Shown here: piece after piece, positions 1 to 64,000 of the stretch
How positions within the stretch are numbered: the first letter of the stretch is position 1
Layout: every line of letters starts with the position of its first letter
DNA from: Jiella sonneratiae
GTDB taxonomy: Bacteria; Pseudomonadota; Alphaproteobacteria; Rhizobiales; Rhizobiaceae
DNA length: 64,000 nucleotides
NCBI RefSeq assembly: GCF_017353515.1
Contig: NZ_JAFMPY010000007.1
Span: forward strand, 62,001 to 126,000
Direction of reading: 5' to 3'
Position numbers and translations under genes: made by a program
Notes under the pieces: generated by a model
What the model was told of the DNA's origin: nothing
The model's database searches: none
What the model saw: only the letters and a program-made list of their open reading frames with translations

Positions 1-762
1 GTCGAGGCCGGGGATTTCGGCGAGCGCAAAGAGCAGCGCCCCGAGACCGATCGGCCGCCCGGCCGCATCCTCGCCGTGCCAGGCATTGACGTTCTGGCCG
101 AGCAGCGTCACCTCGCGCACCCCGGCATCGGCGAGCTGTTTCGCCTCGTCGACGATCCGGGCGAGCGGCCGCGAGGCCTCGGCACCGCGGGTGTAGGGTA
201 CGACGCAGAAGGTGCAGAACTTGTCGCAGCCTTCCTGGACGGTGAGAAACGCCGTGACGCCGCGCGCGCGGATTTCCCTGCGGCTGGCTTCCGGCAGATG
301 CGCGAACTTGTCCTCGACGGCATGGTCGGTCTCGACCACGCGTTCGCCCCTGTCGACCCGCGACAGCGCCTGCGGCAGCCGGTGATAGGTCTGCGGCCCG
401 ATGACGAGGTCGACGACCGGCGCCCGGGCGATGATCTCCTCGCCTTCGGCCTGCGCCACGCAGCCCGCGACGGCGACCTGCGTGCCCTTGCCGGCAAGGG
501 CGCGATCGGCCTTGAGGCGGCGGATCCTGCCGAGCTCCGAATAGATCTTCTCGGCCGCCTTCTCGCGGATGTGGCAGGTGTTGAGGAGAACGAGATCCGC
601 CTCCTCCATCGCCTCGGTCGCCACGTATCCGCCCTTCGCCAGCGCATCGCCCATGCGCTGGGAATCGTAGACGTTCATCTGGCAGCCATAGGTCTTGATG
701 AACACCTTGCGCGAACCGGCCTGTCGCGTCGGCGGGACTGTCGCTTGCCTCGTATCGCTCAT
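1..762 (-). CDS. miaB: tRNA-2-methylthio-N6-dimethylallyladenosine synthase MiaB (C-terminus outside window)
   Basis: Radical SAM methylthiotransferase that adds the methylthio group to i6A37 of tRNAs reading UNN codons. About 254 N-terminal residues are present; the rest lies left of base 1. The first ATG gives [11 protein letters not shown], followed by the UPF0004 domain: YGCQMN (Cys27), LNTCHIRE (Cys63) and AGCVAQAEG (Cys near 100) supply the three ligands of the auxiliary cluster. [16 protein letters not shown] near residue 180 carries the CxxxCxxC radical-SAM motif. It is downstream of plsC on the same strand. Identity is firm; only the TRAM domain cannot be checked. Confidence 0.96.
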
Positions 763-918
763 GCGCCCTTCAGTTCAGGCTCCGGTTCGTTCGGGTCGGG
801 TTCGTCGAGGAGGCTCGGGACACGCGACCCTCGGAAAGGATCTAGCGCCATATATCGACGGCATCGTGGCGTTGCGCAAGCGGCGGCGGCCGCTTTTCGC
901 CGTCGCGGCGCGGGATCG

Positions 919-1710
919 TCAGTCGCGGGCGCGCAGCGCAACGGCGAGAAGGCGCCTGACGCTCGCCTCGCTCTGCCGGGCCACGGCCTTTCGATCCGAG
1001 GTTTCGGTGAAGAGGATCGGCTCGCCGAAGGCGACGGTGGCGTCGATCGCGCCCTCTCTCAGGAAGTCGAGCAGGTGCGGAGAAAGCTCGACGTTTCCCG
1101 GCCATGCGGCGAGGGGGCGATGATAGCGGCCGAGCGGCAGGCCGTTGGCGCGCGTATAGGCGACGGCCACCGGCTGGACGAGGACGGATTTCGAGGCCGA
1201 ATCGCGCAGCGCCATCTGGGCGGCGCCGAACAGCGCGGTGCGGAACGGCAGGACCTCGTTGCCGTCGGAGGTCGTGCCTTCGGCGAACAGCACCATCGCG
1301 TCGCCTTCCGACAGGCGCGTCGCCACCTCGGAGGCATGGCGGCCGGTGCGCCCGCGCGCCTCGCGTTCGACGAAGACGGTGCGCTGCAGCCGCGCGAGGA
1401 GGCCGAAGGCCGGCCAGGTCTCGACCTCGGCCTTGGCGATGAAGCAGAGCGGCATCACCTTGCCGAGCACCATGATGTCGGACCAGGACTGGTGGTTCGA
1501 GACGATGAGCAGCGGCCGCCCGGCCGCCGGCTCCCCCGAGACCGTCACCTTCACCCCGGCGACGAAGCAGGCGACGACGTGCCAGAGATGCGGAAGCCGC
1601 TTGCGCAACGGCCAGCCCCGTCGCATCGCGACGGCCTGAAGCGGCCAGAGGGTCAGCGTCATGGCGACGAGCACGAAGGCCACGAAGCCGACGCGAAGCC
1701 GGGCGATCAT
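919..1710 (-). CDS. plsC: 1-acyl-sn-glycerol-3-phosphate acyltransferase (PlsC family)
   Basis: Membrane-bound acyltransferase making phosphatidic acid from lysophosphatidic acid. The 263-residue product has a hydrophobic N-terminus (residues 7-29), the acceptor motif NHQSWSD (His73, Asp78; the NHxxxxD catalytic pair) and FAEGTTSDGN (Glu144-Gly145, phosphate-binding motif). Length is normal for the family. It lies between rimI and miaB, all transcribed leftward, with about 160 bp on either side. The specific acyl donor and acceptor cannot be told from sequence, and lyso-ornithine-lipid acyltransferases (OlsA) are close relatives. Confidence 0.88.
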   Translation of the reverse strand: MIARLRVGFVAFVLVAMTLTLWPLQAVAMRRGWPLRKRLPHLWHVVACFVAGVKVTVSGEPAAGRPLLIVSNHQSWSDIMVLGKVMPLCFIAKAEVETWPAFGLLARLQRTVFVEREARGRTGRHASEVATRLSEGDAMVLFAEGTTSDGNEVLPFRTALFGAAQMALRDSASKSVLVQPVAVAYTRANGLPLGRYHRPLAAWPGNVELSPHLLDFLREGAIDATVAFGEPILFTETSDRKAVARQSEASVRRLLAVALRARD

Positions 1711-1875
1711 GACGGCTCGTTCTCGGCGCGGCGTTTCAGGGGCACGGGTCTCTTCGTCGTGGTCGGTCCCGTCGACCCGGAGCGCCGTCCCGGCAGGGAC
1801 CGCGCGGGGGCGGCGTGAAGCTTTCGTCTGCGCCGTCGTCCGGCGGGCGGGGAGCCTCGGGCCCTGCCGATGCTC

Positions 1876-2409
1876 TCAGCCCTCGCGCGACAGGCTGCGC
1901 TTCAGGGTCAGGGCGCTGGTCCGCCTGCCGTCCGGATGCTGGTAGTAGGCGGGGCGCCGTCCCACTTCCTCGAAACGCAGTCGCTTGTAAAGCCTCAGGG
2001 CCGGCTCGTTCTCCTCGTCCACCTCGAGAAACAGCGAATGCGCCCGGTCGGCGTGGAGCTTCTGCAACACGTTGTCCATCAGCAGCCGGCCGATGCCGGC
2101 GCGGCGGTTGCGGCGCGCGACGGTGATGGTCAGGATCTCGGCTTCGCCGCCGACGTTGCGGGCGAGCACGAAGCCGAGCGGCGGGCCGTTCACCAGCGCC
2201 GGCTGGCGCACGACGTAGCCGAAGCTGCCGCGCTGGGCGAGCAGCGTGCCAAGCTCGTCTCCGGACCATGACTGGTCGAAGGCCTCGCTGTGCAGCTCCG
2301 CGGCTGCATCGAGATGTTCGTCGGTGAGTTCGGCGACGACAGGCTCACCCTGCCCGAGGAAGCTCTCGAGCCAGTTCGTCGTCCAGACCCAGGGCAGGAA
2401 CCAGTACAT
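1876..2409 (-). CDS. rimI: ribosomal-protein-alanine N-acetyltransferase RimI-type GNAT
   Basis: GNAT acetyltransferase, probably acetylating the N-terminal alanine of ribosomal protein S18. The acetyl-CoA loop is RRNRRAGIGRLLM (the R/Q-x-x-G-x-G/A motif), followed by LFLEVDEENEPALRLYKRLRFEEVGRRPAYY, shown here only to identify the family: EVDEEN...A..LY, then a Tyr near the end. I prefer the ATG at 2409 (MYWFLPWVW, 177 residues) because GGGGAGG lies 9 bases upstream; an in-frame ATG at 2427 has a poorer site. It follows tsaB, the usual partner. In several Rhizobiaceae a fur/mur gene follows rimI, as I recall; here there is none before plsC. Confidence 0.88.
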   Translation of the reverse strand: MYWFLPWVWTTNWLESFLGQGEPVVAELTDEHLDAAAELHSEAFDQSWSGDELGTLLAQRGSFGYVVRQPALVNGPPLGFVLARNVGGEAEILTITVARRNRRAGIGRLLMDNVLQKLHADRAHSLFLEVDEENEPALRLYKRLRFEEVGRRPAYYQHPDGRRTSALTLKRSLSREG

Positions 2410-2536
2410 GACGCAAAGCCTCCCCATGCCGGCCCCGAAAATCTCCGGGACTGCGGTCGATCGATAAGTCCCGGCCCGCCGATCGGCTTCGGCGGGCGGG
2501 CGCTGTCACTGAAAACACTATGATATCCGCGATCGA

Positions 2537-3292
2537 TTAGGGAAAGCTTTCCGTCGCGTCCCGGCGCAACGAGGGGAGTGAGGAGGGCTTGGCGTCGGCC
2601 GAGCGCAGATAGACAGGCCGCGGCGGCGTTTCCGCGGCACCGGCCGCGCCGAGACGGGCGAGCGCTTCCGGATCGATCCTGTCGCGATCGTCGAGGAGGA
2701 TCGCCTGCCCGCCGGCGAGATGGCTTGCCGCGATCGGCGCCCCGGATCCGACGAGCCGGAGCGGACCCGGCCATGCGCCGGCATCGGCGAGGAATGCTTG
2801 CAGGGCCGCCGGGGCGAGCGCGGCGGGAGAGGCGAGCGGGCCTCCGTCGGCCGCAAAGAGGCCGGCATAGACTTCGCCGCGGCGGGCATCGAGAACCGCG
2901 AGGATCGGGCTCGCCGTGGCGCCTTCCTCCTCGCCCTCGTCTGCCGCACGGGATTCGTTGCGGAAAACTGCGCCATGGGCGAGGGCGGCCAGCGTCGAGA
3001 CGCCCACCGCCGGAACGTCGAGGGCGAGCGCCAGGCCGCGGGCCGCCGCGACCCCGACGCGGATGCCGGTGAAGGAGCCGGGGCCGGTGGCGACGACGAT
3101 GCGCGTCAGATCCCCGTAGCGGGCCCCGGCCGCATCGAGTACCTCCGCGATGACGCCGGTCAGCCGCTCGGCATGACCCTTGCCGATCTCGGGTTCGGCC
3201 GCGGCGAGGAGACGCCCTGCGCCGGCCGGGTCGAAGATCGCGGCGGTGCAGCGCGTGAAGGCGGTATCGATGGCGAGAATCAGGGGCGGCAT
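2537..3292 (-). CDS. tsaB: tRNA threonylcarbamoyladenosine biosynthesis protein TsaB
   Basis: Non-catalytic partner of TsaD in t6A37 synthesis. The 251-residue protein begins LILAIDTAFTRCTAAIF, the ASKHA ATPase-fold phosphate-1 strand, and has the family signature VVATGPGSFTGIRVG near residue 70-85 followed by ARGLALALDVPAVGVS. The ATG at 3292 is chosen because everything upstream in the same frame is unrelated and runs through the neighbouring toxin remnant. An acidic, low-complexity insertion (DEGEEEG) near residue 125 is unusual. rimI follows 127 bp downstream. Confidence 0.93.
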   Translation of the reverse strand: MPPLILAIDTAFTRCTAAIFDPAGAGRLLAAAEPEIGKGHAERLTGVIAEVLDAAGARYGDLTRIVVATGPGSFTGIRVGVAAARGLALALDVPAVGVSTLAALAHGAVFRNESRAADEGEEEGATASPILAVLDARRGEVYAGLFAADGGPLASPAALAPAALQAFLADAGAWPGPLRLVGSGAPIAASHLAGGQAILLDDRDRIDPEALARLGAAGAAETPPRPVYLRSADAKPSSLPSLRRDATESFP

Positions 3293-3350
3293 GGGCTCGC
3301 GGATGACTGCTGGCAAGATCGGTGCGTCGGACGAGCCAGGCGCGGGCGGG

Positions 3351-3563
3351 TCATGTCGACGAACCGATGCTTCGATGCGGCCGCCGGTGAAACAAAGTGC
3401 CATCTCGGCCGCCTCGCACGTGATCCACGCAGATTGCAACAGGGCAAAGAGAGGCTGCAGAGATCGATATCCAATCGGCGAGAGCGATGGCTTCGATGCA
3501 AACCTTCGCCGAGTCCTCTTCCAGCAGGATTGCCATCAAAGCAGACGTATCGACGACGATCAC
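3351..3563 (-). pseudogene. truncated VapC-type PIN-domain toxin
   Basis: The first 38 or so residues are a clear PIN-domain start: MIVVDTSALMAILLEEDSA supplies the first catalytic Asp (Asp5), followed by a helix and LADWISISAAS. After that the frame loses resemblance to the family and stops at 70 residues, where VapC proteins run to about 130. The later conserved Glu and Asp residues are missing. The start overlaps the vapB stop in an ATGA arrangement, so this was once a normal vapBC operon. A deletion reaching toward tsaB is the likely cause. Not expected to be an active ribonuclease. Confidence 0.75.
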
Positions 3564-3820
3564 CCTGGCAGGCCGTCTTCGTCGTAGAGGAAATCCTGGC
3601 TGCGCGCCGCAGAGGGACCGGGGGTGGCGTTGAGGCGCGCAGACCGCTGAATTTCTTCCAGCAAGGCACGCCGCGAGACCGCCTTCGATGCCGCCTTATC
3701 GACCGGCTCGAGCCGAATGCGGGGCTTTCCATGATGGGTCAGAATGACCTCTTCGCCTGCCTCGGCCCGGCGCACGAGTTCGTCCAGTCGGCCTTCGGCC
3801 TCAGCGATAGACGCTTTCAT
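3560..3820 (-). CDS. vapB: VapB/Phd-type antitoxin
   Basis: An 86-residue Phd/YefM-like antitoxin: MKASIAEAEGRLDELVRRA forms the N-terminal DNA-binding fold start, followed by EEVILTHHGKPRIRLEPV, the typical 'G.p.a.L.p' strand. The C-terminal part (residues 48-86) is the disordered toxin-neutralising tail. The ATG at 3820 aligns with the usual family start; an upstream in-frame start at 3868 adds residues unlike the family. Its partner toxin is broken, so the gene is probably an orphan that may still autoregulate. The pair separates nfuA from tsaB. Confidence 0.82.
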   Translation of the reverse strand: MKASIAEAEGRLDELVRRAEAGEEVILTHHGKPRIRLEPVDKAASKAVSRRALLEEIQRSARLNATPGPSAARSQDFLYDEDGLPG

Positions 3821-3911
3821 TTCGCGTCCTTTCCACACCTCGGGAAAACTCAGCCTGAACGAAAACATGATCGCCGCGACACGATCGATTTTTGTGTGCC
3901 TTAACCCCGAA

Positions 3912-4484
3912 TTAAGCCGCCTCGACGGCTTCCACGGCCTCGACCTCCGGCAGGAAGTGGCGCAGCAGATTCTGGATGCCGTGCTTCAGCGTCGCGGTCG
4001 AGGAGGGGCAGCCCGAGCAGGCGCCGCGCATGTTGAGATAGACGGTGCCGTCCTTGAAGCCGCGGAAGGTGATGTCGCCGCCATCCTGCGCGACGGCCGG
4101 CCTGACGCGGGTCTCCAGCAGTTCCTTGATCGTCGCGACGGTCTTCTCGTCGGCGGAATCGAAGAACTCCTCGCCGCCCGTGGCGGCCGGCGCGCCGCTC
4201 GGCGCCATGACCGGCTCGCCGGCCATGAAATGCTCCATCAGCGCCGCGAGGACCGCCGGCTTCAGATGCTGCCACTCTGCCGCCTTCTTCGTCACGGTGA
4301 CGAAATCGTAGCCGAAGAAGACGCCCGAAACGTCGGGAATCGCCATCAGCCGGGCGGCGAGCGGCGAGCGCATCTCGGCGTCTTCGAGCGAGGCGAATTC
4401 CTCGGTGCCGCGCTCGACGACCACCCGGCCGGGCAGGAACTTCAGGGTCGCGGGATTGGGGGTGACTTCGGTCTGGATGAACAT
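3912..4484 (-). CDS. nfuA: NfuA/NifU-type Fe-S cluster scaffold or carrier protein
   Basis: A 190-residue Fe-S biogenesis protein with the two usual domains. Residues 1-88 form the Nfu N-terminal domain (MFIQTEVTPNPATLKFLPG). Residues from about 105 form the NifU-like domain with AVAQDGGDITF and GACSGCPSS, the CxxC that holds a bridging [4Fe-4S] cluster between subunits. It delivers clusters to target enzymes; the radical SAM MiaB in the same chain would be one client in principle. The C-terminal tail repeats EAVEAVEA. uspA lies upstream, separated by a 225-bp gap in which I see no gene. Confidence 0.93.
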   Translation of the reverse strand: MFIQTEVTPNPATLKFLPGRVVVERGTEEFASLEDAEMRSPLAARLMAIPDVSGVFFGYDFVTVTKKAAEWQHLKPAVLAALMEHFMAGEPVMAPSGAPAATGGEEFFDSADEKTVATIKELLETRVRPAVAQDGGDITFRGFKDGTVYLNMRGACSGCPSSTATLKHGIQNLLRHFLPEVEAVEAVEAA

Positions 4485-4709
4485 CGTCTCGGCCTTTCGC
4501 CAGCTCTCGTCGCGTCGGGGCGGTCCCGGAGGGCGTTTCTGGAATCCTTCGGCTTTCTACCGGCTCGCCGCTTCTGCCGCAACAAATGGGGACGGCGGGG
4601 CCGGATGTCAGCGGCATGCGGGGGGCGGCTGACGGCTCCGGGCATCTTCAGGCGGCTTCGACCGGCCCGATACCGCCCGGCCGTTGGCGACGGATCCGGC
4701 ACGGCCGCA

Positions 4710-5201
4710 TCAGCAGAGGCTGATGATCTCGTCGTCGGTGAGCGAGGCCGGCACGATCGTCACCGGGATCGGGAAGGCCGCCCCCTTGCCGGCGACCGCC
4801 GACACCAGCGGTCCGGGCCCTTCGCCGGCTTCGCCCGCGGCGAGGACGAGAATCGCGATCTCGCGGTCGGCCTCGATCTGGCCGTGGATCTCCTCGATGA
4901 TCTTGCCCTCGCGGATCACCGTCTCCGGCTCGATGCCGACGACCTCGCGCAGGTCCTCCGCGACCTTGGCGAGGCTGTTTTCGGCCTCTTCCTGCGCCTC
5001 GGCCCGCATCAGCTTCTCGACGCCGAGCCAGTGCTGGAAGTCGCCGGGCTCGATGACGTAGAGGAGAACCGCCCCGCCGCCCGACGCCTTGGCGCGATAG
5101 GCGGCGTAGGAGGCCGCCCGGGTGCATTCGGGCGTGCCGTCGATGATCGCCAGGAACTTGCGCTTGCCGCCGGCTTCGCGGCCCAGTCGTTTTGAAACCA
5201 T
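4710..5201 (-). CDS. universal stress protein, UspA family
   Basis: A 163-residue single-domain universal stress protein. It starts with the beta strand RKFLAIIDGTPE, then YVIEPGDFQHW, and has a hydrophobic core strand IAILVLAAGEAGEG. The classical ATP-binding Gx2Gx9G(S/T) loop is only partly kept (GEAGEGPGPLVSAVAGKG), so nucleotide binding is uncertain. uspA next to trpS and nfuA is a common Rhizobiales order. Here a toxin-antitoxin pair has been placed between uspA and trpS. Confidence 0.85.
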   Translation of the reverse strand: MVSKRLGREAGGKRKFLAIIDGTPECTRAASYAAYRAKASGGGAVLLYVIEPGDFQHWLGVEKLMRAEAQEEAENSLAKVAEDLREVVGIEPETVIREGKIIEEIHGQIEADREIAILVLAAGEAGEGPGPLVSAVAGKGAAFPIPVTIVPASLTDDEIISLC

Positions 5202-5253
5202 GGCGCTAAGATGGCGGGGAGAAGGGACGGAGGCAAGGTGGGGCGGTCCTGGC

Positions 5254-5550
5254 TTACGAGTCCCCGTCTCCGCTCGGCGCGGTCTTCTGCTTCTGATGGA
5301 TCAGGCGGAGGATTTCGAGCCTGTCCGAAGTCGCGCGGTATGTGACGAGATAGGACGTGCGCAAAATCAGCTTGACGGAAACGCCCGTCATCTTCGTCGG
5401 ACGGCCGATCGGTCGGTTCGCGAGGGCCACGACACCAGCCGCGATCCGATCCGAGACGAGTTGGGCGGCATGCGGGTCACGATCGCGGAGATATCGCATG
5501 GCATTGCGGAACTCGGTGCGCGCCCGCGGGGCCCAGACGATCGTCCTCAA
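5254..5550 (-). CDS. RelE/ParE-superfamily toxin
   Basis: A 98-residue type II toxin. IVWAPRARTEFRNAMRYLRDRDPHAAQLV is represented by its first helix motif 'W.p.A..ef....y', then ALANRPIGRPTKMTG and LRTSYLVTYRATSDRLEILRLIHQ, the conserved RelE/ParE core ending in a basic strand. The start codon is TTG, overlapping the antitoxin stop (TTGA), which implies translational coupling. The pattern (GRP...G...L..s.Y.v.Y) is nearer ParE than RelE, but the target (gyrase or ribosome) cannot be assigned. Confidence 0.82.
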   Translation of the reverse strand: MRTIVWAPRARTEFRNAMRYLRDRDPHAAQLVSDRIAAGVVALANRPIGRPTKMTGVSVKLILRTSYLVTYRATSDRLEILRLIHQKQKTAPSGDGDS

Positions 5551-5807
5551 GCGGTTCGGCGTTTGTCGGCCGAGTCGAGCATTGCGCGTATCTCCGCCAC
5601 GACATCCTCGTGAGCGAGGCCGCCATTCTCTTCGACGTCGGCAATCCGCCGCTTCAGCTCCGCGATCTCGGCCATGTCGGCCTCGAAATATTCGTCGAGC
5701 ATGACGCCGAGATAGCTGGCGGGGTCGTGGCCGGAGGCTTCGGACAGCCGGCGGAGCTTGTCGGCCGCGTCGCCCGAAAGCGTCACCGTCATGGCTTCGC
5801 CGCCCAT
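5547..5807 (-). CDS. antitoxin of the RelE/ParE pair
   Basis: An 86-residue acidic protein, first gene of the toxin-antitoxin operon. The N-terminus TVTLSGDAADKLRRLSEASG resembles a ribbon-helix-helix DNA-binding arm; the rest is helical and charged, as expected for a toxin-wrapping tail. AAGGAGG lies 5 bases before the ATG at 5807, which favours this start over the internal ATG at 5792. No specific family (ParD, RelB) can be named with certainty. Confidence 0.75.
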   Translation of the reverse strand: MGGEAMTVTLSGDAADKLRRLSEASGHDPASYLGVMLDEYFEADMAEIAELKRRIADVEENGGLAHEDVVAEIRAMLDSADKRRTA

Positions 5808-5885
5808 TCCGGCCTCCTTCGTTGCCTGTCGATCCGCAGAAGATAGCGAAAGATCATCCAGGTTGCGAGGCTCGGCCGCGTCCGC

Positions 5886-6950
5886 CTACTGCAGAAACCC
5901 GACGATCTCCTTGACGTCGCGCATCGTCCTTTCGGCGATCGCGCCGGCCCGCTCGCCGCCGTCCTTCAGCACGGCGTCGATATGGCCGGGATCGTCGGTC
6001 AGCCGGCGCATCTCGCCGTTGATCGGGGCGAGCTTCTCGACCGCGAGCTCGGCGAGCACCGGCTTGAACTCGGAAAACTGCCGGCCGCCGAAGTCCGTCA
6101 GAACCGCCGCCTTGCTCGTCTCGGCGAGCGCCGCGAAGATGCCGACGAGATTGTCCGCCTCGGCCCGGCCCTCCAGCCCCTTGACCTCGGAGGGGAGGGC
6201 GTCGGGGTCGGTCTTCGCCTTCCTGATCTTGCGGGCGATCTGCTCGGCGTCGTCGGTCAGGTTGATGCGCGACAGGTCCGACGGGTCGGATTTCGACATC
6301 TTCTTCGAGCCGTCCTTGAGGCTCATGACCCGCGTCGCCTCGCCCTCGATCAGCGGCTCGGTGATCGGGAAATAGCCGTTCACCGTCTCCTCCCCCATGG
6401 CGATCTCGGTGCCGAGGCCGGCGGCGGCGATCTTCTGCGAAAAGTCGTTGTTGAACTTGATGGCGATGTCGCGGGTGAGTTCCAGATGCTGCTTCTGGTC
6501 GTCGCCGACCGGAACGTGGGTGGCGCGATAGAGCAGGATGTCGGCAGCCATCAGGCTGGGATAGGCGAGAAGCCCGAGCGAGGCGTTCTCGCGGTCCTTG
6601 CCGGCCTTCTCCTTGAACTGCGTCATCCGGTTCATCCAGCCGATGCGGGCGACGCAGTTGAAGATCCAGGCGAGTTCGGCATGGCCGGAGACGCGGCTCT
6701 GGTTGAAGACGATGTGGCGCTTGGGGTCGATGCCGGCGGCAAGGAAGGCGGCGGTGATCGAGCGGATCTGGCCCTTCAGGTCGTCATGCACGAGCTGCGC
6801 GGTGATCGAATGCAGGTCGACGACGCAATAGATGCAGTCCTGGCTTTCCTGCAGCGCGACGAACTTCTTGATCGCGCCGAGATAGTTGCCGAGATGCAGG
6901 TTGCCAGTCGGCTGCACGCCGGAAAAGACGCGCGGGGCGAAATCGCTCAT
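5886..6950 (-). CDS. trpS: tryptophan-tRNA ligase
   Basis: Class Ic aminoacyl-tRNA synthetase of 354 residues. The ATP-binding HIGH-like motif is TGNLHLGN (His19-Leu-Gly-Asn22), and the KMSKS loop is [10 protein letters not shown] (Lys217-Ser221). The tryptophan pocket region [16 protein letters not shown] and the D-x-K/Q motif [16 protein letters not shown] are intact. The ATG at 6950 is chosen because the family starts just before [11 protein letters not shown]; longer starts upstream add an unrelated Arg-rich stretch. It is divergent from rpmI. Confidence 0.96.
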
Positions 6951-7078
6951 GGGGGCGGCTCCGAAGAAGGAAACTCGGATTTTGCCGGGCCTTATGGCGG
7001 AGGCGGGTCCGGCGATCAAGCGTCGGCGGCTCGCGCCCGGGGAGCGGGCCCGCATGCGGCGCGATCCCGGACGATCCC

Positions 7079-7107
7079 TTGCATAAGATCACGCCCTCGC
7101 GTATGAG
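7079..7107 (+). promoter_or_regulatory. candidate housekeeping promoter for rpmI-rplT
   Basis: TTGCAT and TATGAG are separated by exactly 17 bases, in the 302-bp gap between divergent trpS and rpmI. The -10 is 145 bases before the rpmI ATG, leaving a long leader. That leader contains a short perfect dyad (CCTTCT-A-AGAAGG, 7178-7190). Alphaproteobacterial promoters are weakly conserved, so this is a suggestion only. Confidence 0.35.
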
Positions 7108-7252
7108 AGCCACCGTTCAGAGGTGAGCCGGCCGGCAGGGCATGCCGTGGCGGTTCCAGATGCTGTTCGCGACCTTCCCTTCTAAGAAGGACTGTCCGGG
7201 GCTGCCGCAAGACGGCCCGGTCCGGCGTCGCGATCCCTTGAAGGAGAGCAAA

Positions 7253-7453
7253 ATGCCCAAGATGAAGACCAAGTCGAGCGCCAAGAAGCGCTTCAGGATG
7301 ACGGCCAACGGCCACGTCAAGGCGGGAGCCGCAGGCAAGCGCCACGGCATGATCAAACGCTCCAACGACTTCATCCGCGACGCGCGCGGCACGATGATCC
7401 TGTCGAAGCCCGACGAGCGGATCGTCAAGACCTATATGCCGTACGACCGCTGA
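7253..7453 (+). CDS. rpmI: 50S ribosomal protein L35
   Basis: A 66-residue, very basic ribosomal protein. [18 protein letters not shown] is the family signature start, and KRHGMIKRS is the conserved internal block. GGAGAG stands 5 bases before the ATG. rplT follows 38 bp downstream with its own ribosome-binding site (CAGGAG), the normal bacterial pairing. infC, the usual upstream partner elsewhere, is not in the window. Confidence 0.98.
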
Positions 7454-7491
7454 GCGGCGCCGCGGGCAGAAAGATTTCAGGAGTTTAGATC

Positions 7492-7911
7492 ATGGCACGC
7501 GTCAAGAGGGGCGTTACCGCCCACGCCAAGCACAAGAAGGTTCTCAAGCAGGCCAAGGGTTTCTACGGCCGCCGCAAGAACACCATCCGCACCGCCAAGG
7601 CCGCCGTCGACCGCTCGAAGCAGTATGCGACGCGCGATCGCAAGGTCCGCAAGCGCAACTTCCGCGCCTTGTGGATCCAGCGCATCAACGCCGCCGTCCG
7701 CGAGCACGGCCTCACCTACGGCCGCTTCATCGACGGCCTGAACAAGGCCGGCATCGAGGTGGACCGCAAGGTGCTGTCGGACATCGCGATCCACGAGCCG
7801 GAGGCCTTCGCCGCCCTCTGCGAATCCGCCAAGACCGCGCTCGCCTATCTCAAGGACGGCGAGTTTCCGGGCGCCTACGAGCGGGCGGTCGGAGAAAAGC
7901 GCGCGGCCTGA
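7492..7911 (+). CDS. rplT: 50S ribosomal protein L20
   Basis: A 139-residue 23S rRNA-binding protein needed for early 50S assembly. [19 protein letters not shown] and [17 protein letters not shown] form the long basic N-terminal helix. The globular part has [19 protein letters not shown] and [19 protein letters not shown]. The C-terminal tail is about 20 residues longer than in Escherichia coli, as usual in Alphaproteobacteria. A strong hairpin and a terminator follow. Confidence 0.98.
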
Positions 7912-7959
7912 CGCACGATCTGGGACTTCGGACGGCTTTCGTCCGGCGTCGATCGTGCG
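7912..7959 (+). repeat. nested inverted repeat just after rplT
   Basis: Outer arms CGCACGATC / GATCGTGCG are perfect, and an inner hairpin CGGACG-gcttt-CGTCCG sits between them. It begins one base after the rplT stop codon and is not followed by a T-run, so it is not by itself an intrinsic terminator. It may protect the 3' end of the rpmI-rplT mRNA. Confidence 0.6.
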
Positions 7960-7990
7960 GCAAACGACAGGCCCCGTCTGACATTCGAGG

Positions 7991-8027
7991 AAAGGCCCGC
8001 GCGGGAAATGCCGCAGCGGGCCTTTTT
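7991..8027 (+). terminator. intrinsic terminator between rplT and pheS
   Basis: Perfect 10-bp stem AAAGGCCCGC / GCGGGCCTTT around a 15-base loop, running into TTTTTC. It ends the rpmI-rplT unit 73 bases before pheS. No Phe-rich leader peptide was seen between rplT and pheS, so ordinary termination is more likely than pheST attenuation. Confidence 0.8.
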
Positions 8028-8099
8028 CGCGTCGTCGAGATGCGATCCCCAGATGCGAAAGAGCGCCCGCCATGCGGGGGCAGACCGAAGAGGTGACAG

Positions 8100-9188
8100 G
8101 TGAACGACACCGAGGCGCTGGAAGGCGAGCTTCTCGCCGCGATCGACGCGGCAGGCAACGAGGCCGCGCTGGAGGCGATCCGCATTGCCGAACTCGGCAA
8201 GAAGGGCCGGATCTCCGAGATGATGAAGGGGCTCGGCAAGATGAGCCCCGAAGAGCGCAAGGAAGCCGGCCCGCGGCTGAACGGCCTGCGCGACCGGGTG
8301 CAGGAAGCGATCGCGGCAAAACGCGATGTCCTGGCCGAGGCGGCGATCGCCGCACGGCTTCGGGCCGAGCGGCTCGACGTGACGCTGCCGGTCCGTCAGG
8401 GCGCGGCCGCGCGCGGGCGCATCCATCCGATCTCCCAGGTGATCGACGAGATCACCGCGATCTTCGCCGACATGGGGTTTTCGATCGCCGAAGGGCCGGA
8501 CATCGAGACCGACTATTACAATTTCACGGCGCTGAATTTTCCCGAAGGCCACCCGGCCCGCGAGATGCACGACACCTTCTTCTTTGCCCCGGACGCCGCG
8601 GGCGAACGCAAGGTGCTGCGCACCCACACCTCGCCGGTCCAGATCCGCACCATGGAGGCTCAGGAGCCGCCGATCCGCATCGTCATTCCCGGCAAGACCT
8701 ACCGCCAGGATTCCGACGCCACCCACACGCCGATGTTCCATCAGGTCGAAGGCCTGGTCGTCGACAAGACCTCGACCATCGCCAACATGAAGTGGGTGCT
8801 GGAGGAGTTCTGCAAGGCGTTCTTCGAGGTGCCGCAGGTGAAGATGCGCTTTCGTCCGTCCTTCTTTCCCTTCACCGAACCCTCGCTCGAGGTCGACATC
8901 CAGTGCGACCGGTCGAAGCCGGGAGAGGTCCGTTTCGGCGAAGGGTCGGACTGGATGGAGATCCTCGGCTGCGGCATGGTGCATCCGAACGTGCTGCGCG
9001 CCGGCGGCCTCGATCCCGACGTCTATCAGGGCTTTGCCTGGGGCATGGGCATCGATCGCATCGCCATGCTGAAATACGGCATGGCGGACCTCAGAGCCTT
9101 CTTCGACGCCGACATCCGCTGGCTCGAACATTACGGCTTCCGCCCGCTCGACATGCCGACGTTGTTCGGGGGGCTGAGCCAGGGGTGA
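8100..9188 (+). CDS. pheS: phenylalanine-tRNA ligase alpha subunit
   Basis: Catalytic subunit of the alpha2-beta2 class II synthetase, 362 residues, with a GTG start preceded by GAAGAGGTGAC. Residues 1-90 are the coiled-coil tRNA-binding arm. The class II motifs are present: [12 protein letters not shown] with [13 protein letters not shown], motif 2 [18 protein letters not shown], and motif 3 [17 protein letters not shown]. The Phe-pocket segment [11 protein letters not shown] is intact. pheT is not adjacent: three other genes intervene over 1.4 kb. Confidence 0.97.
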
Positions 9189-9246
9189 GGCGGCCGGAAG
9201 AGGGATGTGCTACCCTCGACGAGCCCGCTATCGAAGGAAGCCTGTC

Positions 9247-9555
9247 ATGGCATCGCTCAAATACGCCGTCTTGGCGGACGAGGAAGTCAAGGCGTTGCTG
9301 ACGTCGGCGCTTGCCGATGTCCTCGGCGAATTCGGCTTCAAGGGCGCGACGTTCGACGAAGAGATCGATTTCGACGGCGAGCCGATCTTCCGTGTCGTGG
9401 CGACGGTCGAGCGGCGCGTTCCCGCAGCGAGTTTGATGGACGCGATCGCGGCGACCAACCGAGCGCTTCGACGCAGAGGCGACGACCGTTTCGTCATCTT
9501 GTCGACCGACTGGCTCGGTGCACCCGAGGAGCCGCTGGTGGAGGAATCCGAGTAG
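9247..9555 (+). CDS. hypothetical protein paired with a HEPN-family gene
   Basis: A 102-residue acidic protein that I do not recognise. It starts ATG at 9247 (MASLKYAVLADEEVK) and has an alternating pattern ending in RRRGDDRFVILSTDWLG, probably a small alpha/beta fold. Its TAG stop is followed with no gap by the GTG of the HEPN gene, so the two are co-translated and likely work together. It has no nucleotidyltransferase GSxxxxxxD motif, so it is not the usual MNT partner of HEPN proteins. Confidence 0.6.
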   Translation: MASLKYAVLADEEVKALLTSALADVLGEFGFKGATFDEEIDFDGEPIFRVVATVERRVPAASLMDAIAATNRALRRRGDDRFVILSTDWLGAPEEPLVEESE

Positions 9556-10035
9556 GTGCCCAGTCGGACGATTGCCGGGCAGATGATCGAGGTTGCCGAT
9601 CTGCTGACGGAGAGCGCGACCCGCAACGATGCCGTGCGGCGGCGTGCGATCAGCACCGCATACTACGCAGTCTTCCATGCGCTGGCGAGGCTTTGCGCGG
9701 ACTACATCACCCGTTCCGCGTCCCGATCTTCGCAGGAGTACCGACGCGTCTACCGTGCGCTCGAACATGGACCTTTGAAGACCGTCTTCAGTCGCGCTCC
9801 GCTCAAGGATCGAGACAGGTTGGCGCGCATCGGGGAAACTCTCGTGATCCTTCAGACAGAGCGACATCGGGCCGACTACATGCCTGCTGCCAGAGAGCTG
9901 TTCTCTCTCGCCAAGACCAGGGAACTCGTCGATCTCGCTCGCCAAGCCGTCCATGAGATCGAAATGATCGAGTCCGGTCACGATGACCGGCGCACTCTTG
10001 CGGTCTGCCTTCTCTTCAAAGAGCGATCGCAGTGA
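9556..10035 (+). CDS. HEPN-domain protein (UPF0332-like)
   Basis: A 159-residue helical protein. RRRAISTAYYAVFHALARL matches the UPF0332/HEPN helix signature (R.S.AYYA.FHA), and the last helical hairpin has ERHRADYMPA, like the R-x-x-A-D-Y element of that group. HEPN proteins are often RNases or RNase-like partners in toxin-antitoxin and defence modules; a clear RX4-6H catalytic motif is not seen here. The GTG start abuts the stop of the preceding unknown gene. Placement inside pheS-pheT points to an acquired two-gene cassette. Confidence 0.7.
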   Translation: MPSRTIAGQMIEVADLLTESATRNDAVRRRAISTAYYAVFHALARLCADYITRSASRSSQEYRRVYRALEHGPLKTVFSRAPLKDRDRLARIGETLVILQTERHRADYMPAARELFSLAKTRELVDLARQAVHEIEMIESGHDDRRTLAVCLLFKERSQ

Positions 10036-10081
10036 CCGCCCCCGAAACAACGATCAGGCAATGCAAGGTGAGCCGCTTCCC

Positions 10082-10510
10082 ATGACCACCTCCGCCGCTT
10101 CCCTCCACACCGGCGGCTGCCGCTGCGGGGCGCTCCGATTCGGCTGCGGTGCCGAACCGCATTTTGCCGCCATCTGCCATTGCGGGGACTGCCGGAAGGC
10201 CTCCGGCGCGCCGTTTCTCGCCTTCGTCGGCTTTCACCGCAGCGCGGTGACGTTCGAGGGCGGCGAAGGCATGCGCTATGGCGAGGCGCCGGTCGCGCGG
10301 TCCTTCTGTCCGACCTGCGGCGCGCCGATCGCCTATTTCGACGAGCGGCTGCCGGACAGCATCTATTTCGTCATCGGCGCCATGGACACGCCGCAACGCT
10401 TCGAGCCGACGATCCAGGCCTTCGCCGGGAAGGCGCTGCCCTTCGCCTGCGTGTCGGTCGATCTGCCGGCGCGTGCCGGCGGCGCCGTGCCGCGGCCCGA
10501 ACACCCATGA
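10082..10510 (+). CDS. GFA/CENP-V-family zinc protein
   Basis: A 142-residue member of the glutathione-dependent formaldehyde-activating (GFA) fold family. Zinc ligands are visible as GGCRCGALRF (CxC), ICHCGDCRKASG (CxxC pair) and FCPTCGAPI (CxxC). Most family members have unknown substrates, and the formaldehyde role applies only to a few. A link to the methanol oxidation locus 8 kb away is possible but unsupported. It lies between the HEPN gene and pheT on the same strand. Confidence 0.82.
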   Translation: MTTSAASLHTGGCRCGALRFGCGAEPHFAAICHCGDCRKASGAPFLAFVGFHRSAVTFEGGEGMRYGEAPVARSFCPTCGAPIAYFDERLPDSIYFVIGAMDTPQRFEPTIQAFAGKALPFACVSVDLPARAGGAVPRPEHP

Positions 10511-10612
10511 AGCCCGCTTCGCTTCCGGCCCGCCCGGCCGCAAACCGATAGCCCGAACGCCACCCCTTTGGCGGCCGCGCCGGCCGCCGCCACCAAGACG
10601 ACGCAGGACACG

Positions 10613-13027
10613 ATGAAGTTCACACTCTCCTGGCTGAAAGACCACCTCGACACCGAGGCGAGCCTCGGCGAAATCTGCGAAAAGCTGACGATGATCGGCC
10701 TCGAGGTCGAATCCGTCGACGACCGGGCGGTGTTCGAGCCGTTCCGCATCGCCCGGGTGCTATCGGCGGCTCAGCATCCGGATGCCGACCGGCTGAAACT
10801 CCTCTCCGTCGATGCCGGGCCCGAGGTGAACGGCGGCAAGCCGCTGCAGATCGTCTGCGGCGCGCCGAACGCCCGGGAAGGCCTCGTCGGCGTCCTCGCC
10901 CTTCCGGGCACCTATGTGCCGGGCATCGACACGACCCTGGCGGTCGGCAAGATCCGCGGCGTCGAATCCTTCGGGATGATGTGTTCGGAGCGCGAGCTCG
11001 AGCTCTCGGACGAGCACAACGGCATCATCGACCTGCCGGCCGACGCACCGGTGGGCAAGCGCTTTGCCGACTATGCCGGGCTGATCGATCCGGTGATCGA
11101 GATCAACCTGACGCCGAACCACCCCGATGCGACGGGCGTTTCCGGCGTCGCGCGGGATCTCGCGGCCGCGGGCCTCGGAGCGCTGAAGACCCCGGCGGTG
11201 CCGCGCATCGAAGGCGAGGGCGACGTCGGCGTCGCGCTGGAAGTGACCAGCGCCACCTGCCTCGGCTTCGCGCTTCGCCGCGTCTCCGGCGTCAAGAACG
11301 GCCCATCGCCCGAATGGCTGCAGAAGCGGCTGAAGGCGATCGGCCTTCGCCCGATCAACGCCCTCGTCGACGTCACCAACTACATCACCTTCGATCGCGG
11401 CCGGCCGCTGCACGTCTTCGACGCCGGAAAGGTGGCGGGCGGGCTGCGGGTGCGCGACGCTGCCGAAGGCGAGACGATCCTCGCGCTCGACCAGCGGGAA
11501 TACGCGCTTCCCGCCGGGGCCTGCGTCATCGCCGACGACGAGGGCGTCGAATCGATCGCCGGCATCATGGGCGGCGAGCATTCCGGCTGCGACGAGACGA
11601 CGACCGAGGTGCTGGTCGAATCGGCACTGTGGGAACCCCTCGACATCGCCCGCACCGGCCGGACCCTCGGCATCGTCACCGATGCGCGCTACCGCTTCGA
11701 GCGCGGCGTCGACCCTGCCTTCATGGAGCCCGGCCTCGATCTGGCGACCCGGATGATCCTCGATCTCTGCGGAGGTACCGCCTCGAAACGCGTCGTCGAG
11801 GGCGTCGCGGCGGTCCCGCCGAAGGAGATCCGCCTGCCGCTCGCCGAGTTCGAGCGCCTCACCGGGCTTTCGATCGATCCCGCCGAACAGGAGCGCATCC
11901 TCGGCGTTCTCGGCTTCGCGCCGCGCTGGGAAGGCGATGCCCTTCATTGCACCGTGCCGAGCTGGCGGCCGGACGTCGACGGCAAGGCCGACCTCGTCGA
12001 AGAGGTGATGCGGCTTCACGGGGTGGACGAGATCCGCCCGGTGCCGCTTCCTGCCCACTCTTCGGTCAACGGCCGCATCCTGACGACGCCGCAGATCCGC
12101 GACCGCGCCGCGCGCCGGGCGCTGGCCGCCCGCGGCATGGTCGAGTGCGTGTCCTACAGCTTCGTCTCGCAGATCGAGGCGCAGACCTTCGGCGGCGGCG
12201 ATCCGGCGCTGAAGCTCGCCAATCCGATCTCGGCGGATCTCTCCGACATGCGGCCCTCGCTGCTGCCGGGGCTGATCGCCGCCGCGCGGCGCAACGCCGC
12301 CCGCGGCTACGGCGACACGGCGCTGTTCGAGGTGGCGGGGATCTATCAGTCCGACATGCCGGAGGGCCAGAGGCGCGTTGCCGGCGGCATCCGCCGGGGT
12401 ACGGCGGGTGAGGCCGGGCCGGGCCGCTTCTGGTCGGGCAACGCCGCCGCCGTCTCGCTCTACGATGCCAAGGCCGACGCCTTCGCCGTCCTTGAGGCGG
12501 TCGGCTTTCCGGCCGACAGGCTGACGATCGAGGCGCCGGCGAGCGACTGGTACCATCCGGGCCGCTCCGGCCGCGTCAAGCTCGGACCGAAGGTGGTGAT
12601 CGCCGAATTCGGCGAGTTCCATCCGAAAGTCCTGAAGACGCTGGACGTCGCCGGCCCGCTCTGCGGCTTCGAGGTGTTTCTCGACCGCGTGCCCGAACCG
12701 AAGAAGAAGCCGACCCGCACGAAACCGGTGCTGGCGCTCTCGCCCTTCCAGCCGGTGCGGCGCGACTTCGCCTTCCTCGTCGACGCCTCGGTCGAGGCCG
12801 GCCGCATCCTCAGGGCGGCGGAGGGCGCCGACAAGGCGCTGGTCAGGGAGGTGCGGGTGTTCGACGTCTTCTCGGGAGAAGCGCTCGGCGGCGACAAGAA
12901 GTCGGTCGCCATCGAGGTGACGCTCGCACCGGGCGAGCGCACGCTCACCGAGGAAGAGCTCGAGGCCGTCTCGGCGAAGATCGTCGCCGGCGTCGGCAAG
13001 GCCACCGGCGCGACGCTGCGCGGCTGA
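10613..13027 (+). CDS. pheT: phenylalanine-tRNA ligase beta subunit
   Basis: An 804-residue subunit. [18 protein letters not shown] is the canonical N-terminus and decides the start at 10613. An EMAP-II-like tRNA-binding domain ([12 protein letters not shown]...[13 protein letters not shown]) covers residues 40-150. The B3/B4 editing domain, B5 domain (near 400-475) and the C-terminal FDX-ACB anticodon-binding domain ([16 protein letters not shown]) follow. Length is normal. The 102 bp between the GFA gene and the start hold no other gene. Confidence 0.97.
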
Positions 13028-13124
13028 CGCGGTTCAACTCCCGATCAGGGCACGGCCGGCCTCGCTGCGGGCCGCCGGCCCGGCCCTTCCGGCCGCGGTC
13101 GCCGACGACCGGCGCAGGAGCCGG

Positions 13125-13610
13125 TCAGTCGGCCGGCGCGGGGTTGGCCGCCCATTCGGCCTGCAAGAGGCGGTTGGCCGACAGCCGTGCGAAGCGCAGC
13201 GTCATCGCCTTGCGCGTCGCCGGGGCGAGGCGCTCGAGCGGCGCCTCGCGCAGGATCTCCGCTTCGTAGCCGTCGGAAAGGATCAGCCCGTAGTCCTCGG
13301 GAAAGATCTCCGTCGGAACGCCCGGATGGGTGGCGAAATAGAGCCGGTCGCAGTGCAGCCGGTAGATCGGCCATTTCTGGTCGACCCGGAAGTCCTGGAT
13401 GGAGGTCTTGATCTCGACGATGGCGATCTCGCCCTTGTCCGACAGGCAGACGAGATCGGCGCGGCGGCCGGAATCGAGCGGCATCTCCGGCAGCAGCGCG
13501 ACCTGGCGCGCCTGCATCAGCCGCTGAACGCCGCGGCGGACCATCATGGCGCGCTCCGACTGGCGGCCGTCGATGAGGGGTTCCGGGGCGAAGGGCGAGA
13601 CGAGCGGCAT
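13125..13610 (-). CDS. mmcB: MmcB-family DNA repair protein
   Basis: A 161-residue protein of the alphaproteobacterial MmcB family (formerly DUF1052). It has a PD-(D/E)XK-like core: RADLVCLSDKGEIAIVEIKTS, with Asp, Glu and the ExK, followed by DQKWPIYRLHCDRLYFAT. In Caulobacter, mmcB belongs to the SOS regulon and aids damage-induced mutagenesis. I take the ATG at 13610 (MPLVSPFAPEPL); a TTG 36 bases further upstream is also open. It is convergent with pheT, and the 97 bp between are G+C-rich with no clear T-run terminator. Confidence 0.85.
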   Translation of the reverse strand: MPLVSPFAPEPLIDGRQSERAMMVRRGVQRLMQARQVALLPEMPLDSGRRADLVCLSDKGEIAIVEIKTSIQDFRVDQKWPIYRLHCDRLYFATHPGVPTEIFPEDYGLILSDGYEAEILREAPLERLAPATRKAMTLRFARLSANRLLQAEWAANPAPAD

Positions 13611-13633
13611 GCGGGGAGGGTTAACCGCCTGTG

Positions 13634-13648
13634 AAACAAAACGCAAAC
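13634..13648 (-). promoter_or_regulatory. possible LexA-like site upstream of mmcB
   Basis: On the minus strand the sequence is GTTT-GCGTTTT-GTTT, 24 bases before the mmcB ATG at 13610. The alphaproteobacterial LexA box is GTTC-N7-GTTC, so spacing is exact but each half-site has one mismatch. Location and the known SOS control of mmcB make it worth noting; the match itself is weak. Confidence 0.25.
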
Positions 13649-13803
13649 GAATCGCGATAGTTCGCCAGCCTGACGAAGAACGGCCGTCGCGTGAAGGCCG
13701 GCCTCACACGGTCCGGCAGATCACGTCGTGATTCCGGAAACAACGACGCTCATTCGCCGCGCGGGCTTGATGCGAGCCCCGCTCCGATCGAGCGGATCTC
13801 GTA

Positions 13804-14220
13804 TCAGTCGTGCTGCCGGCGGTCGCAGATGCGCTGCTCTCCGGCGATTTCGTCGAGGATCGGGCAGTCGGGGCTGGCGCCGCCCTCGCACTGGTCCGTC
13901 AGGGCGGCGAGGGCGCGTTTCAGGGAATTGAGTTCGAGGATCTTGCGGTCGATCTCGACGATCCGCCGGCTGACCAGCCGGCGCACGTCCTCGCGGTGGC
14001 GGTTCTCGTCGCCGTAGAGGGCCAGCAGCTTGCGCGCCTCGGCGATCGAGAAACCGAGCGATCGCGATCGTTGCAGGAAGCGCAGCACATGGACGTCGCG
14101 CTCGCGATAGTCGCGATAGCCGTTGTCGGCCCGCATGGGCTTGATCAGACCGACTTCCTCATAGTAGCGGATCGTCTTCGCGGGCAGACCTGACTGCCGC
14201 GAAGCCTCGCCGATATTCAT
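13804..14220 (-). CDS. MerR-family copper-responsive regulator, CueR/HmrR type
   Basis: A 138-residue MerR regulator. MNIGEASRQSGLPAKTIRYY is the winged-helix start and fixes the ATG at 14220. The long dimerisation helix is followed by a metal loop CEGGASPDCPIL, two Cys seven residues apart, which matches the Cu(I)/Ag(I)/Au(I) site of CueR and HmrR. Such regulators normally activate a copper ATPase or oxidase, but no copper efflux gene is adjacent. The cupredoxin and DUF411 genes near 23-24 kb are the nearest copper-like candidates, an inference only. Confidence 0.87.
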   Translation of the reverse strand: MNIGEASRQSGLPAKTIRYYEEVGLIKPMRADNGYRDYRERDVHVLRFLQRSRSLGFSIAEARKLLALYGDENRHREDVRRLVSRRIVEIDRKILELNSLKRALAALTDQCEGGASPDCPILDEIAGEQRICDRRQHD

Positions 14221-14449
14221 GGTCTGACCCTTTCGGGTTCGCTGCGAAGACGACCAGCGACATGTCGCGGCGCCGCCACAGGTCAACTGTGACGGCACTG
14301 CAACAAACTCTTTCTTAACCACGATAGGCTGCAATGAGGCCGTTGCCCGGCTGCCTGGCGAGGCCTATCGGAGAGGAGGGTCCGATGTGCTTTCGCCGAA
14401 GGTCCAGCCGGACAGACATCCCGACACTTCAACCGCAACGGCACCCGTC

Positions 14450-15184
14450 ATGACGATCAAGACAAGTTTCGCCGTCGGCTCCGCGACCCTGTCGCTGATG
14501 CTGGCCGGCTGTGCGGACAACCCGCACCGTGCGAGCCTGCATCCGGCCGCCGACGCCCAGGTCGCCGCCTATGCGGGGCCGGACGATCTGGCGACTGCCG
14601 GCGGCCTCGCCGCGACGGGAGAGATCGGCTACGGCGCGGTGACCGACGACGGTTTCGCGCTTCCGGCCATCCCGACCGCCAAGGTCGATCCGCAGTTCCT
14701 GCGCCAGGAGGTCTCCTATCCCGACGGTGCGCAGTACGAGCCCGGCACGGTCGTGGTCGACACCGCCAACCGCTTCCTCTACGTCGTCGAGGCGAACGGC
14801 ATGGCCATGCGCTACGGCATCGGCGTCGGCCGGCAGGGCTTCTCCTGGGCCGGCGATGCCGAGGTCCACGACAAGCAGCACTGGCCGAAGTGGTTCCCGC
14901 CCGCCGAGATGATCGACCGCAAGCCGGAGCTCGAGCCGTATCGCGAAGGCATGCAGCCGGGCCTGACCAATCCGCTCGGCGCCCGCGCCCTCTATCTCTG
15001 GCAGAACGGCAAGGACACGCTGTTCCGCCTGCACGGCACGCCGGAATGGTGGACGATCGGCACCGCGGCCTCCTCGGGCTGCATCCGTCTGATGAACCAG
15101 GACATCGTCGACCTCTACAACCGCGTGCCGCTCGGCGCGAAGGTGGTCGTCAAGCAGGGCAACGAGCGCCTCGCCAAGCGCTGA
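14450..15184 (+). CDS. L,D-transpeptidase lipoprotein (YkuD family)
   Basis: A 244-residue ErfK/YbiS/YcfS/YnhG-type enzyme that makes 3-3 peptidoglycan cross-links or anchors proteins to peptidoglycan. The N-terminal lipobox is LAGC (Cys21), so the mature protein is membrane-anchored. The catalytic domain begins at YEPGTVVVDTANRFLYVVE, and the active site HGTPEW...SSGCIRL has the conserved His near residue 194 and nucleophilic Cys near 210. Length fits the alphaproteobacterial group. A clear terminator follows at 15321. Confidence 0.92.
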   Translation: MTIKTSFAVGSATLSLMLAGCADNPHRASLHPAADAQVAAYAGPDDLATAGGLAATGEIGYGAVTDDGFALPAIPTAKVDPQFLRQEVSYPDGAQYEPGTVVVDTANRFLYVVEANGMAMRYGIGVGRQGFSWAGDAEVHDKQHWPKWFPPAEMIDRKPELEPYREGMQPGLTNPLGARALYLWQNGKDTLFRLHGTPEWWTIGTAASSGCIRLMNQDIVDLYNRVPLGAKVVVKQGNERLAKR

Positions 15185-15320
15185 CCCGAAGCGGCGGAGG
15201 GCGAGGGCCGGCCATCGGCCTTCCCGGCCGCATTCCAGGTGGCCTTCCCCGGCGGCCTGTCCGGGCCGGGGCCGCCGGCCGGACGCTGCCGCCTTCCAAG
15301 AAATCGACGCGACATGATCG

Positions 15321-15360
15321 GACCGGCGCAGGCGAAAGCCAGCGCCGGTCGTTGCTTTTT
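15321..15360 (+). terminator. intrinsic terminator downstream of the L,D-transpeptidase gene
   Basis: Stem GACCGGCG / CGCCGGTC with an inner GGC-GAAA-GCC tetraloop hairpin, then GTTGCTTTTT. It lies 137 bases after the stop codon in the 298-bp gap before the convergent SoxYZ-like gene. The stem is stable and the T-run is five bases. Confidence 0.75.
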
Positions 15361-15396
15361 GGGGCCTTGTCGGGGTTCGTCGGGACGGCACCGCGC

Positions 15397-15428
15397 AGCC
15401 GCGCGCCTTCAGAGCCGCGCGCCTTCAG
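15397..15428. repeat. two-copy 16-bp tandem repeat
   Basis: AGCCGCGCGCCTTCAG occurs twice head to tail, followed by a partial third copy (AGCCG). It lies in non-coding DNA between two convergent genes. It looks like simple slippage; no function is suggested. Confidence 0.8.
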
Positions 15429-15482
15429 AGCCGGGCGGCGGCGAAGCAGCCGATTCCCGTGTCGGCCGGCGGCGCCGTCCCG

Positions 15483-16349
15483 TCAGGACTGCTCGCCCGC
15501 GAAGTTCTTTTCGAAGACCTTGCCCTCGGTGTCGCTCGCCTTGGCATGGAACGGACCCGCGGCGTCGGAGCCGTAGGTGAAGCGGAAGCTCGGATCCTCC
15601 GAGATCGAGATCCCGCCCGTCATGGTGAAGAGCGGCTGCTCGCCCTTTCCGACCTCAAGGTCGGTGATGAAATGGGCGGGGATATAGAGAAGCGTCACCT
15701 GGTCCTTCTGCAGGCCGGAATTGTTGGGATGGCGGATCATCAGCTGCGCCTCGTTCAACGCCGCATCGCCGGTCTGAAACTCGCGAAGCTTCATCTTGCC
15801 CATCTCGCGGGCGGCGACTTCCGGATCCTTCGCCGCGGGAGCGGCGCAGCCGCCGGCTGCCTTGACGAAGGTCTTGGTCACGAACAGGCGGCCGTCGGCG
15901 GTCTCGGCGACGGCGTGGATGTCCGTATAGGCATTGACCCGCACCCGGGTCGACAGCGTCCTGATGTCGGCGCCGTCGGCGAATTCGAAAGTCGCGGCGA
16001 CGGGCGAGGGGTTCTCGTCGATGACGAGCGTGACCTTGCGCACGTCCATCGTCGGATCGAAGCTGAGCTTCACCGGCACGACGGCGGGATCGGTGGCGCG
16101 CTTCGGCGCCTCGATCGCGACGGTGTCGGTGCCCTCGATCAGCTTCCTGTCGCCGAAGAGGTCGGGCTTGAGGTTCGGCCAGGCGGATTCGGCCTCGGCC
16201 GCCCGCTGCTCCGGCGAGATCTCGGCCGCGGCATCGGCGCCCGCCGCCACCGCCTGCCCGGCGACGCCGAGGACGAATGCAATGGAAGAAGCTGCGAGGA
16301 GTGCCTTGGTCCGGCTCCGGCCGGCCTCCCGGCGACGGCGTGCGATCAT
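15483..16349 (-). CDS. quinoprotein dehydrogenase-associated SoxYZ-like carrier protein
   Basis: A 288-residue periplasmic protein with a signal peptide (Arg-rich n-region, then LLAASSIAFVLGVAGQAVAA). It is a fused SoxY-like plus SoxZ-like protein. The SoxY part holds VTLVIDENPSPVAATFEF and ends in a swinging-arm-like AAGGCAAPAAKDP. The SoxZ-like part has AQLMIRHPNNSGLQ and GGISISEDPSFRFTY. Such fusions occur beside PQQ-dependent alcohol dehydrogenases, but their substrate is unknown. It follows the zinc metallohydrolase gene 200 bp downstream. GGGAGG precedes the ATG at 16349. Confidence 0.87.
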   Translation of the reverse strand: MIARRRREAGRSRTKALLAASSIAFVLGVAGQAVAAGADAAAEISPEQRAAEAESAWPNLKPDLFGDRKLIEGTDTVAIEAPKRATDPAVVPVKLSFDPTMDVRKVTLVIDENPSPVAATFEFADGADIRTLSTRVRVNAYTDIHAVAETADGRLFVTKTFVKAAGGCAAPAAKDPEVAAREMGKMKLREFQTGDAALNEAQLMIRHPNNSGLQKDQVTLLYIPAHFITDLEVGKGEQPLFTMTGGISISEDPSFRFTYGSDAAGPFHAKASDTEGKVFEKNFAGEQS

Positions 16350-16549
16350 CGGTTTCCTCCCTGAGGTTCGGCCGGTGTTGCGAAGTCTTCCGCTTGGGAT
16401 TCGCCCCGGCCGCGTGCCCTGCGGGACATCTTGACCCGATTTACCGCCCCGGCAAGGTCTTGCGCCTTCACGGAGGCGGCACCGCGCGGCTTCGTCGCGG
16501 CACCGGCGGCCGTTTTCAGGTCGAAGTCGGGGTAGGCACTGCCGCAACC

Positions 16550-17485
16550 CTATTCCCATTCGAGCTCGGCATAGGCCGCGGTGGCGTTGCGCGGATTGTA
16601 ATCGTCGAAGAGCTGCCACGCGCCGCGCTCGCCGGCGGCGATCGTCGGGACGGCGTCGGCGAGCGGCACGCCGTCGGCGATCGCCTTGCGGGTGTCGGCG
16701 GCGAGCGTTTCGAGATAGCGGGCCTCGGCGTCGATCGCCTCGGGCCATGGCGCGCTGACCGGCCCGTGGCCCGGCACCACGCGTTCGGCGGGGATCGCCT
16801 TCAGCGCCGGAATCTGCGCCAGCCAGCCCTTCAGGCTGCCGTCGAGAACCGGACAATGCTGCATGAAGACGAGGTCCCCGGCAAACAGCGTCTTCGTGCG
16901 CTCGTCATAGACAGTCAGGTCGTTGTCTGTATGGGCAGTCCCCCAGGCGCGCAGAACGATCGTCCGGCCGCCGAGATCGATCCGGCGCTCTTCTGCGACG
17001 GTCTCGTCCGGCGGGGTGATCGCCACGGCGCCGGCGAGCGCCGGGCCGATCTGCGCCGACATCGACTGCTTGTAGAAGTCCGCCCGCGCTGCGAGGGCCG
17101 CCGGCAGCCTGCGATGGCCGACGACATGGGCGCCGGCCGCCGCGAAGACCTGATTTCCGAAGACGTGGTCGGGATGCATGTGGGTGTCGATCAGATAGGC
17201 GACCGGCTTGTCGGTGATCCGCCTGATCGCCGCGAGCGTCGCCTCGCCGTCCGCGACGCTGCCGCCCGAATCGACGACGGCGACGGCGTCGTCGCCGACG
17301 ATGAAGCCGATATTGGCGATGGCACCGGCATTTTCCGGCGTCTCTTCGGCGATCGCGCCGTGGCGGACGTAGACGCCCGGCGCGATCTCCTCGAAGGCCG
17401 GGAACGAGCCGGCCGCGGCGGGCGCCTGCCAGAACGTGGCGAAAAGCGCGACGAGGGCGGCTGCGCGCAGGAGCGGGCTGATCAT
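16550..17485 (-). CDS. quinoprotein relay system zinc metallohydrolase
   Basis: A 311-residue exported metallo-beta-lactamase-fold protein. The signal peptide is LLRAAALVALFATFWQAPAA. The zinc motif is THMHPDH (His102, His104, Asp106, His107), with further ligands in GTAHTDND and PGHGPVS. Members of this group are encoded with PQQ dehydrogenases and SoxYZ-like carriers, and their chemistry is not established. I chose the ATG at 17485 because AAGGTAG precedes it and a signal peptide starts there. It is divergent from xoxF across a 736-bp gap. Confidence 0.87.
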   Translation of the reverse strand: MISPLLRAAALVALFATFWQAPAAAGSFPAFEEIAPGVYVRHGAIAEETPENAGAIANIGFIVGDDAVAVVDSGGSVADGEATLAAIRRITDKPVAYLIDTHMHPDHVFGNQVFAAAGAHVVGHRRLPAALAARADFYKQSMSAQIGPALAGAVAITPPDETVAEERRIDLGGRTIVLRAWGTAHTDNDLTVYDERTKTLFAGDLVFMQHCPVLDGSLKGWLAQIPALKAIPAERVVPGHGPVSAPWPEAIDAEARYLETLAADTRKAIADGVPLADAVPTIAAGERGAWQLFDDYNPRNATAAYAELEWE

Positions 17486-18221
17486 GACGATGCTACCTTT
17501 CTGGCGCCGGATGCGGCACCCGGCCGCCGCGCCGAAAATGCCGGCTGGGCCGGCGGCCATGGGGATTCGCCATGGCGCCCCGCCAGAATGGACCGCGATC
17601 CCGCCTCCTGGGAAGGCAGAAACCCCCTGCGGCATGTTGACCGGAGGAGATTTGCTGCATCGCAATATCGGCGTCCCGCGAGGAAGAACGGCGCGAACCG
17701 CAAAGATGAATCGCCCCGGCCGCCCCACTGCGCGTCCACTCGTGGTGTTTCCCGCTGCTTTGTCGGATTGGGATGGGGTTGGACGTGCGACCGATGTTCT
17801 GCAGCAATCGGACCGAGAATTGCAGTCGTTCCGCAATAAAGCATCAGATATGACGCGCGGACACGTGGATAGTTCACGACAAACCGGAAGAAGAACTTTC
17901 GGCACCCGCCGCTCCGGGAGGGATGATCGATCGGGGTGTCGGTGCTTTTGTGCAGTGCACATAGAAAACCTCGATATCTCTGCTTGCGCAGGAAAAATTC
18001 CCGCACTAGGGTGTGCCCCATGGTTTCCGGCTTCAAGATCGGTGGTGTTGGGAGCGCCCCGAATCTCGAAGGCCACTGGTAGGGTAATGTTCAACGGTGC
18101 CCACCAAGACCCCTATTGGAGGTCGTGACACGCTGCCGGAAGCCTTCCCCATTCATCGCTGGAATCGTGTCGGCCCGCTGTGCGTGCCTGCGCGTGCATC
18201 AGTCCCATGGGAGGAGACTTC
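17486..18221. other. long divergent intergenic region upstream of xoxF
   Basis: 736 bp with no convincing gene. Several short open frames occur, but none looks coding. The half next to xoxF is less G+C-rich than its surroundings, as expected of a control region. It must hold the promoters of xoxF and of the divergent metallohydrolase, and could encode a long 5' leader. Confidence 0.7.
17984..18012 (+). promoter_or_regulatory. xoxF: candidate xoxF promoter
   Basis: TTGCGC and TAGGGT are spaced by 17 bases. The spacer contains GGAA-AAA-TTCC, a short perfect dyad that could be an operator. The site is about 210 bases before the xoxF ATG. Evidence is pattern-based only. Confidence 0.3.
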
Positions 18222-20063
18222 ATGCTGAAATCAATCACCACGGCCGCGCTGGCTTCGAGCCTCTTGATCGCACTTGGCAGTGCCGCTTCGGCCGCCAGCC
18301 TGCAGGACATGACCAAGAATTCGTCCGACTGGGTCATGCCCACGGGCAACTATGCCAACTGGCGTTACTCCGAACTCGACAAGATCAACAAGGACAACGT
18401 CTCCAAGATGGTCCCGGCCTGGTCGTTCTCGACCGGCGTGCTGCGCGGCCACGAAGGCAATCCCCTGGTGATCGGCGACACGATGTACGTGCACACGCCG
18501 TTCCCGAACCTCGTCTATGCCCTCGACCTGAAGAACGACGCCACGATCAAGTGGAAGTACGAGCCGAAGCAGGATCCGAACGTCATCCCGGTGATGTGCT
18601 GCGACACGGTCAACCGCGGCGTCGCCTATGCGCCGGCCGACGGTGACCGTCCGGCCCTGGTGATCCTCGACCAGGCCGACACGACCCTCGTCGCGCTCAA
18701 CGCCGATACCGGCGAAGTCGTCTGGTCGGTCAAGAACGGCGATCCGTCCAAGGGTGAGACCGGCACTGCCGCACCGCAGGTCGTCAAGGACAAGGTCCTC
18801 GTCGGCATCTCCGGTGGCGAATTCGGCGTGCGCGGCCGCATGACCGCCTACAGCCTCGCCGACGGCAAGGAAGTCTGGAAGGCCTACTCGACCGGTCCGG
18901 ACAAGGAAATGCTGATCGATCCGGAGAAGACCACCGAACTCGGCAAGCCGGTCGGCAAGGACTCCTCGGTGAAGACCTGGGAAGGCGATCAGTGGCAGAT
19001 CGGCGGCGGCGCCACCTGGGGCTGGACGGCCTACGACCCGGACCTGAACCTCGTCTATTACGGCACCGGCAACCCCTCGACCTGGAACCCGGCGCAGCGC
19101 CCGGGCGACAACAAGTGGTCGATGACCATCAATGCTCGCGACGCCGACACCGGCGAGGCGAAGTGGGTCTACCAGATGACCCCGCACGACGAGTGGGACT
19201 ATGACGGCGTCAACGAGATGCTGCTTGCCGACGTCTCCGTCGACGGCAAGGACCACAAGGCCCTCGTCCACTTCGACCGCAACGGCTTCGCCTACACCCT
19301 CGATCGCGAGAGCGGCGAGCTGCTGGTGGCCGAGAAGTACGACCCGGCGGTGAACTGGGCCACCAAGGTCGACATGGACAAGAGCTCCAAGACCTACGGC
19401 CGCCCGCTCGTCGTCGACCAGTACTCGACCGAGCACAACGGCGAAGACGTGAACACGACCGGCGTCTGCCCGGCCGCGCTCGGTACCAAGGACCAGCAGC
19501 CTTCGGCCTATTCGCCGGACACCAAGCTGTTCTACGTGCCGACCAACCACGTCTGCATGGACTACGAGCCGTTCCGCGTCGCCTACACTGCGGGCCAGCC
19601 TTATGTCGGCGCGACGCTGTCGATGTATCCGGCCCCGAACAGCCATGGCGGCATGGGCAACTTCATCGCCTGGGACGCCGGCAAGGGTAAGATCGTCTGG
19701 TCGCTGCCCGAGCAGTTCTCGGTGTGGTCCGGCGCTCTCGCCACCAAGGGCGGCATCGTCTTCTACGGCACCCTCGAGGGCTATCTGAAGGCGGTCGACG
19801 CCAAGACCGGCGACGAGCTGTTCAAGTACAAGACCCCGTCCGGCATCATCGGCAACGTGATGACCTACGAGCAGGGCGGCAAGCAGATGGTCGGCATCCT
19901 GTCGGGCATCGGCGGCTGGGCCGGCATCGGCCTCGCAGCGGGCCTCACCGATCCGAATGCCGGTCTCGGCGCGGTCGGCGGCTATGCGGCGCTGTCGAAG
20001 TACACCGCCCTCGGCGGTCAGCTGACGGTCTTCACGGTCCCCGACCAGACCGCTTCGAAGTAA
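18222..20063 (+). CDS. xoxF: lanthanide-dependent methanol dehydrogenase XoxF
   Basis: Periplasmic PQQ-dependent alcohol dehydrogenase, 613 residues, oxidising methanol to formaldehyde or formate. A cleavable signal peptide ([20 protein letters not shown]) is followed by an eight-bladed propeller with repeated tryptophan-docking motifs. Adjacent cysteines Cys126-Cys127 ([10 protein letters not shown]) form the vicinal disulfide over PQQ. The metal site shows Glu200 (ISGGEFG), Asn284 (GTGNPSTW), catalytic Asp326 and the extra Asp328 in EWDYDGV. This DYD signature marks lanthanide rather than calcium use. GGAGGAG precedes the ATG. Confidence 0.97.
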
Positions 20064-20085
20064 GCCGGAAACGGGCATGAACCGG

Positions 20086-20118
20086 ACGGGCCTCGCGACA
20101 CGCTCGCGGGGCCCGTTC
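20086..20118 (+). terminator. hairpin after xoxF, probably attenuating read-through to xoxG
   Basis: Arms ACGGGCC-TCGCG and CGCG-GGGCCCGT pair around ACACGCT, 22 bases after the xoxF stop. Only a weak T-rich tail follows. It sits in the 421-bp gap between xoxF and xoxG, so it may stabilise the abundant xoxF mRNA or partly terminate it. I see no gene in the rest of that gap. Confidence 0.55.
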
Positions 20119-20484
20119 CTTGAAGGGTTCCGGCTCCTGGGACTTCTTCCTGAATCGGGGCGTGCCGGCGAAACGCCGCCGGTATCCGGGGCACGGCACG
20201 ATCCGAAACGAAATTCTGGCAGGGCGGCCGCGACGGAAGGCTCGTCGCATCCCGCGCCAGTCGTGCCGTCCGCGCTTCATCGACGCGGCGGCCCGCCGGA
20301 GAAAATGGGTCTGCAACGGGTTCCGACATCGCCGCCGGAGCGCCGCCCGGGACGGAGCAGCGGCTGCCCCGTTCCGCCGTCGGGCGGGGAACAGCATGTC
20401 ACCGGCACGGCCTCGCCCAGATCGGGAGCGGCCAACCGAACCGCCAAGGCGACCACGATGTCGCGCCAAGAGTTGAGGGTTTGC

Positions 20485-21264
20485 ATGACGACGAAATTGA
20501 TCGCGCTGGCCGGGATGCTGGTCCTTTCGGTGTCCGGTCTGGCGCTCGCCGAGACCGCCGGGACGACCATCGTGCCGCAGGGGCAGTCTGCCGGCGAGGG
20601 CGCTGCGGCATCGGGCGGTGACGCGGCGGCAAAGCCCGAAGCGGCCAAGCCCGAGGCGGCGGCGGCCGAAAGCAAGCCGGCAGCGGAAGGCGCGGCTGCG
20701 ACGGGTGCCGCGGCCGAAGGCGGCGCGGCCGCCGATGCCGGCGGCGAAGGCGGCAAGGCCGCCGACGGCGCCGACATGGCGAAGATGAAGCCCGACGCCC
20801 ATCCGTCCAAGGACACGGAGACCGAGGGCAATACCCCGCAGCTCTCAGATCTCGGCGAATACAAGGATCCGGCCGGCAATCCCACCTATCTCATCGACTC
20901 CGCAGGCAAGGTCGATTGGTACACCTGGCGCGGCTACAAGAAATACATGGCCAACTGCATGCAGTGCCACGGACCGGACGGTCTCGGCTCGTCCTTCGCG
21001 CCGAACCTCACGGACCAGCTGACCGCGCTGTCCTATTACGACTTCGCCGGCATCGTCGTCAGCGGCCAGCAGAACAAGTGGAATCCGAGCGGCAATTCGG
21101 TGATGCCGGCCTGGGGCGACGATCCGAACGTCATGTGCTCGATGGACGCGATCTACACCTATCTGCGCGCCCGGGCCGACGGCGTCGTCGGCCGCGGCGA
21201 GCCGAAGCGGATCGCCAACAACAAGGAGGCCCAGGATGCGGAGTACAAGTGTCTCGGGTTCTGA
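20485..21264 (+). CDS. xoxG: cytochrome c-L electron acceptor of XoxF (XoxG)
   Basis: A 259-residue exported c-type cytochrome that takes electrons from the XoxF PQQ. After a signal peptide (LIALAGMLVLSVSGLALA) comes a stretch of about 75 residues (33-105) that is almost wholly Ala, Gly, Glu, Lys and Pro with AAKPEA repeats. The heme domain has NCMQCHGPDG (Cys158, Cys161, His162) and a likely axial Met in NSVMPAWGD. GAGGG lies 5 bases before the ATG. The gene order xoxF-xoxG-xoxJ is standard; the long linker is not. Confidence 0.93.
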   Translation: MTTKLIALAGMLVLSVSGLALAETAGTTIVPQGQSAGEGAAASGGDAAAKPEAAKPEAAAAESKPAAEGAAATGAAAEGGAAADAGGEGGKAADGADMAKMKPDAHPSKDTETEGNTPQLSDLGEYKDPAGNPTYLIDSAGKVDWYTWRGYKKYMANCMQCHGPDGLGSSFAPNLTDQLTALSYYDFAGIVVSGQQNKWNPSGNSVMPAWGDDPNVMCSMDAIYTYLRARADGVVGRGEPKRIANNKEAQDAEYKCLGF

Positions 21265-21280
21265 GCCGATGAGGGCTTGC

Positions 21281-22213
21281 ATGAAATCCGGCGCGCGCGG
21301 CCTCGGCCGCGTCGCCGCGGCCATCGCCGGCCTGCTGCTCGTTTCGAGCGGCGCGCTGGCGCAGGCCGACCGGGAGTTCGGTAGCGAGATCGAACTGGTC
21401 GATCCCGACGTCCTCCGGGTCTGTGCCGATCCGAACAACATGCCCTTCTCGAACCAGAAGGGCGAGGGTTTCGAGCAGGCCGTCGCGAACTTCCTGGCGC
21501 AGAAGCTCGGCCGCAAGGACGTCACCTACACCTATTTCCCGCAGGCGACCGGCTTCGTGCGGATGACGCTCGGCTCCAATCTCTGCGACATCATCATGAG
21601 CTATCCGCAGGGTGACGAGCTCGTCCAGAACACCAACGCCTACTATCGGACGGCCTACGCGCTGGTCTATCCGAAGGGCGGCGACCTCGAGGGCGTCACC
21701 AGGATCGAGGATCCGAAGCTGAAGGGCAAGCGCATCGGCATCGTCGCCGGCACGCCGCCCGCCACCTATCTCGCGAGGGCCGGGCTGATGGCCAAGGCCA
21801 AGCCCTATCCGCTGGTGATCGACACGCGCATCGACAATTCCGCCAAGGCGATGATGACCGACCTGGAAAAGGGCGACATCGATGCCGCGGTGCTGTGGGG
21901 GCCGATGGCCGGCTACTACGCCAAGGGCGCTTCGGAGCCGCTGTCGGTCGTGCCGCTCACCCACGAGGGCAAGGGGCCGGCGATGGCCTTCCGGATCACC
22001 ATGGGCGTGCGTCCTTCCGACCAGGAGTGGAAGCGCACGCTGAACCGGACGATCGCCGCCAACCAGGCCGCGATCAACGACATCCTGCTGTCCTACGGCG
22101 TGCCGCTGCTCGACGAACAGGACCATCCGATCGAGCCATCGGCGAAGAAGGCCGACGACGCGGCCGGAGCCGAAAAACCCGGTGCCGGCGAGACGGCCGG
22201 CCCGAAGGGCTGA
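21281..22213 (+). CDS. xoxJ: XoxJ periplasmic binding protein of the methanol dehydrogenase locus
   Basis: A 310-residue protein of the solute-binding fold, thought to help XoxF activation. Signal peptide: GLGRVAAAIAGLLLVSSGALAQA. Conserved blocks include LRVCADPNNMPFSNQKGEGFE, represented by its CADPNNMPFSN core, and YRTAYALVYPKG. I chose the ATG at 21281 because the upstream GAGGGCTTGC closely mirrors the ribosome-binding site of xoxG; an ATG 12 bases earlier is possible. The C-terminal 25 residues are Ala/Glu/Lys-rich. The start is 16 bp after xoxG. Confidence 0.9.
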   Translation: MKSGARGLGRVAAAIAGLLLVSSGALAQADREFGSEIELVDPDVLRVCADPNNMPFSNQKGEGFEQAVANFLAQKLGRKDVTYTYFPQATGFVRMTLGSNLCDIIMSYPQGDELVQNTNAYYRTAYALVYPKGGDLEGVTRIEDPKLKGKRIGIVAGTPPATYLARAGLMAKAKPYPLVIDTRIDNSAKAMMTDLEKGDIDAAVLWGPMAGYYAKGASEPLSVVPLTHEGKGPAMAFRITMGVRPSDQEWKRTLNRTIAANQAAINDILLSYGVPLLDEQDHPIEPSAKKADDAAGAEKPGAGETAGPKG

Positions 22214-22214
22214 C

Positions 22215-22877
22215 ATGCGGGGCGGAGCGACGCCCGGCGGGTTCCTGCGACGGGAAACGCCGCATCCGGCCCGCCGCGAAGGGCGCGGCCAGGGCCTCCG
22301 GGCTCTCGCCCTCGCCCTCGGCCTCACCGCCGCGGCGGTCGGCCTCATGCCGGCCTTCACCTTTGCGGCTGCCGCCGCCGACGACGCGGCGCCGGTCGCC
22401 GAGCCGCACGGCTACCGGATGGACGACTACCGTGCTGCCGTACCGGCGACGCTCGCCGGCGGGACGGTGGCCGATACGGCGGCCGCGGTTCGTCTGCACG
22501 GGGAAGGCGTTCCTTTCGTCGACGTCCTGCCGCGCGTCCCGCGGCCGAAGAACCTGCCGAAGGACACGATCTGGCGGCCCGAGCCCAGGAAGGACATTCC
22601 GGGCTCGATCTGGCTGGTGGACACCGGCTATGGCGAGCTCGCGCCGGTGATGCAGCGCTACTTCTTCGACGGTCTCGCGCGGGTCACCCGAGGCGACAAG
22701 GCGGCACCGATCCTCTTCTACTGCAAGCGCGACTGCTGGATGAGCTACAATGCCGCCAAGCGCGCCGTCGCCGCAGGCTATTCGTCGGTCTACTGGTATC
22801 CCGACGGCACGGAGGGCTGGGTGGAGTCGGGCCGCGCGCTCGAAAAGCGCGAGCCGGAGCCGCGCCCCGACGAGTGA
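22215..22877 (+). CDS. PQQ-dependent catabolism-associated CXXCW-motif (rhodanese-like) protein
   Basis: A 220-residue protein beginning one base after the xoxJ stop, so translation is coupled. A long Arg-rich n-region precedes a membrane or signal segment (ALALALGLTAAAVGLMPAF). The family signature is ILFYCKRDCWMSYNAAKRA; as read here the two cysteines (170 and 174) are separated by three residues before Trp. PFVDVLPRVPRP is the rhodanese-like beta region. Function is unknown, but genes of this family cluster with PQQ dehydrogenases. Confidence 0.87.
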   Translation: MRGGATPGGFLRRETPHPARREGRGQGLRALALALGLTAAAVGLMPAFTFAAAAADDAAPVAEPHGYRMDDYRAAVPATLAGGTVADTAAAVRLHGEGVPFVDVLPRVPRPKNLPKDTIWRPEPRKDIPGSIWLVDTGYGELAPVMQRYFFDGLARVTRGDKAAPILFYCKRDCWMSYNAAKRAVAAGYSSVYWYPDGTEGWVESGRALEKREPEPRPDE

Positions 22878-23081
22878 CGCCGGAGGGCGGCGATATGGCG
22901 CGCCGGCCTCGCCCGAAATTTGGCACTGATTTCCGGCAGACTCGGTTCGTCAGATCGAAACGGCCGGAACAACGTGGGTGAGAGCCGCCTTCCGGCGTCC
23001 TGCGGGACGCGTGGCGCTCTCTCTCCGTCGGGCGCGGAGCCCGCAGCATCGCGGGGCGCGGGAAAAGCGGAAGGGCGTGAC

Positions 23082-23591
23082 ATGAGGCAACGTCTGGCAA
23101 TTTCGTTGGCGACGCTGCTTGCCGGCGCGGCATGCGCCGTCGCTTCGAACGGCGCGGCCATGGCGGCGGCTGGCCATCACGGTGCGCACGATGCGGCGGA
23201 AATTTCGCCGGCCGCCCGCCAGCCCGACAGGACGATCGCCCTCGCCATGGTCGAGAAGGACGACGGCTCGATGGGCTTCGAGCCCTCGACGGTGACGGTG
23301 CGGGCGGGGGAGGCGGTTCGCTTCGAGATCCGCAACGATGGCCGCACCGATCACGAATTCGTCCCCGGCGACCATGCGGCACTGATGGCCCACAAGGCGG
23401 AGATGGAGGCGATGCCGGACATGGCACATGGCGCCGAGGGCGCGTTGCGGCTGGCGCCCGGGGCTTCGGGCTCGCTCGACCTCGCCTTCGAGGCGGCGGG
23501 GACCTTCGAGTTCGCCTGCCTCATTCCCGGCCACTACGAGGCGGGAATGCACGGCGTCCTGACGGTGACGGGCAAGACGAAGGGAAACTGA
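23082..23591 (+). CDS. exported cupredoxin-like copper protein
   Basis: A 169-residue secreted single-domain cupredoxin. After a signal peptide (LAISLATLLAGAACAVASNGAA) and a His-containing segment (AGHHGAHD), the fold begins at FEPSTVTVRAGEAVRFEI. The type-1 copper ligands are visible: His in TDHEFVPGD, then Cys, His and Met in ACLIPGHYEAGMHG. A Met/His-rich insertion (MEAMPDMAHG) may hold extra copper. It is 204 bp downstream of the CXXCW gene, with no gene in the gap, and 3 bp before the DUF411 gene. It could carry electrons or copper; neither is shown. Confidence 0.85.
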   Translation: MRQRLAISLATLLAGAACAVASNGAAMAAAGHHGAHDAAEISPAARQPDRTIALAMVEKDDGSMGFEPSTVTVRAGEAVRFEIRNDGRTDHEFVPGDHAALMAHKAEMEAMPDMAHGAEGALRLAPGASGSLDLAFEAAGTFEFACLIPGHYEAGMHGVLTVTGKTKGN

Positions 23592-23594
23592 AGA

Positions 23595-24056
23595 ATGGCC
23601 GGACTGACACGCAGGCGTGCGATCGGCCTTGGCCTCGTCGGGAGCGCCCTCTTCGGGCTGACGATCTCCGGCCGGGCGGCCGAGGCGATGACGGTCTACG
23701 CATCCCCGTCCTGCGGCTGCTGCCACGGGTGGGTCGAGCACATGCGCGCAGCGGGCTTTGCCGTCGTCGTCGAGGACCGCTCGTCCGACGAACTCGCGCG
23801 GATCAAGCGCGCCGCCGGGCTCCCGCCCGCCCTGTCGTCCTGCCACACGGCCCGCATCGGCGGCTATGTCGTCGAGGGCCACGTCCCGGCCGCCGAGGTT
23901 GCGCGTCTCCTGAAGGAGCGTCCGGAGGCCATCGGCCTGACGGTGCCCGGCATGCCGGCCGATGCGCCCGGCATGGGCCACGGCGACACGCCGTTCGCGG
24001 TCCTTCTGGTGAGACCGGACGGCGAGGCGGAGCGGTTCGCCGCCTATCCGCGCTGA
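23595..24056 (+). CDS. DUF411 metal-binding protein
   Basis: A 153-residue exported protein with a twin-Arg-like start (LTRRRAIGLGLVG). It carries the DUF411 thioredoxin-like motif SPSCGCCHGWVEH and a second conserved Cys-His (ALSSCHTARIGGYVVEGHVP). DUF411 proteins are often encoded with copper resistance genes and are believed to bind copper. Immediate proximity to the cupredoxin gene suggests a shared metal role. Confidence 0.87.
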   Translation: MAGLTRRRAIGLGLVGSALFGLTISGRAAEAMTVYASPSCGCCHGWVEHMRAAGFAVVVEDRSSDELARIKRAAGLPPALSSCHTARIGGYVVEGHVPAAEVARLLKERPEAIGLTVPGMPADAPGMGHGDTPFAVLLVRPDGEAERFAAYPR

Positions 24057-24165
24057 GCGGTGACCGGTCGCAACTGTTCGTCGCGGCCGGAAAGCCCGCG
24101 CCGCGCGGCGCGTGAGCGCCCCGCAACGTCGGACGGACAGGGGGCGGGAGGCGCTGCTGCCGCCC

Positions 24166-24945
24166 TCAGCCCCAGATCATCATCCGCAGCGGCATCCACA
24201 GTCCCATGCCGATCATGACGAGGTTCTCGGTCAGCGAGACGAAGCCGAGCGGCACCTTGGAGGCGCCGCCGACGCAGGCGCATTTGAGTTCGCGCTTCTG
24301 GACATAGACGGCGTAATAGACCGAGACCGCGCCGATCGTGCCGATGACGAGGGCGATAGGGGCGGACAGCCAGGTGAGCGCACCGGCGATCATCAAAAGC
24401 CCCGCCAGCGTTTCGCCATAGGGATAGATCTTGCCGTAGCGCACCCAGCGCCGCGCCAGAAGGTCGTAGTTCAGGAACATCGTCGAGAAGCTCTCGACGT
24501 CCTGCAGCTTCTGGATGCCGAGCAGCGTCATGGCGATGGCGAAGAACCACTCGACCGCCCGGACGGTGAGGACGGTGCCTTCCGCCGCATAGGACACGGC
24601 GAGCGCCATCAGGAGGGCCACCGAGAAGATCGCGACGACCGGACGGTAGGTCGTCTCGTCGGCGGAGGCGACGGATTTGCCGAAATGTTCGCGAAGCTCG
24701 CTGTAGCCGCCGACCCGTTCGCCGCCGAGGAAGGTCTGCGGCGTCGTCTCGACGTGGTGCTCCGCCTTGAAGGCGTCGGTCTCCTCGCGCGTCGTGAGCC
24801 AGCGGTCGTCGACGTCGAACCCCTGGCGTTCGAGAAGATCCTTCGACTTCAGCCCGTAGGGGCAGACGTGCTTTTCCATGACCATCCGGTAGAGGACGGC
24901 CCGCTTGCTGCCGTTGCCGGCGGAGCCGGACTCGATCGTCTGCAT
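24166..24945 (-). CDS. glutaredoxin-MauE fusion membrane protein
   Basis: A 259-residue protein with two parts. Residues 10-95 are a glutaredoxin domain with MEKHVCPYGLKSKDLL (a CPYG rather than CPYC site) and TTPQTFLGGERVGGY. Residues 105-255 are a DoxX/MauE-like domain with four or so membrane helices and a C-terminal KCACVGGASKVPLGF. MauE acts in disulfide maturation of methylamine dehydrogenase, but no mau structural genes are present here. AAGGAG before the ATG at 24945 fixes the start. It is convergent with the DUF411 gene. Confidence 0.83.
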   Translation of the reverse strand: MQTIESGSAGNGSKRAVLYRMVMEKHVCPYGLKSKDLLERQGFDVDDRWLTTREETDAFKAEHHVETTPQTFLGGERVGGYSELREHFGKSVASADETTYRPVVAIFSVALLMALAVSYAAEGTVLTVRAVEWFFAIAMTLLGIQKLQDVESFSTMFLNYDLLARRWVRYGKIYPYGETLAGLLMIAGALTWLSAPIALVIGTIGAVSVYYAVYVQKRELKCACVGGASKVPLGFVSLTENLVMIGMGLWMPLRMMIWG

Positions 24946-25142
24946 GGTCACTCCTTTCGGGGCGCCGGTCTGCGCCTTTTTTCTCGGCGCCTGTCTGCGC
25001 CTTGCGGTTCCGTTCGTTGCGGAACCCATCCGAAAGGGAAATGGTTCTTCCAGTGACTGGAAGGTCAAGGCCGGGTTCGGGTGCCGCGCTCGGCAGTCGT
25101 AGCCACCGGCCGCCGAGACCCGCCCTCGAAGGGCCCGCCGGT

Positions 25143-25880
25143 TCAGAGCGAAAGATCGATCAGCTGGCCGCCGAACAGCCTGTCGCGGGAGTTGATGATG
25201 TGCTGGCGCATCGCCTCGCGGGCGTCGCGGGCGCGACGTTCCCTGATCGCGGCGAAGATCGCATTGTGCTCCGCCAGAACCTCGCGCAGCCCCTTCGGCG
25301 CGTCGCTCATCAGCGACTGCCCGTGCATCTTCATGCCCACATGGATGTGTTCGCGCAGCGCCCGCATCGAGGCTTCGTAATACTGGTTGTTGGCGGCGCG
25401 CGTCACCGCCAGGTGAAAGGCGAAGTCGGCGTCCTCGCGGTGGGTCAAAGAGCCGGTGGCGACGTCGAGAAGGTCGAGCGCCTCCTGGATCTCGCCCATG
25501 ACAGCCTCGTTGCGCCGCTCGGCCGCCATGAAGGCCGCCTCGGTCTCGATCGTCAGGCGGAATTCGTAGCAGCGCTGGATGTCGGCGATCGTCTCCACCT
25601 TGGCGAAGCCGAGCGACTTCGACCGGGGCGAGCGCACGTAGCTGCCGGCCCCCTGGCGCGAATAGACCAGCCCGTCGGCACGCAGGCGCTCCAGCGCCGC
25701 GCGCAAGACCGGCCGCGACACGTCGAATTCCAGGGCGAGCTTGGCCTCGGTCGGCAATTTGCCGTTGGCGGCGTAATCGCCGTTGCTGATCCGGCTGTAG
25801 AGCAGATGATAGACGCGGTCGGCCAGCGACGTCCGCGGTTTGCCCCGATACGGCTTCGCATCGCTCGCCTCAGATGACAT
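25143..25880 (-). CDS. GntR-family regulator with FCD domain
   Basis: A 245-residue FadR-type regulator. The winged helix (residues 18-85) includes LPTEAKLALEFDVSRPVLRA and RQGAGSYVR. The C-terminal FCD domain has the metal-binding pattern Asp/His-His-His (ADFAFHLAVTRAA, LAEHNAIFAAI, MRQHIINSRD). These regulators sense organic acids and usually control a neighbouring transporter or catabolic gene, which here would be the TRAP system on the same strand. The ligand is unknown. Confidence 0.9.
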   Translation of the reverse strand: MSSEASDAKPYRGKPRTSLADRVYHLLYSRISNGDYAANGKLPTEAKLALEFDVSRPVLRAALERLRADGLVYSRQGAGSYVRSPRSKSLGFAKVETIADIQRCYEFRLTIETEAAFMAAERRNEAVMGEIQEALDLLDVATGSLTHREDADFAFHLAVTRAANNQYYEASMRALREHIHVGMKMHGQSLMSDAPKGLREVLAEHNAIFAAIRERRARDAREAMRQHIINSRDRLFGGQLIDLSL

Positions 25881-26207
25881 CGATCGAATTCTCCTTCCGC
25901 CGATTCCGGTTTGTCATCTTGTCTGCCCGCAGGCAACAGGCTGCACCACGGTTCGCACCGGTGTCTCGGACGCGCCAGACCCCATCGACGTCGTTTCTGC
26001 CGCCTGCCGGGCGCCGATCCACCCGTCCATGTCGAAGCGATGTCGCGGGCCGGCCGGCTCGCCCTCCGGCCCTTGCCCGCCGGCCCTCGTCTCGGGCAGC
26101 GCTGCGGGACCGCCGCTCGGCCCAACAGTTGACAAATGCCCGCCGCGACCGGCGCTGCGCCACCCGGGGGCGGCCCGGCGAGCCCGCGTCGAGCGTCGTC
26201 GACGCGC
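25881..26207. other. intergenic region between dctM and the GntR gene
   Basis: 327 bp without a supported gene. It holds the probable GntR promoter (minus strand) and some TTGTCA/TTGACA-containing short elements near 25913 and 26129 that could be operator halves. No dyad is convincing. Confidence 0.5.
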
Positions 26208-27497
26208 CTATCCGAGCCCGAACAGGCGCGGCAGGATCAGCACCGTCCAGGGCACGTAGGTGATGATGAAGAGGACGATCACCGCCGACAGGAAGAACGG
26301 CCACATGCGGCGGATGATCTGTTCCAGCGGCACGCTTGTGACGATCGCCCCGGTGAACAGCGCGGTCCCGTAGGGCGGGGTGATCAGCCCGATCACCAGG
26401 TTGAAGGTGACCACCACGCCGAAATGCACCGGATCGATGCCGATTTCCTTCGCCAGGGGAAACAGGATGGGAACGACGATGAAGATTGCCGGCAGCATGT
26501 CCATGAACATGCCCCAGACGAGCAGCCCGAGATTGACCAGCAGCAGGATGACATAGGGGTTCCTGCTGATGTCGAAGAGCGCCGCGGCGAGGTGCTGCGG
26601 CACCTGCTCGGTCGCGAGGATCCAGGACAGGATGTTCGAGGCTCCCGAGAGCATCAGGACGGCGGCGGCGAGCGTGCCGCTGCGCATCAGGATCCGCCCG
26701 CATCTGCGCCAGTCGAGACGTCCCCCATCGCGCCACAGCATCAGGACAAAGCCGTAGCCGGCGGCGGCGGCCGAAGCCTCCGTCGGCGTGAAGATGCCGC
26801 TTAGGATACCGCCGAGGATGATCACGGGCATCACCAGGAAGGGCAGCGCCTCGATCGTGATGGTGAAGACCGCGGCGCGGCCGAGCGCCTTGCGGGACTC
26901 GGCTGGGGTGTCGCGTGCCTGCAGGAAGACGACCACGGCCATCGCGCCGGCGACGAGAAGGCCGGGGATCGCTCCGCCGATGAGCATGGCGCCGATCGAC
27001 GTGCCGGTGACGGCGCCGACCAGCACCATCGGGATCGAGGGCGGGATGATCGCGCCCTTGATGGAGGCGGATATCGCCAGCGCTGCCGCGAAGGGCTTCG
27101 GATAGCCGCCCCGCGCCATCATCTCCACCTGCATCTTGCCGAGCCCGGCCACTTCCGAGATCGCCGAGCCCGAACACCCGCCGAAGAGCATCGAGGAGAC
27201 GATCGTCACATAGCCGAGGCCGCCGCGGAACCGCCCGACGAGCGCATCGGCGAAACGCAGCATCTTCTCTGCCGTGCCGGAGGCGACCATCAGATCGCCG
27301 GCCAGGGTGAAGAAGGGGATCGCCATCAGCGTGAAGGTGTCGATCCCGGTGAAGAACTGCTGGACGATCAGGTACATCGGCTGGTCGGCCTGGACCATGT
27401 AGACGATGCAGCACAAAACCATCGAGAACGACAAAGGCATGCCGACCGTGACCAGGATCACGAAGGCCACGAGCATGACGACGAAAGGATCGAACAC
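26208..27497 (-). CDS. dctM: TRAP transporter large permease, DctM family
   Basis: A 429-residue, 12-helix sodium-coupled permease. The start is GTG (MFDPFVVMLVAF). Typical family blocks are MAIPFFTLAGDLM, SMLFGGCSGSAISEVAGLG, IIPPSIPMVLVG and LVIGLITPPYGTALF. It ends the dctPQM operon, 27 bp after dctQ. The substrate is unknown; the FCD-type regulator and SMP-30 gene nearby suggest a sugar acid or similar carboxylate. Confidence 0.92.
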   Translation of the reverse strand: MFDPFVVMLVAFVILVTVGMPLSFSMVLCCIVYMVQADQPMYLIVQQFFTGIDTFTLMAIPFFTLAGDLMVASGTAEKMLRFADALVGRFRGGLGYVTIVSSMLFGGCSGSAISEVAGLGKMQVEMMARGGYPKPFAAALAISASIKGAIIPPSIPMVLVGAVTGTSIGAMLIGGAIPGLLVAGAMAVVVFLQARDTPAESRKALGRAAVFTITIEALPFLVMPVIILGGILSGIFTPTEASAAAAGYGFVLMLWRDGGRLDWRRCGRILMRSGTLAAAVLMLSGASNILSWILATEQVPQHLAAALFDISRNPYVILLLVNLGLLVWGMFMDMLPAIFIVVPILFPLAKEIGIDPVHFGVVVTFNLVIGLITPPYGTALFTGAIVTSVPLEQIIRRMWPFFLSAVIVLFIITYVPWTVLILPRLFGLG

Positions 27498-27524
27498 GGG
27501 ACTGGGAAGCCTTTTTCGGGGAGA

Positions 27525-28019
27525 TCAGAATGCCGACTCGTCCGGCGCGTCCTCAAGCAGCAAGGGCCGCGGGAAAAACCAGCCGCAGACGATCTGTAGG
27601 GCCGCCGCCGCCGCCCCGAGTGGCACGGCGAGGTAGACCCAGAAGAAGGACCACCGCAGCGCGGGCGTGGTGAACATCCCCTCCTCCTCGGCCATTTCCA
27701 GGCCCTGGTAGAAGAGGATGCAGAGCGTCGCCAACAACAGAGCGTCCACCACGAAGGGCAGCCGCCGCCGAATGGCTTCGGGCAGAAGATCCGTGAGGAT
27801 GGTGATGCGGGGGTGCTGCTGATGGCGAAGCGCCAGCGCGCTGCCTAACATGACCATGTGGAACATGAGATAGCGGGCGAGTTCCTCGCCCCAGAAGACC
27901 GACGGCCAACCGAACAGGCGGCACGCCACGAGATAAAGGATGATGGCGAGCATCACCGCGAGGCAAAGTCCGACCAGGAGGGCGTTCATGAGATAGACGA
28001 GGTGCAGGACTTTGCTCAT
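27525..28019 (-). CDS. dctQ: TRAP transporter small permease, DctQ family
   Basis: A 164-residue four-helix membrane protein pairing with DctM. The first helix is LMNALLVGLCLAVMLAIILY, followed by WGEELARYLMFHMVMLGSAL, the conserved E-E/R region, and RHQQHPRITILTDLLP. I prefer the ATG at 28019 because AAGGGAG lies upstream and longer starts add a Gly/Arg-rich stretch. Confidence 0.9.
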   Translation of the reverse strand: MSKVLHLVYLMNALLVGLCLAVMLAIILYLVACRLFGWPSVFWGEELARYLMFHMVMLGSALALRHQQHPRITILTDLLPEAIRRRLPFVVDALLLATLCILFYQGLEMAEEEGMFTTPALRWSFFWVYLAVPLGAAAAALQIVCGWFFPRPLLLEDAPDESAF

Positions 28020-28071
28020 GCTCGCATGGCTCCCTTCACGGCGTGCCGATGTCGGCCCTTGTTCACCCGTT

Positions 28072-28116
28072 GATGCGGGGGCCGGCAAACCCGGTCGGCC
28101 CCGGCCCGCCCGCATC
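28072..28116 (-). terminator. intercistronic hairpin between dctP and dctQ
   Basis: Arms GATGCGGG / CCCGCATC plus an inner GGCCGG / CCGGCC pair, 13 bases downstream of the dctP stop. On the coding (minus) strand no T-run follows, so it is more likely a 3' stabiliser or partial terminator that keeps the binding protein more abundant than the permease. The T-run on the plus-strand side is in the wrong orientation for this operon. Confidence 0.6.
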
Positions 28117-28128
28117 TTCGTTTTTTCT

Positions 28129-29142
28129 CTATTTCTCGCTCAGCGAGCCGTAGAAGCGATCCACGAGATCGGCGCCGTACTCTTCGGACGCCCAATCCTT
28201 GATCGGGCCGACGGTCGCGTCCCTGAAGGCCGCGATCTCCTCGGGGGTCGGGGCATAGACCTCCATCCCGGACTCCTTGAGTTCCTGGATTGCCCGCGCG
28301 TCCTGCACGGCGCCGATGCCGGCATAGGCGAGCCGGGCTTCCTTCTCGGCTTCGGTGAAGGCGGCGCGCTCTTCGTCGGACAGGCCCTGATACCATTTCT
28401 CGCTGACGATCATCGCAACGACGGTCATCAGATGGTTGGTCAGGGTCATGTGATCCTGCACCTGGCTGTATTTCTGCTGCAGGATGTTGATCGGGGTGTT
28501 CTCCTCGCCGTCGACGACGCCGGTCTGCAGGCTCGTATAGAGCTCGAGGAAGGGGATCGGCACCGGGTTGGCGCCGAGCGCCCGCATCATCTCCTGATGC
28601 GGAACGATCTCCATCGTCCGCATCTTCAGCCCGGCCATGTCCTCGGGCGTCTTCACCGGCGTCTTCGCCGTCGTCATTTCGCGAAAGCCGTAAGGATCGA
28701 AGCTGACGATCCTGATGCCGGTCGAGCGCGCGACGTCCTCGACGAGTTCCTTCACCACCGGGCGGTCCAGGTCGAGGGCGTCCATCATCTGGGCCCGCGA
28801 GGTGTAGAGGAACGGCAGGTCGACGACGCCGAGCTTCGGGTCGGCGAGCGAGGCGAGGACGCCGACGGGGACCGCCGCCATGCCGATCGTGCCGCGGCGC
28901 ACCTGCTGGATCGAGGAGCGGTTGTCGCCGAGCTGGCCGTTGGGATAGCTCTCGACCTTCATCTCGCCGCCGGTCAGCCGCTCCAGCGTGTCCTTGAGGA
29001 CGAAGGCGTAGGCGGCCGTCGGGTTCTCCGCCGGCGTATCGGGGTCGACATAGCTGTATTTGATCACCTGCGGTTCGGCGACGGCCGGTCCGGATACCAG
29101 TCCGGATGCGACCAGACCGGCGAGGGCCCATGTCACTTTCAT
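28129..29142 (-). CDS. dctP: TRAP transporter periplasmic binding protein, DctP family
   Basis: A 337-residue solute-binding protein. Signal peptide: WALAGLVASGLVSGPAVAEP. Family blocks include YPNGQLGDNRSSIQQVRRGTIGM, here cited by its GQLGDNRS core, the carboxylate-binding Arg region GLKMRTMEIVPH, and LQTGVVDGEENTPIN. GGAGGAG precedes the ATG at 29142; a GTG 15 bases upstream is less likely. It is the first gene of dctPQM. The 220-bp gap upstream, to the amino-acid binding protein gene, has no gene. Confidence 0.93.
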   Translation of the reverse strand: MKVTWALAGLVASGLVSGPAVAEPQVIKYSYVDPDTPAENPTAAYAFVLKDTLERLTGGEMKVESYPNGQLGDNRSSIQQVRRGTIGMAAVPVGVLASLADPKLGVVDLPFLYTSRAQMMDALDLDRPVVKELVEDVARSTGIRIVSFDPYGFREMTTAKTPVKTPEDMAGLKMRTMEIVPHQEMMRALGANPVPIPFLELYTSLQTGVVDGEENTPINILQQKYSQVQDHMTLTNHLMTVVAMIVSEKWYQGLSDEERAAFTEAEKEARLAYAGIGAVQDARAIQELKESGMEVYAPTPEEIAAFRDATVGPIKDWASEEYGADLVDRFYGSLSEK

Positions 29143-29362
29143 TGCATTCTCCTCCACTGTGGCCGGCCGCGGGACGAGCCGATCCGCGGGGCCGCCTCGC
29201 GTGCGGCCGGGAACCGGGTCCGGCGGTCTGGTGATGGGCGTGATTGCCGGGCGTAACCTCCGCCCCGGCGGGTCGTCGGGGACGATGGCCGGTCGCGGCC
29301 GGCCACCGGCTTGCTTCGTCGCCGCGTCGACCCCCGTCGGGGCTATCGCGCGGTCCGACGCC

Positions 29363-30145
29363 TCAGCGCATGGTCTCGGGCAGATCGGTGCCGTGATATT
29401 TCTTGTAGATCTCGTTGAGCTTGCCGTTCTTCAGGTTCTTCGCGACCCAGTCGTCGAGCCAGGCCTTGAGCTCCGGCTCGTTCTGGCGAAGGCCGACCGC
29501 ATAGGGGAACGTCTTCATCACGAACTTGACCTTCAGCGGATCGTCGGGACGCTTCTCGTTCGCCTGCTTGATGACCGAGGGCGTGTTGGCGGCGATGTCG
29601 GCCTGGCCGCTGGTCACGGCGGTCACCAGCGTCGCGTCGTCGTCGAAGCGGACGATCTCGGCATCGGGGGCGCCTGCCGTGAGGGCGGTGTCGGCCGTGG
29701 TGCCGCGGGTCACGACGACGCGCTTGCCGGCGAGATCCTCGAAGCCGGAGATGTCCTGGCCGGCCGGGGCGACGACGACGATCTGGATCTCGCCATAGGG
29801 CTTGGAGAAGTCGATGACCTTCTTGCGTTCGTCGCTGACCGAGAAGGACGAGATGACGACGTCCGCCTTGCCCGTCAGCAGGAACGGGATGCGGTTCGGG
29901 CCGGTCACCGGCACGAGCTCGAGCTTGACGCCGAGATCGTCGGCGAGGAGTTGCGCCGTCTCGACGTCCGAGCCGGTCGGCTGCAGCTTGTCGTCCATCA
30001 TGCCGTAGGGCGGCAGGCCGAGATCCGTCGCCACCCGGATGGTTCCGGCCTCACGGATGTCGTCGAGGCTCGAGGCGGCGGCGGGCCCCGCCAGGCCCAG
30101 CGCCGCCGCGGCGGCCAGCATCAAGGCTTTCGTCCCAGTCTTCAT
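29363..30145 (-). CDS. amino-acid-type ABC transporter substrate-binding protein
   Basis: A 260-residue type II periplasmic binding protein (SBP family 3). Signal peptide: ALMLAAAAALGLAGPAAA. Ligand-pocket blocks are IRVATDLGLPPYGMMDD, VISSFSVSDERKKVIDFSKPY (DVVIS...R) and GKRVVVTRGTTADT. It lies 58 bp after the SMP-30 gene on the same strand, and probably serves the permease-permease-ATPase set transcribed the other way from 31446. Ligand unknown. Confidence 0.92.
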   Translation of the reverse strand: MKTGTKALMLAAAAALGLAGPAAASSLDDIREAGTIRVATDLGLPPYGMMDDKLQPTGSDVETAQLLADDLGVKLELVPVTGPNRIPFLLTGKADVVISSFSVSDERKKVIDFSKPYGEIQIVVVAPAGQDISGFEDLAGKRVVVTRGTTADTALTAGAPDAEIVRFDDDATLVTAVTSGQADIAANTPSVIKQANEKRPDDPLKVKFVMKTFPYAVGLRQNEPELKAWLDDWVAKNLKNGKLNEIYKKYHGTDLPETMR

Positions 30146-30203
30146 CGGTTGTCTCCCTGTTTGTAGGATTGTTGGCGATCGTCGCGCGCCCGCCCGCCGC
30201 CGC

Positions 30204-31139
30204 TCAGCCGAGCTGGCAGCCTTCGGCATTGACGTGCAGCGCGTAGAGGGACTGGCTGGCGGCCATGAACAGGCGGGTGCGCCGGCGGCCGCCGAAGCAG
30301 AGGTTGGCGCATCGCTCGGGCAGGGCGATCTGGCCGATCAGGTCGCCGTCCGGCGCGAAGATCCGCACCCCGTCGAGACCCTCCCCGGTGCCCCAGCCTG
30401 CCCAGAGGTTTCCCTCGCGGTCGCAGCGAAAGCCGTCCGGCGCGCCGTCGGGGCCGGCATCGACGAAAAGCCGCGCTTCGCCGAGGCGCCTGCCGTCGGG
30501 AGCAACGTCGAAGACGTGGATGCGCTTGGTCGCGGCGCCGGATTCGACCAGATAGAGCCGGCTCTCGTCGGGTGAAAAGCAGAGCCCGTTCGGCTGGCGG
30601 ATGCCTTCGGCGACGACGCTCAGCGCGCCGGTCGCGACATCCAGGCGGTAGACGTTGGTGGGAAGCTCCGCCGCGGCGCGGCCGCCCTCGTAGTGGGAAA
30701 CGATGCCGAAGGTCGGATCGCTGAACCAGATGCTGTCGTCGCTCTTGACCACGACGTCGTTGGGGGAATTCAGGGGCCGGCCGTCGAAACGGTCGGCGAG
30801 CACGGTGATGCTGCCGTCATATTCGGTGCGCGTGACGCAGCGCCCGCCGTGGGAACAGGAGACGAGACGTCCCTGCCGGTCGCGTGTATGGCCGTTCTCG
30901 AAGCCGCCGCGGCGAAACACCGACACCTGCCCGCTTTCCTCGTCCCAGCGCAGCACCCGGTCGTTGGGAATGTCGCTCCACAGGAGGTAGCGCCCGTCGC
31001 CGAACCACACCGGGCCCTCCGCCCAGCGCAGCCCCGTGGCCAGCCGCTCGATCGCCGCATGCCGCACCACGCAGGGCGCGAAGCGGTCGTCGAGGACGCG
31101 GATCGCGGGATCCGGATAACGAGAACTCGGTTGCCACAT
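30204..31139 (-). CDS. SMP-30/gluconolactonase-family lactonase
   Basis: A 311-residue six-bladed propeller lactonase. Metal ligands expected for the family are visible: Glu41 (WAEGPVW), Asn184 (RQPNGLCFS) and Asp235 (GAPDGFRCD), with Asn127 (LNSPNDVV) in the substrate pocket. There is no signal peptide, so it acts in the cytosol. It would hydrolyse a sugar-derived lactone, and its co-transcription with an amino-acid-type binding protein is unusual. Divergent from the ABC permease genes. Confidence 0.88.
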   Translation of the reverse strand: MWQPSSRYPDPAIRVLDDRFAPCVVRHAAIERLATGLRWAEGPVWFGDGRYLLWSDIPNDRVLRWDEESGQVSVFRRGGFENGHTRDRQGRLVSCSHGGRCVTRTEYDGSITVLADRFDGRPLNSPNDVVVKSDDSIWFSDPTFGIVSHYEGGRAAAELPTNVYRLDVATGALSVVAEGIRQPNGLCFSPDESRLYLVESGAATKRIHVFDVAPDGRRLGEARLFVDAGPDGAPDGFRCDREGNLWAGWGTGEGLDGVRIFAPDGDLIGQIALPERCANLCFGGRRRTRLFMAASQSLYALHVNAEGCQLG

Positions 31140-31445
31140 CCGCTCGCGACCTCCCTCCGCATGATGGTGGTGACTTGACCTGTCAATTTGTTACGTCATA
31201 AACCCGGCGCAGATCAAGCCCCGGACGGCGAAGATCGCTTCGATGCCCCGAGAAGCCCGGTTTCTCGCCGCGTCTTCTATGCGAGATGGGCGGCAAATGC
31301 ACGAAACCACGCGCTGAAATGATTTTACAAGTAGCTGGAAAAGGTCCATGACGATCGGTGCGGCGCAGCGGCCGGAAGCGGCCGGGGCAACGGCTCCGGC
31401 GATCCGTGGGGCGGCGCCGATCGTCGCGTCGGGAAGGGGAGACTC
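31140..31445. promoter_or_regulatory. divergent control region with TTGAC-CT-GTCAA dyad
   Basis: 306 bp between the SMP-30 gene (minus) and the first ABC permease (plus), with no gene. A perfect inverted repeat TTGAC-CT-GTCAA lies at 31175-31186, 36 bases upstream of the SMP-30 start. On the minus strand TTGACA could also serve as a -35. It is a reasonable operator for whatever controls both transcription units. Confidence 0.4.
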
Positions 31446-32129
31446 GTGACCTACACGTTCGATTTCTGGCCGGTCCTCGAGCGCTGGCCGCTGCTCCTCA
31501 AGGGAACGCTCGTCACCCTCGAACTGACGCTGATCACCACCGCGCTCGGCATCCTGCTCGGCTCGGTCGGCGCGGTGCTGCGGACCGGCGGGCCGCGCCC
31601 CGTGCGCGCCTTCGTCGCGGTCTATGTCGAGGTGATCCGCAACACGCCGCTGCTGATCCAGGCCTATTTCCTGATCTTCGGCCTCGCCTCGGCGGGCCTT
31701 CGCCTGCCGATCCTCTTCGGGGCCGCACTGGCCCTGACGATCAACGTCGCGGCCTATACGACGGAGATCGTCCGGGCGGGCATCGAGTCGATCCACCGCG
31801 GCCAGACCGAGGCTGCCGAATGCCTCGGGCTCTCGCGGCTGCAGGTCTATCTCCACGTGATCATCCGGCCGGCGCTCGAAAGGGTCTACCCCTCGCTCGC
31901 CAGCCAGTACGTGCTTCTGATGCTGTTCTCCTCGATCGTCTCGGCGGTCGGCGTCGACGAACTCTTCGGCATGGCCAACCGCATCCAGTCCGACACCTTC
32001 CGCAACTTCGAGGTCTTCGTGGTGGTGGGGGCGATCTATCTCGTCCTGTCGGTCGTCGTGCGCTTCGGCTTCTGGCTCGTCGGGCAGGCTCTCTTTCCCC
32101 GCCGGCGCAAGCTCGGCACGGCGCTGTGA
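31446..32129 (+). CDS. amino-acid ABC transporter permease (HisM/HisQ type)
   Basis: A 227-residue inner-membrane permease with a GTG start preceded by GGGGAG. It has the family N-terminal gating helix region, VIRNTPLLIQAYFLIFGL, and the EAA loop TEAAECLGLSRLQVYLHVI that docks on the ATPase. The next permease begins 10 bp later, so the pair forms a heterodimeric channel. Confidence 0.92.
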   Translation: MTYTFDFWPVLERWPLLLKGTLVTLELTLITTALGILLGSVGAVLRTGGPRPVRAFVAVYVEVIRNTPLLIQAYFLIFGLASAGLRLPILFGAALALTINVAAYTTEIVRAGIESIHRGQTEAAECLGLSRLQVYLHVIIRPALERVYPSLASQYVLLMLFSSIVSAVGVDELFGMANRIQSDTFRNFEVFVVVGAIYLVLSVVVRFGFWLVGQALFPRRRKLGTAL

Positions 32130-32139
32130 GGAGCGGGCG

Positions 32140-32787
32140 ATGAATCCGGTCTTCGTTCTTTCCCTGTTCGACGGGCTTTTGAACACGGTGATCCTCAGCC
32201 TCCTGACCTATCTGTTCGGCGGTCTGGTCGGCCTCGCCGTCGCGCTCGGCCGGATCTCGCCGTCGAAGCCCGTGCGCCTCGTCGCCTCGACCTACATCCA
32301 GATCATCCAGGGAATTCCGCTCCTCGTCCTGATGGGGTTCGGCTTCTTCGGGCCGAGCATTCTCGGCTTCGGCAACGTCTCGGCGCTCGCCGCCGCGACG
32401 ATCGCCATGTCGATCTATTCGAGCGCCTATCTCGGCGAGATCTGGCGCGGCTGCCTGCAGGCGGTGGCCAAGCCGCAGTGGGAGGCCGCCGAATGCCTCG
32501 GCCTCAGCCGCGTCCAGCGCATGACCCGGATCATCATTCCGCAGGCCGTGCGCATCGCCATACCGCCGACGGTCGGCTTCATGGTCCAGATCATCAAGAA
32601 CACCTCGGTCGCGTCGCTGGTCGTCGGCTACGGCGAGCTCACCTACAACGCCAAGATCATCAACAACGCGACGTTCCAGCCTTTTGTCTATTTCGGCCTG
32701 GCGGGCATTCTGTACTTCCTGGTCTGCTATCCGCTGTCCGAGCTCAGCCGCATGATGGAAAGAAGACTCAATGTCGCCAGTCGTTGA
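32140..32787 (+). CDS. amino-acid ABC transporter permease, second subunit
   Basis: A 215-residue permease paralogous to its upstream neighbour. The family signature is IIQGIPLLVLMGFGFFGP, and the EAA loop is WEAAECLGLSRVQRMTRII. About five membrane helices are visible. Its 3' end overlaps the ATPase gene by 17 bases, indicating translational coupling. Confidence 0.92.
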   Translation: MNPVFVLSLFDGLLNTVILSLLTYLFGGLVGLAVALGRISPSKPVRLVASTYIQIIQGIPLLVLMGFGFFGPSILGFGNVSALAAATIAMSIYSSAYLGEIWRGCLQAVAKPQWEAAECLGLSRVQRMTRIIIPQAVRIAIPPTVGFMVQIIKNTSVASLVVGYGELTYNAKIINNATFQPFVYFGLAGILYFLVCYPLSELSRMMERRLNVASR

Positions 32788-33496
32788 ACTTGAAGACGTC
32801 CGCAAGAGCTTCGGATCGCTCGAGGTGCTCAAGGGCGTGAGCTTTTCGGTCGAGCGCGGCCAGGTCGCGGCGCTGATCGGCCAGTCGGGATCGGGAAAGT
32901 CGACCGCGCTGCGCTGCATGGACCGGCTGGAGACCATCCAGGGCGGCAGGTTGACCGTCTGCGGCCACGCCCTCCACGAGCCGGGCGTCAAGCTGTCGGA
33001 CCTTCGCCGGGACGTCGGCATCGTCTTTCAGGGCTACAACCTGTTTCCCCATCTGACGGTCGCCCAGAACGTCATGCTCGCGCCGCGGCTGGTGCGCAAG
33101 ATGTCGAAGGCGCAGGCGAAGGACCGCGCCGAACAGGTGCTGGCGCGGGTGGGGCTGGCGGAAAAGCTCGGCGCCTATCCCGAACAGCTTTCGGGCGGCC
33201 AGCAGCAGCGGGTGGCGATCGCCCGCGGGCTGGCGATGGAGCCGAAGCTGATGCTCTTCGACGAGGTGACCTCGGCGCTCGATCCGCAGCTGACCGGCGA
33301 GGTGCTGCGGGTCATCGAGCAGCTTGCCTCGGAAGGCATGACGATGGTGCTGGTGACCCACGAGATGGAATTCGCCCGCCGCGTCGCCGACCGCATCGTC
33401 TACATGCATCTCGGCAAGGTCCACGAGAGCGGCGGACCGGAAATCCTGACCCGCCCCGCAACACCGGAACTCGCCCGCTTCCTCGAGGCGGCCTGA
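32771..33496 (+). CDS. amino-acid ABC transporter ATP-binding protein
   Basis: A 241-residue ATPase of the GlnQ/HisP group. Walker A is GQSGSGKSTALR, the signature LSGGQQQRVAIARGL, and Walker B LMLFDEVTSALDP with the H-loop LVTHEM. It completes an importer whose binding protein is probably the divergent gene at 29363-30145. The gene ends 18 bp from the convergent iron-transport ATPase. Confidence 0.95.
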   Translation: MSPVVELEDVRKSFGSLEVLKGVSFSVERGQVAALIGQSGSGKSTALRCMDRLETIQGGRLTVCGHALHEPGVKLSDLRRDVGIVFQGYNLFPHLTVAQNVMLAPRLVRKMSKAQAKDRAEQVLARVGLAEKLGAYPEQLSGGQQQRVAIARGLAMEPKLMLFDEVTSALDPQLTGEVLRVIEQLASEGMTMVLVTHEMEFARRVADRIVYMHLGKVHESGGPEILTRPATPELARFLEAA

Positions 33497-33514
33497 TCGC
33501 CGGCCGGCGGCAGG

Positions 33515-34273
33515 CTACCGCCGGAACAGGCAGCTGCGCTGGCCTTCGATCTCGCGCACCATCACCGGCAGCCCGAACACCGCCTCGATCACCGCCTCGG
33601 TGACGACGGCCTCGACCGGGCCGTCGGCGACGATCCGGCCGTCGCGCATCGCGACGACGCGGTCGGCGAAGGCGCTGGCGAAGTTGATGTCGTGCAGGAC
33701 GACGACGACGACCTTGCCGAGTTCGTCGGCGGCCCTGCGGACCAGCCGCATCATCGAGACGGCGTGGCGGATGTCGAGATTGTTGAGCGGCTCGTCGAGG
33801 AGGATCGCCCGCGTGTCCTGGGCGAGCACCATGGCGACGAAGGCGCGCTGGCGCTGGCCGCCGGAAAGCTCGTCGAGGTAGCGCCCGGCGAGCGGCCCGA
33901 GTTCGAGGAAGGCGAGCGCCTCGTCGATCTTGGCGTGGTCGGCGGCGGTGAGCCGGCCCCTCGAATGGGGAAACCTGCCGAAGCCGATGAGGTCGCGGAC
34001 GGTGAGGCGGGCGAGGAGGCCGTTCTCCTGCCGCAGCACCGAGATCCGCCGGGCGAGGTCCGCGCCCTTCGTCCGCGTCACGTCGAGCCCGTCGACGAAG
34101 GCCCTGCCTTCGTCGATCGGAAGCAGCCGCGCGATCATCGACAAAAGCGTCGACTTTCCCGCCCCGTTCGGCCCGATGATCGCGGTAACGCCGGGCGTCG
34201 TCAGTGTGAGCGAAGCGCGGTCGACGACCCGTGTCTCACCGTAGAATTTGGTCAGCGCGGCGGCTTCGATCAT
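33515..34273 (-). CDS. iron-siderophore ABC transporter ATP-binding protein (FecE/FepC type)
   Basis: A 252-residue ATPase. Walker A is GPNGAGKSTLLSM, the signature ELSGGQRQRAFVAMVLAQD and Walker B AILLDEPLNNLD. The pattern MIEAAALTKFYGETRVVDRAS is typical of the ferric-siderophore/B12 subfamily. Its ATG overlaps the stop of the upstream permease gene by 4 bases. It is the last gene of a four-gene importer operon read leftward from 37292. Confidence 0.94.
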   Translation of the reverse strand: MIEAAALTKFYGETRVVDRASLTLTTPGVTAIIGPNGAGKSTLLSMIARLLPIDEGRAFVDGLDVTRTKGADLARRISVLRQENGLLARLTVRDLIGFGRFPHSRGRLTAADHAKIDEALAFLELGPLAGRYLDELSGGQRQRAFVAMVLAQDTRAILLDEPLNNLDIRHAVSMMRLVRRAADELGKVVVVVLHDINFASAFADRVVAMRDGRIVADGPVEAVVTEAVIEAVFGLPVMVREIEGQRSCLFRR

Positions 34274-35283
34274 GTCAGGCCCCGCCTCATGACGATGGCG
34301 AGGAAGACGACCCCGCCAAAGAATTCGATGACGATGCCGAGCGCGGTGTCGAAGCCGAGGACCCGCTCGAGGATCGTCTGCCCCCCGACGAGGCAGATGA
34401 CGGCGATCAGCGAGGCGGCGGCGAGCGTTTCGGCGTGGCGGCGCGAGCCGACCAGCGCGACGGCGAGGCTCGCGACAAGAAGCCCGAAGAAGGTCACCGG
34501 CCCGACCAGCGCGGTCGAGACCGAGACGAGGACGGCGACGAGCCCGAGGCTCACCCGCGTCAGCCGGTCGGGATCGACGCCGAGGGAGGTGGCGATGTCG
34601 CGGCCGAGGGCGAGCACGTCGAGCAGCGGCAGAAGCCGCCAGAAGATCAGCGTGACGATGCCGATCGCCACGAAGGCGATGGCGAGGAGCTCGGTGTCGA
34701 TGCTGTTGAAGCTCGCATAGAGCCGGTCCTGCAGGACGACGAAGGCGTTCGGATCGATCAGCCGCTGCAGGAACCCCGCGAGCGACCGGAAGAGCACGCC
34801 GAGGATCACCCCGACGAGGAGCAGCCGGAAGAGGTCGCGCGCGCCGCCCTTCAGCAGGCTGCCGTAGAGGCCGAGGGCGAAGAGGATCATCACCACAGTC
34901 TCGGCGGCGAAGATCAGCCTCGGATCGCTCACCGCGAGGAAGGTGGTTCCGGCGAGGAACACGATCAGCGTCTGGATCAGCGCGTAGAGCGTGTCGAATC
35001 CCATGATCGAGGGGGTGAGGATGCGATTGCCGGAGAGCGTCTGGAAGACCACCGTCGACAGGGCGATGGCATGGCCGACGACGATCATCGCGGCGAGCTT
35101 CGGCGCCCGGAACGGCAGGACGAAGGACCAGTTGCCGTGGGCGCCGAGCGTCATGAAGAGGGCGGAGCAGAAGAGTGCGAGGAGGGCGAGCAGCGCCAGC
35201 GTCCGCCGGGGGCTCCGCGCCGGGCGTCGCATTTCGTTCCGGCTCGCGGCGGCCGGCAGGCGGTCTCCGGCGATCTCAGCCAT
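34270..35283 (-). CDS. iron-siderophore ABC permease (FecCD family), second
   Basis: A 337-residue permease of about ten helices. TLSGNRILTPSIMGFDTLYAL is the FecCD-type L-G-NPLA...G block in the divergent form seen in the FatC/CeuC-type branch. The N-terminus is basic (SRNEMRRPARSPRRT). It overlaps its upstream partner by 8 bases and the downstream ATPase by 4. Confidence 0.92.
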   Translation of the reverse strand: MAEIAGDRLPAAASRNEMRRPARSPRRTLALLALLALFCSALFMTLGAHGNWSFVLPFRAPKLAAMIVVGHAIALSTVVFQTLSGNRILTPSIMGFDTLYALIQTLIVFLAGTTFLAVSDPRLIFAAETVVMILFALGLYGSLLKGGARDLFRLLLVGVILGVLFRSLAGFLQRLIDPNAFVVLQDRLYASFNSIDTELLAIAFVAIGIVTLIFWRLLPLLDVLALGRDIATSLGVDPDRLTRVSLGLVAVLVSVSTALVGPVTFFGLLVASLAVALVGSRRHAETLAAASLIAVICLVGGQTILERVLGFDTALGIVIEFFGGVVFLAIVMRRGLT

Positions 35284-36247
35284 GGGCCGGCCTGCCCCGC
35301 GCGATAAGCGCCAGGAAGATCGCCGCGCCAGCGACGCCCATGATGACCCCGACCGGGATCTCGTAGGGCGAGCGCAGGCTGCGGCCGAGAAGGTCGCAGC
35401 CGAGCACCAGACCGGCGCCCGCGATTGCGACGAAGGGGATGACGCGCCGGCCGTTGTCGCCCATCGCCGTCGTCACGAGATTGGGGACGACGAGGCCGAC
35501 GAAGGGGATGGTGCCGATGGTGGCGACGGTGACGGCGGCGATCAGCGAGACGATGACGAGCCCGAGCGCCACCACCTTCTCGTAGGCGAGGCCGAGATTG
35601 ACGCTGACGTCGCGGCCGAGGCCGGCGAGGGTGAAGCGGTCGGCCGCAAGGAGCGCCAGCGCGCAGAGGACGAGGCCGATCCACAGAAGCTCGTAGCGTC
35701 CCCTGAGAACCATCGAGAAGTCGCCGCTGCTCCAGGCGCCGAGCGACTGCAGCAGGTCGGCGCGATAGGCGAGGAAATGCGCCATGGCCTGGATGATGCC
35801 GGCGAGGATCAGCCCGACCAGCGGCACCAGCAGGCCGCTCTTTAGCCGCAGCCGGCGGATCAGCGCGACGAAGACGCAGGTGCCGGCGAGCGCGAAACCG
35901 GATGCGACGAGCATCTTGGCGAAGACCGGGGCGCCGGGAAAGAGCATCGTGACGACCACCATGCCGAGCCCGGCAGCCTCGCTCGTCCCGACCGTCGAGG
36001 GTTCGACGAAGCGGTTGGAGGAGAGCATCTGCATCAACAGGCCGGCGACGGCGAGGCTGGCGCCCGCAAGCAGCGCCGCCGCCGTGCGCGGGATGCGGCT
36101 GACGAAGAGGAGGCGGAGCGTCTCGGCGTCGATCCCGCCGCCCGCCACCTGGGCGAGGGAGAGCTTGCCGGCTCCGACGAACAGGCCGGCGACGAAGAGC
36201 ACGGCAAGACCGAGGAGGCCGAGGCTGAGGAGCCGGCGATCGGACAT
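35276..36247 (-). CDS. iron-siderophore ABC permease (FecCD family), first
   Basis: A 323-residue permease with FecCD hallmarks RIPRTAAALLAGASLAVAGL, SNRFVEPSTVGTSEAAGLG and the C-terminal GTIPFVGLVVPNLV. With the second permease it forms the channel (FatD/CeuB-like branch). It starts 67 bp after the binding-protein gene. Confidence 0.93.
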   Translation of the reverse strand: MSDRRLLSLGLLGLAVLFVAGLFVGAGKLSLAQVAGGGIDAETLRLLFVSRIPRTAAALLAGASLAVAGLLMQMLSSNRFVEPSTVGTSEAAGLGMVVVTMLFPGAPVFAKMLVASGFALAGTCVFVALIRRLRLKSGLLVPLVGLILAGIIQAMAHFLAYRADLLQSLGAWSSGDFSMVLRGRYELLWIGLVLCALALLAADRFTLAGLGRDVSVNLGLAYEKVVALGLVIVSLIAAVTVATIGTIPFVGLVVPNLVTTAMGDNGRRVIPFVAIAGAGLVLGCDLLGRSLRSPYEIPVGVIMGVAGAAIFLALIARGRPAHG

Positions 36248-36314
36248 GGTCGAAGGCGCTTCTCTTATCAGCGCGGCCGCGCCGGCCCGCTTCGGGCCAA
36301 GGCGCAGTCCGCCA

Positions 36315-37292
36315 TCACTCGGCCTTGGCGAAAGCCTCGAGCAGCTGGTCGACGTTGCGCTGCAGGGCGGTCAGGCCGGCGCTCGACAGATACCAGGTCG
36401 CCGGGTCGAGATAGACGACCTGGCCGCGCTTCCAGGCATTGGTGTTCTCGACGAGTTCGTTCTTCAGCATGGAGGCGGCGGCGCCCCGGCCGATCGCCGC
36501 GTCGCGGTCGACGACGAAGAGCCAGTCGGGATTCGTCCGGGCGATGTATTCGAACGAAATCGCCTCGCCGTGGTTGGAGACGTCGAGATCGTCGTCGGCC
36601 GGCGCCACGCCGAAGGCGCCGTGGATGATGCCGAAGCGCGAGCCGGGGCCGAAGGCGCTCATCCGGTTGCCGGTGGTCAGCACGATCAGCCCCTTGCCCT
36701 TGCCGGCGGTGTGGCTCTTCAGCTCGGCGATCGAGCTGCGCAGCGCGGCGATGCGCGCCTCGACCTCGGCCTTCTTGTCGAAGATCGCGCCGAGCGCCCT
36801 TGCCCGGGCCAGCGCGGAATCGAGGAAGTCGCTCTGGTCGACCGACATGTCGATGGTCGGCGCGACCTTGGACAGCGCCTTGGTCTGGCTGGCCGACCGC
36901 CCGCCGGTGACCACCAGATCCGGCTGCAGCGCCGCGACGGCCTCGAGATCGGCCTCGAACAGCGAGCCGACCTTCTTGACGTCGTCGCCGGCATATTTCG
37001 CCATGTAATCCGGATAGGGCGCAGCCGGCGCCGCCGCGACGTCGACGCCGAGGGCATCGAGCGTGTCGAGGCTGGCGAGGTCGTAGACGACGACCGTCTT
37101 CGGATCGTGCGGGACAGTCTCTTGTCCGGCCGCCGTCTCGACGGTGACCGTATCGCCCGACGCCTGCGCGCTGGCGGCCCCGGCGGCAAGCGGCGCCGCG
37201 GCGAAGGCGAAGGCCAAGAGCAGAGACAGCAACGGCTTCGGCCGGGCAGCGGCCGCGCCGAGGGCGCAAAGCGGGCGGTGGGTGGAGAACAT
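36315..37292 (-). CDS. siderophore ABC transporter substrate-binding protein (FatB/CeuE type)
   Basis: A 325-residue class III binding protein. Its signal sequence PLLSLLLAFAFAAAPLAAGA precedes the mature start; no lipobox Cys is evident, so it is probably soluble in the periplasm. Characteristic segments are VPHDPKTVVVYDLASLDTL, DLVVTGGRSASQT and the central long helix. The FatB/CeuE group binds catecholate ferric siderophores or their breakdown products. AAAGGA precedes the ATG at 37292. Confidence 0.9.
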   Translation of the reverse strand: MFSTHRPLCALGAAAARPKPLLSLLLAFAFAAAPLAAGAASAQASGDTVTVETAAGQETVPHDPKTVVVYDLASLDTLDALGVDVAAAPAAPYPDYMAKYAGDDVKKVGSLFEADLEAVAALQPDLVVTGGRSASQTKALSKVAPTIDMSVDQSDFLDSALARARALGAIFDKKAEVEARIAALRSSIAELKSHTAGKGKGLIVLTTGNRMSAFGPGSRFGIIHGAFGVAPADDDLDVSNHGEAISFEYIARTNPDWLFVVDRDAAIGRGAAASMLKNELVENTNAWKRGQVVYLDPATWYLSSAGLTALQRNVDQLLEAFAKAE

Positions 37293-37375
37293 CGGCGGTC
37301 CTTTCTGCCGGAAGCCCGCCGATCGGGTCGGACGAAGCGGTCTCGGCTGCCGCGGCCGACATCGCAAAACTGGAC

Positions 37376-37388
37376 TGTCATTGTCAAT
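37376..37388 (-). promoter_or_regulatory. candidate iron-responsive/promoter element upstream of the siderophore importer
   Basis: The minus-strand sequence ATTGACAATGACA contains a perfect TTGACA -35 hexamer and resembles a half of a Fur-type box (TGA-AATGA). It is about 85 bases before the binding-protein start. No strong -10 was found at standard spacing. Confidence 0.25.
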
Positions 37389-37432
37389 ATTTGGAGCGGC
37401 GGGCCCGAAGGCCGGCCGGCGGCCCGTCGGCG

Positions 37433-38281
37433 CTACAGGCCCGGGGAGCCGGCGGCGGTGCGGTCCTCGCCGGCAATCGACAGGAAGCGTTCCAGCGCCG
37501 GGCCGACGATCGAGCCGTGGGTCTCCTCCGGCATCGGGACGATGGTGACGTGCCGGTGGCCGGCGTCGGCGAGGCGGGCACCGAAGGCGAGGCCGTTCGG
37601 GCCGCCGCGCACGGCGCCGACGGCGGCGCGCTCGGCCCTGGAGAGCGACGGCCGGTCGGCCTTGCGGCCGGCGGCGAGGATCGTCAGTCGCCGCTGGTCA
37701 TGCGCCACGTGATCGGGCCGGCCGGCGACGAAGGCGTCGAGCTCCGCCATCACGCGGTGCCGGTTCCACCAGACGGAGGGATCGGCGGCGAGGAAATCGG
37801 CGATCGGCAGCTCGCGGCGCAGAAAGGCCCGCAGAACGAACAGCCCCGCCAGCGAGTGGCCGAACACTGCCATGCGCCCGGCGGCAAGCGGGTACAGCTC
37901 TTCCAGCCAAGGCAGGAGACGCCACCGCAGCATCCCGGCGAAAAGCCGTTCGCCGCCGGTCTCGGGGGTGTCCTGGCCGGGCCTCGTCGGAATGGCGCCG
38001 GCCGCCGCACGATCGGTCAATTCGAAATAGCGCCTGGCGATCCGCGCCGCGGCGTCTTCCTCCGGCAGGCCCACACCGACGAGGAGACAGGGCGCGGCCC
38101 GCGCCCCGGCCATTTCGGCCGCGCGCTCGAAGAACTGGTCGGCATCGAGGATCAGCGCCACCGGCCAGCCCGCCTCGGGCGGCTCCCCGACGGTCTCCGT
38201 AAAGACGCGATAGGCCCGTCCGGCAAAGCTCAGCTCGTGTCGTTCGTGCATGTCGACGCCCTTTGGAACGGGCGCAGCCAT
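37433..38281 (-). CDS. alpha/beta hydrolase, probable siderophore esterase (IroE/BesA-like)
   Basis: A 282-residue esterase. The nucleophile elbow is VFGHSLAGLFVLR (Ser), with a conserved AADPSVWWNRH segment and a catalytic His in EETHGSIVG. This pattern belongs to the esterase group that hydrolyses trilactone siderophores such as enterobactin. There is no signal peptide, so it would act on imported ferric siderophore in the cytosol. AAGGA lies 7 bases before the ATG at 38281. It is divergent from padR over a 73-bp control region. Confidence 0.8.
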   Translation of the reverse strand: MAAPVPKGVDMHERHELSFAGRAYRVFTETVGEPPEAGWPVALILDADQFFERAAEMAGARAAPCLLVGVGLPEEDAAARIARRYFELTDRAAAGAIPTRPGQDTPETGGERLFAGMLRWRLLPWLEELYPLAAGRMAVFGHSLAGLFVLRAFLRRELPIADFLAADPSVWWNRHRVMAELDAFVAGRPDHVAHDQRRLTILAAGRKADRPSLSRAERAAVGAVRGGPNGLAFGARLADAGHRHVTIVPMPEETHGSIVGPALERFLSIAGEDRTAAGSPGL

Positions 38282-38303
38282 AATTCAATCCTTGCGCCGG
38301 GAC

Positions 38304-38330
38304 TATATCGAGATATATCGAGATATATCG
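38304..38330. promoter_or_regulatory. overlapping TATATC-GA-GATATA dyads, probable PadR/YqjI-type operator
   Basis: The 27-bp tract carries three phased copies of TATATCGAGA at 10-bp intervals, so TATATC-GA-GATATA appears twice as overlapping inverted repeats. It is sharply AT-rich in a G+C-rich genome and occupies the middle of the 73-bp gap between the divergent esterase and padR genes. Autoregulatory PadR proteins commonly bind such dyads. The regulator assignment is inference. Confidence 0.65.
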
Positions 38331-38354
38331 GAATTCGACGACCCGGAGGTGGAG

Positions 38355-38999
38355 ATGCGGCGAAACCCGTTCGACCGGCGCGAAGGCGCCGGAATTTCCA
38401 AGCGCGCATGGTGGTCCCGCCGCCGGCCCGCGGAAAGTCACGATGCCGGCGACGGATCGTCGGCGGAGCGGCAGGGCAAGGGGCGAAGGCACGGCCATGA
38501 CGGGCGGCACGGCATCGGCGGCCGCGGCGGGCGGGGGCGCAGCGGCGGCCCGTTCGACTACGGCGACCTGCGGCTTCTGATGCTCGCCATGCTCTCCGAG
38601 AAGCCGAGCCACGGCTATGAGCTGATGAAGACGATCGAGGAGCGTTTCGAGGGCCGCTACGCGCCGAGCCCGGGACTGATCTATCCGACGCTCGCCTGGC
38701 TCGAGGACGGCGGGCTGATCCTGCTGTCGCCCGAGGCCGCGGGGCGCAAGTCCTACGAGATATCCGAGGCCGGCCTGAAGTTCCTCGCCGAGCACCGGGA
38801 GCGCGTGGACGCCGTTCTCAGGCGGGTCGCCCGCGGCGAGATCGGCCGCGGCGACGTGCCCGAACCGATCCTCGCCGCGATGGGCGAATTGAAGCGGGCG
38901 CTGCGCTCCCGGCTCTCCGGCGCGTCCGCCACCCCAGAGGCCGTCGCCAGGATCGCCGCCGAGATCCGCAAGGCCGCCGCGGCGGTCGACGAGGCCTGA
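38355..38999 (+). CDS. PadR-family regulator, YqjI-like
   Basis: A 214-residue regulator with an N-terminal Gly/Arg/His-rich tail (RRHGHDGRHGIGGRGG, residues near 45-65) like the metal-binding tail of YqjI. The PadR winged helix follows: LLMLAMLSEKPSHGYELMK and PSPGLIYPTLAWLEDGGLI. In E. coli YqjI is nickel-responsive and represses yqjH, a siderophore-interacting ferric reductase. The same pair, padR then SIP, is seen here with a 44-bp gap. I chose the ATG at 38355, preceded by GGAGGTGGAG. Confidence 0.87.
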   Translation: MRRNPFDRREGAGISKRAWWSRRRPAESHDAGDGSSAERQGKGRRHGHDGRHGIGGRGGRGRSGGPFDYGDLRLLMLAMLSEKPSHGYELMKTIEERFEGRYAPSPGLIYPTLAWLEDGGLILLSPEAAGRKSYEISEAGLKFLAEHRERVDAVLRRVARGEIGRGDVPEPILAAMGELKRALRSRLSGASATPEAVARIAAEIRKAAAAVDEA

Positions 39000-39043
39000 A
39001 TGAATCCGGCGCGGCCGACGCCCGCCGTATGGAGTAAACCACA

Positions 39044-39832
39044 ATGAACATCCATGAACCCAGCGGCGCGCCCGCCGCGACGCCCACATCGGCGCCCGCG
39101 CCGACCCGCCGCGTCCGGCACGAGACGAAGCGCCGGCTGCTGACGGTCTCCGCCATCCAGAGGCTCAGCCCGGCGATGCTGCGCATCGTGTTTGCGGGAG
39201 ACGATCTAGACGGCTTCACCAGCCTCGGCGCCGACGACCATGTGAAGATCTTCCTGCCGGGAGAGGGAGAGGCGGAGCGCCGGGACTACACGCCGCGCCG
39301 CTACGACCCGCGGCGGCGGGAACTGACCATCGACTTCGCCGTCCACGACGCGGGCCCGGCGACCGCCTGGGCGCTCGCCGCGAGGGTGGGCGACGAACTC
39401 GTCATCGGCGGCCCGCGCGGCTCCCTGGTCGTCGGCGAGGCGGTGAAGCGCTTCCTCCTGATCGGCGACGAGACCGCCCTGCCGGCGATCGGCCGCCGCA
39501 TCGAGGAGGCCGCGGCGGGCGCTGCGATCACCAGCCTCGTCGCGGTTCCCGCCGCCGCCGACGAGCAGACCTTCGAGACCCTCGCGGCGCTCGATACGCG
39601 CTGGGTGCATCGTCCGCTCGAGCGCGCCGACGATCCCGCCGCGCTGCTTGGCGCGCTGCAGGACGTGACGATCGGGCCGGACTGCTTCGTCTGGATCGCC
39701 GCCGAGGCCTCCGTCGTCAGGGCGCTGCGGCAGGTGGTGCTCGAGGAGCGCGGCCACCCCAAGGGCTGGTTCAAGGCCGCCGGCTACTGGGTCCGCGGCA
39801 AGGCGGACACGACGGAAAAGTTCGACGACTGA
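39044..39832 (+). CDS. siderophore-interacting protein (YqjH/ViuB-type ferric reductase)
   Basis: A 262-residue flavoprotein that reduces ferric siderophores with NAD(P)H. The FAD-binding motif is RRDYTPRRYD (RxYT). The second domain has GDELVIGGPRG and LLIGDETALPAIGRRIEE. The C-terminal WFKAAGYWVRGKAD, with its YW, is typical of the SIP family. The N-terminal 25 residues are Ala/Pro-rich. Encoded with padR, it would release iron after import by the neighbouring transporter. Confidence 0.92.
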   Translation: MNIHEPSGAPAATPTSAPAPTRRVRHETKRRLLTVSAIQRLSPAMLRIVFAGDDLDGFTSLGADDHVKIFLPGEGEAERRDYTPRRYDPRRRELTIDFAVHDAGPATAWALAARVGDELVIGGPRGSLVVGEAVKRFLLIGDETALPAIGRRIEEAAAGAAITSLVAVPAAADEQTFETLAALDTRWVHRPLERADDPAALLGALQDVTIGPDCFVWIAAEASVVRALRQVVLEERGHPKGWFKAAGYWVRGKADTTEKFDD

Positions 39833-39901
39833 CGGTGCCGGCGGCCGGGCGGAAGCCGTCCGCGCCCGGCCGCCATGCCCGAAAATGCCCGGCATCCCGG
39901 A

Positions 39902-39940
39902 GCATGATCCGAAAAGCGGGAACCTGATTTCGGATCATGC
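39902..39940. repeat. 39-bp rhizobial-type palindromic repeat
   Basis: Arms GCATGATCCGAAA and TTTCGGATCATGC are a perfect 13-bp inverted repeat around AGCGGGAACCTGA. I recall near-identical palindromes scattered through many Rhizobiales genomes. It lies between the convergent SIP and araC genes, where a bidirectional transcription stop would be useful. Only one copy is seen in this window. Confidence 0.85.
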
Positions 39941-39991
39941 GGAAACGGGAAGATGGAGCGGGAGGATGCGCGACGCTCATGTCATCCCGCC

Positions 39992-40984
39992 CTAACGCAC
40001 GCTGCCGGGCGAGATGCCGAAATGCCGCTTGAAGGCGGTCGAGAAGTTCGAGGCGCTGCGATAGCCGGCGAGGTGTGCGGCCTCCGCGACGCTGAGGCCT
40101 TCCTGCTCGATGGCCCGGCGGGCGCGGTTGAGGTTGCGGCGCCGGACATAGTCGAAGGCGCTCATGCCGTGCACGCTGTGGAACAGCCGCTGCAGCGTGC
40201 TGACGCTGGCGCCGGTCGCGGCGGCGATCTCGTCGAGGCTGGGAGCCGGATTGGCGAGCTCGCGCAGGAAATCCTCGATGCGGCGCATCCGGTGGAGGTC
40301 GCGCAGGCCGACATGGCCGGTTGCCCAGCAGGCGCGTCGCATGTCGAGCTGGCCGAGGCCCTCGGCGATGAGTTCGAGGGCGCGGCTTTCCAGATAGAGC
40401 TTCTGCAGGGCCGGCTCGTAGGAGGGCGGCCTGAGGATCTGCTCGCCGATCGCGATCATGCTGGCGCCCGGCCGCCAGCCGTGGCGGGCGAGATGGGTGC
40501 GGCAGAACTCGGCGATGACCGGCGCGCGCTTCGGATCGGCGAGACCGCAGTCGGCGAGCCACTGGTGGGACGCCGTGACGTTGACCTTGCGCAGGTGCTC
40601 GCCGCGCCGCGAGCGGCGGGAGAACACCGTCGGGCGGGTGCGGACCATCACCGCGGCGCGCACGCTCGCGCCGTCGCCCTCGCTCGCCGGCATGATCGGC
40701 CGTCCGTCGATGGTCGCGTCGACCGCCCCCTTCAGGAACAGGTAGAAGGTGACGCCCGAGCGCTGCTCGATCCGCGTGTCGAGATCCGCCAGCTCGGTGG
40801 TGTCGGAGGCGTGGAGGACGAGGCCGGGCCGCAGTTCGGTCAGCCGGTACTGCCCCTTCAGCGCCGCGCCGTCCTCCACGGCGCCGCCGCGCAGCCAGAC
40901 GAATTTGCGGCCGACGATCGCCGAGGCGTCGGCGATCCGGCTGGCGGCGATGGTCTCCTCGGCAAGATCGTCTGCGGCGTTCAC
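39992..40984 (-). CDS. AraC-family regulator, probable siderophore-receptor activator
   Basis: A 330-residue AraC regulator of the PchR/RhrA-like type. The C-terminal double HTH includes ATGASVSTLQRLFHSVHGM and AGYRSASNFSTAFKRHFGISP. The N-terminal ligand domain starts after a GTG at 40984, chosen because AAAGGAC precedes it. It is divergent from the TonB-dependent receptor gene, and this class often activates its receptor when the cognate ferric siderophore arrives. The 281-bp gap between them holds the control sites; no clear dyad was recognised. Confidence 0.85.
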   Translation of the reverse strand: MNAADDLAEETIAASRIADASAIVGRKFVWLRGGAVEDGAALKGQYRLTELRPGLVLHASDTTELADLDTRIEQRSGVTFYLFLKGAVDATIDGRPIMPASEGDGASVRAAVMVRTRPTVFSRRSRRGEHLRKVNVTASHQWLADCGLADPKRAPVIAEFCRTHLARHGWRPGASMIAIGEQILRPPSYEPALQKLYLESRALELIAEGLGQLDMRRACWATGHVGLRDLHRMRRIEDFLRELANPAPSLDEIAAATGASVSTLQRLFHSVHGMSAFDYVRRRNLNRARRAIEQEGLSVAEAAHLAGYRSASNFSTAFKRHFGISPGSVR

Positions 40985-41265
40985 GCCAGTCCTTTCACGA
41001 TGCGGGGTCCGGGGCGGCCGGCCGCGCCTCTGCAAGACGGCAGGCGTCTCCCGCCGCATGCGTGGCCGACGCGCAACACAATCCTGCCATGATTGCCGCG
41101 GCCGCGCCCGGTGCACCCATCGCAAACGTCTTTGACAGGCCCGCAAAAGCGGCACGCTGGCCCTCGTCCCGGCCCCTCCGTAAAACTTGACCCGAAATGA
41201 CAGGTTTATACGCGTCGGCGCAAGTCCTTCGTCGGGGGCGCCGGCCGGAGTTCGAGGAGTTGGTG

Positions 41266-43413
41266 ATGAGCTTCAATCCCCCGCTGCGGACGATCCGCGC
41301 CAGGCTGTTCCGCACGTTCGCGGCGACGAGCGCGCTGACCGCGCTTTCCGCCGGGCATGCCTTCGCCCAGACCGCCGGTTCGACCATCGCGCTCGACACG
41401 GTCGTCGTCGACGGGTCGAGCTACGAGACGGAAGGCACCGACAGCTACACCACCGACCTGATCAGCGTCGGAGAAAAGGAGGCGCGGCCGCCGCGCGAGA
41501 TCCCGCAGTCGACCACGGTCGTCACGCGCGAGCGTATCGAGGACGGCGGCTACACCTCGCTGGACACGGCGCTGCGCGAGACGCCGGGCATCGTCGTCCT
41601 CAACAACGACAACGGCCGCTCCAGCATCTTCTCCCGCGGCTTCGAATTCGACTCGCTGTATTTCGACGGCCTGCCGGCGCCGCTCTCCAGCGTCTACGGC
41701 ACCCAGCCGGACCTCGCGATCGTCGACCACATCGAGATCCTCCGGGGGCCGTCGGGCCTGTTCGGCGGCACGGGCGAGCCGGCCGGCGCCATCAACATGG
41801 CGCTGAAGAAGGCGCCGGACGCCTGGCACGGCTATCTGGAAGGCCAGTACGGATCCTGGGACACCGGGCGGGGCGAACTCGACGTCGGCGGGCCGCTGAA
41901 CGAGGCCGGCACCATCCGCGGCCGCATCGTCGGCGCCTATCAGGACGGCGACAACATGGTCGACGTCGTCGACAACAAGTCCGGCGTCGCCTACGGCACC
42001 GTCTCGGTCGACTTGACCGACCAGACCACGGCGACCTTCATCCTCAGCCATCTCGAACGCGACATCACGCCGTTCAACGGCCTGCCGACCTATGCCGACG
42101 GCTCGCTGATCGACCTCGACCGCTCGACCTATACCGGCGCCGACTGGAACCGCTTCGACAACGACGTCAACGACTATATCGCCGAGGTCGAGCACAAGTT
42201 CGACGACGGCGGCCACGCCCGCGTGGCGCTGCGCTATTCCGACCGCGACGCCGATTTCCTCTACGGCTGGGCGGGAAGCGCCGCCGACCAGGACGGCAAC
42301 GTCAACGGCATCCGCTGGCTCGCGAGGGACTTCGACGAGAAGTCGCTGGCGCTGGACGCCTTCGTCTCCAAGCCCTTCACGCTGTTCGGCCAGGAGCACA
42401 ACGTGCTTCTCGGCGCCGACTACCGCCGGATCGACACGACGCTGCTCTCGGCCTCCGGCCTGATCGCCGGTACCCACAACCTCTACGACTGGGATGCCTC
42501 GTCGATCCCCGAGCCGACCGTCAACTACACCGCCCAGACCGACAGCGAGCAGCATCAGACCGGCATCTACGGGCAGCTGCGCATCAAGCCGATCGACCGC
42601 GTCACGCTGATCGGCGGCGGGCGCGTCAGCTGGTACGATTCCTCGACCGAGAACCTTCTGACCGGCGCCACCCAGGACGAGATCGAGATCGAGGGCCACT
42701 TCACGCCCTATGTCGGGGCGGTGGTCGATCTGACCGACCAGATCTCGGCCTATGCCAGCTACACCGAGACCTTCCAGCCGCAGACCTATTGCGACGTCAA
42801 CGGCGACCTGCTCGATCCGCGTCAGGGCGATCAGATCGAGGCCGGCTTCAAGGGCGAATTCTACGGCGGGGCGCTGAACGGCACGGTCGCCTATTTCCAG
42901 CTGCACGACAAGAACCGGGCGGAGCAGGACACCAGCGGCAACTACGTCGCCCTCGGCGAGGTCGAGGCGCGGGGCGTCGAGCTGGAGATCGCCGGCGAAC
43001 TGCTTCCCGACTGGCAGGTCCAGGCCGGCTACACCTACACCGAGACGGAATATGTCGAAGGCAGCAGCGCCGGCTCGGTCTTCAGCCCCTATACACCCGA
43101 GCATCAGCTGCAGCTGTGGACCGACTACACCTTCCATTCGGCCGATGCCTGGTGGGACGGCCTGTCGATCGGCGGCGGGGTCAAGGTCTACAGCGACTTC
43201 TCGGCGGTGAGCGGCTCGACCACCATCGAGGCGCCGGGCTACGAGGTGGTCGACCTGCAACTCGGCTACGAGTTCAACGAGAACCTCTCGGCCAAGCTCA
43301 GGATCAACAACCTCTTCGACGAGAAGTACTATGCCCGGGTCGGCTCGACCTCGGTGTTCAACTTCTACGGCGAGGAGCGCAACGCGATGCTGACCCTCAA
43401 GGCGAAGTTCTGA
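41266..43413 (+). CDS. TonB-dependent siderophore receptor
   Basis: A 715-residue outer-membrane receptor. Signal peptide: LFRTFAATSALTALSAGHAFAQ. A possible TonB box lies in STIALDTVVVDG. The plug domain shows PREIPQSTTVVTRERIED, RGFEFDSLYFDGLPAPLSS and DHIEILRGPSGLFGGTGEP, the pattern of hydroxamate/ferric-siderophore receptors (FhuE/FpvA type). The barrel ends in KAKF with the obligatory C-terminal Phe. GAGGAG before the ATG at 41266 fixes the start. Confidence 0.95.
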   Translation: MSFNPPLRTIRARLFRTFAATSALTALSAGHAFAQTAGSTIALDTVVVDGSSYETEGTDSYTTDLISVGEKEARPPREIPQSTTVVTRERIEDGGYTSLDTALRETPGIVVLNNDNGRSSIFSRGFEFDSLYFDGLPAPLSSVYGTQPDLAIVDHIEILRGPSGLFGGTGEPAGAINMALKKAPDAWHGYLEGQYGSWDTGRGELDVGGPLNEAGTIRGRIVGAYQDGDNMVDVVDNKSGVAYGTVSVDLTDQTTATFILSHLERDITPFNGLPTYADGSLIDLDRSTYTGADWNRFDNDVNDYIAEVEHKFDDGGHARVALRYSDRDADFLYGWAGSAADQDGNVNGIRWLARDFDEKSLALDAFVSKPFTLFGQEHNVLLGADYRRIDTTLLSASGLIAGTHNLYDWDASSIPEPTVNYTAQTDSEQHQTGIYGQLRIKPIDRVTLIGGGRVSWYDSSTENLLTGATQDEIEIEGHFTPYVGAVVDLTDQISAYASYTETFQPQTYCDVNGDLLDPRQGDQIEAGFKGEFYGGALNGTVAYFQLHDKNRAEQDTSGNYVALGEVEARGVELEIAGELLPDWQVQAGYTYTETEYVEGSSAGSVFSPYTPEHQLQLWTDYTFHSADAWWDGLSIGGGVKVYSDFSAVSGSTTIEAPGYEVVDLQLGYEFNENLSAKLRINNLFDEKYYARVGSTSVFNFYGEERNAMLTLKAKF

Positions 43414-43422
43414 GGAAGCGCG

Positions 43423-43451
43423 ACGGGGGCCTCGAGACACGAAGCCCCCGT
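43423..43451 (+). terminator. hairpin downstream of the TonB receptor gene
   Basis: Perfect 8-bp stem ACGGGGGC / GCCCCCGT around CTCGAGACACGAA, 9 bases after the stop codon. No T-run follows, so it may be a factor-dependent end or 3' stabiliser rather than a classical terminator. Confidence 0.55.
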
Positions 43452-43579
43452 GCCGCGCGGTTTCCGGTGCCCGCCCGCCGGTCGCCGGCGTTGCCGAGAT
43501 GGGGCGGCGCCGAGGCTTGCGCCCCGAGCCGCAGGCGGTGCGCCGTGCCTCGGGGACAGGCATGTGTTATCAAAGCGGA

Positions 43580-44443
43580 ATGTCGAATGCGCTCAGACTT
43601 GCGAAAGGGACCTTCGGCCGTGTCGCTCTCCTCGACATGGACCGTCCGCTGGTGCGGCACGCCCATCCGCATTGCCACGTTCTCCTGAAGGTCGAGGGGG
43701 CGGACGCGCAGTTTTCGGTCGGCCGGCGCATGGTGCCGCTCACCGACGAGAGCGCCGTCCTGATCAATGCATGGGAGCCGCACGCCTACGCCCATTTCGA
43801 CGGGCAGCCGGCGACGATCATCCTCGCCCTCTACATCGAGCCCGACTGGCTCGGCGCATTTCGCCCGAACTGGAAGGCAAGCGGCGCGCCTGACTTCTTT
43901 ACCGAAGCGGTCGGCGCGACGACGCCGGCGATCCGCCGCCTGACCCGGAGCCTCGCCGAGGCGATGGTGCACGATCCGGGCGACGCGCCCCGTCACGAGC
44001 GGCTCCTCGCCGAGCTGATGATCGCCGTCGTCGAACGCTTCACCGACTGGCGCGGCACGCCGTATTCGCTTCGCCTCGCGGCCGCCTCCTTCGTCGATCA
44101 CCGGGTGCGCAAGGCGGCACGGATGATCGAGGCCGATCCCTGCCGCGTCGGCGACATGAACCGGCTGGCCGGCGACGTCGGCCTCTCGCGGGCGCATTTC
44201 TTCCGGCTCTTCGAAGCCTCGCTGAAGGTGAGCCCGCGGGTCTATCTCAACGTCGTGCGGATGGAACGCGCGGTCCAGGCGGTGGCGGAAGGAACGGCTT
44301 CCTTCGCCGCCGTCTCCGAGAGCCTCGGCTTTTCCGCGCCGGCGCATTTCTCGCGTTTCTTCCACGATCATGCCGGATCCTCGCCGACCGCCTTCCGCCA
44401 CGTCTCGGCGCTGCGCGGCGGCGATTATGAGACTCTTCGGTAA
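43580..44443 (+). CDS. AraC-family regulator upstream of the furoate-type operon
   Basis: A 287-residue regulator with an N-terminal cupin-like sensing domain (PLVRHAHPHCHVLLKVEG) and a C-terminal double HTH (LAGDVGLSRAHFFRLFEAS; LGFSAPAHFSRFFHDHAG). The start could also be the ATG at 43562; neither has a strong ribosome-binding site. It lies 87 bp before the hydroxylase genes on the same strand. Furoate genes in Pseudomonas are, as I recall, under an AraC-type activator, so this is the natural candidate regulator. Confidence 0.85.
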   Translation: MSNALRLAKGTFGRVALLDMDRPLVRHAHPHCHVLLKVEGADAQFSVGRRMVPLTDESAVLINAWEPHAYAHFDGQPATIILALYIEPDWLGAFRPNWKASGAPDFFTEAVGATTPAIRRLTRSLAEAMVHDPGDAPRHERLLAELMIAVVERFTDWRGTPYSLRLAAASFVDHRVRKAARMIEADPCRVGDMNRLAGDVGLSRAHFFRLFEASLKVSPRVYLNVVRMERAVQAVAEGTASFAAVSESLGFSAPAHFSRFFHDHAGSSPTAFRHVSALRGGDYETLR

Positions 44444-44530
44444 GCGCTGCGACGTCTCGGGATCGCGGGCGCCGACCCGCGGGCCGTAACCTCCCCTCAA
44501 CGGCGTCCGCTCGGGCGTCAGGGAGGTTCA

Positions 44531-47515
44531 ATGACGATCAATCCGTCCGCCGGTCGCTGGACCGGCCGATCGGTTCCGCGCGTCGAGGATGCGGCGCTCC
44601 TTTCGGGGCGCGCGCGGTTCGTTGACGACCTGCCGACGGCGGCCGGGACACTTTACGCGGCGATCGTCCGCTCGCCGCACGGCCATGCCGACATCCGCTC
44701 GATCGACGTCGCGGACGCCATGAAGAGCGCGGGTGTCGCGGCGGTCGTCACCGGCGACGACATCAGGCGCCTCACCCGCTCGATGACCGTCGGCGTCAAG
44801 GCCGATGTCGAATGCTGGCCGATCGCCACCGACCGCGTGCGCTATGTCGGCGAGCCGGTGGCGGTCGTCGTCGCCGCCGACCGCTATCTCGCCGAGGATG
44901 CGGCGGAGAAGGTCGCCGTCGACTATGCGGTTCTTCCGGCGGTCGTGGAGCCGGTCGCGGCGCTGTCCGGCGACGCGCCGGTTCTGCATCCCTCGCTCGG
45001 CGGCAACCTGATCAACGAGCGGCGCTTTTCCTACGGCGACCCGGACGGGGCCTTCGCCTCCGCGGCGCACCGGATCGGCATCGACGTCACCTATCCGCGC
45101 AATTCCTGCACGCCGATCGAGACCTACGGCGTCGTCGCGAGCTACGATCCCGGCGAGGACGCCTACGACATCCTCGCCAATTTCCAGGGCCCGTTCTCGA
45201 TCCACGCCGTCGTCGCCCGCGCCCTGAATGTGCCCGGCAACCGGATGCGGCTGAGGACGCCGCCGTCCTCCGGCGGCAGCTACGGCATCAAGCAGGGCGT
45301 CTTTCCCTACATGATCCTGATGGGCGTCGCCGCGCGCATCGCCGGACGGCCGGTCAAATGGATCGAGGACCGGCTGGAGCATCTCGCCGCCTCGGTCTCG
45401 GCGACCAACCGGGTGACGCGGCTGGAGGCCGCCGTCGAGCCGGACGGGCGGATCACCGCGCTTTCGTGGGATCAGATCGAGGATTGCGGGGCGCATCTGC
45501 GCGCGCCCGAGCCGGCGACGCTCTACCGCATGCACGGCAACATGACCGGCGCCTATGCGATCGACAATCTTGCGATCCGCAACCGCGTGGTCCTGACCAA
45601 CAAGACGCCGACGGGTCTCAATCGCGGCTTCGGCGGGCCGCAGATCTACTTTCCCCTCGAACGGCTGATGCAGCGGATCGCGAGGGAACTCGGACTCGAT
45701 CCGCTGGCCGTCATCCGACGCAATCTCGTCCCCGCCGGCAGCTTTCCCTACCGCACGGCGAGCGGGGCGCTGCTCGATTCCGGCGACTATCAGGCGGCGC
45801 TCGATCGCGCCGTCGAGGAGGGCGGTCTCGACGAACTCACGCGCCGCCGCGACGAAGCGCGGGCCGAAGGCCGGCTCTACGGCATCGGGCTCGCCGCCGT
45901 GGTCGAGCCGAGCGTTTCCAACATGGGCTACATCACCACCGTCCTGACGCCCGGCCAGCGCGCAAACGCCGGACCGAAGAACGGCGCCCAGGCGACGGCG
46001 ACGATCGCCATCGATCCGCTCGGGGCGGTCTCCGTGAAGGTCGCCTCGGTGCCGCAGGGCCAGGGCCATCGCACGGTGCTCTCGCAGGTCGTCGCCGACG
46101 GCCTCGGACTCGATCCGGCGGCGATCGCAGTGGTGGCCGACGTCGATACGGGGCGGGACGCCTGGTCGATCGCATCGGGCAACTATTCCAGCCGCTTCGC
46201 GCCGGCCGTCGCCGGAGCCGCGAAGCTCGCCGCCGACCGGTTGCGGGCAAAGCTCGCCGAGGTCGCGGCCGGGCAGTTGAACGTTGCGGCGGCCGACGTC
46301 GATTTTTCCGGCGGCCGGGCTCTTTCGCGGTCCAATCCCGACAACTCGGTCTCCTTCGCCCGCGTCGCCGCGGCGGCGCACTGGGCGCCAGGCACGCTGC
46401 CGGGATCGGTCGACCAGACCATACGGGAGACGGTGTTCTGGACGCCGGAACAGCTCGATGCGCCGAACGCCGAGGACGAGGTGAACTCCTCCCTCTGTCA
46501 CGGCTTCATCTTCGACTTCTGCGGCGTCGAGATCGACCGGCGGACGGGCGAGGTCCGGATCGACCGCTACGTGACCATGCACGACTGCGGGACGATCCTG
46601 CATCCGGCGATGGTCGACGGCCAGGTGCGCGGCGGATTCGCCCAGGCGCTCGGCGCCGCGCTCCTCGAGGAGTTCGCCTATGGCGCGGACGGGAGCTTCC
46701 GGTCGGGTACGCTCGCCGACTATCTGATTCCGACGGTGATGGAGGTGCCGGACCCGGTCATCCTGCATTACGAGAGCCCGTCGCCCTTCACGCCGCTCGG
46801 CGCCAAGGGGGTGGGCGAGGGCAACTGCATGTCGACGCCGGCCTGCATCGCCAATGCGGTCGCCGACGCGATCGGCGCCGACGACCTCGTGCTGCCCCTC
46901 TCGCCGAGCCGCATCGCCGGTCTTCTCGCGGGCGAGGAGCCGCAGCCGAAGGTGACGCCGAAGCCGGCCGAAAAAGCCGCGCCCGGCGGCGGGCGCAAGC
47001 TGACCGGCGAGGGCTCGGCCGACGTCGCGGCCTCGCGCGAAGACGTCTGGCGCATGCTCCTCGATCCCGCGACGCTTTCGGCGATCATCCCCGGCTCCCA
47101 TGGCGTCGAGAAGGTCTCCGACACCCGTTTCACCGCCGACGTGACGCTGGGCGTCGGCCCGGTGAAAGGCCGATACAAGGCCGACATCGAACTGTCCGAT
47201 CTCGACGAGCCGAACGGCGTGACGCTGACCGGCAGGACCGTCGGCGCCCTCGGTTCGGGCGAAGGATCCGGGCGCGTCACGCTCGAAGATCTCGGCGGCG
47301 GGCGCACCCGCATCGCCTATTCCTACGAGGCGGCGATCGGCGGCAAGGTCGCCTCGGTCGGCGGCCGGCTCCTGGACGGGGCGGCGCGGGTCGTCATCGG
47401 CCAGTTCTTCAAGGCGCTCGCCACCCATGCCGGCGGTGGCCGCGCCGGCGCCGGAAACATGCCGGGCGCCGGCCTTTTCGCCCGCCTCAGGGCCCTGATC
47501 GGAGGTGGCCGATGA
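44531..47515 (+). CDS. hmfA: molybdenum hydroxylase large subunit fused to a CoxG/SRPBCC domain, probable 2-furoyl-CoA dehydrogenase large subunit
   Basis: A 994-residue protein. Residues 1-790 are the xanthine-dehydrogenase-family molybdopterin subunit: PRVEDAALLSGRARFVDDLP, molybdopterin-contact NRGFGGPQIYFPLE, and catalytic Glu in KGVGEGNCM. Residues from about 825 form a CoxG-like SRPBCC domain (REDVWRMLLDPATLSAIIPG). The loop is GFGG, not the Cys-containing loop of true CO dehydrogenase. Gene order A-B-C-D-E with a CoA ligase and a crotonase points to furoyl-CoA dehydrogenase, which hydroxylates 2-furoyl-CoA at C5. Other aryl- or acyl-CoA substrates remain possible. Confidence 0.75.
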   Translation: MTINPSAGRWTGRSVPRVEDAALLSGRARFVDDLPTAAGTLYAAIVRSPHGHADIRSIDVADAMKSAGVAAVVTGDDIRRLTRSMTVGVKADVECWPIATDRVRYVGEPVAVVVAADRYLAEDAAEKVAVDYAVLPAVVEPVAALSGDAPVLHPSLGGNLINERRFSYGDPDGAFASAAHRIGIDVTYPRNSCTPIETYGVVASYDPGEDAYDILANFQGPFSIHAVVARALNVPGNRMRLRTPPSSGGSYGIKQGVFPYMILMGVAARIAGRPVKWIEDRLEHLAASVSATNRVTRLEAAVEPDGRITALSWDQIEDCGAHLRAPEPATLYRMHGNMTGAYAIDNLAIRNRVVLTNKTPTGLNRGFGGPQIYFPLERLMQRIARELGLDPLAVIRRNLVPAGSFPYRTASGALLDSGDYQAALDRAVEEGGLDELTRRRDEARAEGRLYGIGLAAVVEPSVSNMGYITTVLTPGQRANAGPKNGAQATATIAIDPLGAVSVKVASVPQGQGHRTVLSQVVADGLGLDPAAIAVVADVDTGRDAWSIASGNYSSRFAPAVAGAAKLAADRLRAKLAEVAAGQLNVAAADVDFSGGRALSRSNPDNSVSFARVAAAAHWAPGTLPGSVDQTIRETVFWTPEQLDAPNAEDEVNSSLCHGFIFDFCGVEIDRRTGEVRIDRYVTMHDCGTILHPAMVDGQVRGGFAQALGAALLEEFAYGADGSFRSGTLADYLIPTVMEVPDPVILHYESPSPFTPLGAKGVGEGNCMSTPACIANAVADAIGADDLVLPLSPSRIAGLLAGEEPQPKVTPKPAEKAAPGGGRKLTGEGSADVAASREDVWRMLLDPATLSAIIPGSHGVEKVSDTRFTADVTLGVGPVKGRYKADIELSDLDEPNGVTLTGRTVGALGSGEGSGRVTLEDLGGGRTRIAYSYEAAIGGKVASVGGRLLDGAARVVIGQFFKALATHAGGGRAGAGNMPGAGLFARLRALIGGGR

Positions 47516-48342
47516 AGCCGGCCCCCTTCGATTTCGTCAGGGCCGACAGTCTCGGCGAAGCGCTGGAGGCGCTCCACGAGGCGGGGGACGAGGCGCGGGT
47601 GATCGCCGGCGGCCAGTCGCTGGTGCCGATGCTCAACATGCGGCTCGCGCGGCCCTCGGTTCTGGTCGACGTCATGCGGATCCGGGAGCTTTGCCGGATC
47701 GAGGAGCGCAAGGGGCAGATCGTCGTCGGCGCCGCGGTGAAGCAGGTCGAGCTGGAGCGCTGGTCGCCGCTCGCCGCGCTGCTTCCTCTGGTCGCTTCGG
47801 CACTGCCCTGGGTCGGTCATGCCCAGACGCGATCGCGCGGCACGGTCTGCGGCTCGCTCGCCCATGCCGATCCGAGCGCCGAGCTGCCGCTCGCCCTTCT
47901 GGCGCTCGGCGGCGAGGTGCATCTGCGCAATCGCCGCAAGAAACGTGTCCTGCCGGCCTCCGCCTTCTTCATGGGCATGATGGCGACCGCCGTCGAACCC
48001 GGCGAGATGATCGAGGCGGTCGCCTTTCCGAGCCATCCGATGGGAACCGGAACCGCTTTCAACGAGGTCGCGCGTCGGCACGGCGACTTCGCCATCGTCG
48101 CCTGCGCGGCGATCGCACGGGCGGACGGCACGAACCGCCTCGCCGTCGGCGGCGTTGCCGATACGCCGCAGGCGATCGAGCTGCCGGACCCGGCCGACGA
48201 CGGCTTCGAGGACGCTCTCAACGAATTCGCCTGGAGCCTCGGCGCCCGCGACGACCTGCATGCCAGCGCCCGCTACCGCCGCGATCTCGTCCGCTCGCTC
48301 GGGCGCCAAACCGTCGAGGAGGCCATCGCATGGCGAAGCTGA
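47512..48342 (+). CDS. hmfB: molybdenum hydroxylase FAD-binding subunit, probable furoyl-CoA dehydrogenase
   Basis: A 276-residue CoxM-type flavin subunit. FAD-binding motifs are ARVIAGGQSLVPMLNMRLA and TRSRGTVCGSLAHADPSAE. There is no 4Fe-4S insertion, which argues against 4-hydroxybenzoyl-CoA reductase. The ATG overlaps the large-subunit stop (ATGA), and the 3' end overlaps the next gene by 13 bases. It passes electrons from the Fe-S subunit to the acceptor. Confidence 0.78.
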   Translation: MKPAPFDFVRADSLGEALEALHEAGDEARVIAGGQSLVPMLNMRLARPSVLVDVMRIRELCRIEERKGQIVVGAAVKQVELERWSPLAALLPLVASALPWVGHAQTRSRGTVCGSLAHADPSAELPLALLALGGEVHLRNRRKKRVLPASAFFMGMMATAVEPGEMIEAVAFPSHPMGTGTAFNEVARRHGDFAIVACAAIARADGTNRLAVGGVADTPQAIELPDPADDGFEDALNEFAWSLGARDDLHASARYRRDLVRSLGRQTVEEAIAWRS

Positions 48343-48839
48343 GCCGCGAGGCAAGCCACGAGGTCCGCTTTCGCCTCAACGGGCGAAACGTCACGGCGCA
48401 GGCTCCGGCGCGCATGCTGCTGACCGACCTTCTGCGCCACGTCCTGGGCGAGACCGGCACGCATGTCGGCTGCGAGCACGGCGTCTGTGGCGCCTGCACG
48501 GTGCAGCTCGACGGCGAACCGGTGCGTGCCTGCCTGATGCTCGCGGCACAGGCCGAAGGCGCCGACATCCGCACCGTCGAGGGGCTGGAGCTTGCGCCGG
48601 GCGCGCTCTCGCCGCTCCAGGCCGCGTTCCGCGAGCATTTCGCGCTGCAATGCGGCTTCTGCACCGCCGGCATCCTGATGAGCCTCGACGCGCTGCTTGA
48701 GCGCGCGCCTGATGCCTCCGAGGAGACCATCCGGGAGCATCTGTCCGGGCACCTTTGCCGATGCACCGGCTACACGCCGATCGTGAAGGCGGCGCTCGCC
48801 GCGCAGGCGCAATTGAAGGAGGAGGCCGCGAATGCTTGA
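48330..48839 (+). CDS. hmfC: molybdenum hydroxylase 2Fe-2S subunit, probable furoyl-CoA dehydrogenase
   Basis: A 169-residue CoxS-type protein with both [2Fe-2S] sites. The plant-ferredoxin site is CEHGVCGACTVQLDG plus a later Cys (VRACLM), and the second is QCGFCTAG with CRCTGYTPIV. Together with the overlapping large and FAD subunits it forms the trimeric hydroxylase. It overlaps the CoA ligase gene by 8 bases, so the operon is tightly coupled. Confidence 0.8.
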   Translation: MAKLSREASHEVRFRLNGRNVTAQAPARMLLTDLLRHVLGETGTHVGCEHGVCGACTVQLDGEPVRACLMLAAQAEGADIRTVEGLELAPGALSPLQAAFREHFALQCGFCTAGILMSLDALLERAPDASEETIREHLSGHLCRCTGYTPIVKAALAAQAQLKEEAANA

Positions 48840-50367
48840 CCTTGGAACCAGCCTGATCGCCAGCGTCGAACGCGATCCGACCGCGCTCGCGATCTCCGAC
48901 GGCGACCTCGACCTGACCTATGGCGAATGGTTCGCGAAGATCTCGGCCCTGGTGGACGGCCTCGGCACGATGGGCCTGAAGCCCGGCGACCACGTCCTGA
49001 CCGTCATGCAGAACCGCTGGGAGAACGCCTCGCTGCACTGGGCCTGCCAGCTGGCGGGCCTGATCGTCACGCCGATCAACTGGCGTGCCAAGCCCGACGA
49101 GGTCGACTACGCCCTGGAGGACAGCGAAGCGAGAGCGGTCTTCTATCAGGACGTCTCCGCCGAGGCCGTCTCCACGTCCGGAAAGGCTCAGAACCTGCCA
49201 CGAGTGATGGCGGGCAAGGCCGAGGGCGGCGCGGACTCGCTCTCTGACATGCTGTCGGGCAGCGCAGCGGACGCTTCTCCGAGGGCATCGGCCGAGGACT
49301 GGTCGCTGATGCTCTACACCTCGGGCACGACCTCGCGTCCGAAGGGCGTGCCGCGTCGGCACCGCGCCGAGCGCGCGGCGGCTCTCGCCCATGTGGCGCA
49401 GAACCTCTACCGCCACGGCGAGCGGACCCTCGGCGTCATGCCGCTCTACCACACCATGGGGGTGCGGTCGCTGCTCGCCTCCTCGCTGATCGGCGGCGCC
49501 TTCGTCTGCCTGCGGCGCTTCGACGTCGCGGGAGCGCTCGAGACGATCGAGGCGAAGAAGGTCACCAACCTCTATCTCGTGCCGACGCTCTATCACGACA
49601 TCATCCATCACCAGGCGTTCACCAGGCAGAAGGTCGCCTCGGTCACCAAGCTCGGCTTCGCCGGCGCCTCGATGACCGACGGGCTGATGAAGAAGCTGAA
49701 TGCTGCCTTCGAGCCGGAGCTCTTCGTCAATCACTACGGATCTTCCGAGGTCTATACCTGCACGATCGACCAGAACGCGCCGCTGAAGCCGGGCTCGGCA
49801 GGCCGATCCGGCCTCAACCAGCTGATCCGCGTGGTGCCGCTCGGCGCCAATGACGCCGAGACACGGGCCAAGCCCGGCGAGGAGGGCGAGATCGTCGCGC
49901 TGCTCAAGGGCGACGAGGCCTTCGAGGGCTACTGGAAGCGTCCCGAGGCGACGGCGAAGGCGCTGCGGGGCGGCTGGTACTTCACCGGCGACACCGGCTA
50001 TTTCGACGAGGATGGCGACCTCTTCGTCACCGGTCGCGCCGACGACATGATCATCACCGGCGGCGAGAACGTCTCGCCCGTGGAGGTCGAGAGCTGCCTG
50101 TCGCTGCATCCGGCCGTCGCCGAGGTCGCCGTCGTCGGGCTCCCGGACGAGCGCTGGGGCAAGATCGTCACGGCCTTCGTCAAGCGTTCGCAGCCCGTCG
50201 AGGAGGCCGATCTCGACGCCCACTGCAAGACCTCCGGCCTGGCGAATTTCCGGCGCCCGCGCGCCTATGTCTTCGTCGACGAGATCCCGAAATCGCCGGT
50301 CGGCAAGCTGCTGCGCCGCAAGCTGGTGGCCGGAGAATACCAGGCCGAGACGGCACGGCCGGCCTGA
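48832..50367 (+). CDS. hmfD: AMP-forming acyl-CoA ligase, probable 2-furoate-CoA ligase
   Basis: A 511-residue ANL-superfamily enzyme. The P-loop is LMLYTSGTTSRPKGVPRRH, with the A5-type NHYGSSEVYTC, the hinge GRADDMIITGGENVSPVE, and the catalytic Lys in PKSPVGKLLRRKL. It activates a carboxylate as its CoA thioester. The substrate is inferred from the downstream hydroxylase and crotonase set; benzoate or a related acid is the main alternative. Confidence 0.78.
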   Translation: MLDLGTSLIASVERDPTALAISDGDLDLTYGEWFAKISALVDGLGTMGLKPGDHVLTVMQNRWENASLHWACQLAGLIVTPINWRAKPDEVDYALEDSEARAVFYQDVSAEAVSTSGKAQNLPRVMAGKAEGGADSLSDMLSGSAADASPRASAEDWSLMLYTSGTTSRPKGVPRRHRAERAAALAHVAQNLYRHGERTLGVMPLYHTMGVRSLLASSLIGGAFVCLRRFDVAGALETIEAKKVTNLYLVPTLYHDIIHHQAFTRQKVASVTKLGFAGASMTDGLMKKLNAAFEPELFVNHYGSSEVYTCTIDQNAPLKPGSAGRSGLNQLIRVVPLGANDAETRAKPGEEGEIVALLKGDEAFEGYWKRPEATAKALRGGWYFTGDTGYFDEDGDLFVTGRADDMIITGGENVSPVEVESCLSLHPAVAEVAVVGLPDERWGKIVTAFVKRSQPVEEADLDAHCKTSGLANFRRPRAYVFVDEIPKSPVGKLLRRKLVAGEYQAETARPA

Positions 50368-50411
50368 GGCCGGCACTTTCCCTTTCCAGACATTCAAGGA
50401 CGACCAGACCC

Positions 50412-51218
50412 ATGAGCGAGACCTACAGCTTCACCGATCCGCGCCTTGCCGAACTCGACGGCTTCAAGGTGACCATCGATCCCGCCAAAAAGCGCGCCGA
50501 CGTGACGCTTTCGCGCCCGCCGCTCAACGTCATCTCGATGCCGCAGCGCGACCAGCTGCGCCTCGTCTTCGAGACCCTCGACGCGGACGAGCGCGTGCGC
50601 ATCGTCGTCCTGTCGGGCGAGGGCGAGCACTTCTCGTCCGGCGGCAACATCAAGGGCTTCATGGAGGCGAGCCCCGAGCACGTCTCCAAGCTCGCCTGGA
50701 ACGTCGCCGCGCCGGCCCGCTGCTCCAAGCCGGTGATCGCGGCCAATCGCGGCTACACTTTCGGCGTCGGCTTCGAGATCTCGCTCGCCTGCGATTTCCG
50801 CATCGTCTCGCAGACCTGCTTCTACGCCCTGCCCGAGCAGAAGCTCGGCCAGATTCCGGGCTCCGGCGGTTCCGCACGGTTGCAGAAGATCGTCGGCGTC
50901 ACCCGCACCAAGGACATCGTGATGCGCTCCAAGCGCATCCCCGGGAAGACGGCCGTGGAATGGGGCATCGCCACCGAATGCGTCGCCGACGGCGAACTGG
51001 AAGCGACGGTCGACGCGCTGGTGGACGAGCTCCTCGAGTTCTCGCCGCTCGCCCAGCGCACGGCGAAGAAGATGCTGAACGAAACCGACGACGCCTTCCT
51101 GACGACGGCGATCGAGCTCGAGGGGCTGAACTACAGCCGCCTGCGCCAGTCCGAGGATTTCAAGGAAGGCGTCGAAGCCTTTCACGCAAAGCGAAAGCCG
51201 AACTTCACGGGGCGCTGA
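50412..51218 (+). CDS. hmfE: crotonase-family protein, probable 2-oxoglutaroyl-CoA hydrolase
   Basis: A 268-residue enoyl-CoA hydratase/isomerase-fold protein. The oxyanion-hole strands are HFSSGGNIKGF and GYTFGVGFEISLACDFR, followed by PEQKLGQIPGSGGSARL. In the furoate pathway the crotonase-family HmfE releases 2-oxoglutarate from its CoA thioester. It starts 44 bp after the ligase gene with AAGGACG as the ribosome-binding site. Activity is assigned by position. Confidence 0.72.
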   Translation: MSETYSFTDPRLAELDGFKVTIDPAKKRADVTLSRPPLNVISMPQRDQLRLVFETLDADERVRIVVLSGEGEHFSSGGNIKGFMEASPEHVSKLAWNVAAPARCSKPVIAANRGYTFGVGFEISLACDFRIVSQTCFYALPEQKLGQIPGSGGSARLQKIVGVTRTKDIVMRSKRIPGKTAVEWGIATECVADGELEATVDALVDELLEFSPLAQRTAKKMLNETDDAFLTTAIELEGLNYSRLRQSEDFKEGVEAFHAKRKPNFTGR

Positions 51219-51289
51219 GGGAGGAGCGTCGGCGGCGTGCACGGGCGTCGCTGCCGGGGCCGGAAGTCGAATTTCACAGGGAGGCAGAC

Positions 51290-52558
51290 ATGGACGCAAG
51301 CAAGCGAGGATTCATCGAACCGGGACCGGGGATCGCATCCGGCCTCCGGGATCTGCCGGCGAACCTCAATCTGAAGACGGGCAGCGCCGGTCTCGTCGCC
51401 GCGATCTTCGGCTGCTCCGGCCCGGCGCTCATCGTCATCGGTGCGGCGGGGACCGGCCATCTGACCAACGGCCAGACGGTCGCCTGGCTGCTGGCGATCT
51501 ACGGGCTCGGCGGGCTGATCAGCTTCGTCATGGCGCTGCACTACCGGATGCCCATCACCGGCGCCTATTCGATTCCCGGCGCCGCGCTGGTGGCGGGGTC
51601 GCTCGCGACCTTCCCGTTCGACCAGGCCGTCGGCGCCTTCGTCATGGCCGGCGTCATCGTGCTCGTCCTCGGCGTCACGGGGCTGATCGGCAAGGTGATG
51701 CGCTGGCTGCCGATGCCGATCGTCATGGCGATGATCGCCGGGGCGCTGATCCGTTTCGGCATCGGTGCGGTCACCGCGATCGACAAGCTGCCGCTCGTCG
51801 TCGGCGCCGCGATCGTCGCGTTCTTCCTGTCGATGCGCTTCGTCAAGGTCGTGCCGCCTGTGCTGTCGGCGCTGGTGGTCGGGCTGATCGCGGTCGCCCT
51901 GACCGGGTCGTTCGGGACGAACGACGCCGGCATCAGCTTCGTGGCGCCGGAATTCACCGCGCCGGCCTTCACGCTCGACGCTTTCCTCGCGATCGCCGTG
52001 CCGCTCGCCATCCTGGTGGTGGGCGCCGAGAACGCCCAGGCGACCGGCGTCCTCCTGGCGGAAGACTACCCCGCGCCGGTCAACGCCATGACGATCATTT
52101 CCGGCGTCGGCGGCATCCTTGCGGGGTTTCTGGGCGGCCACAACGCCAACATCGCCGGGCCGATGACGGCGATCTGCTCGTCCGACCAGGCGGGCGAGGA
52201 CAAGCGGGGGCGCTATGCCGCGACCGTCGTCAACGGCGTTCTCTTCGCCGGCTTCGGCATCTTCGCCGGCGCGGTGGTGCCGCTCGTCCTGATGCTGCCG
52301 GGCCCGCTCATCGGCGCGGTGGCGGGGCTTGCGATGATCAACGTTCTGGTGATGGCCTTCCAGTCGGCTTTTTCGAAAGCCGCGGGATTCCAGATCGGCG
52401 CCTTCGTCGCCCTGGTGGTTGCGATGTCGAACGTCGCGATCCTCGGCATCAGCGCGCCGTTCTGGGCGCTGTTCGCGGGCGCCGTCGTCTCGGCGCTGGT
52501 CGAGTGGCCTGCACCTGAGAAGACACGGCCGACGACCTCGGCGACGCCGGCCGGCTGA
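51290..52558 (+). CDS. BenE-family carboxylate permease
   Basis: A 422-residue, roughly 12-helix permease of the benzoate:H+ symporter family. Key blocks are GCSGPALIVIGAAGTGHLT, ALHYRMPITGAYSIPGAA, VGAENAQATGVLLAEDY and GGHNANIAGPMTAICSSDQAG. GGGAGG lies upstream of the ATG at 51290. It follows the furoate genes with a 71-bp gap, and is a good candidate for uptake of the pathway acid, whether furoate or benzoate-like. Confidence 0.85.
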   Translation: MDASKRGFIEPGPGIASGLRDLPANLNLKTGSAGLVAAIFGCSGPALIVIGAAGTGHLTNGQTVAWLLAIYGLGGLISFVMALHYRMPITGAYSIPGAALVAGSLATFPFDQAVGAFVMAGVIVLVLGVTGLIGKVMRWLPMPIVMAMIAGALIRFGIGAVTAIDKLPLVVGAAIVAFFLSMRFVKVVPPVLSALVVGLIAVALTGSFGTNDAGISFVAPEFTAPAFTLDAFLAIAVPLAILVVGAENAQATGVLLAEDYPAPVNAMTIISGVGGILAGFLGGHNANIAGPMTAICSSDQAGEDKRGRYAATVVNGVLFAGFGIFAGAVVPLVLMLPGPLIGAVAGLAMINVLVMAFQSAFSKAAGFQIGAFVALVVAMSNVAILGISAPFWALFAGAVVSALVEWPAPEKTRPTTSATPAG

Positions 52559-52648
52559 GCGACGCGCGGGCTGCAGCCCGATCGAAGGGGAGAACGGAGG
52601 GGGCGTCGGCGTGGCGCCTCCTTCGCATGTCGACGAAAGGACGCTGCG

Positions 52649-53101
52649 GTGGCGCAGGAACTCTATTTCGACGATCTCGACGTCGGACGCCGCTTCGAGA
52701 GCGAGCCGTTCGCCGTCACGGCGGAGGCCATCAAGGCTTTTGCGGAGAGCTACGATCCGCAGCCATTCCATCTCGACGAGAACGCGGCGGCGGACGGCTT
52801 CTTCGGCGGGCTGGTCGCGAGCGGCTGGCACGTCGCCGCCCTGACCATGCGCCGCTTCGTCTTGGAGGGCCTTCCCGTCGCAGGCGGTCTCATCGGCGCC
52901 GGGGCAGAGCTCCAATGGCTCCGCGCCACGAGGCCCGGCGACACGCTTCGGGTGTTCAGCGAGATCCTCGAATGCCGCCCGTCGCGGAGCCGGCCGACCC
53001 GCGGCACGGTGACCATCCGCAGCGAGACGCGCAATCAGCACGGCGCGGTCGTCCAGGTCATGACCACGCGGATCGTCGTGCCTCGCCGGGAACCTGCCTG
53101 A
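52649..53101 (+). CDS. MaoC-like hydratase/dehydratase
   Basis: A 150-residue hot-dog-fold protein starting at GTG, preceded by AAAGG. The hydratase signature is FAESYDPQPFHLDENAA (Asp and His of the R-hydratase motif), then FGGLVASGWHVAAL. It would hydrate an enoyl-CoA. It ends 50 bp from a convergent TRAP gene. It is not part of the described five-gene furoate set. Confidence 0.85.
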   Translation: MAQELYFDDLDVGRRFESEPFAVTAEAIKAFAESYDPQPFHLDENAAADGFFGGLVASGWHVAALTMRRFVLEGLPVAGGLIGAGAELQWLRATRPGDTLRVFSEILECRPSRSRPTRGTVTIRSETRNQHGAVVQVMTTRIVVPRREPA

Positions 53102-53151
53102 GCTCGCGAGGCTGGTCCGGGACCCGGCGCTGTCGCCTGACGCCCTCCCTC

Positions 53152-55059
53152 TCACCCCATCGCCTTCCGCCCCTGCAGCGCTCTGGTCTGGAAAGCCCAG
53201 GCACCCAGCGCCACAATGATCGCGAAACAGGCGAGCGTCGAGACGAGCCCCGGCAGGACGCTGCAGATCCCGGCGGCCAGAAAGACGCCGCGCGACCAAG
53301 CCGGAAGCGGGCGGAACAGCCAGCCGATCGTGGCGGCGGCGATCGCCAGGAAGCCCATGACGACGTTCGTCATCGCCCAGACCGAGTCGAGCGGCGATCC
53401 AATGAGCAGCAGTCCGGGATGGACGACGGCCGCGAACGGGATGACGAAGCCCGGAAGCGACAGCGAAAAGGCCCGCCACCCGGTCTCGGAGGCGGATGCC
53501 CCGGTGATCGAGGCGGCGGCGTAGGCCGCAAGTGCCACGGGCGGCGTCACCATGGACAGGATCGCGAAATAGAAGATGAAGAAATGCGCGACCAGCGGCT
53601 CGACCCCGAGGCTTGAAAGGCTCGGCGCGAGCAGGATCGCGGCCATGATATAGGCGGAGGTCGTCGGCATGCCGGCTCCGAGAACCAGGCTCGACAGCAT
53701 CGCGAGGACGAGGAGGAGCGGGACCTGACCGGCGGCAACCGTCACCATGAAGCTCGTGAACTTGGTCCCGAGGCCGGTGAAGCTGATGACGGCGACCGCG
53801 ATGCCGGCCAGAGCGCAAGGCAGGGCGACCGTGACTGCGCGCTGCGCCGAGACCACCAGCCCCTCGACAACGGCGATCGGGTTCTGGCGCGTCGCCTTGC
53901 GCAGCGTCCCGACGACCACGGTGACGGCGCAGGCTTCGATCGCCGCACCCTCGACCGGATAGCCGGCCACGATCCGGTAGGCGAGCCACATCAGGGGAAC
54001 GAGGAGATGGCCGCGTTGCGAAAGAACCGACGCCATCGGGGTCTCCACAGCGCCCCGTTCTGGACGGGCGCCGCGCCGCCGAGCCTCGAGATCGACCATG
54101 ATGAGGAGCGCGATGAAGTAGGCCGCCGCCGGCAGGATCGCGGCGAAGACGATGGTCTGATAGGGCATCTGCAGAAAGTCCGCCATGATGAAGGCGGCGG
54201 CCCCCATGACCGGTGGAACGAGCTGCGCGCCCGTCGAGGCGGCGGCCTCGACGGCTCCCGCGAAACGCAGATCGTAGCCACTCCTGCGCATCAGCGGGAT
54301 GGTGAAGATGCCGGTCGACATGACGTTGGCGACGGCGCTCCCCGAGACGCTGCCCAGGAGGCCAGACGAGGTGACGGCGGCCTTGGCCGGTCCGCCGGTT
54401 CGCCGGCCCGTGAGCGTGAGCGCCAGGTCGATGATCAGCCGCCCGCCGCCATAGACGTCGTAGATCGCCGCGAAGAGGATGAAGTAGAAGACGGTCGAGA
54501 CCGACACGCCGACCGGCACGCCGAAGAGCCCCTGCTGCGACAGGAACTGTGAATCGATGAAGCTTTCGAGCCCTGAAAAGCGGTGTGCGAAGACGCCGGG
54601 CAGGTAAGGTCCGGCGAAGAAGTAGACCACGAAAGCCGCGGCGAAGATCGTCAGGCCCCAGCCGAGATATAGCTTGCCCCCGACGAACAGGAGCACGATC
54701 AGCAGAATGCCGAGAGCGTAGTCGGCCGTCGCCACCGGATCGAGGCCTGGAATGCGCTCGCTCATCAGGAATTCGGCGTTCCAGGCAATGTATGCGCCGG
54801 GTCCGAGCGCCAACAACGCAGGTACCAGCCAGAGCGCACGTCCCGCCCGCGACGGCGCCTGCCCCGCCTGCATGGCGAAGGCGAGCGACACGGCGAAGGC
54901 GACATGGATGCCGCGTTGGGCGAGGGTGTCGATCTGCGGCCAGATCGCGAACGCGATCTGGCCGATCGTCCAGGCGAGCGCGATGAGCGCGGCGGGAGCG
55001 AGAAGATCGCTCCATCCGAAGGGGCGCTGACCGGCGTCCGCGGTGTCCGTCGTCGGCAT
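53152..55059 (-). CDS. fused TRAP transporter permease (DctQ-DctM, TAXI type)
   Basis: A 635-residue membrane protein joining the small and large TRAP subunits. About four N-terminal helices are followed by the DctM-like part with PVGVSVSTVFYFILFAAIYD, SGLLGSVSGSAVANVMSTG, PPVMGAAAFIMADFL and VLGAGMPTTSAYIMAA. These fused permeases work with TAXI-type binding proteins, and one is encoded 21 bp upstream. Substrate unknown. Confidence 0.92.
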   Translation of the reverse strand: MPTTDTADAGQRPFGWSDLLAPAALIALAWTIGQIAFAIWPQIDTLAQRGIHVAFAVSLAFAMQAGQAPSRAGRALWLVPALLALGPGAYIAWNAEFLMSERIPGLDPVATADYALGILLIVLLFVGGKLYLGWGLTIFAAAFVVYFFAGPYLPGVFAHRFSGLESFIDSQFLSQQGLFGVPVGVSVSTVFYFILFAAIYDVYGGGRLIIDLALTLTGRRTGGPAKAAVTSSGLLGSVSGSAVANVMSTGIFTIPLMRRSGYDLRFAGAVEAAASTGAQLVPPVMGAAAFIMADFLQMPYQTIVFAAILPAAAYFIALLIMVDLEARRRGARPERGAVETPMASVLSQRGHLLVPLMWLAYRIVAGYPVEGAAIEACAVTVVVGTLRKATRQNPIAVVEGLVVSAQRAVTVALPCALAGIAVAVISFTGLGTKFTSFMVTVAAGQVPLLLVLAMLSSLVLGAGMPTTSAYIMAAILLAPSLSSLGVEPLVAHFFIFYFAILSMVTPPVALAAYAAASITGASASETGWRAFSLSLPGFVIPFAAVVHPGLLLIGSPLDSVWAMTNVVMGFLAIAAATIGWLFRPLPAWSRGVFLAAGICSVLPGLVSTLACFAIIVALGAWAFQTRALQGRKAMG

Positions 55060-55080
55060 CGCTTCGCTACCCGCCGCCGA

Positions 55081-56064
55081 TCAGTTCAGCCAGCCTTTCT
55101 CGCGATAATATCGCTCGGCGCCGGCATGGAGCGGCAGACCATTGTTCTCCATCTTCCAGGCGCCGTTCTCACAGCTGAAATTCGACAGCGCCTTGTGTGC
55201 CTGCTTGAGAGTGTCGGCGCTCTCGCAGATCGTCTTGACGATCTCGTAGGCGAGATCGTCGGACATCTCGGTGCTGGCGAAGAGGGTCGTCGTCGTGCCG
55301 GGGAGGTCGAGGTCGGAGTCCTGCCCGGGAAATGTTCCGGATGGCAGGGTTGCGACCTGCCAGCCGTAAGAGTCGCGCATCGCGTCGAGCTCGTCCTGCG
55401 AGGGTTGCAGGAAAGTCGAGGGCGTCGTCTGGGCGATCTCGGTGATGCCGGGATGGCCACGAGTGCCAACCTGGATGAACACGTCGCCGGAACCCGAGGC
55501 GAAGCGTGACTTGACCATGTCGAACGACCCGAATTCGTAGCTGCCGCCGGAGGAAGAGAGCCGATCCTCGCCTTCGCCCGCGATGTCCAGAAGTTGCTCG
55601 CCTCCGAAGGAGCCGATGCTGCCACGGCGCAGGAGCGTCACGTTCGCTTCCGGATGGGACTCGAAATAGTCGTCGAGCTTGCCCGACACCTCCGCGCCTC
55701 GGGCCATGGGCACGAGATAGTACTGGTCCCAGCCGCCGACGAGCGCGCGCAGATTGTCGAGCGGTGCGTCATAAGCGTATTTGCCCTCGAGCGCCCAGCT
55801 TCCCACCACGGCCATGCCGAAAGCCAGATCCGCGCGGCCTTTCGAGACCAGAGCCGGATTGCCGATGCCGCCGGCGATGGGCGGGGCGTCTACCGTCGAG
55901 CCGGCGGGCAGCTTCTTCTGCAACAGCTCGGACAGATTGACCGCGTAGACGTACCAGCTGGACCCCTGCTGGAATGAAGCGACCGTCAGGTTGACGGCGG
56001 CGTCCTGCGCCCATGCCGAACTTCCCGCCGCGATCAGCGCCGCACCGAACAGCGCGGGGGTCAA
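55081..56064 (-). CDS. TAXI-family TRAP solute-binding protein
   Basis: A 327-residue binding protein with the family features ASFQQGSSWYVYAVNLSELL, GGIGNPALVSKGRADLAFG and the C-terminal LPLHAGAERYYREKGW. No ATG lies near the 5' end. The given start is a TTG at 56064, which yields a signal peptide without basic residues. Reading 33 bases further back to an in-frame ATA at 56097 adds TTIIKRYCAR, a proper basic n-region, and GGGAGG lies 4 bases before that ATA. An upstream in-frame TAG limits extension. Confidence 0.85.
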   Translation of the reverse strand: MTPALFGAALIAAGSSAWAQDAAVNLTVASFQQGSSWYVYAVNLSELLQKKLPAGSTVDAPPIAGGIGNPALVSKGRADLAFGMAVVGSWALEGKYAYDAPLDNLRALVGGWDQYYLVPMARGAEVSGKLDDYFESHPEANVTLLRRGSIGSFGGEQLLDIAGEGEDRLSSSGGSYEFGSFDMVKSRFASGSGDVFIQVGTRGHPGITEIAQTTPSTFLQPSQDELDAMRDSYGWQVATLPSGTFPGQDSDLDLPGTTTTLFASTEMSDDLAYEIVKTICESADTLKQAHKALSNFSCENGAWKMENNGLPLHAGAERYYREKGWLN

Positions 56065-56307
56065 TCTTGCGCAATAGCGTTTGATGATCGTCGTTATGGG
56101 GCCTCCCTACCCGTTTTGGCGGCCTTCGGACCGCATGTGATTGCCAGACATGGACACAACGGCAGCCCGGCACGGACCGGCCATTGCCGCGCCCGCCAGC
56201 TTCGATGCTCTCCGCCGGATGCCTTGCGCCGCGCTCGGTTCGACCTCCCCGATGCCGAGCGCTTCTCCCCGTGGGTTAGAGGAAGGGTACGACGCGCGTA
56301 CGAGAGT

Positions 56308-56350
56308 TCATAATAATAAGCGATGATGTTTTGAATAGCGTATCGCTATA
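56308..56350 (-). promoter_or_regulatory. candidate promoter and ATAGCG-TAT-CGCTAT operator for the TAXI-TRAP genes
   Basis: In the 294-bp gap between the TAXI gene and the aldehyde dehydrogenase gene, the minus strand has TTCAAA and TATGAA spaced by 17 bases (56336 to 56308). A perfect dyad ATAGCG-TAT-CGCTAT (56336-56350) overlaps the -35. The tract is AT-rich against its surroundings. I see no gene in the remainder of this gap. Confidence 0.45.
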
Positions 56351-56391
56351 GCTCGAGCCTGATGGCCGCTTCCGATCGGGCCGCCGCCATG

Positions 56392-57849
56392 TCAGGCGCC
56401 GACGACGCCGACGTTCTGATAGACGTGCTTCAACTCGCAGAAGTCGAGAAGCGCGTCGAAACCGTGCAGCCGTCCGAGGCCGGAGCGCCGGTATCCGCCG
56501 GTCTCGGCCTCGGCGAAGAGCTTGTTGTGGTCGTTGATCCAGACGGTACCGTCGCGCAGCGCCCGCGCGATCCGCCAGGCGGCGTCGCCGCGATTGGTCC
56601 AGACCGACGCCGACAGGCCGTAGACCGTGTCGTTGGCCTTGGCGACCGCCTCGGCCTCGTCGGCGAAGGGCTCGATCACCAGCATCGGGCCGAAGATCTC
56701 CTCCTGGCAGAAGTCGGCCTTCGGATCGCGATGCGCGACGAGCGACGGCGTCAGGAAGGCCGAGCCTGCCGGGGCATCCTCCAGGACGTCGTGGCGGAGC
56801 ACCACCTCGTCCGCCGCGTCGAACACCGCCTCGATCCGCCGCCTGACGCGGTCGCGGGCGCCGACGGTGATCAGCGGGCCCATCTCGGTGCCCGCCTCGA
56901 GGCCGTTGCCGACCCTGATGCCGGACAGCGCGGCGGCAAGGGCGGACTTCGTTTCCGCAAAGCGGCTCTCGTGAACCAGCACGCGCCGGGCGGCGGTGCA
57001 TTGCTGGCCGGAGATGATGGTCGCCGCCGCTGCGAGTTTCGGGGCGATCGCGGCGACGTCGGCATCCTCGAGGACGACGCAGCAGTTCTTGCCGCCGAGT
57101 TCCAGCGAAAGCTTCTTCATCGTCGGGGCGGCGGCGGCCATGATCGCCTGGCCGACCTCGTTGGAGCCGGTGAAGGAGATGACGTCGACGTCGGGGCTCT
57201 CGACCATGGCCTGGGCGACGGCATGGCCGCTTTCCGGCAGCACCGAGACGGCGCCTTCGGGAAGCTGCGGCAGGTCGAGGAGCGGGGCGAGGCAGCGCTC
57301 GGTGAAGGCCGCAGTCTGGGGCGCCGGCTTGACGATGGAGGTGCAGCCGGCGGCGATCGCCGGCGCCAGCGAGCGAATGAGCAGGACGGCCGGCGCGTTC
57401 CAGGGAACGATGATGCCGGCGACGCCGGCCGGCTCGCGCAGCATCACCGAGATTTCGCCGGGGGCCACCTCCATGGCGTGGCCGGGATTGTGGCGGGCGA
57501 GCCCCGCATAATAGCGGATCTCGCTCACCGCAGCGGCGATCTCCCCCTTGGCGGCGAAAAGCGGCTTGCCGTTGGTGAGCGTGAGCCATCGGGCGGCATC
57601 CTCCATGGCCGCCTCGAGACCGCTCGCCCAGGCCAGCAGGATGTCCTGGCGCAGCCGCGGCGACTGGGCCCAGAGGGAACGGTCGAAGCATCGCCGCGCC
57701 GCCTCGATCGCCGCCTGCGTCGCCTCCGCGCCGCTGTCGGCGAGGTCTCCGAGATGCGCCCCCGTGGCGGGGTCGGTGGAGGCGAAGGTCCCGGCGGCGG
57801 CGAGCCGCCGCCGACCGATCCGGGCGCAGGCGAGGAGGTCAGCTGGCAT
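56392..57849 (-). CDS. NAD(P)-dependent aldehyde dehydrogenase
   Basis: A 485-residue ALDH-superfamily enzyme. The active site is complete: Asn151 (VPWNAP), Lys174 (IVKPAPQT), Glu250 (LSLELGGKN) and nucleophile Cys284 (SGQQCTAAR), plus the cofactor loop FTGSNEVGQ. The C-terminal QEEIFGPMLVIEPF is standard. Its ATG at 57849 lies 11 bases inside the 3' end of the TRAP permease gene, so it is the last gene of that operon. The aldehyde is unknown; a furan or aromatic aldehyde would suit the neighbourhood. Confidence 0.9.
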   Translation of the reverse strand: MPADLLACARIGRRRLAAAGTFASTDPATGAHLGDLADSGAEATQAAIEAARRCFDRSLWAQSPRLRQDILLAWASGLEAAMEDAARWLTLTNGKPLFAAKGEIAAAVSEIRYYAGLARHNPGHAMEVAPGEISVMLREPAGVAGIIVPWNAPAVLLIRSLAPAIAAGCTSIVKPAPQTAAFTERCLAPLLDLPQLPEGAVSVLPESGHAVAQAMVESPDVDVISFTGSNEVGQAIMAAAAPTMKKLSLELGGKNCCVVLEDADVAAIAPKLAAAATIISGQQCTAARRVLVHESRFAETKSALAAALSGIRVGNGLEAGTEMGPLITVGARDRVRRRIEAVFDAADEVVLRHDVLEDAPAGSAFLTPSLVAHRDPKADFCQEEIFGPMLVIEPFADEAEAVAKANDTVYGLSASVWTNRGDAAWRIARALRDGTVWINDHNKLFAEAETGGYRRSGLGRLHGFDALLDFCELKHVYQNVGVVGA

Positions 57850-59758
57850 GGCGGGGCATCTCCTGATGGGCTGGCTTTCCCGTTTCGGCGGGAAGGATCG
57901 CGGCGTGCGTCGCCGCCACCGCATCGTCCTCCGGACGCCGCAGCTGCAGCGCCAGCATGCCGACGAGAAGCGCGGCGCCGACGATGTCGGTGATGAATTC
58001 CGGCGAGATCAGGAGGATGGCAGCGATCAGGGCGACGCCCCGCTCGATCGTCGTCGAGCGCCGGAAATGCGTGCCGACGAAGGCGCCGGCGATGCCGTAG
58101 ATGCCGAAGGCGCAGGTCGCCGAAACCCAGATGATTTCCCACCAGTCGCCGTGCATCACCAGAGCGGGGTTGTAGGCGAAGGCGAAGGGAATGAGGAAGC
58201 CGGGAAGCGTCAGCTTGAAGGCCTGGATGCCGGTTGTGGTGGAGCTGGTCTGGGCGAGCGCGGCGGCCGCGTAGGAGGCGAGCGCCACCGGCGGCGTCAC
58301 GAAGGACAGGAGCGCGAAGTAGAAGATGAAGAGGTGGACCGAGAGGATGTAGAGGTGGAGCTGGGTCAGCGCCGGCGCCATCAGGATCGCGACCATGATG
58401 TAGGCGGAAACGGTCGGCATTCCCATGCCGAGGATGATGCAGGCGACCATGACCGCGACGAGGGAGAGGATCAGGCTTCCCTGGGAGAGGGCGAGGATGA
58501 AGCCGGTGAACTTCAGCCCGATGCCGGTCTGCACGATGACGCCGATGATCAGGCCGGCCATCGCGCAGGGCACGGCGACGATCAGGATCGACCGGGCCGA
58601 CTTCTCGAAGCCGTCGACGACCTTCATCAGCGTCAGCCGGGTCTCCCTGGTGACCATCGAGACGGCGACGGTCGCGACCAGCGCGTAGATCGCCGCCATG
58701 GCGAGCGAGGATCCGTCGATCATCATGTAGACGAGGATGACGAGCGGAATGAGCAGATGCAGGCGCTTCCAAAGCCCGGTCTTCACGTCCGGCATCTCCT
58801 CGCCCTTCAGGCCGCGCAGCCCGTCGCGCTTGGCCGTCAGGTCGACCGCGAAGAGGATGGCGAGGTAGTAGAGCAGCGCCGGGATCGCCGCGCCGAACAG
58901 GATGGTGACGTAGTCGAGGCCCGTCAGCTCGACCATGACGAAGGCCGCCGCCCCCATGATCGGCGGCATCAGCTGCCCGCCCGTGGAGGCGGCTGCCTCG
59001 ACCGCCGCGGCAAAGGGCGGCTTGTAGCCGAAGCGCCGCATCAAAGGGATGGTGAAGGTGCCTGTCCCGACGACGTTGGCGACGGCCGAGCCGTTGATCG
59101 AGCCCATCAGGCCCGAGGCGATGACGGCGCTCTTGGCGGGCCCGCCACGGGTGCGGCCGGTCGCCCAGAAGGCGAGGTCGATGAACAGCTTGCCGCCGCC
59201 GGAGATCTCCAGGAAGGTGGCGAACAGGATGAAATAGAAGATGTAGCCGACGACGGCGCCGAGGGGGATGCCGAAGATGCCGTTGTTCGACAGCACCTGG
59301 ACGTCGACGAAGCGCGACAGCGACATTCCCGAATGGCCGATCGAGATCGGCAGGAAATTGCCGAAGAAGGCATAGGCGGTGAACAGCAGCGCGATGACGA
59401 AGAGGCCCCATCCGGCCGCCCGCCGGGTCGCCTCGAACAGGGTGACCACCAGCGCCGTGCCGGCGACCAGGTCGCCCGTCGTCGGCCGGTCGACGAAGGC
59501 GATGCGGGTCACGTAGCGCTCGAAGTTCAGGGCCATGAAGACGGCCCAGCCGATCGTCGCGGCGATCAGCAGGACGTCGGCCGCGCGGGCCGCCGTTCCA
59601 TGCTCGGCCAGATCCTCCCCGAATACCAGGACGAGGACCGCGGCGAGGAACAGCACGTAATGCAGGATCAGCGGCATCGGCTCGACCAGGATGGTCCAGA
59701 GCTGCAGCACGGTGAGCCCGATGGCGATCCAGCGTATGGCGAACTGCAAGGTCTTCAT
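57839..59758 (-). CDS. fused TRAP transporter permease (TAXI type), second system
   Basis: A 639-residue protein paralogous to the permease at 53152. Blocks include IPLGAVVGYIFYFILFATFL, SGLMGSINGSAVANVVGTG, PPIMGAAAFVMVEL and ILGMGMPTVSAYIMVAIL. The start at 59758 (MKTLQFAIRWIAIGLTV) opens a first membrane helix but has a weak ribosome-binding site. It is preceded by a strong intercistronic hairpin and the TAXI binding-protein gene. Confidence 0.92.
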   Translation of the reverse strand: MKTLQFAIRWIAIGLTVLQLWTILVEPMPLILHYVLFLAAVLVLVFGEDLAEHGTAARAADVLLIAATIGWAVFMALNFERYVTRIAFVDRPTTGDLVAGTALVVTLFEATRRAAGWGLFVIALLFTAYAFFGNFLPISIGHSGMSLSRFVDVQVLSNNGIFGIPLGAVVGYIFYFILFATFLEISGGGKLFIDLAFWATGRTRGGPAKSAVIASGLMGSINGSAVANVVGTGTFTIPLMRRFGYKPPFAAAVEAAASTGGQLMPPIMGAAAFVMVELTGLDYVTILFGAAIPALLYYLAILFAVDLTAKRDGLRGLKGEEMPDVKTGLWKRLHLLIPLVILVYMMIDGSSLAMAAIYALVATVAVSMVTRETRLTLMKVVDGFEKSARSILIVAVPCAMAGLIIGVIVQTGIGLKFTGFILALSQGSLILSLVAVMVACIILGMGMPTVSAYIMVAILMAPALTQLHLYILSVHLFIFYFALLSFVTPPVALASYAAAALAQTSSTTTGIQAFKLTLPGFLIPFAFAYNPALVMHGDWWEIIWVSATCAFGIYGIAGAFVGTHFRRSTTIERGVALIAAILLISPEFITDIVGAALLVGMLALQLRRPEDDAVAATHAAILPAETGKPAHQEMPRHAS

Positions 59759-59904
59759 GGGGTTTCGTTCCGACGACTGTCCCTGGGGCGCCGGCATCTG
59801 GCGAAAGGCCGGGCGTTTGCGTGGATTGAGGGGGTGCCTGCTCGATGAGCCGAGGGTGCCTGCGGCCGGCAAAGGTTCCGCCCGGCGATGGGCGTCGAGA
59901 GATG

Positions 59905-59936
59905 GAGGGCGGGGCCGGCAGATCGGCCCCGCCCTC
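59905..59936 (-). terminator. 13-bp perfect hairpin between TAXI and permease genes
   Basis: Stem GAGGGCGGGGCCG / CGGCCCCGCCCTC with a 6-base loop, starting 6 bases after the TAXI stop. There is no T-run on the coding strand. It most likely protects the binding-protein mRNA or lowers permease expression. It is the strongest hairpin seen in the window. Confidence 0.75.
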
Positions 59937-59942
59937 GCATCC

Positions 59943-60941
59943 TCACTTGAGCCAGCCCTGCTCCTTGAAGAAGCGCTCGGCGCCCGGATGCAGCGGCACG
60001 CCGCCGTTGCGGCCGGGATCGCCGGCGGTCTTGCAGTCGAACTCGGCAAGGCTCGAATGCGCCGCGCGCACCTTGTCCTGGTTCTCGCAGATCGCCTTGG
60101 TGATCGTGTAGGCCACGTCGTCGGACATGTTCGCATTGGCGATCACGCCGGTCGGATAGCCGACCGACGGCACCGCCTTGTCGACGCCCTCGAACTCGCC
60201 GGCGCGGATCGAAAGTCCGGTCTGAAGTCCGTATTTGTCCGCGATCTCCTTCATCTGCTCTTCGCCGAGCGGGATGAAGGTGATGTCGCCGCCGAGCGCC
60301 AGCTCCATCACGTCCGGCTGGCGATAGCCGATATTGTGGATGAACATGTCGGCCTGGCCGTCGCGCAGCTGCTGGATCGCCACCGGCAGGTCGATATGGG
60401 TGACCCGGCCGCCGGCCTTCTCGATGTCCTCGTAGCCGAGGCCGTAGCTTTCGAGCGCCATGCGGGCAAGCGCCTCGCCGGCCCCGCCGATCTGGACGGT
60501 CACGAGGCGGACCGGCTTGGTCTTGACGTCCGCGAGGCTCTCGATCCCGGCACCCTTGCGCACCACGATGCCGAGACGATGCGGAATGTTGAGGCCGCCG
60601 ACCAGCGCGCGGATGTTCTCGTGCGGTTCCTTGAAGCTGACGATACCCTGGCGGGCCCAGTTCGAAAGCGCCGAGAAGGACAGGCCGAGATCGGCGTCGC
60701 CGCGGTCGACGAGGATAGGATTGCCGACGCCGCCCTGATAGGGCAGCACCTCGACGGTCGAGCCCTCCGGCAGCGCCTTCTGGGCGATGTCGGCGAGACT
60801 CGTCGCGTAGATGTACCAGCTTCCGCCGACGTTGAACGACGCGAATTTAAGGTTGACCGGTTCCTTGTCCGCGGCCAGCGCGCCGGTCGCCGCCAACAGG
60901 ATGGCGCCGGCTGCAAGAAATGTTCGTCTCAGGATATTCAT
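59943..60941 (-). CDS. TAXI-family TRAP solute-binding protein, second system
   Basis: A 332-residue periplasmic protein. Signal peptide: RRTFLAAGAILLAATGALAA. Family blocks are ASFNVGGSWYIYATSLADIA, GGVGNPILVDRGDADLGLS and VPLHPGAERFFKEQGWLK. It shares the length and C-terminal motif of the TAXI protein at 55081 but differs enough to suggest another ligand. It begins 41 bp after the enolase-superfamily gene. GGGAGG lies upstream of the ATG. Confidence 0.93.
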   Translation of the reverse strand: MNILRRTFLAAGAILLAATGALAADKEPVNLKFASFNVGGSWYIYATSLADIAQKALPEGSTVEVLPYQGGVGNPILVDRGDADLGLSFSALSNWARQGIVSFKEPHENIRALVGGLNIPHRLGIVVRKGAGIESLADVKTKPVRLVTVQIGGAGEALARMALESYGLGYEDIEKAGGRVTHIDLPVAIQQLRDGQADMFIHNIGYRQPDVMELALGGDITFIPLGEEQMKEIADKYGLQTGLSIRAGEFEGVDKAVPSVGYPTGVIANANMSDDVAYTITKAICENQDKVRAAHSSLAEFDCKTAGDPGRNGGVPLHPGAERFFKEQGWLK

Positions 60942-60982
60942 TTGCGATTTTCCTCCCTTCGCAATCGAATGAAACGGGCGGG

Positions 60983-62155
60983 TCAGGTGCGGTAGGCGGA
61001 TCCCGGGATCGGTGGATGGGCCCTGACGAAATCCATGTCCACCTCGACGCCGAGACCCGGCGCCTCCCCGGGGGTCATCGTGCCTTCCCTCGAAAGCACC
61101 GGCGCCCCACGCACGAGCTCGTCGCGGAGCGGATTGATCCTGCTGGCATCGGCTTCGAGAAAGCCGCCGTTCTCGATGGCGCAGAGAAAGTGGAGGCTCG
61201 CCGCGGCGTTCAGCCCGGTCATCGAGGCGTGCGGATGCACCGGCAGGCCGGCGGCGAGCGCCAGCGCGGCGATCCTCGTCGCCTCGGTCACGCCCCCGAC
61301 CTTGGAAAGGTCCGGCTGGATGACGTCGGTCGCGCCGTCGGCGATCAGGGCGGCGAATTCCTGGCGGGCGAAGAGGTTTTCGCCGGCCGCCAGCGGCAAC
61401 CGCGCACGGGCGGCGAGATCCGCCATGCGGCGGCGCTCCAGCGGCATGAACGGCTCTTCCAGCCAGGCGAAACCAAGGTCGGCGAGAGCGTCGGCGGCCC
61501 TTGCCGCGTCGCCCGGCGCATAGAGCGAGTTCGCGTCCGCCATCAGCGTGACGTCCGTTCCGACGGCCTCGCGCACGGCCCCGGCGCGGGCGATGTCTCG
61601 GTCGATCCGGTCGCCGATGCGCAGCTTGAGCGCCCGGTAGCCCCGCGCGACGAGGCCCCGCGCCTCCTCGACCAGGCGGTCAGGTGTCTCCCAGCCGAGC
61701 GCGACGCCGCCGGCATAGGCGGCAACCGGCCGGGGCGCGCCCCCGAGAAGCCGGCAGAGCGGCCAGCCGGCGGCCTTGGCCCGGATGTCCCAGAGTGCGC
61801 AGTCGATCCCCGACATCGCGAGCGCGGCAGCCGCCCCGCTGCCCTGCGTCAGCATCTGCGCCCGGGCCATGCGGCGCCACAGGCCCATGGTGTCGCAGGC
61901 GTCCGCGCCCTTCAGCATGGCGGCGAGATTGTCGTTGACGATCGACGCGACGGCGATGTGGGCGCGGCCATGATGGGCCTCGCCGAAACCCTCGATCCCG
62001 TCCTCGGTGCGCACCCTCACGACGACGGCGTCGCGCTTGATCGTGCGGCCGACGCCGAGCGTCACCTGTGCGGCTTCCGGCAGGGGATAGGACAGCGCGA
62101 AGGCCTCGACGGCGGCGATGCGCAGGGCGCCCGGGGCCGTCGCCGGGCCGCTCAC
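60983..62155 (-). CDS. mandelate racemase/muconate lactonizing enzyme family protein
   Basis: A 390-residue enolase-superfamily enzyme with a GTG start overlapping the UbiD-gene stop (GTGA). Metal ligands Asp207 (LMADANS), Glu233 (WLEEPF) and Glu259 (AAGENL) and the His-Asp dyad Asp282 (IQPDLSKVGG) / His309 (VHPHAS) reproduce the residue spacing of mandelate racemase. The usual KxK base motif reads Lys177-Leu-Arg179 instead. It would abstract a proton alpha to a carboxylate, giving racemisation, dehydration or cycloisomerisation; the substrate is unknown. Confidence 0.85.
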   Translation of the reverse strand: MSGPATAPGALRIAAVEAFALSYPLPEAAQVTLGVGRTIKRDAVVVRVRTEDGIEGFGEAHHGRAHIAVASIVNDNLAAMLKGADACDTMGLWRRMARAQMLTQGSGAAAALAMSGIDCALWDIRAKAAGWPLCRLLGGAPRPVAAYAGGVALGWETPDRLVEEARGLVARGYRALKLRIGDRIDRDIARAGAVREAVGTDVTLMADANSLYAPGDAARAADALADLGFAWLEEPFMPLERRRMADLAARARLPLAAGENLFARQEFAALIADGATDVIQPDLSKVGGVTEATRIAALALAAGLPVHPHASMTGLNAAASLHFLCAIENGGFLEADASRINPLRDELVRGAPVLSREGTMTPGEAPGLGVEVDMDFVRAHPPIPGSAYRT

Positions 62156-63573
62156 GACAGGACCTCGGCGAGCCTGGCCGCCGGGTCGAGGACGTCGTCG
62201 AGATCGATCGCTTCCTCCCCCGGCACCCTGATCCGGCGGAACCTGAATTCCGGCGCCTTGGCCGGCACCGTCGCGTCGAAGCCGGTCTTGCAGCCGAGCC
62301 CGTTGTCCGTCGAGGGATCGAGCTTCGAGCCCTGGCTGCCCGGGATCATCACCATGTCGCGGTCGGCCTGGAAACGGGTCGCGACGGCCCACTCGACCTC
62401 CGTCGGATCGTGAATGTCGACGTCCTCGTCGACCACCACCACGTGCTTGATGTCGTAATGGGCGGCGAGGGCGGCCAGGATGACGTTCTTCGCCTCGCCC
62501 GCCTCGCGCCGCCGCAGCTTGACGTGAAGGTGGTAGCGGCACACGCCGCCGCGCGACAGGTGCACGTCGACGACGCCGGGATGGCTGCGCCGCATCGTCG
62601 CGAGGATCGTCGCCTCGCGCGGGATCCCGCCGAGGAGAAGATGTTCGAGACCGCCCCCGACGATGGTGTGGAACAACGGCCTGGAGCGCGTCGTCACGCG
62701 GTCGACCTCGATCACGTGGCGGTCGTCGCGCTCGCCGTAATATTGCGGAAACTCCCCGAACGGGCCCTCCGGGGCGCGCCTGTTCGCCTTGAGACGTCCT
62801 TCGACGACGATCTCGGAACGGGCCGGGACGCGAAGCTCGGATCCCTTGCAGCGAACGACTTCGAGCGGGGCGCCGCAGAGGGCGCCGGCGATGCCGAGCT
62901 CGTCGAAGTCGATCGGCACGATCGCCTGGCTCGCGAGGAGGCAGGCCGGGCTCGCGCCGATGACGATGGCCACCGGAAGATCATGGCCGTCGGCTTCCGC
63001 GGCGTCGTTGAAGGCCAGCGTGTGCCGGGGCAGGAGCAGCGCGCCGAGCTCACGCGGGCCCGACAGCTGCAGGCGGTGGATCGCGACGTTCTGGGCGCCG
63101 GTCTTCGGATTGGCCGAGATCAGCAGTCCGGCGGTGATGTAGGCGCCGCTGTCGTGCTCGTTGTGGACCGGGATCGGCAAAAGGTCGGCGAGATCGAAGT
63201 CGTCTTCGTGGACGACCTCCTGGCACGGCGCGTTCTCGACCTCGACCGGGGCGAGGGGCCGCTGTTCCGCCGCCTGGAAGCGCTCCAGCAGCCGGTCCTC
63301 GGAAATGCCCAGCGCTTCCGCCATCCAGGCGCGGCGCGACAAGAGCCCAGAGACGACGGTTCCGGGATGTCCGGACGGATGGGGAAAGATCGTCGCCCGG
63401 TCGCCGTCGTTGCGGTTGGCGATGCCGGCGAGCATGAACCGCAGGTCGGTTTCCGGCCGGGCAATGGCCAGCCGGCCGGTCTCGTCCAGCCGCGTCAGCC
63501 AGCTCCGCAGGTCGAGATAGGCGTGCCGGGCCTCGTCCCGATCGGACTTTGCCGCTGCGACTGTCTGTTCCAC
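62152..63573 (-). CDS. UbiD-family prenylated-FMN-dependent decarboxylase
   Basis: A 473-residue UbiD-fold (de)carboxylase. The prFMN and catalytic residues are visible: NVAIHRLQL (Asn162, Arg167) and APEGPFGEFPQYYG (Glu269, Glu274), equivalent to the Arg-Glu-Glu set of fungal Fdc1. I chose the GTG at 63573 because GGGAGG lies 9 bases upstream; ATGs at 63621 and 63624 lack such a site. It is the first gene of a five-gene operon. HmfF, a relative, decarboxylates 2,5-furandicarboxylate to furoate. No UbiX-type prenyltransferase is in the window. Confidence 0.9.
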   Translation of the reverse strand: MEQTVAAAKSDRDEARHAYLDLRSWLTRLDETGRLAIARPETDLRFMLAGIANRNDGDRATIFPHPSGHPGTVVSGLLSRRAWMAEALGISEDRLLERFQAAEQRPLAPVEVENAPCQEVVHEDDFDLADLLPIPVHNEHDSGAYITAGLLISANPKTGAQNVAIHRLQLSGPRELGALLLPRHTLAFNDAAEADGHDLPVAIVIGASPACLLASQAIVPIDFDELGIAGALCGAPLEVVRCKGSELRVPARSEIVVEGRLKANRRAPEGPFGEFPQYYGERDDRHVIEVDRVTTRSRPLFHTIVGGGLEHLLLGGIPREATILATMRRSHPGVVDVHLSRGGVCRYHLHVKLRRREAGEAKNVILAALAAHYDIKHVVVVDEDVDIHDPTEVEWAVATRFQADRDMVMIPGSQGSKLDPSTDNGLGCKTGFDATVPAKAPEFRFRRIRVPGEEAIDLDDVLDPAARLAEVLS

Positions 63574-63618
63574 CCTGGCTTCCTCCCTTGCCGTCTTCGA
63601 GGCTAGTTCGGCGCGAGG

Positions 63619-63645
63619 CATCATTGCCAACAATTTGGGATGATG
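63619..63645. promoter_or_regulatory. CATCAT-N15-ATGATG dyad between divergent UbiD and LysR genes
   Basis: A 27-bp interrupted inverted repeat, 36 bases upstream of the lysR ATG and 46 bases upstream of the UbiD start. LysR-type regulators usually bind such interrupted dyads in the divergent gap they share with their target operon. The match is by position and symmetry only. Confidence 0.45.
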
Positions 63646-63680
63646 GCATCGATATCGTTGCGCTATGGGAGGGCGTCACG

Positions 63681-64000
63681 ATGGATCTGCGGCAGATGAG
63701 CTATTTCGTCGCGATGTACGAGGAGGGCTCCGTCACCCGCGCCGCCCAGCGGCTCAACATCGTGCAGCCCGCGGTCAGCGTGCAGCTGGCGCGTCTCGAG
63801 GAGGCGATCGGGCAGAAGCTGTTCTACCGCACCCCCAAGGGGATGGTGCCCACCCATGCGGGCGAGAACGCCTATCGCCGCTTCCTGCCGATCCTGCGCG
63901 AGGTCGAGCAGGCGCGTCGCGCGCTGACCGTCGACGGCGACGTCGTCAAGGGCCACGTCGCGTTGGGCGCGGTCTCCTCGGTTGCCAACAACGCCTTGTC
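63681..64000 (+). CDS. LysR-family regulator (cut by window end)
   Basis: The first 106 residues are present. MDLRQMSYFVAMYEEGSVTRAAQ and QPAVSVQLARLEEAIGQKLFYR are the winged-helix DNA-binding domain, followed by the linker helix and the start of the effector domain (GHVALGAVSS). GGGAGGG precedes the ATG. It is divergent from the UbiD operon and is probably its activator; the ligand domain lies outside the window. Confidence 0.93.
   Translation, partial: MDLRQMSYFVAMYEEGSVTRAAQRLNIVQPAVSVQLARLEEAIGQKLFYRTPKGMVPTHAGENAYRRFLPILREVEQARRALTVDGDVVKGHVALGAVSSVANNAL

Follow-up and report, generated by a model that had tools for sequence, protein, structure and literature searches.

A Jiella sonneratiae operon as the probable upper part of an hmf island for furan degradation, with a proposed additional entry branch of the mandelate type

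Which acid does Jiella sonneratiae take up and degrade with a compact operon that joins a UbiD-family decarboxylase, a mandelate-racemase-like enzyme (MR), a TAXI-TRAP importer and an aldehyde dehydrogenase (ALDH)? In this study, we examined the operon in a window of 64,000 nucleotides, i.e., the whole stretch of DNA that was analysed, together with adjoining sequence and comparison loci. All five leftward genes of the original prediction are open on the minus strand at the expected place, and each of the encoded proteins scores far above its Pfam family cut-off. The GTGA overlap between the UbiD and MR genes is exact (GTG at 62155-62153, TGA at 62154-62152), the 11-base overlap between permease and ALDH genes holds with the ATG at 57849 (TGA at 57841-57839), and the LysR gene lies opposite in direction, starting at about 63684. 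At the level of gene families, the predicted grouping is borne out: a single operon encodes a prFMN-type decarboxylase together with an enolase-superfamily enzyme, an importer and an ALDH. The features of the locus are as follows.

43499..44443, + strand: AraC-family regulator beside hmfA (Pfam HTH_18)
44531..47515, + strand: HmfA-like molybdopterin subunit, putative furoyl-CoA dehydrogenase, with C-terminal CoxG domain (Pfam MoCoBD_1/2, Ald_Xan_dh_C, COXG)
47512..48342, + strand: HmfB-like FAD subunit (Pfam FAD_binding_5)
48345..48839, + strand: HmfC-like 2Fe-2S subunit, approximate start (Pfam Fer2, Fer2_2)
48832..50367, + strand: HmfD-like acyl-CoA (putative furoyl-CoA) synthetase (Pfam AMP-binding)
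50412..51218, + strand: HmfE-like enoyl-CoA hydratase/hydrolase (Pfam ECH_1)
51278..52558, + strand: BenE-type carboxylate transporter, approximate start (Pfam BenE, 253 bits)
52649..53101, + strand: MaoC-like hydratase (Pfam MaoC_dehydratas; 81% in locus L013)
53152..55059, - strand: TRAP2, second fused TRAP permease (TIGR02123, 553.6 bits)
55081..56064, - strand: TAXI2, second TAXI solute-binding protein (TIGR02122, 125.1 bits)
56392..57849, - strand: ALDH, proposed furan-aldehyde to furan-acid step, start at 57849 or 57924 (Pfam Aldedh, 438 bits)
57839..59761, - strand: TRAP1, fused TRAP permease (TIGR02123, 624.6 bits, cut-off 320.65)
59943..60941, - strand: TAXI1, TAXI solute-binding protein (TIGR02122, 178.5 bits, cut-off 84.35)
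60983..62155, - strand: MR, mandelate-racemase-like enolase-superfamily enzyme, proposed 2-hydroxyacid racemase (Pfam MR_MLE_C/N)
62152..63573, - strand: UbiD-family prFMN decarboxylase, HmfF-like, start codon uncertain (Pfam UbiD, UbiD_C)
63684..64000, + strand: LysR regulator, divergent, running past the window end (Pfam HTH_1, LysR_substrate)
Beyond the window, after LysR (L007:6725-10866): UbiX, DUF2390, LldD and ThDP-enzyme genes

Two parts of the window had been overlooked at first, namely, hmfABCDE (44531-51218) and the second TAXI/TRAP pair (53152-56064), as had the UbiX, LldD and ThDP-enzyme genes just past its end.

The best solved relative of the UbiD protein is 6h6v, the furandicarboxylate (FDCA) decarboxylase HmfF of Pelotomaculum (412 bits over query residues 21-462); the next different enzyme, AnInD, reaches 219. 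The name HmfF for 6h6v is given in PMC8988006. Assignments as VdcC, AroY or UbiD proper gave weaker scores or fell below cut-off and were rejected. The catalytic E-R-E residues (R167, E269 and E274) are present in 39/39 HmfF-type relatives. Furthermore, H311 and R319 align with His296 and Arg304, two furan-pocket residues of HmfF. The role of His296 is given in PMC7976604. R319 is partly diagnostic (39/39 HmfF relatives versus 21/59 other UbiDs), whereas H311 is no furan marker: as 51/59 other UbiDs keep it, we rejected the idea that the two aligned residues prove a furan substrate. Compared to 6h6v, the window UbiD conserves the E-R-E residues and the counterparts of H296 and R304 but stands in a different operon context; its sequence predicts an HmfF-type specificity for FDCA decarboxylation.

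We then compared 39 HmfF loci with 59 control UbiD loci. The counts rest on tblastn with thresholds chosen after the first neighbourhoods had been seen and with stretches of differing length, and the 39 loci share genera (many Methylobacterium, two Azospirillum and three of the window's genus), so that Fisher values are descriptive. At least three of the five hmf genes flank HmfF in 26/39 relatives versus 0/59 other UbiD loci. From plasmid records, 11 of 30 were taken as neighbourhoods, and a further survey covered 15 of 26 places, some ending at contig ends. The analysis as a whole establishes gene families, gene order and recurring co-occurrence. Family and gene order also suggest the assignment of the window genes as HmfA to HmfE; in NCBIfam, no model reached its cut-off for the HmfA-like protein, and the HmfA-, HmfD- and HmfE-like proteins matched other or generic names only, all below cut-off. 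The chemistry of HmfF and HmfA-E is established for characterised relatives, as tabulated in PMC12064950.

Several flanking genes recur as well. The AraC gene adjoining hmfA is also found in L019, L103 and L106, the BenE-type gene adjoining hmfE in L033 and L106, and matches to TRAP2 (69%) and TAXI2 (59%) lie beside HmfF in L111. An ALDH match of at least 50% is located near HmfF in 23 of the 39 loci, our own included. TAXI1 and TRAP1 both exceed their NCBIfam cut-offs and thus belong to the TAXI-TRAP families, the nearest solved relative of TAXI1 being 1us4 (121 bits). At the tblastn thresholds used, no GMC or SDR match was obtained in the 35 kb locus, so an HMFCA-oxidising GMC (HmfH) or alcohol dehydrogenase/SDR was not found, and a Methylobacterium MFS gene used as query had no match at the locus either. 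The HpaH/FAH/HpaI/TctCBA genes on the right-hand side were rejected as members of the system, since the J. avicenniae stretches read (L033 and L105) contain no match to them on the upstream side of the ThDP gene.

Since an HmfF-like UbiD is combined with hmfABCDE and a nearby UbiX, and hmf genes are found at HmfF loci, the locus is an HMF/FDCA/2-furoate route with a TAXI-TRAP importer, and the operon core is the front end of the known bacterial furan-acid route. This contradicts the original prediction that no described pathway has this combination: hmfABCDE lie 5-19 kb away in the same window, and the UbiD/UbiX/LysR/ALDH/hmfABCDE set recurs, e.g., in Dinoroseobacter shibae. A wholly new pathway was rejected in view of the hmfABCDE-like genes in this window. 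The hmf island on D. shibae pDSHI01 (L103) shares UbiX-LysR//UbiD-ALDH, AraC, HmfABCDE and DUF2390 with the window, but has a DctP-type TRAP transporter and an SDR; in this stretch, MR, LldD and the ThDP enzyme were without a match. Similarly, the hmf pathway of Cupriavidus basilensis HMF14 and Pseudomonas umsongensis GO16 shares the HmfF-like UbiD, UbiX, LysR, ALDH, HmfABCDE-like proteins and an importer, whereas our locus has TAXI-TRAP importers, adds MR, LldD and a ThDP enzyme, and has no GMC/SDR match. In Azospirillum sp. B510, the two parts stand side by side (ALDH-LysR-UbiX // ThDP-LldD-SSS-HmfF-HmfABCDE).

The expected co-occurrence of the five families is not conserved as such in two same-genus relatives carrying the UbiD gene, and MR is absent from the HmfF locus of both. 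The HmfF locus of Jiella avicenniae keeps UbiD-TAXI-TRAP-ALDH, with MR missing there, and that of a Fulvimarina sp. MAG consists of UbiD-ALDH-SDR plus a DctP-type TRAP transporter, with neither MR nor TAXI1. The claim of an acid substrate is supported. Of its claimed novelty, the core route is already known; a new substrate is still likely, since a hydroxyacid dehydrogenase and a ThDP enzyme are encoded next door, outside the view of the original prediction.

LldD (an FMN 2-hydroxyacid dehydrogenase) and the ThDP enzyme occur together in 8/39 HmfF loci, from five lineages, and in 0/59 controls; at least three hmf genes lie inside the stretch read at only three of these eight. A GMC or SDR alcohol-oxidising enzyme is present in 21/39 HmfF loci but in none of the eight (Fisher 7e-4, descriptive, as the loci are not independent), and all five HmfF loci with an SSS symporter (5/39) are among the eight. 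The nearest single-domain solved relative of LldD is (S)-mandelate dehydrogenase (6bfg, 214 bits), outscored by two double-length L-lactate oxidase chains, and the nearest solved relative of our ThDP enzyme is benzoylformate decarboxylase (6qsi), at only 118 bits. The ThDP enzymes of L035 and of Prauserella (L026) are of another kind, the former being nearest to acetolactate synthases, and in the Prauserella stretch neither ALDH nor UbiX had a match. A GlcD-type dehydrogenase is encoded at two Methylobacterium loci that lack MR, and its relatives of known structure include D-2-hydroxyglutarate and D-lactate dehydrogenases; GlcD-type genes (40-51%) also occur elsewhere in 3/3 same-genus genomes searched, so their presence is not special. 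The J. avicenniae and two Azospirillum loci have LldD and the ThDP enzyme with neither MR nor D-dehydrogenase in the stretch read.

The mandelate pathway mdlABCD comprises MR, an FMN 2-hydroxyacid dehydrogenase, a ThDP enzyme and an ALDH. All four families are shared with our locus, and they occur together there and in L035; the locus differs from mdlABCD in its HmfF/hmf linkage, in the moderate similarity and in the KxR motif of MR. At HmfF loci, the LldD-ThDP pair is joined by MR in three lineages and by a D-2-hydroxyacid-type dehydrogenase at two Methylobacterium loci. We infer a mandelate-type branch: an extra entry in which a furan hydroxy-acid would be handled like mandelate. No description of such a branch was among the open-licence papers listed, which does not prove its absence.

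The nearest solved relative of MR is 3bjs (376 bits). Mandelate racemase is characterised by metal ligands D/E/E, a His-Asp dyad and a K-x-K motif with the second lysine as base. Across eight aligned MR sequences, the columns for D, E, E, D and H are invariant, and KLR replaces K-x-K in 8/8, i.e., the second catalytic lysine is an arginine; the J. avicenniae paralogue also has KLR. This paralogue (49%) lies elsewhere in the genome, near TctA/TctC matches and away from HmfF, and the Fulvimarina sp. MAG genome has no MR at E<=1e-70. MR kin occur without HmfF in other stretches read, too. The count of 4/39 HmfF loci with MR includes Cupriavidus KK10, whose MR was rejected as HmfF-linked: about 15 kb separate it from UbiD, and around the kin of the KK10 MR (99% on two other Cupriavidus plasmids, 84% in Polaromonas), the stretches read gave no match to UbiD.

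It is somewhat unlikely, and compatible with our explanation of the remaining genes, that MR dehydrates a sugar acid and joined the operon by chance, the operon then serving two unrelated substrates. Its best NCBIfam models are galactonate/arabinonate dehydratases, though far below cut-off, the motif is KxR rather than KxK, and the neighbours of MR kin in Polaromonas and J. avicenniae are genes for tripartite tricarboxylate transporters and hydroxyacid-dehydrogenase-like proteins, with no UbiD. Against such a role, three lineages have MR within about 6 kb of HmfF, accompanied by LldD and a ThDP enzyme, despite its rarity at this similarity level (3/398 genomes in the phylum sample, own included). 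The gene order is MR-SSS-ThDP-LldD-HmfF in Prauserella and MR-ALDH-TctC-LldD-ThDP-HmfF-UbiX in a Burkholderiaceae MAG, and the MRs of the three lineages do not form one clade.

Taken as a whole, the operon probably forms the upper part of an hmf island for furan catabolism, to which an entry branch of the mandelate type has been added. For the substrate and the steps upstream of FDCA, we propose that TAXI-TRAP would import a furan acid carrying a glycolic side chain, with 5-(carboxy-hydroxymethyl)-2-furoate as the likeliest candidate. The two enantiomers of the furan glycolate may be interconverted by the MR-like enzyme, and LldD would oxidise one of them to a 2-oxo acid, which the ThDP enzyme would decarboxylate to the furan aldehyde; ALDH would then yield FDCA. 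Using prFMN supplied by the neighbouring UbiX, HmfF would remove CO2 to give 2-furoate, which HmfD would convert to furoyl-CoA; HmfABC would hydroxylate furoyl-CoA, and HmfE might help to deliver 2-oxoglutarate. More broadly, and at slightly less than an even chance in our estimate, a mandelate-type module (racemase or paired L-/D-dehydrogenases, ThDP decarboxylase and ALDH), repeatedly joined to HmfF/HmfABCDE in several lineages, may form an undescribed furan-glycolic acid pathway. Its substrates would be acids such as 5-(carboxy-hydroxymethyl)-2-furoate or the 2-furylglycolate that can be obtained from fungal cortalcerone, MR would be a new Lys-x-Arg 2-hydroxyacid racemase and TAXI-TRAP a furan-acid importer.

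Unlikely, in our judgement, is an ordinary HMF/HMFCA/FDCA pathway only, in which TRAP would import HMFCA or FDCA, LldD would stand in for GMC/SDR as an alcohol oxidase that converts HMFCA to the formyl acid, ALDH would form FDCA for decarboxylation by HmfF, and MR and the ThDP enzyme would be hitch-hikers or serve other acids. The core does fit the HMF upper pathway, which PMC12064950 describes as HMFCA dehydrogenase, FFCA dehydrogenase, HmfF, a cofactor-making accessory protein, LysR and an HMFCA transporter. The LldD-ThDP and GMC/SDR loci are disjoint, as expected of mutual replacement, and the J. avicenniae HmfF locus lacks MR. However, LldD is paired with the ThDP enzyme in 8/9 LldD-bearing HmfF loci, and 2-hydroxyacids are also indicated by the GlcD-type enzyme and perhaps by MR; an alcohol oxidase alone needs none of these. 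A CoA ligase-UbiD(57-58%)-ThDP arrangement without LldD was found in three genomes of one genus (L134, L136 and L138) via a ThDP search, outside the 39 loci; the ThDP enzyme therefore need not mean a hydroxyacid route. This different context of a close UbiD, and the versatility of a family in which AnInD, 36% identical to C. basilensis HmfF, acts on indole-3-carboxylate (PMC8988006), would fit decarboxylation of another (hetero)aromatic acid, e.g., a hydroxybenzoate, within a genuine mandelate-type route that degrades a benzenoid or indolic glycolate, which is very improbable given that HmfF is by far the closest solved relative of the UbiD and hmfABCDE adjoins.

The known hmf route matters for the removal of lignocellulose inhibitors and for FDCA bioplastics. 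The hydroxyacid branch, if true, would mean that bacteria encounter one more class of naturally occurring furan acids, and would provide enzymes for making 5-formyl-2-furoate and FDCA from different starting compounds. It would also give functions to a TAXI-TRAP importer, to an enolase-superfamily subgroup (the kin of 3bjs) and to a ThDP-enzyme family whose sole name at present is 'thiamine pyrophosphate-requiring protein'.

Profile searches (Pfam, NCBIfam) bore out the five-gene minus-strand operon predicted at 56392-63573, both in its coordinates and in its families: a UbiD-type decarboxylase (62152-63573; Pfam, two domains, 215.8 and 126.9 bits), a mandelate racemase-like enzyme of the enolase superfamily (MR, 60983-62155; Pfam MR_MLE_C, 207.9 bits), a TAXI solute-binding protein (TIGR02122, 178.5 bits), a fused TRAP permease (TIGR02123, 624.6 bits) and an aldehyde dehydrogenase (ALDH; Pfam, 438.1 bits). 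The described GTGA overlap (62155-62152) and 11-base overlap (57849-57839) were read directly in the sequence, and the LysR gene is indeed divergent from the operon. Genes that had gone unnoticed in the window, and genes beyond its end on the same contig (stretch L007), are as follows.

43499-53101, plus strand: AraC-HmfA-HmfB-HmfC-HmfD-HmfE-BenE-MaoC set, in the window
53152-56064: second TAXI/TRAP pair, in the window
L007:6725-7303: UbiX, beyond the window end
L007, between UbiX and LldD: TIGR02444 gene, beyond the window end
L007:7934-9187: LldD, an FMN 2-hydroxyacid dehydrogenase, beyond the window end
L007:9187-10866: ThDP enzyme (NCBIfam PRK08327), beyond the window end

The names HmfA to HmfE follow from gene family, gene order and the pattern across genomes; the C. 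basilensis sequences did not enter the assignment. The second TAXI/TRAP pair adjoins BenE and MaoC and may also import furan acids, since a second genome of the order (L111) has relatives of it (59% and 69%) immediately adjacent to the furandicarboxylate (FDCA) decarboxylase HmfF. The hmf island probably has an iron-uptake locus as its neighbor: the open frames at 39044-43413 were named by eye as siderophore-interacting-protein-, AraC- and TonB-receptor-like. Beyond the window, L007:11284-18956 (an amidohydrolase resembling 4-sulfomuconolactone hydrolase, HpaH, FAH, flavin reductase, TctCBA-like and HpaI-like genes) resembles a meta-cleavage type pathway of its own.

The best solved relative of the UbiD is 6h6v (412 bits over residues 21-462), identified as HmfF in PMC8988006; among other enzymes the runner-up is AnInD, an indole-3-carboxylate decarboxylase, with 219 bits. 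The HmfF residue described as key for furan substrates, H297 in PMC7976604 and H296 by the numbering of our alignment, aligns with H311 of the UbiD, which also occurs in 51 of 59 more distant UbiDs, while R319 is kept in all 39 close relatives and in 21/59 distant ones. The two residues are consistent with a furan substrate but do not prove one.

Of the best 80 loci of a genome-contig scan, 21 had 53-87% identity and were classed as HmfF, and the 59 at 31-41% served as controls; adding our locus, six loci from further genomes and 11 of 30 plasmid records to the 21 made 39 HmfF loci, scanned in one table. The counts should be read as a pattern and not as tested probabilities, because the stretches are of unequal length and some genera contribute several loci. 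Three or more of the genes hmfA-E were found in 26/39 HmfF loci versus 0/59 controls, UbiX in 35/39 versus 8/59, and ALDH at ≥50% in 23/39 versus 0/59. At this level HmfF is uncommon (4/397 order-level and 5/398 phylum-level genomes, own included in both), and our UbiD was found at E≤1e-60 in 3/10 same-genus genomes, own included. The core of the locus is very probably the known hmf furan pathway.

HmfF loci differed in their accompanying oxidative genes. GMC oxidoreductase was present in 16/39, SDR in 5/39 and LldD plus ThDP enzyme in 8/39; GMC/SDR (21 loci) and LldD+ThDP never occurred together, with ten loci having neither (Fisher, 7e-4, with loci sharing genera). All five SSS symporter loci (5/39) fell within the eight. 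In Azospirillum sp. B510 (L116), two gene sets on opposite strands share ~16.5 kb: ALDH-LysR-UbiX and ThDP-LldD-SSS-HmfF-HmfA-B-C-D-E. Methylobacterium dankookense and Methylobacterium sp. R2-1 carry FAD dehydrogenase-SSS-LldD-ThDP-UbiX-ALDH-LysR // HmfF; this FAD dehydrogenase is GlcD-like, with D-2-hydroxyglutarate and D-lactate dehydrogenases among its solved relatives. The orders are MR-SSS-ThDP-LldD-HmfF in Prauserella (L026) and MR-ALDH-TctC-LldD-ThDP-HmfF-UbiX in a Burkholderiaceae MAG (L035). For our LldD the nearest single-domain solved chain is (S)-mandelate dehydrogenase 6bfg (214 bits), with hydroxyacid oxidases and 4-hydroxymandelate oxidase next; higher scores (294 and 276 bits) were reached by two double-length chains of L-lactate oxidase. 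The closest solved match of our ThDP enzyme, benzoylformate decarboxylase, scores a modest 118 bits. An extra hydroxyacid branch through LldD and the ThDP enzyme is somewhat favored, and no description of a furan hydroxyacid entry branch was found in the open-licence literature.

The pattern has limits. Three of the eight LldD+ThDP loci (own, L033 of J. avicenniae and L116) have at least three hmf genes in the stretch, Prauserella has two, and four have none; the Prauserella stretch also gave no ALDH or UbiX match. Neither MR nor a GlcD-type enzyme was found in the stretches of L033, L115 and L116, and GlcD-type genes (40-51%) occur elsewhere in 3/3 same-genus genomes searched. A search for the ThDP enzyme at E≤1e-100 gave nothing in the Fulvimarina genome, an 89% match in J. 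avicenniae and a 45% match in genome G053, there on a contig other than that of HmfF. A search of 385 class genomes gave 26 ThDP places; among the 15 read out, none had LldD, three (three genomes, one genus) had an HmfF-like UbiD (57-58%) adjoining the ThDP gene with a CoA-ligase match in a different context, and one more had distant UbiD matches only (26-27%). The ThDP family is therefore broader than this pathway. In this one alphaproteobacterial genus the order is CoA ligase-UbiD-ThDP enzyme (L134, L136, L138), in L136 alongside frames named by eye as molybdopterin oxidoreductase-, thiolase-, SDR- and FAD monooxygenase-like; the set is possibly a different UbiD/ThDP pathway. Since a Neorhizobium petrolearium plasmid (L113:10494-17990) carries ALDH-ThDP-LldD-ThDP-FAD oxidase with no UbiD in the stretch, the hydroxyacid module also exists apart from UbiD.

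Because HmfF is known to act on the 2,5-diacid, the branch substrate would be a furan with both a carboxylate and a glycolic side chain, passing through keto acid and aldehyde to FDCA; the known HMF upper pathway is treated in PMC12064950. Alternatively the substrate might be 2-furylglycolate, which would bypass HmfF; according to PMC7910265, a chemo-enzymatic route leads from glucose to furylglycolic acid via the fungal metabolite cortalcerone.

MR was found in 4/39 HmfF loci (own, Prauserella, the Burkholderiaceae MAG and Cupriavidus KK10, there ~15 kb from UbiD), and the first three, the HmfF-linked MRs, form no single clade. The five families do not recur as a set in the two same-genus relatives, J. 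avicenniae and a Fulvimarina sp. MAG, neither of which has MR at its HmfF locus. MR is also absent genome-wide (E≤1e-70) from Fulvimarina and G053, and its presence in the HmfF locus is therefore optional. The single MR of the J. avicenniae genome (49%) lies on a separate contig near TctA and TctC matches; by eye, a frame for a NAD-type hydroxyacid dehydrogenase was also seen there. MR relatives are rare (3/398 genomes at E≤1e-90, own included), and the stretches of both other hits gave no HmfF match. Among solved structures MR is closest to 3bjs (376 bits). Genes of this kind also occur on Cupriavidus, Polaromonas and Shinella plasmids and at a second J. avicenniae place (L144:9137-10357), those of Polaromonas and J. 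avicenniae among hydroxyacid dehydrogenase-like and tripartite tricarboxylate transporter genes. Mandelate racemase carries K-x-K; in eight aligned MR kin the metal ligands, His and Asp are kept and this position is K-L-R in 8/8. Judged by gene context, MR is a plausible though slightly disfavored racemase of the hydroxyacid branch, and it might instead act as a dehydratase. Some loci have a racemase-like enzyme and others a second, D-type dehydrogenase, which fits an alpha-hydroxy acid with a stereocentre as substrate.

The Prauserella and MAG ThDP enzymes are of another kind than ours and 40% identical to each other; that of the MAG is PRK08199, nearest to solved acetolactate synthases, and the MAG LldD shares only 33% identity with ours. 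Different subfamilies in the same place beside HmfF suggest recruitment for one function. Relic genes were also found. In Methylobacterium sp. R2-1, a 119-residue GMC match (L027:11522-11878, 65%) directly follows HmfF, at the position of a full GMC gene in other Methylobacterium loci. Beside HmfF at L108:14366-17395 lie a shortened ThDP frame of 206 residues, a TAXI protein frame of full length and a permease broken into overlapping frames, which together look like a decaying module; the permease frame has a long Gly-Met repeat. The L108 remnants fit a tie between the ThDP enzyme and TAXI-TRAP, and both sets of remnants fit an exchange of upper modules.
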